Shown piece by piece: positions 1-33,242 of a stretch of 33,242 nucleotides of DNA (positions are counted from its first letter, which is position 1; the number at the start of each line of letters is the position of its first letter). The notes beneath the pieces are model-generated. The model made no database searches. It saw nothing but the letters and a program-made list of their open reading frames with translations, and was not told where the DNA came from. This DNA is from Dehalococcoidia bacterium (lineage in GTDB: Bacteria; Chloroflexota; Dehalococcoidia; WHTO01): positions 1 to 33,242 of the forward strand of contig WHTO01000002.1 in NCBI GenBank assembly GCA_009377665.1, in the 5' to 3' direction. The translations under genes were made by a program, and so were the position numbers.

Positions 1-111
1 GCCGCCCTCGACCGCTGGCTGCACATCTACAATCATCACCGTCGACACACAGCCATCGGAGGCTTCCCTCCCATCAGCCGTGTCACCAACCTCCCGGGAA
101 AGTACACCTAG
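1..111 (+). pseudogene. C-terminal fragment of IS481/IS3-like transposase (rve integrase core); 5' part lies outside the window
   Basis: Frame 1 reads AALDRWLHIYNHHRRHTAIGGFPPISRVTNLPGKYT*, a typical integrase-core C-terminus (YNxxRxHxAIGGxPP). Confidence 0.75.
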
Positions 112-500
112 AAGGCCGGCGACTCCGGTTACTATTGGCTTTGTCTTACCGCCAAACATCGATTCTCCTCATTGCGGCAGGGGCTCTGCCTCCTGGTTCT
201 CGCGTGTGTCTTACCTGCCTTCGCCTCCTTCCGGAGAAGGGCCAACTTCCAACTCTTGCCTGCAGGCTATGTGGGCGGCCTGCGGCCTGTGTACATACGG
301 CGTAGGTATCGAAGGAGCTTGTTACGCTTCTGCAAGGTGATCCTGCTTGGCGGGAGAGTCGGGTTAGGGGTGTGGTCGCCGGGGATCCTCCGAGTGACCG
401 TGCCTCGGCCTACCGGCGGGGCGCGAGGCGCGGAGGACGCCTGTGCTATCCAGCGAGACGAACGGTTTCGGCCGCGGCGAGTGTTGTCATGTGGGTGCGT

Positions 501-640
501 TCAATGCACCGTTCTGGCAATCTCCAGGCATTCGTCAGCGGTCATGAGCGTACAGGTTACGGCCATGCCGATGGCGTCCGGTAGGCGCCACGAGACCTGG
601 ACCGCAGGCTCGTCGTAGGTGCGTGTGAAGACCAGGGCGC
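501..640 (-). pseudogene. C-terminal remnant of an unrelated (possibly DUF4367-like) protein abutting the transposase fragment
   Basis: A different frame from the transposase reads VFGWSSAGALVFTRTYDEPAVQVSWRLPDAIGMAVTCTLMTADECLEIARTVH*, stop at 501-503. Confidence 0.35.
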
Positions 641-981
641 CGGCGGAGGACCAGCCAAACACCGTTGGCCGAGAGCTGCATGCCGCCCCACTGCAGGCGG
701 GCCAGCTCGGCGGCGATGCGTCGCGGTCCGAAACCGGGGAAGCCCAGCGCGAAGGCGACCACTCGCTGCTCTATCCACGGCGGCGTCTTGTTGGGCATGC
801 GTGGCTTGCGACGCTCGCGTGGGCGCAGCGCGTCCAAGCCCCACTGTTGGACCTTCTGGCGCCAACGGTAGTAGGTCGAGCGATGAACACCAAACTCGCG
901 GCAGGCCTGGGCTACGCCGACCTGCCCCGCATGGGCGAACAGGGCCACACGAAAGCGGTGAAGTACGTCATCATCAGACAT
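535..981 (-). pseudogene. Truncated IS481-like transposase, N-terminal HTH part only
   Basis: MSDDDVLHRFRVALFAHAGQVGVAQACREFGVHRSTYYRWRQKVQQWGLDALRPRERRKPRMPNKTPPWIEQRVVAFALGFPGFGPRRIAAELARLQWGGMQLSANGVWLVLRR is HTH transposase-like. The homology stops at about 630 and there is no DDE core. The ORF track extends to 1041; the start at 981 looks more natural. Confidence 0.7.
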
Positions 982-1092
982 TGGTGGAGGCAGTCCCTTC
1001 TCTCGTTTTGCACCAAGAGAAGTCTGCCTCCGCCAACCCACTCATCGTCACTCGTAGCCGACGATGTCTCCACAACTTCGAGACTGTTCAGT

Positions 1093-1425
1093 CTAGTGGG
1101 TGTGGCCGCCGGGGCCGTGGGAGTGGCCATGACCGTGGTCGTGGCCTCCGGCGCCTGCGGCCGGCGCGGGCGAAGGCGGCGACGACGACGACTCTGAGGA
1201 CGACCCGCCGTCGCTGGAGCCGGAACTCTCGGACCCGCCGTTGGCTGAGCCGCGGCTCTCGGTCTTGTAGAAGCCGGAGCCCTTGAAGACGATGGGTGGG
1301 GCTACGGGCATGCGGCGCGAGGTCTTCCCGCACTCGGGGCAGTCGTGCTGCGTAGGCGCGGAAAAGCTTTCGCGGCGCTCATAGTTGGCGCCGCACGAAG
1401 TACACCGATAGACATAAGTCGGCAC
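1093..1425 (-). CDS. FmdB-family zinc-ribbon protein
   Basis: MPTYVYRCTSCGANYERRESFSAPTQHDCPECGKTSRRMPVAPPIVFKGSGFYKTE: CxxC...CxxC ribbon and FKGSGFY motif, with a Ser/Gly/His-rich tail. Confidence 0.9.
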   Translation of the reverse strand: MPTYVYRCTSCGANYERRESFSAPTQHDCPECGKTSRRMPVAPPIVFKGSGFYKTESRGSANGGSESSGSSDGGSSSESSSSPPSPAPAAGAGGHDHGHGHSHGPGGHTH

Positions 1426-1631
1426 GTGGTCGACTCTCCTTACTCAAGACAATGTGCCAGAGGGCTAAGCAGATGATACGGTGCCGGAGCGGTTGGCCTC
1501 AATCCCGGGAGAGTCGGGTCTCCTGGCGTATCTAGAGTCGCTCCGACGGATAGGCCGCGGACGCTCGCGGGCCCTGGCCTGTGAACCTGCGTGCGCGGAT
1601 CAGCTGACATGTTGCTCGCGAATGCGCGGCG

Positions 1632-2693
1632 TTAGCCGAAGAGTGACTCGCCCCTGATCAGACGCAGGATGTCGAAGTAGCTGATGATCACAACCGCGCC
1701 CATCATCACGGCGAAGCCCACGAGGTGGACCAGCCCCTCCTTCTCAGGGGGCACGCGTTTACCGCCCCGCAGGTACTCGAGGAGGACGAAGGCGATGCGG
1801 CCACCGTCGAGCATCGGCAGGGGGAGGACGTTGATGATCGCCAGGTTGATGGAGAGCAGGGCGGCGAACTCGAACAATCTTATCCAGCCGGCCTGCTCCA
1901 CCACCTCGCCGGTGGCGTCGGCGATGCCAACCGGGCCGGCGAGGTCGGGTGCGCTGGTGCCACGGAACCAGCCCTCTATCTGCTTTTCAGCCAGGACCAG
2001 CGAGTCGATGGTGTACTCGACGGCGTGCGGTATCGATTCCCACGGCGGCTCGGAACGGGTCCGCGTGAAGGGATACTGACGGATGCTGATGCCGGTTGGT
2101 CCCTGTCCCTCGGGTGGTGACCAGCGGGATTGAACGTCGGTGGCCACGATCCCGCCGTCGCGCAGCACCTCGAACCCGACGCTATCGCCCAGGTTGACCT
2201 GGATGGCGCGGCTTAGCTCGTCGATGTTCTCGATCTCGCGGCCGGCGACGCTGACGATCACGTCCTCGGTTTCAAGGCCGGCCTCTTCAGCGGGGGAGCC
2301 GGGCGCGACATAAGTGACGGTTACGCCGCCGGTCCCAACCTCCTGGGGGATCGTGAAAGCGATGGCGAAGAGGAGAATGGGCAACAGGAGGTTCATGCCG
2401 GAGCCGGCGAAGAGGACGATCAGCCTCACCCAGCGCGGCTTGGCGGCGAGGCTGCGCGGGTCGCTGGGGTCCTCCTCGCCCAGGAGCCTGACAAAGCCGC
2501 CCAGGGGCAGCCAGTTGATGGTGTACTCCGTCTCGCCGAACTTCTTTCCCCAGGCTTTCGGGGGGTAGCCCAGGCCGGCCTCGAGGACCTTCACTCCCGC
2601 GAGCTTGGCGGTGATGAAGTGGCCCAGCTCGTGGACGACGATCAGGAAGACGAGGATGGCGACGAAGGGGACGATAGACTGCAGGACGCTCAT
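1632..2693 (-). CDS. rseP: RIP metalloprotease RseP (M50 site-2 protease with PDZ domain)
   Basis: HELGHF zinc motif, PDZ-like GSPAEEAGLETEDVIVSVAG, LPLPMLDGGR motif; ATGA overlap with dxr. Confidence 0.93.
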   Translation of the reverse strand: MSVLQSIVPFVAILVFLIVVHELGHFITAKLAGVKVLEAGLGYPPKAWGKKFGETEYTINWLPLGGFVRLLGEEDPSDPRSLAAKPRWVRLIVLFAGSGMNLLLPILLFAIAFTIPQEVGTGGVTVTYVAPGSPAEEAGLETEDVIVSVAGREIENIDELSRAIQVNLGDSVGFEVLRDGGIVATDVQSRWSPPEGQGPTGISIRQYPFTRTRSEPPWESIPHAVEYTIDSLVLAEKQIEGWFRGTSAPDLAGPVGIADATGEVVEQAGWIRLFEFAALLSINLAIINVLPLPMLDGGRIAFVLLEYLRGGKRVPPEKEGLVHLVGFAVMMGAVVIISYFDILRLIRGESLFG

Positions 2694-3829
2694 ACTCGGC
2701 TGGTCAGCGTTTCCTCGGCTGCCTTACGGGCCCACTCGTCCGCGGCGATTATCTGGTCGAGCGATGGGTCGGACACACTCTCGTGCTTTTCCAGCACCTG
2801 CTCCACTATCTGCGCGATGTCCACAAAGCTAATACGTCCGGCAAGGAAGTGGTGGACTGCTGTCTCGTCCGCCGCGGCCAGCGCCGCTGGGTACGTCCCC
2901 CCTCTGCGGCCCGCTTCGATCGCTATCCCGAGCAGGGGATAGCGATCGCGGTCGATGCGGCCGAAATGCAGGGCGCCCAGCGCGGCGAGGTCAAGCGCGG
3001 GCGTCTGGGGCGTCGTTGAGCGGTCCGGATAGGTCAGTGAAAGGAGGATCGGCAGCCGCATGTCAGGCACCCCGAGCTGGGCCTTGACCGAGCCGTCGGT
3101 GAATTCGACCAGCGAATGCACGATGCTTTCGCGATGCTGCACGACCTCGATCTGATCCAACGGCAGGTCGAAGAGCCAGCGGGCCTCGATCACCTCGAGG
3201 CCCTTGTTGAAGAGCGTGGCGCTGTCGACGGTGATCTTCGGGCCCATGTTCCAGGTCGGGTGAGCGAGAGCCTGGCCGGGCGTGACGTGTTGAAGCTGCT
3301 CGGGCGGCAGGTCGCGGAAAGCGCCGCCCGACGCCGTCAGGATAAGCTTGCCGATGCGGGCGTGGTCTTCCCCCCACAGGCACTGCCAGATGGCGCTGTG
3401 CTCGCTATCGATGGGGCGCAGGCTGGCGCCCGATTGCCGCGCCGCCTCGGTCAGGAGGGCGCCCGCCATGACCAGGGTTTCCTTGTTGGCCAGGGCCACG
3501 GGCTTTCCCGCGCGCAGGGCGGCAAGGGCGGGGGCGAGCCCGGCCTTGCCAGTCGTGGCGACGACGAGGATGTCGACGTCGGGGTGCACGGCGATCTCTT
3601 CGGGGGATGCCCGACGCGCTTCGGGGAAATGAAGACCAGACCGCTCGTCGAGGCTGATGAGCTTCGGCTCGAAGCGGTGGACCTGGCTGGAAAAGACGTC
3701 CCGGCTGCTGCGAGCGGAGATGGCGACGACGCGGAACCGCTCCGGGAAGGAGCTGATCACGTCGAGGGTTTGGCGCCCGATGGAGCCGGTGCTGCCGAGG
3801 ACGGCAACACCCGTCACTCCACGACCCAT
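2690..3829 (-). CDS. dxr: 1-deoxy-D-xylulose 5-phosphate reductoisomerase
   Basis: VLGSTGSIGRQTLDVI, ALANKETLVMAG, IDSEHSAIWQCL, TASGGAFRD, HPTWNMGPKITVDSATLFNKGLEVIEA. Confidence 0.97.
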   Translation of the reverse strand: MGRGVTGVAVLGSTGSIGRQTLDVISSFPERFRVVAISARSSRDVFSSQVHRFEPKLISLDERSGLHFPEARRASPEEIAVHPDVDILVVATTGKAGLAPALAALRAGKPVALANKETLVMAGALLTEAARQSGASLRPIDSEHSAIWQCLWGEDHARIGKLILTASGGAFRDLPPEQLQHVTPGQALAHPTWNMGPKITVDSATLFNKGLEVIEARWLFDLPLDQIEVVQHRESIVHSLVEFTDGSVKAQLGVPDMRLPILLSLTYPDRSTTPQTPALDLAALGALHFGRIDRDRYPLLGIAIEAGRRGGTYPAALAAADETAVHHFLAGRISFVDIAQIVEQVLEKHESVSDPSLDQIIAADEWARKAAEETLTSRV

Positions 3830-4641
3830 ATCAGCCAGTAGTATACCAGCGCGTTCGTAAACAGCAGTGAATCGAGGCGGTCGACCAGCCCACCGTGACC
3901 GGGGATCAGGGAGCTTGTGTCCTTGACTTTGAGGCTGCGCTTGATGACTGATTCGGCAAGATCCCCCGCGATCGCGAAGACGGGGAAGAGCAGCGCCAGC
4001 GGGATCACTTCGAGCGTCGAGAGGCCCGCGTCGAGCAGTGCGTTAAGGACGATCACGGTGGCGAAGCCGCCAACCACGGCCGCCGCCGTGCCCTCCCACG
4101 TCTTGCTGGGGCTGATCCTCGGCGCGAACGCCCGGCGTCCCACGGTCTTGCCCACGAAGTAGGCGAAGCTGTCGGTCGCGTAGGTCCCGAGCAGCACGAG
4201 GAGGACAAGGTCGCGCCCGCCCCCCTCGTCGCGCAGGAGGATGAAATGCGCGCCGAGGAAACCGGCATAGACGACGGCCGACAGGAATCCACCCCAGTCG
4301 GCTGCGCCGTCCTCGGTGTCGGAGGTCAGCACGAGCAGGCTCAATGACGCCAGCGACGCAGCCGCCATTGCGTAGACCAGCCAGTCGATGCCCTCGGTTG
4401 CGGCGATGGCCAGGGCTGCCGCGCCCAGTCCAGCGGCGAGCGCCACGGGTGTCCGCCATTCCTTGCGGGCCGCGTGGTAGAACTCGACAGCTGTCAGCGC
4501 CAGGACGCCGGCGACCACGACGTGAAAGGTCGGACCGCCGACCCAGACCACGAGCAGGACGATCGGTATCCCAACCGCGGCTACAGCCAGGCGTTGCGCA
4601 AGCACCCTCGGATTCTCACGGTCGTTCGTTGGACGCGCCAC
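3814..4641 (-). CDS. cdsA: Phosphatidate cytidylyltransferase
   Basis: Hydrophobic protein with C-terminal ISPSKTWEGTAAAVVGG and KRSLKVKDTSSLIPGHGGLVDRLDSLLF. Confidence 0.95.
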   Translation of the reverse strand: MARPTNDRENPRVLAQRLAVAAVGIPIVLLVVWVGGPTFHVVVAGVLALTAVEFYHAARKEWRTPVALAAGLGAAALAIAATEGIDWLVYAMAAASLASLSLLVLTSDTEDGAADWGGFLSAVVYAGFLGAHFILLRDEGGGRDLVLLVLLGTYATDSFAYFVGKTVGRRAFAPRISPSKTWEGTAAAVVGGFATVIVLNALLDAGLSTLEVIPLALLFPVFAIAGDLAESVIKRSLKVKDTSSLIPGHGGLVDRLDSLLFTNALVYYWLIWVVE

Positions 4642-4706
4642 GCCGTTCCCTACCCGTGCGGCTCCTCGAAGGGCCGTCGTGGTCCTGACCGGGTGGAGGC
4701 GCCTTT

Positions 4707-4744
4707 AATGTCCGAAGGATGCGGTAATGTCCGAAGGATGCGGT
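4707..4744. repeat. Perfect 19-bp tandem duplication AATGTCCGAAGGATGCGGT x2
   Basis: Direct reading: 4707-4725 and 4726-4744 are identical. Confidence 0.95.
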
Positions 4745-4913
4745 GGCAGCTGGTGGAAGCGCGACGCGGGTCGCTAAGGCCACGTAGCGAGACCTTGGTG
4801 GGGCTATCACTCCGTCAGCGGGCCTGCCCTCCCCACCTGGGACGCAGCGCAGGCCCGTGGAAGTTCTCTTCGGGCGCGGAGGCCTGCATCCCCCGTGCCG
4901 ACGGGACAGCGAA

Positions 4914-4938
4914 AGGGCGAGGCCGTAGCCTCGCCCTT
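4914..4938 (-). terminator. Hairpin downstream of the deacetylase gene (GGGCGAGGC..GCCTCGCCC)
   Basis: aagggcgaggccgtagcctcgccctt: 9-bp GC stem, 4-nt loop, short T run on the minus strand, about 30 nt past the stop at 4968. Confidence 0.7.
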
Positions 4939-4967
4939 CCACCAATGCCTGGCGCTTGCCGCCGAAA

Positions 4968-6983
4968 TTAGCTTCGTACGCTGGAGGCCCGCTGGAACTC
5001 GTATCCAGCGTCCTGGATCCCCTCGATCGTCTCCCTCAGGTAGCTGAGGTCGAAGAACGGGTGGAAGTAGAAGCTCGCCCAGGCGTCGCGCAACACCCTG
5101 TTGCGCGTGGCGTCGCGGACGAGCGCCTCCGGTAGCCGCGGCATGTAGGGTCCCTCGACCGGGTCCGGCCAGCCCGTCGGCTCGATGTTGTTCAGGTTCT
5201 CGGGCAACAGCTTGTTGCGGTAGACGTCGCGCTGGATGACGTAGGGAAAGAACTGACCGGCGAACTTGTCCGGCTCAGCCTGCGCCTGCGCCCGTTCTGC
5301 TCCGCCGTTGCCGCCACCGCCATTCCCGCCGCGTCCGGGAGTCCCGGCGCCGGCGCGGCCGGCGCCACCGGCAGCGCCCGCGTTGCGGTTGCCAATGCGC
5401 CGCTCACGCCGCCGCCGGCGGCCCTCCTCGGCCTGGCGCGTGGTGCCTGGCGTCGGGGCGTGCCGCTCCGCGACAAAGCTCTGATCCTGGAAGTACAGCA
5501 CACGATGGTACGTCCAGTCGAACATGCCACCCACGGCCAGGTAGTCGACCTCCGACATCCCGTAGTGGGGAGCCTCGAACGTGGTGGGCGTCCCCCAGCC
5601 GGCGCGCCTCAGTTCCCTGATGCCGTTGTTGAGCAAACCGCGCGCCCACTGTCGCGAGTCCTCGGGGACAGGGCCGTGGAAGGTCAGCGACAGGTCCGGG
5701 TTCTCCGTAACACGGAAGAACTCGAAGTCGTCGGCGCTAACCCCGGTGTAGGGATTGGGCACGTCCTGGTACTGGTGCGTCGTGCCGTGCATGATGACCT
5801 CACCGCCCCGGCCGCGCATGTAGTTGATCGCCGATTTCACGGTGGCGGCCCGGCTGATCGGTATGCGCTCCGCGACGCCCCCGTTCCAGGTCCCCAGCGG
5901 GTCGTTGTAGATCGGGATGGTAGCGATCGAGAACGGCGCGTTGCGGCCGCTCAGATAGTCGGCGCACGCCCTGAGCTGCGCCGGGTTCGAGATCGCGCTG
6001 ACATCCTCCAGGCGGACCAGCCCACGCCTCGTCTGAGCGTGGGTCACACCCACCATATCGAAGAGCACGTCGCTGAAGACCATGTAGCGGTCTTCCTCCG
6101 ACATGTACGAGAAGGGTGAGTCAGCCACGTACCAGAGACCGCCGTTCGGGCCGATCGCGTTGGCCGGCCTGCCGTGGATGATGTACGGGACCTCGTTGTT
6201 GTTCGCGTCGACCGACCAGGCCTTCACAGTGGCCTGTCCGGCGTTGATAACCCGGGTCACTCCAAGCTCGGCATCGAGCAAGCTCTTGGCGAACTCCGCG
6301 CCCTTGTAGCTCACGCGCGAGAACGTCGAGCCCGCGCCGGGGTGCAGACCCTCCCAGCGGAACCCGAACCGCTCCACGAAGGTCGCGTTGTCGGCGGAGA
6401 AGTCCGGGGTCCAGGCAATCTGCCACAGGTTGTACTTGAAGAAGACAAACGGCTTGCGTGTGGCCAGGATGTCATTCCTCAACGCGGTGGGAAGCTGGTT
6501 GTCGTACGTCTGGCCGAGGTAGAACGTGGCCGTGTACTGGCTCTGGTTCATCTCGCCGGCCGTGTACTCGGCGACCGTCTTGATCACGGTGTTGTTGGCA
6601 CGCGCTCCTGTGGGCAGGAATCGCCCGATCAGGTTTGCCAGCTGTTTGGCGTGCACGTTGCCGATCCAGGCGAATTCGCCTGTTCCGTCATAGAGCACGA
6701 GCGCCCGCTTGAAGCCGTTGCCGTTCGGCCCGCCGGCGCTCGCGTCGTCAGCCGCGAGGTCGAGCTCGCTGAAGTCCATGAGCCCGCCGGTCAGGCCCGA
6801 CGTCGCCATCGCGATGGGTACGCCGGCCGCGGCCGCACCGGCGCCCTTGATGAAGTCGCGGCGGCTGAACCACCCGCCCCGGCACATGATCGCCCGCTGC
6901 TTGTCGATGTTGTTCTTTTCGTCTTGTTCCATTCCTACCTGCCTTTGTGGGGAGTTTGTGTAGCCAGGGTCTTGAGCCGTCAT
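4968..6983 (-). CDS. Tat-exported DUF2334/NodB-like polysaccharide deacetylase
   Basis: SRRDFIKGAGAAAAGVPIAMA twin-arginine signal; VRLEDVSAISNPAQLRACADYL and EVIMHGTTHQYQDVPNPYTG resemble DUF2334/CE4 motifs; ATGA overlap with the upstream glycosyltransferase. Confidence 0.75.
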   Translation of the reverse strand: MTAQDPGYTNSPQRQVGMEQDEKNNIDKQRAIMCRGGWFSRRDFIKGAGAAAAGVPIAMATSGLTGGLMDFSELDLAADDASAGGPNGNGFKRALVLYDGTGEFAWIGNVHAKQLANLIGRFLPTGARANNTVIKTVAEYTAGEMNQSQYTATFYLGQTYDNQLPTALRNDILATRKPFVFFKYNLWQIAWTPDFSADNATFVERFGFRWEGLHPGAGSTFSRVSYKGAEFAKSLLDAELGVTRVINAGQATVKAWSVDANNNEVPYIIHGRPANAIGPNGGLWYVADSPFSYMSEEDRYMVFSDVLFDMVGVTHAQTRRGLVRLEDVSAISNPAQLRACADYLSGRNAPFSIATIPIYNDPLGTWNGGVAERIPISRAATVKSAINYMRGRGGEVIMHGTTHQYQDVPNPYTGVSADDFEFFRVTENPDLSLTFHGPVPEDSRQWARGLLNNGIRELRRAGWGTPTTFEAPHYGMSEVDYLAVGGMFDWTYHRVLYFQDQSFVAERHAPTPGTTRQAEEGRRRRRERRIGNRNAGAAGGAGRAGAGTPGRGGNGGGGNGGAERAQAQAEPDKFAGQFFPYVIQRDVYRNKLLPENLNNIEPTGWPDPVEGPYMPRLPEALVRDATRNRVLRDAWASFYFHPFFDLSYLRETIEGIQDAGYEFQRASSVRS

Positions 6984-8602
6984 CGGACGGCGAGTTCGCG
7001 TTTCTTAACCGTGCTTACGTCCACCAGCACCTCGCTGTCGTCGCGTCGGCTCCTACCAGAGGGCACCTCCTTGATTGCTGCCAGGGTCTGCCTCAACCGG
7101 CCCAGGTGGGCCTGGCCTCTCGCCATTAAGAGTTCGCCCGTAACCCGTGAGGGCCGGATGCTCGCTGCTTCGTAGTTGACCGCGGTCGTCACGTGCTCGC
7201 GCCGTGTGTGCCGCGGTAGAAAGTTGTCGGCTCGCAGGGGCAACAGTTGCCGCGACTCCTGGAGCCAGTACACCGTCGTGCGCGTCGCGAGATAGCGGTC
7301 GGGCTCAGCGTCGGCCCTCTCCAGGACGGCCACCTCATCGCCGGGGATCGGCGTCCGCGCCGTCTTCAACCAGCCGCCGCTACGCTGCAGCAGACGCCAG
7401 CCGGCCATGAAGGCAGCCGCCATCCAGATGTATCCGCCCGCCACGTAGAAGTGCGAGAGGAGCAACGCGCGCGGCAGGCGGGCCTGGCCGTCCTTGATCA
7501 GCGCCCACGCCGCAAGCGGCACCGTGCCGAGCCCCAGCACGTACCACGCCATCCATCTGCTCGGGTCCGCGACCGGACGGGGCATCCAGTCGGGGGCGAC
7601 AGGCGCCAGGACGCCAAGCATGAACGCCGTGAATGCGAAGATCGAGAAAAGGCCCAGCGGCACGACCAGCGCCGGCGCCAGCAGATAGTTCAGGATGTCC
7701 AGCTTTCTGAGAAACGGCATCCGGGCGCCCAGGACGGCGGGTATGTGCCGCCAGCAGGAAAGATGGCCGTGATACCAGCGCGAGCGCTGACGCAGCAGCC
7801 GTCTGACGGAAGAGACCGCCTGCTGATGAACCTTCGTCGTGTTGCAGTAGTGGTTGGTCCAGCCGCGCGTGGCCAGGCGCAGTCCGACGTCCAGGTCCTC
7901 GGTCAGGCAAGCGGTCCAGGGCAGCCCGCCCAGCGAGGTCAGAGCCGAGAGGCGGACAAACTGGCCGTTGCCGCCCAGGCTCGCGCTGCCCAGGGCCTCG
8001 TGCGCCTGCGAGAAGACCCAGTTGAAGGTCGTGAACTCCAGCTGCTGCCAGAGGGTCACGAGGTTGTCTTTCTGGTTCATCATCCGTACGCCCACCTGGA
8101 CACCGGCTGTTTCGGAGCGGTCGAAGTAGGGGGCGACGGCGGTGAGGAAGTTCGGCTCGACTTCGCAGTCGGCGTCCATGACGACGACGACGATGTTGTC
8201 GAGGCCATATATCTCCGGCAGCTCTGAGGTCAGGATCGCGTGATAGGCGTGGTTGAGGACGGCGCCCTTGCCCTTGCGTGCGACCGGCGCCTTGCGCGTC
8301 GAAAGCCGCACCTTGTCCGAATTGAAGCGCTCCACCACCGACGCTGTGTCATCGTCTGAACCGTCGTCGACGACGAACAGCAAGTAGTTGTCCCCCGGCA
8401 GGGTCAACAGCCGCCTGATCGTATTGCCGATGACAAGCTCCTCGTTGAGGGCCGGGATGACCAGGACGAAGAAGTAGGGCGACGTGTCCTCCCGTTCGCG
8501 CGGCACGCGAGCGAACAGCGAGGCCGCGAACATCAGGTAGCCCCACGCGATCATGTAGATCGGCACGGCTGCCAGGATGGCGAAGGTCGCCTCGAAACTC
8601 AT
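6980..8602 (-). CDS. Processive family-2 glycosyltransferase (cellulose synthase/PgaC-like), membrane
   Basis: VIPALNEE, VVDDGSDDDT, VMDADCEVEPNF, LTEDLDVGLRL, RQRSRWYHGH (D, DxD, TED, QxxRW motifs) plus transmembrane segments. Confidence 0.9.
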   Translation of the reverse strand: MSFEATFAILAAVPIYMIAWGYLMFAASLFARVPREREDTSPYFFVLVIPALNEELVIGNTIRRLLTLPGDNYLLFVVDDGSDDDTASVVERFNSDKVRLSTRKAPVARKGKGAVLNHAYHAILTSELPEIYGLDNIVVVVMDADCEVEPNFLTAVAPYFDRSETAGVQVGVRMMNQKDNLVTLWQQLEFTTFNWVFSQAHEALGSASLGGNGQFVRLSALTSLGGLPWTACLTEDLDVGLRLATRGWTNHYCNTTKVHQQAVSSVRRLLRQRSRWYHGHLSCWRHIPAVLGARMPFLRKLDILNYLLAPALVVPLGLFSIFAFTAFMLGVLAPVAPDWMPRPVADPSRWMAWYVLGLGTVPLAAWALIKDGQARLPRALLLSHFYVAGGYIWMAAAFMAGWRLLQRSGGWLKTARTPIPGDEVAVLERADAEPDRYLATRTTVYWLQESRQLLPLRADNFLPRHTRREHVTTAVNYEAASIRPSRVTGELLMARGQAHLGRLRQTLAAIKEVPSGRSRRDDSEVLVDVSTVKKRELAVR

Positions 8603-8636
8603 CGCCCGGCGATCACCCGGTCATGGCCTGTGGGGA

Positions 8637-9770
8637 TCACTGGCCCTTACGCCTCTTCATGGCGCGGAAGAATCCGCTGTTCGGCTCCGGCGTCTTGCCG
8701 ACCCAGCGCACGAAGTCGCGAGCCACCTGTTCGAATTCGCGTTCCAGCCGCTGCATCTCCAGCCAGCGGCCGTTGGCCTCGTCGAGCGAGCCAGAGGTCG
8801 AGTTGCAGATCTCGTCCGCCTGGCGATTGGCCTCGGCGCGGATCTTGTCAGCGTCATCCATGGCCTTGCGGCGCAGCGCCTCTCCCTCGCCGCTGGCCTT
8901 GCCCACGATCGTGTCGGCGTCGCGCTGCGCGCGCTGCAGAGCCAGCTGAGCTTCGGTCGAGGCCTGGGCCTTGATCCGGTTGGCCTCTTCGAGAGCGCGG
9001 TTGAGGATCTCCACGGTGTGCTGTTCGGTCTGGCCCATCTGCTCGCGGACCCTGGCCAGGGCGTCGAGGCGGATCTCCGAGCCGCTCTCGTAGGCCTCCT
9101 CGAGGATCTGCCGGGCGCGGCGATAGACCTTGTCAAGGAAGGTTGGTGCATCCACGCCCTGGGCAAGAGTCCCAATCTCGGCTTCGATCGCCGGCGGCAC
9201 GGGGCCCTTCGCGGATATCGATAGCGACGATTCGGCCGGCTCTTCCCCCACCTTCTGCAGGCTCTTGCGCAGGCTGACCACGACCTCGTCGACGGACTCG
9301 TCCTTCACGGCGGGCCCCTTCGGCTCGGGGGTGTGGCCGTTGGTGCCCGGCCCTGGCAGTCCGAAAGCGCCGGGCATGCCATCCTTGCCGCTCCAGGTCG
9401 CGGTCAGATGTGAGCTATCTGTGACCACGATCCTCGCCTTGTGCCCGTTTTGGCCGTTGTGGCCGTTGACCGCGGCTTGCAGCGCCTCGGGGATGGGGTC
9501 GCCCGGCTGGCCATGGCCGTTCGCGTGCGCACCGTGACCGTTGCCCCCGGGATCCGAGGGAGGTGGCGTCGGCAGGTCGGAGCGATTCACGACCACCCGG
9601 CGCTGAACGCCCTCCTGGTGGCCTGGCGCACCATTGCCTCCGCGCTGGCGGTCGAATCTATCGGCGATGAATGTTGGTTCCAAGGTGAAGCCTCCGCTTA
9701 CAAGACGTCCAGGGTCGGATTGGATAGCTGCAAGTCTGGGGAATGCCCTATAGGGCCCGGCTACGGACAC
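8637..9770 (-). CDS. DivIVA-like coiled-coil protein with Gly/Asn/His-rich linker; start codon uncertain (GTG at 9590 is an alternative)
   Basis: Long heptad-rich segment RARQILEEAYESGSEIRLDALARVREQMGQTEQHTVEILNRALEEANRIKAQASTEAQLALQRAQRDAD after a low-complexity N-terminus. Confidence 0.7.
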   Translation of the reverse strand: MSVAGPYRAFPRLAAIQSDPGRLVSGGFTLEPTFIADRFDRQRGGNGAPGHQEGVQRRVVVNRSDLPTPPPSDPGGNGHGAHANGHGQPGDPIPEALQAAVNGHNGQNGHKARIVVTDSSHLTATWSGKDGMPGAFGLPGPGTNGHTPEPKGPAVKDESVDEVVVSLRKSLQKVGEEPAESSLSISAKGPVPPAIEAEIGTLAQGVDAPTFLDKVYRRARQILEEAYESGSEIRLDALARVREQMGQTEQHTVEILNRALEEANRIKAQASTEAQLALQRAQRDADTIVGKASGEGEALRRKAMDDADKIRAEANRQADEICNSTSGSLDEANGRWLEMQRLEREFEQVARDFVRWVGKTPEPNSGFFRAMKRRKGQ

Positions 9771-9960
9771 GGAGCCAGCCGGTTAGGTGGTCCTGACACG
9801 GTTGGCGATTCGCCAGTGGCGCTGTTCGCGCCGCGGCCGTCGACCCCGACCAGTCTTTACAGATCTCTGTCGGGTCTATTCGTATGGCACTCAGTGGTCC
9901 ACGACCAAGCTGATCCCCCTCGCTAAAGCTGTCTTATGGGCAGCTGGGGCCAGCAGATGC

Positions 9961-10010
9961 CTTACGCTGTCGTAACCATTCTGTTACGAACAGTAAGCCG
10001 TATGGTTACC
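9961..10010. promoter_or_regulatory. Nested dyad elements in the divergent intergenic region (CGTAAC..GTTACG and GTAACCAT..ATGGTTAC)
   Basis: CGTAAC 9971-9976 / GTTACG 9983-9988; GTAACCAT 9972-9979 / ATGGTTAC 10002-10009; partial outer CTTAC 9961 / GTAAG 9993-9997. Confidence 0.6.
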
Positions 10011-10114
10011 CACTCGATTCCTCTTGTCAAGCGGGATGTGGTCACGCTAAGCTCTGGGTCCTAACGTAGGAAGAACAGGCTCCCCCTGGCGGGGCCGAGT
10101 CTTGCCCTGGCTCA

Positions 10115-11248
10115 ATGCCCCGGGGGTGGCCTGCTCTGCTTAGCAATCGACTGTTTGCCGTTCTGATAGTCGGCATCCTTGCCCTTGGCGTGATCGCCCT
10201 GGCGCAGCCCGCGACCCCGGTCTCGACGACCACCGCCGAGCCCTCCGAGGCGTCATCACAGGCCGCGTTGCGGCCAAGAATGATCAGAGGAATCAACCTC
10301 AACGTCTTCTCGCGCGGTTACCTCGGGTTTGACCGCAGCCATGCCCAGCTCGACGCCATGAAGGCCGCGGGCGTCACCTGGGTCGCCGTCGTGCCCAACT
10401 GGTACATGCCGACGAAGGAGTCCAACCAAATCCGCCGGCATCACGACACCCCGACGGACGCCTCGCTGCGTACCTTCATCCGCGAAGCGCACGAGCGCGG
10501 GATCAGGGTGCTCCTCAAGCCGCACGTCGATGTAGAGACGGGCGACTGGCGCGGCGAAATAACCCCGGCCAACGATGCAGCCTGGTTCAACAACTACAAG
10601 CGGATGATCACGGGCTACGCGCGCCTCGCCCAGCAGGAGGGCGTCGAGGCCCTGGTGATCGGCGTCGAATTCAACACCATGCAGGACCGCACGCTGCGCT
10701 GGCGCCAGGTAATCTCGGCCGTCCGCCGCGCGTACGACGGGCAGATCACCTACGCCGCGAACTGGAACGGCTACGACGGCGTCCAGTTCTGGGACGACCT
10801 CGATTGGATCGGCATCGACGCTTACTTTCCGCTCGCCGGTGGAAACCGCAATCCAAGGGTGGCCGGCATGACGCAGCGTCTACGCGGCCACCTCGATGCC
10901 GTGGAGGACTGGCGAACCCAGCAGGGACACCCCGTGTCCCGCAAGCCGGTCGTCATCACCGAGGTTGGCTACACCAGCGTCGACGGCGGCAGCCAGTCGC
11001 CTTCGCACTATCCCGACTCATGCGCCGAGCCGGGCGTCGTCGTCGACATGAACGAGCAGCGCGACGCCTACACCGCCCTCTTCCGCGCCATCAGCGAACG
11101 TCCGTGGCTGGCTGGCGTCTTCCTCTGGTGGTGGGACAACCCATCGACCAGCGACCACTACCCGCACGGCGATGACTGGGAGTGCTTCTACACGCCCCGC
11201 GGCAAGCCCGCGATGCGCGTCATCATTAACGCCTACCGCCGCCCCTGA
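10115..11248 (+). CDS. Secreted/anchored TIM-barrel glycoside hydrolase, GH113-like
   Basis: N-terminal hydrophobic signal LFAVLIVGILALGVIALAQP; IRGINLNVFSRG.., VAVVPNWYM, LLKPHVDV, VIGVEFNTM and VVITEVGYTSVDG (candidate catalytic Glu), VFLWWWDNPS. Confidence 0.75.
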   Translation: MPRGWPALLSNRLFAVLIVGILALGVIALAQPATPVSTTTAEPSEASSQAALRPRMIRGINLNVFSRGYLGFDRSHAQLDAMKAAGVTWVAVVPNWYMPTKESNQIRRHHDTPTDASLRTFIREAHERGIRVLLKPHVDVETGDWRGEITPANDAAWFNNYKRMITGYARLAQQEGVEALVIGVEFNTMQDRTLRWRQVISAVRRAYDGQITYAANWNGYDGVQFWDDLDWIGIDAYFPLAGGNRNPRVAGMTQRLRGHLDAVEDWRTQQGHPVSRKPVVITEVGYTSVDGGSQSPSHYPDSCAEPGVVVDMNEQRDAYTALFRAISERPWLAGVFLWWWDNPSTSDHYPHGDDWECFYTPRGKPAMRVIINAYRRP

Positions 11249-11385
11249 CCGCGCCCACGAGAGGCCTCCCGCGAGAGTCGTCGCGAATTCGCCACAGCGG
11301 ATTGCTTCGGGCCTAGTTAGGTGGGCGGTTCGCCATCAGCCAGGAAGGGGCAACCCTCGCCTGGACTGTCCTAACGTGGTCGCGA

Positions 11386-12774
11386 TCAGATGCCGGCCAA
11401 CGACGCCGGCGGCGCAACCTCCACCTTCCGCGGCTTGATGTGGCGCTCGACGATGGTGGCGCTCCCCGGCACGGCCAGCTGCTCGAAGAGAAAGGCGAAC
11501 TTGTCCTCCAGCGCCTGCGATATCGGCGCCATCCGCTCCTCCGGCATATCCCAGATCGGCTGCTTGAAGGTGCCCCAGGCCCGCTTGCGCTGCCTGTAGT
11601 AGAACTGCTGCTCGGTCTCGCCCTCTTCAAGCTTGAATTGATCCCTGAGCCAGCCGTACATCTCGTCCTTCAGCGCCGGGTCGAACGAGGCCGCGTCGAG
11701 GACGATGTTCTGGAAGCCGGTGGCCAGGTGAATCTCGGTCGTGCCCGTCTCGGGAAACTTGTGGAACATCTCGTCGGGGAGCGTCGAAGCGCCGTGTTGC
11801 ACCGCACCCGCCATCCCATAATCTTCGCGAGCGACGCGCGAGAGGTCGCGCAGCGTGTCGAAGTCGAGGGCCACGCTGGCAATCGTGCCGTCGGCCAGGA
11901 CGACGCCGCCGTGCGACGTGCCGCTCTGCACGCTGACCTTCGACGGACCCTTGTAGCCACCGCGCTCAGCCAGCCGGCGCTTGAATCCGTCCATATAGGC
12001 GCGAAGCTCCTCGACGGTGCTGTTCTGCTTGCCGACCTCGCCGATCTCGCCGCCCACGGAGATCTCGTTGCCGGGTAGCTCGCGGTCGCGGACGTGCGCC
12101 GTCAGCTCGGCCGCCGTCTCATAGTTCGGCTTCTGCTGAGAGTCGAGGTCGGGCTGCGAGAGGTCGACCAGCGTGCTCGAATCGATGTCGATGTTGAAGA
12201 ACCCGGATTCGACAGACTCGTTGATCAGCGTTTTGATGGCGCTGATCTCCGGCTCAGGGTCGCTCGACCACTTCTTCCTATCCACCTGGTAGTGGTCGCC
12301 CTGGATAAAGACCGGCGCGTCCCATTTTTCGGCGAGCGCCGCCGCCAGCACGATGGGCGCGTACTCCGAAGGCGGCATCTTGCAATAGCCCATCTCCGAC
12401 CTGGCCAGCTCCATCACGACAAGCCTGCCGTCCATCTTCTTCGCCGCCCTGTAGGCCGCGCGGATCTCGTGGTAGGCCAGCCCGCGGGCGTTGATCGCCG
12501 GGACCGTGACCCCGCTCCACTCGCCGCGGCCGCGCGCGGCATAGGCATCCTGGATAGAAGCCGGGAGGATCCCGCGTGACGCCGCGAGCTCGCGAATCAA
12601 CCAGCGCGCCGCCTGCCTGACGTCGTCACCCCCGAAGGTCGAGGCCCACACCAGTCGGTCGACGTCCGGGCTGTCAACGGTCGTCGCGTCGACCTTGATC
12701 CGGCCGTCCGCTGTGCCAACGACCCCATCGAGGGCGCGGAGAAGTTCCTGCGTCTGGCTCGCGACGGAAACCAT
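11386..12774 (-). CDS. Class II fructose-bisphosphate/tagatose-bisphosphate aldolase family protein
   Basis: VFIQGDHYQ, NIDIDSSTL, ISVGGEIGEVG, VSVQSGTSHGG, QHGAST resemble the class II aldolase metal/phosphate-binding motif series. Confidence 0.8.
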   Translation of the reverse strand: MVSVASQTQELLRALDGVVGTADGRIKVDATTVDSPDVDRLVWASTFGGDDVRQAARWLIRELAASRGILPASIQDAYAARGRGEWSGVTVPAINARGLAYHEIRAAYRAAKKMDGRLVVMELARSEMGYCKMPPSEYAPIVLAAALAEKWDAPVFIQGDHYQVDRKKWSSDPEPEISAIKTLINESVESGFFNIDIDSSTLVDLSQPDLDSQQKPNYETAAELTAHVRDRELPGNEISVGGEIGEVGKQNSTVEELRAYMDGFKRRLAERGGYKGPSKVSVQSGTSHGGVVLADGTIASVALDFDTLRDLSRVAREDYGMAGAVQHGASTLPDEMFHKFPETGTTEIHLATGFQNIVLDAASFDPALKDEMYGWLRDQFKLEEGETEQQFYYRQRKRAWGTFKQPIWDMPEERMAPISQALEDKFAFLFEQLAVPGSATIVERHIKPRKVEVAPPASLAGI

Positions 12775-12909
12775 TTCAAGTTCCTCCTGTGTGACGGCCC
12801 TGGCCGGTTCCTGGGACGCGGCTTACAGGACCTTAACAACTCTATGATGCCACTAGTCCGCCATGCGCCAAGTGAGCCACGGCGGTGAACTTTTATCCAG
12901 GCGGGGAAG

Positions 12910-14202
12910 ATGACAGCGGTGCGAAGAAATTCATGGAGTGGAAGCGCGTTTACCTCGCTGCGCAATCATCAGTTCCGCATCCTCTCCGCAGGTTCGTTCG
13001 GGGCTTTCCTGGCCTTCATGATGTCGTCGACAGCCCAGAACGTGGTCGCCTTCGACCTGACCGGCAACAACCGCGCCGTTGGTTTCGTCGCCTTCGGCCA
13101 GGGCATCGCCATGCTTGTCTTCCCGCCCTTCGGCGGGGCGTTGGCGGACAGGTTCTCCAAGCGGCTGATGCTCCTGGTCTGCCAGGGGATCATCGGCCTG
13201 GTCACCCTGGTCGTCGCCGTGCTGCTGGCCACGGGCGACATCACCATCCTCTACCTGAGCATGGGCGCCTTCGTCACAGGTGTGATGTTCTCGCTGGTCG
13301 GCCCAACCCGCCTGGCCCTGATCGGGGAGATAGTGGAACCGGCTCACCGGGGCAACGCGGCCGCGCTAACCCAGGTTGCCCTGGCCTCGGCCCGGGTCAT
13401 CGGACCCTTCTGCGCCGGCGGTCTGCTCGCCTGGGAGGCGTTCGGTGCGGCAGGGACCTACTTTATCACCGCCGTGATCTTCATCATCGTCGTGGCCACG
13501 CTGTCGTTCCTGCCTCCGACCAGGAGCCGGCACGATCGAGCAGCGTCATCAATCGGGCAGGACGTGGTCATCGGCCTGCGTTACGTCCGGGACAACCGGG
13601 ACGTCCTGCGCCTGGTGATGGGCTTCTTCCTCGTCGTGACCTTCGGATTCTCCTACCTCACTGTGCTTCCCGGCTTCGCTGACCAGGAGTTGCACGTGGG
13701 CGCGGCCGGCTTCGGCACCCTCGTCGGTGTGTCCGCGATCGGAGGCCTGATGGTGAGCCTCGCCTTCGCACCGATCGCCGACTCGCCACGCGGGTCGACC
13801 CTGCTCCTTTCCTCCAGCTTGGCCACGGGTATCAGCATCTTTCTGCTGGCCTTGGCTCCCGGGTTTGTCTTCGCCCTGGTGCTGATCTTTTTCGTGGGCG
13901 GCGCAACCAGCGGCTTCCAGACACTAAACAACGCGCTCGCTCTCAGGCACGCCGACCCCCTCTATTACGGACGGCTGATGTCGCTGATGATCCTGGCCTG
14001 GGGGGCCGTGGGGTTGGTCGCCCTGCCGATCGGTATCCTCGCCGACGCGGTCGGGGAACGCGCGACGCTAATGGCGATTGGCGTCACCGTCTGCGCGCTT
14101 GTCATCGGGAGCGAAGCGGCCTTCGCTCGGCTCCACCCTGCGGGCGCGGCCGAGCCCAAACTCGGAGAGAAAGCCGACCTGACGCCGGCTGACCGGTCTT
14201 AG
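12910..14202 (+). CDS. MFS transporter (EntS/MFS_3-like)
   Basis: About 12 hydrophobic segments; GGALADRFSKRLMLL, FVTGVMFSLVGPTRLALIGEIV, GNAAALTQVALASARVIGPFCAGGLL. Confidence 0.88.
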   Translation: MTAVRRNSWSGSAFTSLRNHQFRILSAGSFGAFLAFMMSSTAQNVVAFDLTGNNRAVGFVAFGQGIAMLVFPPFGGALADRFSKRLMLLVCQGIIGLVTLVVAVLLATGDITILYLSMGAFVTGVMFSLVGPTRLALIGEIVEPAHRGNAAALTQVALASARVIGPFCAGGLLAWEAFGAAGTYFITAVIFIIVVATLSFLPPTRSRHDRAASSIGQDVVIGLRYVRDNRDVLRLVMGFFLVVTFGFSYLTVLPGFADQELHVGAAGFGTLVGVSAIGGLMVSLAFAPIADSPRGSTLLLSSSLATGISIFLLALAPGFVFALVLIFFVGGATSGFQTLNNALALRHADPLYYGRLMSLMILAWGAVGLVALPIGILADAVGERATLMAIGVTVCALVIGSEAAFARLHPAGAAEPKLGEKADLTPADRS

Positions 14203-14302
14203 GCAAACGCCACGGGCGACAACCCAGAGGCTCACCCTTGAAGGGCACGGACGAACTGCCGAGACATGATCGAGAAGCGCTCAGCAGCAGGAGGGACGAG
14301 CG

Positions 14303-14482
14303 ATGCACGACGACCAGGGGACGGACAGGCACGCCCGCGATCAGCGCCTCCGGCTGGACGCCCTATTGGAGCGCGACCGGCGGCTAACCGAGCGCCTCGA
14401 AGGCACCATGAAGAAGGCAGACGCCGCTATCGATGCCTGGGAAACGACGCGCGACGCACTGCCGGGGCGCGGCAGGCTCTGA
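14303..14482 (+). CDS. Small charged protein (59 aa), below the ORF-track cutoff
   Basis: ATG at 14303 preceded by AGGAGGG (14288-14294). Translation MHDDQGTDRHARDQRLRLDALLERDRRLTERLEGTMKKADAAIDAWETTRDALPGRGRL*. Confidence 0.55.
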   Translation: MHDDQGTDRHARDQRLRLDALLERDRRLTERLEGTMKKADAAIDAWETTRDALPGRGRL

Positions 14483-14492
14483 GGGCGAGGAG

Positions 14493-14569
14493 TGGTGGGC
14501 GATAGAGGGCTCGAACCTCTGACCTCCTCGGTGTAAGCGAGGCGCTCTAGCCATCTGAGCTAATCGCCC
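14493..14569 (-). tRNA. tRNA-Val (anticodon TAC), with encoded CCA
   Basis: Minus strand GGGCGATTAGCTCAGATGGCTAGAGCGCCTCGCTTACACCGAGGAGGTCAGAGGTTCGAGCCCTCTATCGCCCACCA; cloverleaf pairs, anticodon loop CTTACAC. Confidence 0.96.
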
Positions 14570-14829
14570 TCGCTCAGATCGTAGGGCGCGCTGGCAAGGC
14601 GGGGCAATTGGGTGTCACCCCGAGGGCCGAACGGGACGCCCCGTAAGGATGCGTCGCCTTGCGCGCGGCGTTGAGGCAGGAACAAACGAAGTGGGCGCCG
14701 GCAACTACCAAACGCGGTTTCCTGGAAGCTCGCCAGCGGCGTGCCCTGGCATCGATTGTCGAGGCGCCGGGCCGTGACTGAGGGTTGGCGCGACCGTATT
14801 GGGCCCAGCCCGGATTACCTATAGGACTC

Positions 14830-16059
14830 ATGCCCACCAGGGCAGTGCCTGCGTCCGCGGACACGTATCATGGGCAGGCAGAGGAAATCTTGGACGGCAA
14901 CATTAGAGTCGCCCGCATCGCGGGCATCGACCTGCTCATTCATTGGAGCTGGTTCCTCATCTTCGGCTTCCTAACGTACTCCCTGGGCGCCGACGACGGG
15001 CTCTATGCCGAGATGTTCGACTGGGCCGCGCGCGAGCGTTATCTCATTGGCGCGATATCGGCCTTCCTGTTCTTCGCCAGCGTGATCGCGCACGAGCTCT
15101 CCCATTCGTTGCTGGCGTTGCGCCTGGGCATCCCGGTCAAGAGCATCACGATCTTCATCTTTGGCGGCGTCTCTGCCCTGGAGCGCGAACCGGACAACGC
15201 CAGGCACGAGTTCTGGATCGCCTTCGTCGGCCCTGGCATGAGCTTCCTGCTTGCCGCCGTGTTCGGCGTCCTCTGGTTCCTCTTCGCCGGGACCAGCACC
15301 CACATCGGCGCGATCACCGGCTACCTCTCTCTGATCAACGTCGCCACCGGCGCCTTCAACCTGGTGCCCGGCTATCCGCTCGACGGAGGAAGGGTCCTGC
15401 GCTCCATCCTCTGGGGGCTGAAGCGAAACCTCCTTGTCGCCACGCGCATAGCGGCGCGTGTCGGCACCCTGACCGCCTATCTCCTCATGGCCGCCGGGAT
15501 CTTCATGTTCTTCAGCTTTGGCAACATCATCGGCGGGATCTGGCTGATCTTCATCGGCTTCTTCCTGAAGAACGCGTCGGAGACCAGTTACGAGCAGCTC
15601 TTGCTCGACCAGACCCTCAAGGGCGTAACCGCCGGTTCCCTTATGAACCGGACTTACGAGTCAGTCCCTCCCGACATGGCGTTGCAGGAGCTGATCGACA
15701 AGCACCTCTTCCGCACCCGCTTCGTCGCGGTCATGGTCGAGACCAATCTCCTCGGCGTGATCACCGCCTCCGACATCAAGGAGGTGCCCCAGACCGAGTG
15801 GGAGACCCGCAGCGTCTATCGGACGATGACCCCGCGCGAGAAGCTGCACGTCGTTCAACCCACCACGCCCATAACCGAGGCCCTGCAGATCATGGCCGAG
15901 CACGACATCCACCAGGTGCCGGTGATCGCCACCTACGACCTCCTGGGTTTCGTCACGCGCGGCGACGTGCTGCGCTTCATCGAGTTCCGCGCCAACCTCA
16001 GGCCGCCCGCGCAGGGTGAGCGGGAGCAAGAGCGTGGAGCCGAAGCCCCCCTTAGCTAA
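14830..16059 (+). CDS. Site-2 protease family (M50) membrane metalloprotease with C-terminal CBS domains
   Basis: HELSHSLLALRLGIPVKSITIFIFGGVS, NLVPGYPLDGGRVLRSI, then CBS-like repeats (MNRTYESVPPDMALQELIDKH.., MTPREKLHVVQPTTPITEALQIMAEHDIHQVPVI). Probable start MPTRAV at 14830; the ORF begins at 14785. Confidence 0.88.
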   Translation: MPTRAVPASADTYHGQAEEILDGNIRVARIAGIDLLIHWSWFLIFGFLTYSLGADDGLYAEMFDWAARERYLIGAISAFLFFASVIAHELSHSLLALRLGIPVKSITIFIFGGVSALEREPDNARHEFWIAFVGPGMSFLLAAVFGVLWFLFAGTSTHIGAITGYLSLINVATGAFNLVPGYPLDGGRVLRSILWGLKRNLLVATRIAARVGTLTAYLLMAAGIFMFFSFGNIIGGIWLIFIGFFLKNASETSYEQLLLDQTLKGVTAGSLMNRTYESVPPDMALQELIDKHLFRTRFVAVMVETNLLGVITASDIKEVPQTEWETRSVYRTMTPREKLHVVQPTTPITEALQIMAEHDIHQVPVIATYDLLGFVTRGDVLRFIEFRANLRPPAQGEREQERGAEAPLS

Positions 16060-18288
16060 CCCGCTCCAGTGGGGCGAACGAGACCAGGAGCCGCTTGACG
16101 CCGGGCTCGCCCTTGAAGGCCACCGTTACCTCACGATCGCTGCCGCGGTCTGCGGTAGCGACGATTATGCCTTCGCCGAACTTGGCGTGGCGCACCCTGT
16201 CGCCGGCGCGATAGTCCGCGTCTACGGCTGAATCGTCCCCGCCGGCAACGCGCCGCCGTTCGACCTGGGCATGGACTCGTGAGCGAGCACGGAGGTCCGG
16301 CTCCGTGATCTCGCGCCGGCGGAAATCCACGAGGTGGGCGGGATGTCTTTCCAGTAGCGCGATGGCGGGTTGGCCGAGCTCATGCCGTGGCGGACCCGGC
16401 GGACGGCCCGCAGCAGAAACAGGTGCTCCCGGGCGCGCGTCAGCCCGACGTAGCAGAGCCTCCGCTCTTCCTCCATCTGAGCCGTGCTGTCGAAGGATCG
16501 AATGTGCGGCAGGATACCCTCTTCGAGGCCGACCATGAACACGTTGGCGTACTCGAGGCCCTTCGCCGCGTGCAGGGTAATCAGGGTCACGGCGTCGCTG
16601 CGGTTATCGATGGTGTCCGCGTCCGAGACGAGGGCGATCTCCTCGAGGAACGACCCCAGCGCCGCATCGGGCGTCAGCTCCGCGTACTGGGCCGCGACGT
16701 TCTTAAGCTCCTCCACGTTGTCCCATCGCTCGTCGCTGTCGTCGAAGGAGCTCTGCAGGTGGCGGCGATAGTCAGTCGCCCGGCTGATTTCCTCGATTAA
16801 CTCGTAAGTGCTGACGGCAGCCCCCCGTTCGATCAGGCGGTTCAGGAGGTCGAGGAACCCGAGCAGCGCCGCCAGCGACCTCGATGCGAACGACGGTGGG
16901 CTGTCGACGCTGACCTCGCCCTCGCGCCAGTCGCGCAGCAGCTGCAACCCCGTGTAGGCAGGCACACCGAGGCCGCGCGACCAGCGCTGAAGCTCCTCGA
17001 TCGACCGATCACCAATCCCGCGGGCGGGCAGATTGATCACGCGCAGCAGGCTGACGCTGTCGAATGGGTTATGGACGAGACGCAGGTAGGCGAGGATGTC
17101 CTTGACCTCGCGGCGCTCGTAGAAACGGGTGCCCCCGACCAGCCGGTACGGTATGCGGGGGCGTGCCTCGACCAGGGCTTCCTCCATCGCGCGTGACTGG
17201 GCGTTGGTCCGGTACATCACCGCGAAGTCGTTGAATCCGTACCCCTTCTCTCGCTGCAGGCGGCGAATCTCCCGGATCACGAAGGCGGCTTCCTCCCCGC
17301 CGTCGTAGGCTTCGAAGCCTACGACCGGGCTGCCCTGGCCCCGGTTCGTGTTCATGCGCGTGGTTCGTCTGCGGCCCGGATGCTCCGAGATCACGGCGTG
17401 GGCAACGTCGAGGATCGTCTGCGTCGAACGATAGTTTTCCTCCAGCAGGACAACCTGGCAGTCCGGAAAGTCCCGCTCGAAGTTGGTGATGTTGCGAATG
17501 TCCGCCGACCGCCATGAGTAGATCGACTGGTCGGGGTCGCCGACGACGCAGATGTTCCCGTGCACCGACGCGACCTGCCTGGCCAGCGTGTACTGGGCAA
17601 GGTTCGTGTCCTGGAACTCGTCGATCAGCACATGGAGATAGCGATCGGCGTACCTCTGGCGCACGTCAGGTAGCTCTCGGAAGAGGTTCACCGTCTGGCC
17701 CAGGAGGTCGTCGAAGTCCAGGGCGTGCGCTTCGGCGAGTGCCGCTTCGTAACCGCGGTAGGCGCGCGCCACGACCTCATCGAAGTAGTTGCCGCTGCGC
17801 TTCGCGAACCCGGAGGCGTCGATCAGCTCGTTCTTCGCGCGCGAGATGACCGACAGCACCGAGCGGGGCGAGAACTGGCGGGGCTCGATGTTGTTCGCCT
17901 CCAGCACGGCCTTGATCAGCCGTATCTGGTCGTCGTCGTCGTAGATCGTGAAGCTGCGGTCGATGCCGAGCTTGTCGCCGTCGCGTCGCAGGAAGCGCGC
18001 GCAGACCGAGTGGAAGGTCCCGATGGTGATGTCGCCCACCGTATCCCCGAGGAGACCCTCAACGCGGTCGCGCATCTCGCGCGATGCCTTGTTGGTGAAG
18101 GTCACCGCCAGCACGCGGTAGGGCGGCACGCCGCCCTCCAGGACCAGGTTGGCGATGCGGTGGGCGATCACCCGCGTCTTGCCGCTGCCCGGTCCGGCCA
18201 GGATCAGCATTGGGCCGTCCAGCGTCTCCACGGCGCGGCGTTGTGCGGGGTTCAGTGCGGCGAGGATATCCATGGGGGGCGTCGCCAT
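16052..18288 (-). CDS. pcrA: PcrA/UvrD-type ATP-dependent DNA helicase, interrupted by an apparent 1-nt frameshift near 16336-16338
   Basis: LNPAQRRAVETLDGPMLILAGPGSGKTRVIAHRIANL; DEFQDTN; QSIYSWRSADIRNI; VTLITLHAAKGLEYANVFMVGLEEG. The C-terminal Tudor-like domain (AGDRVRHAKFGEGIIVATADRGSDREVTVAFKGEPGVKRLLVSFAPLERVS) is in the other frame (16052..16330). Confidence 0.92.
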
Positions 18289-18355
18289 TCTACCATCGGG
18301 TTGGCGTCAATCCGCTGCTATACTTGCCGAAAGGTCGACCGGACCCGAACAACCT

Positions 18356-18889
18356 ATGTCCCTAGACACGATCACGGATAACTGGCAACGACTGGTCGCT
18401 GTTGGCGTCGGCTACGCCCTCCTCATCTGGTTGGCGATGGCCGTCTGGGCGCTGCGCGATATCCGCGATCGCACCCGCGATCCGGTCGCCCAGGTCCTCT
18501 CGGTCCTCCTCGTCCTTGTTTTCAACTTTCCCGGGCTTCTGATCTACCTCATAGTTCGCCCACGCGAGACCCTCGCCGAGGTCTACGAACGCTCGCTGGA
18601 GGAGGAGGCCCTGCTCCAGGAGCTCGAGGATCAGCGCGCCTGTCCCAGCTGCAAGCGGCGGGTACAGGAAGAGTTCATCGTCTGCCCGTACTGCGAGTTC
18701 CAGCTCAAAGAGTCCTGCGCCAATTGCGAGAAACCGCTGAGCCACAACTGGGCCGCGTGCCCTTACTGCGGCCGGTCGCGGCGCGCCGGGGCAGGCGAAC
18801 GCAGGCCACGAGCAGCCCGGTCTTCGGCGGCGCCCGTTTCCCCTGCCACCACCGCCCCGCTGGTCGAGATGCAGCGCGAAGCGCACTAG
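18356..18889 (+). CDS. Membrane protein with double zinc-ribbon domain
   Basis: MSLDTITDNWQRLVAVGVGYALLIWLAMAVWALRDI; CPSCKRRVQEEFIVCPYCEFQLKESCANCEKPLSHNWAACPYCGR. Confidence 0.85.
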   Translation: MSLDTITDNWQRLVAVGVGYALLIWLAMAVWALRDIRDRTRDPVAQVLSVLLVLVFNFPGLLIYLIVRPRETLAEVYERSLEEEALLQELEDQRACPSCKRRVQEEFIVCPYCEFQLKESCANCEKPLSHNWAACPYCGRSRRAGAGERRPRAARSSAAPVSPATTAPLVEMQREAH

Positions 18890-18966
18890 CCCTCGCACGC
18901 CCACACGCCCGTCCCAGGACCTGGTCCCACTCCCCGTACCTCTTGCAATCAGCCGCGGACTGCGCT

Positions 18967-19803
18967 TCAGCGCAGCAGGGCTTCCGGGTCGATGTGGGCC
19001 ATGATGCTCGCCGCCCGTTCAACCTGCTTCAGGCTGCGCGGCGGGCCGGGGGCAAAGGTGGTCTCGATGCGCTGGACCGTCGGGAAGGTCGTCTCCCGCG
19101 TGATTGCCAGCGGTGTGGAAGCGGCCGCCGCTCGCTCCGCGACGTAGCCGAGCGGCTCGTCGCCTCCGGTGATAACCAGGAGCGTGGTATTGCCGGCGAG
19201 AGCCGACAGCGCGAGCTCGGGCTTGTCGTCGCGGCAGACGACGACGGCGTGGTCGGCGCCTCCGAAGTAAAGGCGGCCCGTGTCGTGCGCGATGGGAGCG
19301 ATCAGGAGGTCCTCACAGAGAGCCTCCTGCTTCCCGTCAATGAACCGCACCGTCGTCTCCGCCGGCAGAGCCGCCAGCACCCGGCTGACCGTCGGCGCCA
19401 TCAGCAACCTGTCGCCGCGGAAACCGGAAACGTCGATCTCCCCGGCGAACCGCTCGGGAGCGATCGGGAGATGGGCCGCCGCACTCCCCGCCACGACGAC
19501 GACCGCGTCGAGCTTCTCGACCGTCTCGCCGATGGCATCATCGGCGGGCACATCCGCCACGATGACGGCCGAGCCCAGGTCGCCCAGCATGGATGCCGCC
19601 TGCGAAAGGCCCAAAGGATTGACGCCAATGCCGTACGGCAATCCGCCGTAGAAAGCGGCGGTTCGCGCCGTTCCCGGGTCGTTCGCGGAGCCCATCGTCA
19701 GCAGCAACGCCTCCCTGCCCACGAGGTGTAAGCGGTGGGCGATGGCTGCCGCGAGCGTCGTGCGCTCGATGTCGGGCCCGGTAACAACAATCGAACGGGG
19801 CAT
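18967..19803 (-). CDS. BioD-like/DRTGG-domain protein with degenerate P-loop
   Basis: SIVVTGPDIERTTLAAAIAHRL at the P-loop position; PIAHDTGRLYFGGADHAVVVCRDDKPELALSALAGNTTLLVITGGDEP..STPLAITRETTFPTVQRIE resembles DRTGG. Confidence 0.65.
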   Translation of the reverse strand: MPRSIVVTGPDIERTTLAAAIAHRLHLVGREALLLTMGSANDPGTARTAAFYGGLPYGIGVNPLGLSQAASMLGDLGSAVIVADVPADDAIGETVEKLDAVVVVAGSAAAHLPIAPERFAGEIDVSGFRGDRLLMAPTVSRVLAALPAETTVRFIDGKQEALCEDLLIAPIAHDTGRLYFGGADHAVVVCRDDKPELALSALAGNTTLLVITGGDEPLGYVAERAAAASTPLAITRETTFPTVQRIETTFAPGPPRSLKQVERAASIMAHIDPEALLR

Positions 19804-19882
19804 CGACTGGAATTATATCCGGCGTTCTCGGGGAGGGCAGGCAGGTTCTTCCTGCCGGAGCCGTTTGCTAGGCTTGTCGGGT

Positions 19883-19958
19883 GCCGAGGTAGCTCAGTCG
19901 GTAGAGCACGCGGCTGAAAACTGCGGTGTCGGCAGTTCGATTCTGCCCCTCGGCACCA
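19883..19958 (+). tRNA. tRNA-Phe (anticodon GAA), with encoded CCA
   Basis: GCCGAGGTAGCTCAGTCGGTAGAGCACGCGGCTGAAAACTGCGGTGTCGGCAGTTCGATTCTGCCCCTCGGCACCA; anticodon loop CTGAAAA. Confidence 0.96.
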
Positions 19959-19968
19959 CTTCCCTTCT

Positions 19969-20727
19969 TCAGCCCTCAGCCGCCCGCCGCTCTCCGGCGG
20001 GCGCAGGCGCCCGCTGGGCACGGCGGTCGAGGACGTATCCGAAGCCGCGTACCGTCCTGATCGCTGGTGATACCAGCCCGACTTCCTGCAGCTTATTACG
20101 CAGGCGGCTGATCAGGACCTTCACCGGCTCGCGCGACACCTCGTCGGGAAGGGCGACGCCCTGCATCGCGTAGTACAGGTCGGGGTGGGATACTACCCGT
20201 CCCGGGTTCGCGGCGAGGTGCGCGAGCACCTTGAATTCACCAGGCGTCAGCCGAAGCTGCTGATTTGCGGCCGTCGCTTCTCTCCGCGTCACATCCAGCT
20301 CCAGTGAGCCCACTTTGATCTGGTCGGCCTCCTGTGGGCGCGACCGGCGCAGCAGCGCGCGCAACTGCGCGGTGACGTGCGCGGGTCGGGCGCCGGCGGC
20401 AATGTGGACGTCGGCGCCCTCCTCGAGGGCGGCTATCGCCGGGCCCACCCCGTCGCCGCCGCAGGCGAGGACAATCGCGTCGGGGCTGGTACTACGGAAA
20501 CGCTGGATCACCTCGAGGCCGCGCTCCGTGTCGCTGGACAGGTCCACGACGAGAACGCGCAGGCCTTTGAGGGAATCCCCTTCGGGCTGCTGGACCTCGC
20601 GGAGGCGCAGCTGCAAAGGCTCAAGCGCTCTCTCCAGGACCTTTCGGGTTTCGTCGCCGACGGCAAAGACCGCCGCTTCCCCAACCATTACCTGCAAGTA
20701 TGGTGTCAGTTTTTGACTTCTCGCCAC
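19969..20727 (-). CDS. OmpR-type winged-helix DNA-binding protein with degenerate receiver domain
   Basis: C-terminal LRLTPGEFKVLAHLAANPGRVVSHPDLYYAMQG..VLISRLRNKLQEVG..IRTVRGFGYVLD is Trans_reg_C-like; N-terminus is receiver-like but lacks several conserved residues. Confidence 0.82.
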   Translation of the reverse strand: MARSQKLTPYLQVMVGEAAVFAVGDETRKVLERALEPLQLRLREVQQPEGDSLKGLRVLVVDLSSDTERGLEVIQRFRSTSPDAIVLACGGDGVGPAIAALEEGADVHIAAGARPAHVTAQLRALLRRSRPQEADQIKVGSLELDVTRREATAANQQLRLTPGEFKVLAHLAANPGRVVSHPDLYYAMQGVALPDEVSREPVKVLISRLRNKLQEVGLVSPAIRTVRGFGYVLDRRAQRAPAPAGERRAAEG

Positions 20728-20751
20728 TAGAGCCGCGTCACGAGCGCGCGC

Positions 20752-23700
20752 TCAGCTCCCTGGTTCAACGGCGAGCGCCTGCCCCGGAGCCCGTGTGAGC
20801 AACTCTCTTCCGCCGTCGGCCAGGCCAGGTCCTGCCAGCGAAACGCCGACCCCAGGACGCGCAAAGTGGAAGAGGAACTCGGCGATTGGCAGGCCTGTCA
20901 CCTGTTCGCAGGCCAGCGCGTAGACCATCGCCTGCGGCGCGTAGCGCTGGGCTCGCGCCTCAGTATCGGCGGCAGCGACGTTGTCTGACTTGACGTCGAC
21001 GAGGACCAGTCCGGCGTCCTCGCGAAAGAGGAGGTCCATCGCGCCTTCGACGAGGCCGCCGTCGAACGGAAAGGCAAACGGCACCTCACGCCACACCTGC
21101 GCCGAGCGCAGCGCCCTCTCCATCAAGGGGGAACGCAGCGTCGAGCGCAGCATCGCCGAGAGCTCCGGCCGGCGATCCTCGACCTCGTAGTCCGCGGCCA
21201 CGGCCTCAACCAGGGCGTCGAGCCCCCGGTCGTCCCAGTGGCGCAGGTCTACCCGCTCCAACGCCGCGTGAAGCGCGCTGCCGAGGCGAATCGCCGACGA
21301 CGCCGGGGTCCGCGACAGGGGTTCGGCCCCGCCGTCGAACCTGACAAGGCTGGTTGCCGTCCAGATGGAGCGATGGGGCATGGCCGTTAGCAGCTCCGCG
21401 CGCCGCTGCTCCCAGGCGGCCCTTCCGGCCACGAGCCGCGCCGCCGCGTCCGCGTCGCTGGGTATCGGAGCCACGGCCGGCGGCTGGACTTGCTGGAGCC
21501 CGGATCTGTCGATGCCCGGCACGTCGTCGAGTCCCTTCCCCAGGTACCCGAGCCAGCAGCGCTCTACCTTCCCGCTGCGGAAGGCGCCGACCACCAGGTG
21601 GTCGCGGGCCCGGGTAGCCGCCACGTAGAGTTGCCTGACGCGCTCGGCATCGTCGCGCGCCTCCTCGTGCGGGGCGATCTCCGCGAACCGCGGCGTCGCG
21701 AACTCGGCTTTTCCCGAACTCCCCCGCCGCACGTGCAGCTCCTTGCCGACACGATCGGCGTACTCGCGGCTCGGGTTGTTGAGCGACCCTCCCAGGTTGG
21801 CAAGGATCACGATGGGAAACTCCAGGCCCTTCGCCGCGTGAATCGTATACAGGTTCACCTCCGTACCGGGGCTGTTGGGCACGTGCGCCGGGGCGTCGCC
21901 CTCGCGCGCGGCGCCGTCCCGGTTGGTTCGCAGCCAGCGCGTGAACCGATGCAGCGTCGCCGCGGTTTGCGCCTCGTACTGGCGCGACATCTGCGCGAGT
22001 TTTCGCAGGTTGGCCACGGCCTGCCTGCCCTGCCGGCGCAGCGTGTGCAGCTCGGTCAACCGCGATTCGCGCAGCGCCTCCTCCACCAGCGCCGACAGGC
22101 GCATGTCGTTACGCACCTGGTGCAGTCGCGCCAGGACCCGGTAGGCGTCCGTGATCGACGTGGGTGCTTCGGCGGGGGTGACGGCGGTGTAGTCGAAGGA
22201 GCCGCCCGCCACGCGGTGCGCCAGCAGATCCTCGTCGCTGACGCCGAAGACGTGCCGCAGAGTGGCTGCGACCGTGATCGAGTCCAGGGGGTTGTCGATG
22301 GCCAGGAGGAGCGCGATCGCGTCCTTTATCTCCTGGCGAACGTAGAAGAACGACCCACCCTCGTGACGATAGGTCAGTCCCTGGTCCCTGAAGACGGCCT
22401 CGTAGATGTGGAGCCCGGTCCGAGTCGGCATCAGGATCGCGATGTCGCTCGCCCGCGCCGGCCTGGTCTCCCGGTCGTCGGGGTCCTGCACCTGCCAGTT
22501 GCCTACGATCTTCTGCTGGATCAAAGCGGCGATGTGCTCCGCTTCCTGGCGCCTCATGCCATCGGCCCTCTCCTCCTTGTCGGGCGTGGTTGTGGGACGA
22601 AGCGCGGTCACCCCATCACCCTCGCCCCCGAGGGCAATGTCGCGGGTCTCGGAAGCAATGAGCGGAATGTAGTCGGCCTGCACCCCGGGCGCGCCGGTCA
22701 TCTGGGCTGCAAACGTCCCGTTCGCCCAGTCCACGATCCCTGGGCGGCAGCGAAAGTTCTGGCTGATCAGCAGCCGCCTGCCGCCGCGCTCGATTATCTG
22801 CCGCGCGTTCTCGTAAATGGCGATGTCCGCCCGGCGGAACCGATAGATGGACTGCTTGGGATCGCCGACTACGAACAGCTTGTCCGTCGCCAGCTCGACC
22901 TCGGTCCAGTCCGCCGCCGGCGTGCTTCCCTCTCGCTCGGCCAGGAAGAAGACGATCTCGACCTGCAGCGGGTCCGTATCCTGGAACTCGTCGACCAGGA
23001 TGTGCTTGAACCGCCGCTGAAAGTACCGCCGCACCTCGACACGCTCCTTCAGCAGCCGGCGCGCGAGCACGAGCAGGTCGTCGAAGTCCAGCTTCCCGGA
23101 ATCCCGGCGTCGTTTCTCGTACCAGGAAGGAAAGCCCTCCAACCACTGCATGAGCAGGACGAGGGCACCCGAGCAAAGTTCATTGCGGACGCGGTCGCGG
23201 GCCACCGTCAGCTCGCCGAAGACCTCCTTCTGGCGGGCGCAGTAGTCGGCTTCCCATTTCAGCTTGTTGCCCTTGTTTTTGAGGACGTCGCGATGGCCCG
23301 CGACTATGCGTTGCGCCTGCTCCCTGTCCGCCATCTGCAATCGCAGCAGGTAATCGGCGGCCTCGTCGATCTGGCGATAACCGAGGTCGCCGTGGTCGCG
23401 GCAGTGCGCCTGCATCTCCTGGAGCCGTGCCACGCCACCCGCCAGCTCCTGCCTGTAGGCATCAATGTCGGGCCGCGGCACGGGGGAATGGTTCAGTGGC
23501 AGCAGGTCACGCTGTTCGTTGATTCTCGCCGCCAGGTTCTTGATCCCGGAGAAGGGAAAGCCGAGCAGCAGCGCCCGCTCGACGGCCGTCGAGTCAGCCT
23601 CGAGCGCCGTCGCGAACCACTCCTCCCACGCCGCCTCGAAGTCCACCTTCATCGCCAGCTCGTCGAGGAGTTCGAACCGCGGGTCGATGCGCGCCTCGAC

Positions 23701-24084
23701 GGGTCTTTCCCTGAGTAGCGACTGGGCGAAGGCGTGGATCGTCTCAACGTGGGCGCGGTCGAGGTCGACCAGCGCCTCCTCGACCCGGCGCCGCTCGTCC
23801 TCGCTCCCTCCAGCGGCGAGCGCCTCCTCTAACCGGGCGCGGATGCGCACCCGCAACTCGGCAGCAGCAGCCTCCGTGAACGTTATGGCGACAATCTCGG
23901 TGATCCTGGCCTCGCCGCGGCTGACGATTGCCACCACCCGGTCGACCATCAGGCTCGTCTTACCGGTCCCGGCGGCCGCCTCGACGCAGACCGGCGTCGA
24001 GAACTCTCCGATGGCCAGGTCGCGCTCGCGCTGGTCCGCGGGCCTGCCCGGCTCAGGCCAGAGGCTCGACTGGAGGGCGCTCAA
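20752..24084 (-). CDS. addA: AddA-like UvrD-family helicase/exonuclease; TTG start at 24084 overlapping the addB-like stop proposed
   Basis: Walker A VEAAAGTGKTSLMVDR; VDEFQDTDPLQVEIVFFLAE; FVVGDPKQSIYRFRRADIAIY; NLYTIHAAKGLEFPIVILANLGG; C-terminal PD-(D/E)xK EGAMDLLFREDAGLVLVDVKSD. The ORF track runs to 24168. Confidence 0.88.
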   Translation of the reverse strand: MSALQSSLWPEPGRPADQRERDLAIGEFSTPVCVEAAAGTGKTSLMVDRVVAIVSRGEARITEIVAITFTEAAAAELRVRIRARLEEALAAGGSEDERRRVEEALVDLDRAHVETIHAFAQSLLRERPVEARIDPRFELLDELAMKVDFEAAWEEWFATALEADSTAVERALLLGFPFSGIKNLAARINEQRDLLPLNHSPVPRPDIDAYRQELAGGVARLQEMQAHCRDHGDLGYRQIDEAADYLLRLQMADREQAQRIVAGHRDVLKNKGNKLKWEADYCARQKEVFGELTVARDRVRNELCSGALVLLMQWLEGFPSWYEKRRRDSGKLDFDDLLVLARRLLKERVEVRRYFQRRFKHILVDEFQDTDPLQVEIVFFLAEREGSTPAADWTEVELATDKLFVVGDPKQSIYRFRRADIAIYENARQIIERGGRRLLISQNFRCRPGIVDWANGTFAAQMTGAPGVQADYIPLIASETRDIALGGEGDGVTALRPTTTPDKEERADGMRRQEAEHIAALIQQKIVGNWQVQDPDDRETRPARASDIAILMPTRTGLHIYEAVFRDQGLTYRHEGGSFFYVRQEIKDAIALLLAIDNPLDSITVAATLRHVFGVSDEDLLAHRVAGGSFDYTAVTPAEAPTSITDAYRVLARLHQVRNDMRLSALVEEALRESRLTELHTLRRQGRQAVANLRKLAQMSRQYEAQTAATLHRFTRWLRTNRDGAAREGDAPAHVPNSPGTEVNLYTIHAAKGLEFPIVILANLGGSLNNPSREYADRVGKELHVRRGSSGKAEFATPRFAEIAPHEEARDDAERVRQLYVAATRARDHLVVGAFRSGKVERCWLGYLGKGLDDVPGIDRSGLQQVQPPAVAPIPSDADAAARLVAGRAAWEQRRAELLTAMPHRSIWTATSLVRFDGGAEPLSRTPASSAIRLGSALHAALERVDLRHWDDRGLDALVEAVAADYEVEDRRPELSAMLRSTLRSPLMERALRSAQVWREVPFAFPFDGGLVEGAMDLLFREDAGLVLVDVKSDNVAAADTEARAQRYAPQAMVYALACEQVTGLPIAEFLFHFARPGVGVSLAGPGLADGGRELLTRAPGQALAVEPGS

Positions 24085-27000
24085 TCGATGCCTCTCATCT
24101 CGTCGATTGCCAGCCGCCCCGACCCCGCGCTCTTGCGCTCCTCGTCGGTAGCCACGCTGACGGCGCAAGCGTGCTTGAAATCGCAGAACTGGCAGTTATC
24201 GCCGCGCTTGTTTCGCGGTGTCCCTGTTCGAGGCACGAAGACCCCGCTCCTGGCCGACCGTGCGAGAAGGTCTATGATCCGGTCGAAGTCGTGCCTGCGG
24301 GCGCCCAGCGAAGCGCCCGAAAGCGTCACCACATTGGTCTTGGCCTCGCGATTGATGTGGCGATAGCTGGCGTCGACATCCTCCTCCGAGATGCCGAGCG
24401 CGTTCGCGGTCGCTATCAGGTAGACGGGGAGCTGCACCTGGCGGCCGCCCTCGAACGAGGCGTCTGGGCCTTTCGTTGTGGCTGTCGTGCGCCCCGACTT
24501 GTAATCGATTACACGGGCGGCGTCGGGGCTGCGGTCGATGCGGTCGATTCGACCCTGGATTCGAAAGATGACCCCTTCCTCCGTCTCAAGCAGCAACGGA
24601 TCCTGCCGCGAGCCAAAGGGATACTCCAGCGCATATGGGACGAAACGCTCCCCCGCGTCCGCCAGCTCCTCCTCCAGGAATCGCTCCAGGTCCTCCAGCA
24701 AGATCCTCTGGTTCGCCTTCCAACCGACGAACACGCCCGTCACGCCCTGCCTCTCGGCCGCCTCGAACTCGATGCGCGCCGCTTCGTGCAGCAGGTCCCC
24801 ATACTCGGCGCGGCGGTCGCGATCGAGCGGGAGCATCTTCAGTTCGATGAGGTTCTCGAAGAACCGCTGCAGGATGGCGTGGACGATGTTGCCTCGGTCC
24901 AGCGGAGAGAGCTCGGTGATCAGCTCCGGATCGTCGATCTCCTCAAGGCCCAGCAGGTGGCGCATGAAGAAGCGCTGGGGGCAGGTGGCGTAAGCTTCCA
25001 GAGCGGACGCTGACAACACCGCCCGGTCGAAGTGACTGGTGAGCGCTGGCACAACCGACGAGCCGGCAAGATTGCCGTCGTAGACCGTCAGCGCCGCGCT
25101 GGCGCGCGCCGCGTATCCCGCCTTCATGCGCCCGAAATGGGCGCTGACCTGTGATAGGTAGGCGACCGCGTCCTGGCGCGGCGCCGTGCGGGCGACCCGG
25201 ATGTCGTACTCGGCGACCGTCAACGCGTCGTCGTCAGGCACCAGCGGGTCCGGCTCACCCGGGGGTATCCCGCCGCTCTCCAGGCCAACTGACGACCGCT
25301 TGAGCGCCAGGTAGAACGCCGACGGATGCCGCGTCCGCGGCTTGTTCTCATCGAAGAGCGGGTAAGAGGCATAGAGCCTGCCGGCAGAACCAACAAGGTT
25401 GGAGAACAGCAGCCTCTCCTCCTCCAGGCCCAGCGCGGCGCGCGGGAGCCAGCGCTCCGTCGGCCTTGCCGACAATCGAGCGCGCTCGCCCTCGAGCAGC
25501 AGCGAGTCCTGGCGCTGCGGCGCCGGGAAGCTGCGCTCGGCCAGGCCGATGACGAACACGTGCTCGAACGCCGCCCCGCGCATGCTCCTGGGCTGCCCGA
25601 CAAAGATGTGGCCTCCCCCGAGGTGGCCGCGCTGGACGGCGAGGTCCTCGAGATACAGCCGCACCGTCTCGCTGAAGCGTTCAAACGCCAGCGGCGAGGC
25701 AATCGCGTCCAGGCGAGCCACGTGCTCCAGCGCCCGCTGGCAGGCCTCGTAACCATCGGCATGATCGAGGTAGCGGTCGGCCACCGCGATGACAGCCGCC
25801 ACGTGTTCGCTGTAGGTGCGGTCGTCGGCGAGCACGCCCAGGTCGCCGACGAAACGTTCGATGAAGGCTCGCAGCCTGCTTGCGTCTTCCACCTGGCGCT
25901 CCAGGGCTTCGCGGGAACTCTCATCAGCCCGCTCGAGCCGCCGCTTCACCTGCCGCTCGTATGCCTCTAGCCGCTCCTGCCACTGCTCCTGGCCGGCGAT
26001 GATGGCGGCGCGGCGCGTCAGCCACTCCCAGGTCTCGGGGCGGCCGCCCGCCAGCGATTCCAACGTCAACGGCGCATAGGTCGCGAACTCGACGATGTCG
26101 CTGCGCCTCAGGCCGGAGGCAACCAGCCCCAGCATCAAGAGCAGCGAGCGGCCCCAGCGCGTTTCCGCCGCCCGATCGCCATCGGCCTGGAAGAAACGCA
26201 GGCCGGCGGTCGAGAGCGCCTCGCCCAGCAGGCGCCCGTAGGGGTCCGCGCTGCGATAGACGATGGCAATGTCGTCGCAGCTGACGCCATCGCGAAGCAG
26301 CCCCAGCACACGACGGACCACGTGTTGGACCTCGCCGATTTCGTCGGGCGCCTCCACCAGCTCGATCGGTGCACCCGCCACCGGGTTGCGGGGCTCAACG
26401 AACAGCGACGCCGCGACCGTCTCCAGGGGCGTGCTGCCGCCGGCGAGCGCGTCGCGTTCGAAGCCATGACGGGCGAGCGACCCCAGCACGTGGGCGTTGT
26501 ACGATGAGCGACCGCACGCCTCGTCGGCCAACAGCGCCGTGACGTCCAACGTCGTCGCCAGCCGCGCCAGGGCCCCGGCCTGGAGCTCGGTGAAGTCGTG
26601 AAAGCCGTAGGCCACCATCCTGTCCGAGCCCAACCGGTCGGCCGCCTGCTCCGCCGAGTCGAGGGCGTTGCGAAACAGCTGCCGCACCGTCTGGTGGACC
26701 GCCTCGATCCGCTGTCCGGCCGCCTCGGCGACGGTGGCCAGGCTGAGGATGCGCTCGGCATCATATGGGCCGGCGGCATCCGTCCGGCGCACTCGCTCCG
26801 CAAGCGCCCGGAGGTCATCCGCGCTGACACCCGCGTTGGCAAGGTCGTCGATAACAGCCAGGAGCGCGCTGTGCAGGCCGGCATGGTCTGCCACTGCCTC
26901 GAAGTACCCTGGATGCTCCGCCAGCGTTTCCCTGATCGCCGCGAGCCACTCCAGCTCACCGGCCAGCGGACCGCTGCCGCCCATGGCCGTCAACTTGCGC

Positions 27001-27206
27001 AGCAACTCGACGAACGTCAGCAGGCGGACGTTGACGACCCCCTCGGACGCCAGCGCCAGCCGCCGCTGCAGGAGCAGGGCGACGAGGTAGCTGGGCACCA
27101 CGATGTTGACGGGGCCAAGCGGGTCAACAGCCCGCTGGCCGGCGATCTCCCGCTTCAACCAGTCGTCCAGCGCCGCGCGCGGGCCCGTGATGACGCGAGC
27201 GCTCAA
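24081..27206 (-). CDS. addB: AddB-like inactivated helicase/PD-(D/E)xK nuclease with Fe-S-type cysteines
   Basis: ALEAYATCPQRFFMRHLLGLEE; RIQGRIDRIDRSPDAARVIDYKSGRT; terminal CQFCDFKHAC; N-terminal Walker A absent (ITGPRAALDDWL). Confidence 0.85.
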   Translation of the reverse strand: MSARVITGPRAALDDWLKREIAGQRAVDPLGPVNIVVPSYLVALLLQRRLALASEGVVNVRLLTFVELLRKLTAMGGSGPLAGELEWLAAIRETLAEHPGYFEAVADHAGLHSALLAVIDDLANAGVSADDLRALAERVRRTDAAGPYDAERILSLATVAEAAGQRIEAVHQTVRQLFRNALDSAEQAADRLGSDRMVAYGFHDFTELQAGALARLATTLDVTALLADEACGRSSYNAHVLGSLARHGFERDALAGGSTPLETVAASLFVEPRNPVAGAPIELVEAPDEIGEVQHVVRRVLGLLRDGVSCDDIAIVYRSADPYGRLLGEALSTAGLRFFQADGDRAAETRWGRSLLLMLGLVASGLRRSDIVEFATYAPLTLESLAGGRPETWEWLTRRAAIIAGQEQWQERLEAYERQVKRRLERADESSREALERQVEDASRLRAFIERFVGDLGVLADDRTYSEHVAAVIAVADRYLDHADGYEACQRALEHVARLDAIASPLAFERFSETVRLYLEDLAVQRGHLGGGHIFVGQPRSMRGAAFEHVFVIGLAERSFPAPQRQDSLLLEGERARLSARPTERWLPRAALGLEEERLLFSNLVGSAGRLYASYPLFDENKPRTRHPSAFYLALKRSSVGLESGGIPPGEPDPLVPDDDALTVAEYDIRVARTAPRQDAVAYLSQVSAHFGRMKAGYAARASAALTVYDGNLAGSSVVPALTSHFDRAVLSASALEAYATCPQRFFMRHLLGLEEIDDPELITELSPLDRGNIVHAILQRFFENLIELKMLPLDRDRRAEYGDLLHEAARIEFEAAERQGVTGVFVGWKANQRILLEDLERFLEEELADAGERFVPYALEYPFGSRQDPLLLETEEGVIFRIQGRIDRIDRSPDAARVIDYKSGRTTATTKGPDASFEGGRQVQLPVYLIATANALGISEEDVDASYRHINREAKTNVVTLSGASLGARRHDFDRIIDLLARSARSGVFVPRTGTPRNKRGDNCQFCDFKHACAVSVATDEERKSAGSGRLAIDEMRGID

Positions 27207-28219
27207 CTGTACATGCTCAGCGCCCGCCCGGCGTCGGCGGCAAACTGGTCTCGCAGCTCAGCCGGCATCAGCACCTCTACCTCTGGCCCCCAGCTCCGGA
27301 TCCACGAAGCCACCTCCACCGTGTCGCTCACCGTCAACCTGACGAGGTACGAGCCGTCGGGCTGCCTCTCGATCACCTGGCTGGGGTGCCACTGCGCCTC
27401 GAGCAGGCGCTCGGCCACGGCACGCGAGAAGCGCAGGATCACGTCCTTCTTCTCGCCGCCGATCCAGACGCCCCAGGCCGGGCCCAGGACCGATTCGATG
27501 CTGAAGTCGTCGGGCATCTCGAACGAGTAGGCGAGGAGCCGGGCCTCGTGCGCGCGCTCGATCTTGAAGACCCTGATCGACTTGTGCGTGTGCGAGAACC
27601 CGATCACATACGTCGAGAAGCCCGTCCCCGGCTCGATGAAATAAGGCTCCAAATCGACCTGCGACTCGTTGCCCCGCGCCGACCGATACGAGAAGCTCAC
27701 GCGGCGCGCCCGCGCCCAACCCTGCGTTAACACCCGCATGGTCTCCGAGAATGCCGGATTTGCCGCCCTGTCCGCAAGCGTCGTCACCGCCTCGGCGACC
27801 CTCCGCGCCATCGGCGCCGGCAGGATCTCGCCCAGCTTGCTCAGGCTCGTCAGCACGTCGGGGTCCTGTTCGTCCGTGTAGCGGGTGTACAGGCGCAGGG
27901 CCAGGTAGAGCGCCCGCGCCTCATCAACCGAGAGTCCGAGGGGCGCCAGGCGGGCGCTGCGGTCGACGCTGTAGCGGCCACCCTGGGCCAGCACCGGCAC
28001 GCCGAGCTCCGACTCGAGCACCGCCAGGTCGCGCTGGATCGTGCGCTGCCCGACGCCCAGCATCCTCGCCAGTTCGCTCGTCGAATAGCCACGAGGCGAA
28101 CGGTACAGTATTTCGTTGAGCCTTTGCAGGCGGGCGGCGCGGCGCGCAGGTTCGGCAACCATCGAGTACTCCTCAGCTTTTCCCGTCAGTGATGCCATGA
28201 TGCCTGAACCGCGCGTCAA
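27203..28219 (-). CDS. HTH (DeoR/HTH_11)-WYL domain transcriptional regulator
   Basis: LNEILYRSPRGYSTSELARMLGVGQRTIQRDLAVLESELGVPVLAQGGRYSVD; WYL-like FIEPGTGFSTYVIGFSHTHKSIRVFKIERA; C-terminal WCX-like DVILRFSRAVAERLLEAQWHPSQVIERQPDGSYLVRLTV. Likely start is internal (MVAEPARR). Confidence 0.88.
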   Translation of the reverse strand: MTRGSGIMASLTGKAEEYSMVAEPARRAARLQRLNEILYRSPRGYSTSELARMLGVGQRTIQRDLAVLESELGVPVLAQGGRYSVDRSARLAPLGLSVDEARALYLALRLYTRYTDEQDPDVLTSLSKLGEILPAPMARRVAEAVTTLADRAANPAFSETMRVLTQGWARARRVSFSYRSARGNESQVDLEPYFIEPGTGFSTYVIGFSHTHKSIRVFKIERAHEARLLAYSFEMPDDFSIESVLGPAWGVWIGGEKKDVILRFSRAVAERLLEAQWHPSQVIERQPDGSYLVRLTVSDTVEVASWIRSWGPEVEVLMPAELRDQFAADAGRALSMYS

Positions 28220-28223
28220 TTAC

Positions 28224-28249
28224 TGTCGCGTGCCGCAGAGTGCGCGACA
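28224..28249. promoter_or_regulatory. Perfect inverted repeat TGTCGCG-N12-CGCGACA, candidate operator between the WYL gene and moaA
   Basis: 28224-28230 TGTCGCG and 28243-28249 CGCGACA, directly upstream of the WYL ORF in a divergent spacer. Confidence 0.55.
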
Positions 28250-28359
28250 CTTCTATAGTTGTCCGGACATTCACGGGGTTCGCTCGATGCGACACCGTGC
28301 TCAACGCAGCCAGGCCGGCCGGCGGGCAGCCCGACCCCCGCGCTCGCTAGGATGCAAGC

Positions 28360-29373
28360 GTGGCGTCCGTCTTAAAAGACCTGCTCGGGAGACCGCTGCG
28401 CGACCTGCGCATCTCGGTCACCGACCGCTGCAACTTCCGTTGCACCTATTGCATGCCGAAGGAGGTCTTCGGCAAGGAGTTCCAGTTCCTGCCGCGCGCC
28501 GGCCTCCTGACCTTTGAGGAGATCACCAGGCTGTCGCGCATCTTCATCAGCCAGGGCGTGAGGAAGCTGCGCATCACCGGCGGCGAGCCACTCCTGCGCC
28601 GCGACCTGCCGCGCCTGGTCGCCCAGCTCAGGGCCATCGACAAGGGCGTCGACCTGACCCTGACGACCAACGGCTCGCTCCTCAAGGAGCAGGCCCACGA
28701 CCTCAAGGCCGCCGGCCTGAGCCGCATCACGGTCAGCCTGGACTCCCTCGATGACGCCGTTTTCAGGGCCATGAACGACGTTGATTTTCCCGTGACCCGG
28801 GTGCTCGACGGCATCGAGGCGGCGAGGGCAGCGGGCCTCGTGCCGATCAAGATCAACACCGTCGTCAAGCGCGGCGTCAACGACGACCATGTGGTGGACC
28901 TCGCCCGCCACTTCCGCGGCACGGGGTTCACCGTCCGCTTCATCGAGTACATGGATGTCGGCAGCACAAACGGCTGGCGCCTCGACGATGTCGTGCCGGC
29001 CGCAGAAGTGATCCAGAGGATCAGCGCCGAGATGCCCCTTGAGCCCCTCGATTCCCAGTACCGGGGCGAGGTAGCCGAGCGCTGGCGCTATCGCGACGGC
29101 GGCGGCGAGGTCGGTGTCATCGCCTCCGTCACCCAGCCCTTCTGCCAGGACTGCACGCGCGCCCGCCTGTCGGCCGATGGCGCCCTCTACACCTGCCTCT
29201 TTGCGACGACCGGGCAGGACCTCCGCTCGCTGCTGCGCAATGGCGCCACCGACGACGATATCGTCGCGACCCTTGCCACGATCTGGGGCCGTCGCGACGA
29301 CCGCTACTCCGAGATCCGCTCCGAGGAGACTGCAGGGGCCGCCAGGGTAGAGATGTCCCGCATCGGCGGCTGA
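28360..29373 (+). CDS. moaA: GTP 3',8-cyclase MoaA (radical SAM), GTG start
   Basis: [55 protein letters not shown], terminal GG. Confidence 0.96.
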
Positions 29374-29478
29374 CCGCCTGTCGGTGCGCCTGATTCCCGT
29401 GGGGTGAGGGCAGGCCTCTCCCACAGGCCGTTCTCCTACGCCATCGACGCTCAGCCCTGCGTTAGGGGCCGGCAACCG

Positions 29479-29484
29479 TATAAT
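29479..29484 (+). promoter_or_regulatory. Consensus -10 box TATAAT upstream of rpsB
   Basis: ccgTATAATtagc; rare exact consensus in GC-rich DNA. The -35 is poorly defined. Confidence 0.5.
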
Positions 29485-29520
29485 TAGCGGAGTAACCAGA
29501 ATCTCGCCCCAATCTCCAGG

Positions 29521-29546
29521 GGTGCCCGCGCGGGCACCTTCTTTTT
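29521..29546 (+). terminator. Rho-independent terminator-like hairpin in the moaA-rpsB spacer (possible rpsB leader attenuator)
   Basis: GGTGCCCGCGCGGGCACC perfect 18-nt palindrome (29521-29538) followed by TTCTTTTT. Confidence 0.8.
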
Positions 29547-29588
29547 GCGGGCGATCCTGGCCTACCTGATTCAAGGAGGCAATCGAAT

Positions 29589-30564
29589 ATGGCAGCACCA
29601 TCAGTTTCCATGAAGGCCCTGCTCGAAGCAGGCGTCCACTTCGGCCACCAGACACGGCGCTGGGATCCACGCATGCGGCGCTTCATCTTTACCGAGCGCA
29701 ACGGCATCCACATCCTCGACCTGCAGCAAACCGTTGGCCGCCTGCAGGCCGCGATGGACTTCGCGCGTGACACCGCCGCCGACGGCGGCCTGGTCCTGTT
29801 CGTCGGTACCAAGAAGCAGGCCGTCGAGACCATCGAGCAGGAAGCCACCCGCGCCGGCATGCCCTACGTCACCAACCGCTGGCTCGGCGGTACGCTGACC
29901 AACTTCAACACCATTCAATCGCGGATCGACCACCTGGCGCGCCTCGAGAACCAGAAGTCGCGCGGCGAGTTCGAGCGGCTGATCAAGAAGGAAGCGCTCC
30001 TCCTCGACGAAGAGATCGTGCGCCTCAACCGCTTCTTCGGCGGCATCAAGGAGATGCAGAGGCCCCCCGCCGCCCTCTACGTCGTCGACTGCGTCAAGGA
30101 GCACATCGCGATCGCCGAGGCCCTGCGCCTGGGCATCCCGATCGTGGCCATGGTCGACACCAACTGCAACCCGGACGAGATTGACTACCCCGTGCCCTCG
30201 AACGATGACGCCATCAGGGCCATCAAGCTAATCACGGCCCGGATCGCCGACGCCATCGTCGAAGGCACGCGCATGCGCGAGTTCGCCGAGGAGGCAGGCC
30301 TCGAAGCCGAAGACATGACACTCGAAGAGTACGCCGAGGGCTACTCCGCCTCGCCCGACGACAGCGGCCCCGAGACGCCTCCGGCCGAAGGCGAGGCGCC
30401 CGCCGAGGCTGAGGCGCCCCTGGACCCGGCCGAGGAGCTGGCGCGCACGCGAGCCGAGCTGGCACGGGCGCGTGCCGAGCTGGCCCGGGCCAAGCACGAG
30501 GCCGCACAGGTCGTCGGGGGACAGGGCGACACCACCACCACCACAAGTGACCAGGAGACGAGCG

Positions 30565-30581
<17 letters not shown>
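29589..30581 (+). CDS. rpsB: 30S ribosomal protein S2 with about 100-aa C-terminal extension
   Basis: [57 protein letters not shown]; Shine-Dalgarno AAGGAGG. Confidence 0.97.
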
Positions 30582-31849
<1,268 letters not shown>

Positions 31850-31905
31850 CCTGGCAACCCCCAATCGCGGAGTCGCATCTATCCTTGAGCACGGGAGGGA
31901 CATCC

Positions 31906-32463
31906 GTGATTAACGACGTACTGGCTGACGCCCGCGACCGCATGGGCAAAGCGATCGAAGCGACCAGGCGGGAGTTTGGTGGAGTGCGCACCGGCCGCGC
32001 CAATCCGAGCCTGGTAGAGAACATCAAGGTTGACTACTACGGCACTCCGACGCTCATCAAGCAGCTAGCCAACATCAACGTCCCCGAGGCGCGCCTGCTG
32101 ACGCTCCAGGTCTACGACAAGGGCGCAGTCGGCGCCGTCGAGAAGGCCTTGCGCTCGGCCAACCTTGGCCTGAACCCGGCCAACGATGGCAACCTGATCA
32201 GGCTGGCCATCCCCCAACTCACCGAGCAACGACGCAAGGAGCTCGTGAAGATGGTCCACGGTAAGGCGGAGGAGGGCCGAGTGTCCGTGCGCAACGTGCG
32301 CCGCGACGCCATGGAGCGCATCCGCCAGGCGCGCAAGGACAAGGAGGTCGGGGAGGACGACGAGAAGCGCGCCGAGGGCGAGCTGCAGAAGCTCACCGAC
32401 CAGTTCGTCAAGGACATCGACCGGCTGAGTCACGAGAAAGAGGCCGAGGTCCTGGAGGTCTGA
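31906..32463 (+). CDS. frr: Ribosome recycling factor
   Basis: REFGGVRTGRANPSLVENIKVDYYGTPTLIKQLANI; LTEQRRKELVKMVHGKAEEGRVSVRNVRRDA. GTG start at 31906 behind GGGAGGG proposed; ORF track starts at 31885. Confidence 0.95.
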   Translation: MINDVLADARDRMGKAIEATRREFGGVRTGRANPSLVENIKVDYYGTPTLIKQLANINVPEARLLTLQVYDKGAVGAVEKALRSANLGLNPANDGNLIRLAIPQLTEQRRKELVKMVHGKAEEGRVSVRNVRRDAMERIRQARKDKEVGEDDEKRAEGELQKLTDQFVKDIDRLSHEKEAEVLEV

Positions 32464-32465
32464 CG

Positions 32466-33221
32466 TTGCCCAGCCCGTCCCGCGCCAGCACGACGCACCC
32501 CGTGGATCCAGCTGAGAACGGCTGCGCCCCGCCGCCTCCCCAGCACGTGGCCATCATCATGGACGGTAACGGGCGCTGGGCCCGCGCCCGCGGCAAGGAT
32601 CGCAACTTCGGCCACCGCGCCGGTACCGAGAACATCCGCAACATCATCCGCCTCTTCGGCGAGTGCGACGTGCGCTACCTGACCCTTTACGCTTTCTCGA
32701 CCGAAAACTGGTCGCGTCCGAAGAGCGAGGTCCGGGCCCTGACCAGGCTGATCGGGCAGGTGTTGAAGCGCGAGGTCAAGAAGATGCATCGTGAGGGGGT
32801 GCGCCTGCACCACATCGGCCGCCTCGACGCCCTCGACGAGGGGCTGCGGCGGCAGGTGCAGGACGCGATAGAGCTGACGAAGGACAACGAGCGCATAAAC
32901 GTCGTGCTGGCCTGGAACTACGGCGGACGCGGCGAGATCGTGGACGCCGTCAGGCAGCTAATCACCGAAGGTATGGGCGCCGAAGCGATAGACGAGCAGG
33001 CCATTGAAAGTCGCCTCTACACCAGCGGCCTACCCGACCCCGACCTCGTCATCCGCACAGCCGGCGAGATGCGGCTGTCCAACTTTCTCGTCTGGCAGGC
33101 GGCCTACGCCGAGTTCTGGTCGACGCCAACGTTGTGGCCGGATTTCGGCGCCGCCGAGATCGACGCCGCCCTCAGCGCCTACGCCGAGCGCACGCGCAAA
33201 TTCGGCGCCGTCGTCGAGTGA
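32466..33221 (+). CDS. uppS: Isoprenyl (undecaprenyl) diphosphate synthase
   Basis: HVAIIMDGNGRWARARG, HRAGTENIRNI, LTLYAFSTENWSRPKSEV, DLVIRTAGEMRLSNFLVWQAAYAEFW. Confidence 0.95.
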   Translation: MPSPSRASTTHPVDPAENGCAPPPPQHVAIIMDGNGRWARARGKDRNFGHRAGTENIRNIIRLFGECDVRYLTLYAFSTENWSRPKSEVRALTRLIGQVLKREVKKMHREGVRLHHIGRLDALDEGLRRQVQDAIELTKDNERINVVLAWNYGGRGEIVDAVRQLITEGMGAEAIDEQAIESRLYTSGLPDPDLVIRTAGEMRLSNFLVWQAAYAEFWSTPTLWPDFGAAEIDAALSAYAERTRKFGAVVE

Positions 33222-33242
33222 TGCGGGTCAGCGCCACCACGC

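Follow-up and report, generated by a model that had tools for sequence, protein, structure and literature searches.

The window analysed here is a 33,242-nucleotide stretch of Dehalococcoidia DNA. It comes from a metagenome assembly that totals 2.96 Mb, in which its contig measures 53 kb. Its minus strand carries four tightly packed open reading frames, all present as an earlier note on this DNA had described them: a gene for a WYL-domain regulator, addB, addA and a winged-helix gene (Table 1). The 4-nt overlaps that the note reported (TTGA in both cases), between the WYL gene and addB at 27203-27206 and between addB and addA at 24081-24084, are real, and the TTG starts of addB and addA are both in line with the N-termini of their homologues. 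The reported 24-nt gap between addA and the winged-helix gene holds if the latter starts at GTG 20727, whereas a start at ATG 20688 widens it to 63 nt. Housekeeping genes surround the locus (rpsB, tsf, pyrH, frr, uppS, moaA, pcrA and rseP-dxr-cdsA), and no defence genes were found among the window genes scanned.

Table 1 Features of the WYL-addB-addA locus, in window coordinates
Feature	Position	Strand	Remarks
Predicted WYL operator GCGACA-gtaat-TGACGC	28213..28229	-	11/12 consensus bases
-10-like hexamer CATCAT	28197..28202	-	exactly N10 from operator; consensus TAnnnT, first T differs
Extra operator half-site TGTCGC	28244..28249	-	
Extra operator half-site TGTCGC	28289..28294	-	
WYL regulator, HTH-WYL-WCX, 319 aa	27203..28162	-	likely start ATG 28162
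addB, PD-(D/E)XK nuclease	24081..27206	-	
addA, UvrD-type helicase with C-terminal PDDEXK nuclease	20752..24084	-	
Winged-helix gene, degenerate receiver	19969..20727	-	treated as neighbour, outside the unit

AddA combines a UvrD helicase (Walker A motif GTGKT) with a complete C-terminal PDDEXK nuclease. AddB has the nuclease residues D888, D901 and K903 as well as four invariant cysteines (C742, C1005, C1008 and C1014); a Walker A motif is missing from it, as from its relatives. Among solved structures, the AddA and AddB proteins from Bacillus subtilis come nearest. The locus thus shows the architecture of AddAB, with helicase and nuclease in AddA, nuclease and four cysteines in AddB, and the gene order addB-addA; both proteins nevertheless fall below the NCBIfam equivalog cut-offs (283.5 versus 707.65 bits for AddA, 83.8 versus 903.7 bits for AddB). 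Judged by sequence, they are AddAB-type in architecture but divergent. Comparison of AddAB with defence families returned nothing past general helicase similarity. The fourth gene encodes an OmpR-type winged helix (Trans_reg_C) behind a receiver that keeps a phosphoacceptor-like aspartate and lacks the usual lysine and threonine. No homologue of it stands beside addA in any relative examined, and it is not preceded by the operator described below. Its proposed membership at the operon end is not supported, and in line with the earlier caveat that the last two genes could be neighbours, we treat it as a plain neighbour outside the unit.

The WYL reading frame opens at 28219, and a Shine-Dalgarno sequence (GAGGAG) lies upstream of ATG 28162, the likely start. 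Pfam domains HTH_11, WYL and WCX give the protein the HTH-WYL-WCX architecture, and the ligand residues of WYL domains (basic R/K..R, aromatic Y) are present: K219, R222 and Y204 (numbered from 28219) are conserved in 36-37 of 37 relatives, and K219/R222 align with RLDR of DriD. Searched against the PDB, the family profile matched DriD (7e-29) and PafBC (4e-28); Foldseek with the predicted fold placed the DriD-ssDNA-DNA structure first and PafBC second, with the repressors BrxR and CapW later. In the tree, the window protein adjoins solitary WYL proteins of one Dehalococcoidia family, f17 (SH-aLRT 86), rather than Cas-linked ones, and a CRISPR-linked ancestor was rejected on that ground. The protein also missed the cut-off of TIGR03985 (CRISPR-associated WYL; 32.3 versus 60 bits), and it matches positions 5-316 of the PADLOC Cas3c profile PDLC01766 with E=3e-74.

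Conserved WYL-addB-addA-winged-helix synteny, which had been put forward as the check on the unit, is absent in all relatives tested. Among 294 genomes of the class, 80 with addB and 54 with a WYL relative, none has the two genes adjacent; those with both carry them on separate contigs or, where the genome is a single contig, about 0.5 Mb apart. Another 80 addB loci, taken from additional genomes and in 48 cases including 1.5 kb or more of upstream sequence, have no member of this WYL family nearby, nor was one found next to addB in a 400-genome sample of the phylum; a single-sequence scan of genome contigs with AddB gave no matches. Adjacency of WYL and addB is therefore unique to the window genome among all tested. 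The earlier note had itself listed absent synteny among the outcomes that would refute the unit.

A different kind of conservation emerged from the promoters. The upstream sequences of 71 WYL genes, searched for a shared site, yielded the palindrome GCGACA-N5-TGTCGC, exact in 14 of the 71 and within one mismatch in 21, while only 6 of 2840 dinucleotide-shuffled upstreams reach an operator match. The window site differs from it at one position and is equalled in about 0.1-0.3% of shuffles. Another candidate operator, the inverted repeat TGTCGCG-N12-CGCGACA, was no better than shuffles (370/1000) and was rejected; its half-sites pointed to the real motif. Exact sites lie directly before addB in five genomes in which the WYL gene is unlinked (G147, G050, G016, G239 and G179), each of which also has a site at the WYL gene. 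An addB-promoter operator with no or one mismatch occurs in 16 of 20 WYL-bearing genomes against 2 of 29 without a detected WYL gene (Fisher p=1.7e-7). When 248 genomes of the class were scanned for exact matches, three or more sites turned up in 19 of the 45 with WYL and in none of the 203 lacking it (p=2e-16). Both p-values overstate independence because related genomes share ancestry. Genome G205 has 28 exact sites. The two exceptions with an addB operator and no detected WYL gene are incomplete f17 assemblies. In f17 and a second family with unlinked addB and WYL genes, f33, the addB operator is present with at most one mismatch in 16 of 17 WYL-bearing genomes, and within f33 the WYL-less genus g81 has no sites. 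Reversed-pattern controls were low, with 0-2 sites in most genomes, and the sites recur in many genera, in promoters that have otherwise diverged. Across 296 gene starts at these loci, all matches but one or two fell on WYL, addB or the gene divergent from WYL. To look for the operator outside Dehalococcoidia, 65 addB promoters from a wide range of phyla were screened; only the six of family f17 were positive. The large unknown genes that follow some of the sites in relatives matched nothing in the PDB.

The site also stands at a fixed distance from the core promoter. Of 38 promoters, 23 have a TAnnnT -10 element 10 nt after TGTCGC and another 3 have one 11 nt after it, 26 in all; the element is hardly ever seen at any other offset, and the shuffle mean is 0.5 with a maximum of 4 in 5000. 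Against this, only 12 of 96 other site-orientations have a -10 element. The constant distance is found in relatives, while the window shows it only approximately, with CATCAT in place of TAnnnT. From TGTC to TA, the sites of relatives measure 16 nt, equal to the mycobacterial PafBC promoter motif (tTGTCRgtg-8nt-TAnnnT; PMC5656591). DriD sites, too, keep a constant distance from the -10 element (PMC12340889), and the palindrome recognised by SiwR lies between -35 and -10 (PMC10693628).

Elsewhere in the window's own genome, the palindrome stands without mismatch ahead of a YjeF-recJ operon, rmuC-ligD polymerase (ligD_pol), DUF5131-TcmP and thyX, and with one mismatch ahead of the cas3 of a type I-C system and of a glyoxalase gene; one-mismatch sites number 28 against 15 for the control, so that about half are expected by chance. 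The target set is sensible, since the PafBC regulon takes in AdnAB and RecBCD (PMC8223512) and recJ is among the DriD targets (PMC12340889). A regulon wider than addBA is nonetheless only suggestive, because rmuC-ligD alone among these other targets has a perfect TAnnnT. In several other genomes, WYL relatives overlap or precede cas3, cas6, cas8b or cas1, and in others they are fused to Cas3; WYL domains associated with CRISPR-Cas, as Cas3 fusions and associated regulators, were reported by Makarova 2014 (PMC4012209). In two WYL-cas operons, the site reads ACGACA-N5-TGTCGC, and TATATT or TATGCT comes after it.

We consider it probable, at roughly 0.7, that the WYL protein is a homodimeric activator of the DriD/PafBC/SiwR type, probably ssDNA-sensing, that binds the predicted palindrome and controls AddAB. 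The homodimer would bind GCGACA-N5-TGTCGC 10-11 nt upstream of TAnnnT, the position taken by PafBC. In the window, the predicted site would drive an overlapping WYL-addB-addA transcript and, lying ahead of it, would therefore let the regulator act on its own gene and on AddAB at once; the WYL proteins of related families would act on addBA in trans, by way of an additional copy of the site. The signal is probably single-stranded DNA from broken or stalled DNA, which would raise the level of AddAB for end processing, and further targets may include recJ, rmuC-ligD and perhaps the type I-C CRISPR operon. From the comparative data we infer binding of the protein to the site, activation over repression, an ssDNA ligand and a single transcript. 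Of the original proposal of a WYL-controlled AddAB, the control gains a predicted operator common to WYL and addB in relatives, while the synteny is lost. As for the break or defence response it was thought to serve, a repair or DNA-damage regulon fits better, the link to defence being indirect, through cas-linked relatives and the genome's own cas3 site.

The evidence bears unevenly on other readings of the locus. Because the operator lies within the core promoter and ahead of the regulator's own gene, the WYL protein might be a repressor of the BrxR/CapW type, under which AddAB stays scarce until binding of a nucleic-acid ligand lifts the repression, and both of those repressors are indeed among the structural matches. 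We think this unlikely: DriD and PafBC match far better by profile and fold, neither the closest fold nor linked defence genes tie the protein to the BrxR/CapW defence repressors, and the 10-11 nt distance to the -10 element is the PafBC geometry, whereas repressor sites need no fixed phase. An activator responding to ssDNA is favoured because of that spacing together with the DriD/PafBC profile and fold. The palindrome could instead be the box of another regulator, for instance the lineage's LexA, with WYL and addBA as merely two of its targets; recJ, rmuC-ligD, addAB and dinG-like targets would suit an SOS box. This we hold to be quite improbable, as the best operator match in the genome's own lexA region has four mismatches (on which a LexA box was rejected), the lexA promoter has a different palindrome, GAGAA-N5-TTCTC, the sites vanish together with the WYL gene, even within f33, and the TGTC half-site and its spacing agree with the WYL activator PafBC.

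That the adjacency is confined to one genome would fit a WYL gene that came to lie by chance before a normal addBA operon while its real targets are elsewhere, yet the 4-nt overlap and the presence of the operator at both genes in unlinked relatives make such an accident very unlikely. WYL, AddAB and the winged-helix protein could also form a dedicated anti-phage module, a reading that can draw on the WYL relatives that head or fuse with CRISPR-Cas genes and on the one-mismatch site at cas3; set against the housekeeping chromosomal setting, an AddAB devoid of specific defence-family matches and a winged-helix gene that is not conserved at the locus, we find it highly implausible. Control of AddAB by the WYL regulator has good comparative support in this lineage, linked in the window and in trans in relatives. 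Rather than neighbours by accident, the two seem to form a damage-response circuit that is conserved and has not been described before.

If so, Dehalococcoidia would have a second, non-LexA DNA-damage circuit, for which the prediction names a specific 17-bp site and a promoter; a literature search found no such circuit described for Dehalococcoidia. The main end-resection nuclease would be placed under it, as PafBC does in mycobacteria, and PafBC-type promoter control is suggested beyond Actinobacteria in a homodimeric, symmetric version. More speculatively, and in our view doubtfully, a Dehalococcoidia family of ssDNA-sensing WYL activators might unite break processing by AddAB, RecJ and RmuC-LigD with interference by CRISPR-Cas in one regulon that does not depend on LexA, the regulator having repeatedly moved between heading addBA, heading cas operons and fusion to Cas3 while the PafBC-type promoter was kept. 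Both jobs start with single-stranded DNA, a possible reason for finding the same regulators on CRISPR operons.

Several known systems resemble parts of this one. The B. subtilis AddAB (3U44) shares the addB-addA order, an AddA with helicase and nuclease, and an AddB nuclease with iron-sulphur cysteines, but the window AddB has no Walker A motif and both window proteins lie below the equivalog cut-offs. CRISPR-associated WYL proteins and WYL-Cas3 fusions are of the same WYL family, whereas the window protein is free-standing and ahead of addBA. SiwR of Mycobacterium smegmatis, a homodimeric WYL activator, resembles the predicted regulator in its dimer type, its palindrome upstream of the -10 element and its link to genotoxic stress; its palindrome is 19 bp long, and its reported targets are adjacent DinB/YfiT-like genes, not an end-processing nuclease. 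DriD of Caulobacter, a homodimeric WYL activator switched on by ssDNA whose targets are didA, bapE, recJ and dnaG, is closest in PDB fold and sequence and shares the homodimer-type palindrome, the fixed -10 distance, a site at its own gene and recJ as a target; its site, unlike ours, is a 20-bp pseudo-palindrome overlapping -35, and AddAB is not a listed target. PafBC of mycobacteria is a heterodimer acting on a non-palindromic RecA-NDp promoter, whereas here a single protein would act on a palindromic site, in a Chloroflexota host and from a gene that can overlap addB; the two have in common the HTH-WYL-WCX architecture, a TGTC element 16 nt before TAnnnT and an end-resection nuclease as target.

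Within the window's own genome, a type I-C CRISPR-Cas locus comprising cas3, cas8c, cas7, cas4 and an array with seven repeats has a copy of the predicted WYL operator, with one mismatch, 100 nt upstream of cas3; the Cas3 encoded there carries no WYL fusion. Separately, Cas3 (HD plus helicase) and WYL-WCX domains occur together in single proteins of ~1070-1280 aa (L232-L238 and L240), all from Chloroflexota genomes outside Dehalococcoidia, the window's class.

In family f33, a conserved operon of M24 and DPPIV-type peptidase genes has a WYL gene as its first gene, and the predicted operator, GCGACA-N5-TGTCGC, is present in most of the operons tabulated. Two genomes of this family encode mutually related proteins of ~1130-1180 aa downstream of an exact copy, with no match to any family or in the PDB. 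An exact-pattern scan found 28 copies in the f33 genome G205, far above every other genome, against a control count of 0.

AddA itself varies: its C-terminal nuclease motifs are missing in families f26 and f4 (L098, L099, L105), unlike in the window and f17, where they are kept.

Loci with a predicted WYL operator or a leading WYL gene
Feature	Locus	Positions
Operator (one mismatch); Glyoxalase_6-type gene	L300	1612-1628; 1683-2045
Operator and type I-C CRISPR-Cas locus	L268 (own genome, C111)	3253-3269; 3370-9728; 11221-11704
Large protein behind exact operator (f33)	L376	4112-7513
Large protein behind exact operator (f33)	L368	4110-7658
WYL-headed M24/DPPIV-type peptidase operon (f33)	L100, L102, L112, L117, L120, L131, L143	

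In some Actinobacteria siwR, the gene of the homodimeric WYL activator SiwR of Mycobacterium smegmatis, is adjoined by a gene of the Glyoxalase_6 Pfam family (PMC10693628), and a gene of this type lies beside the one-mismatch predicted operator of L300.
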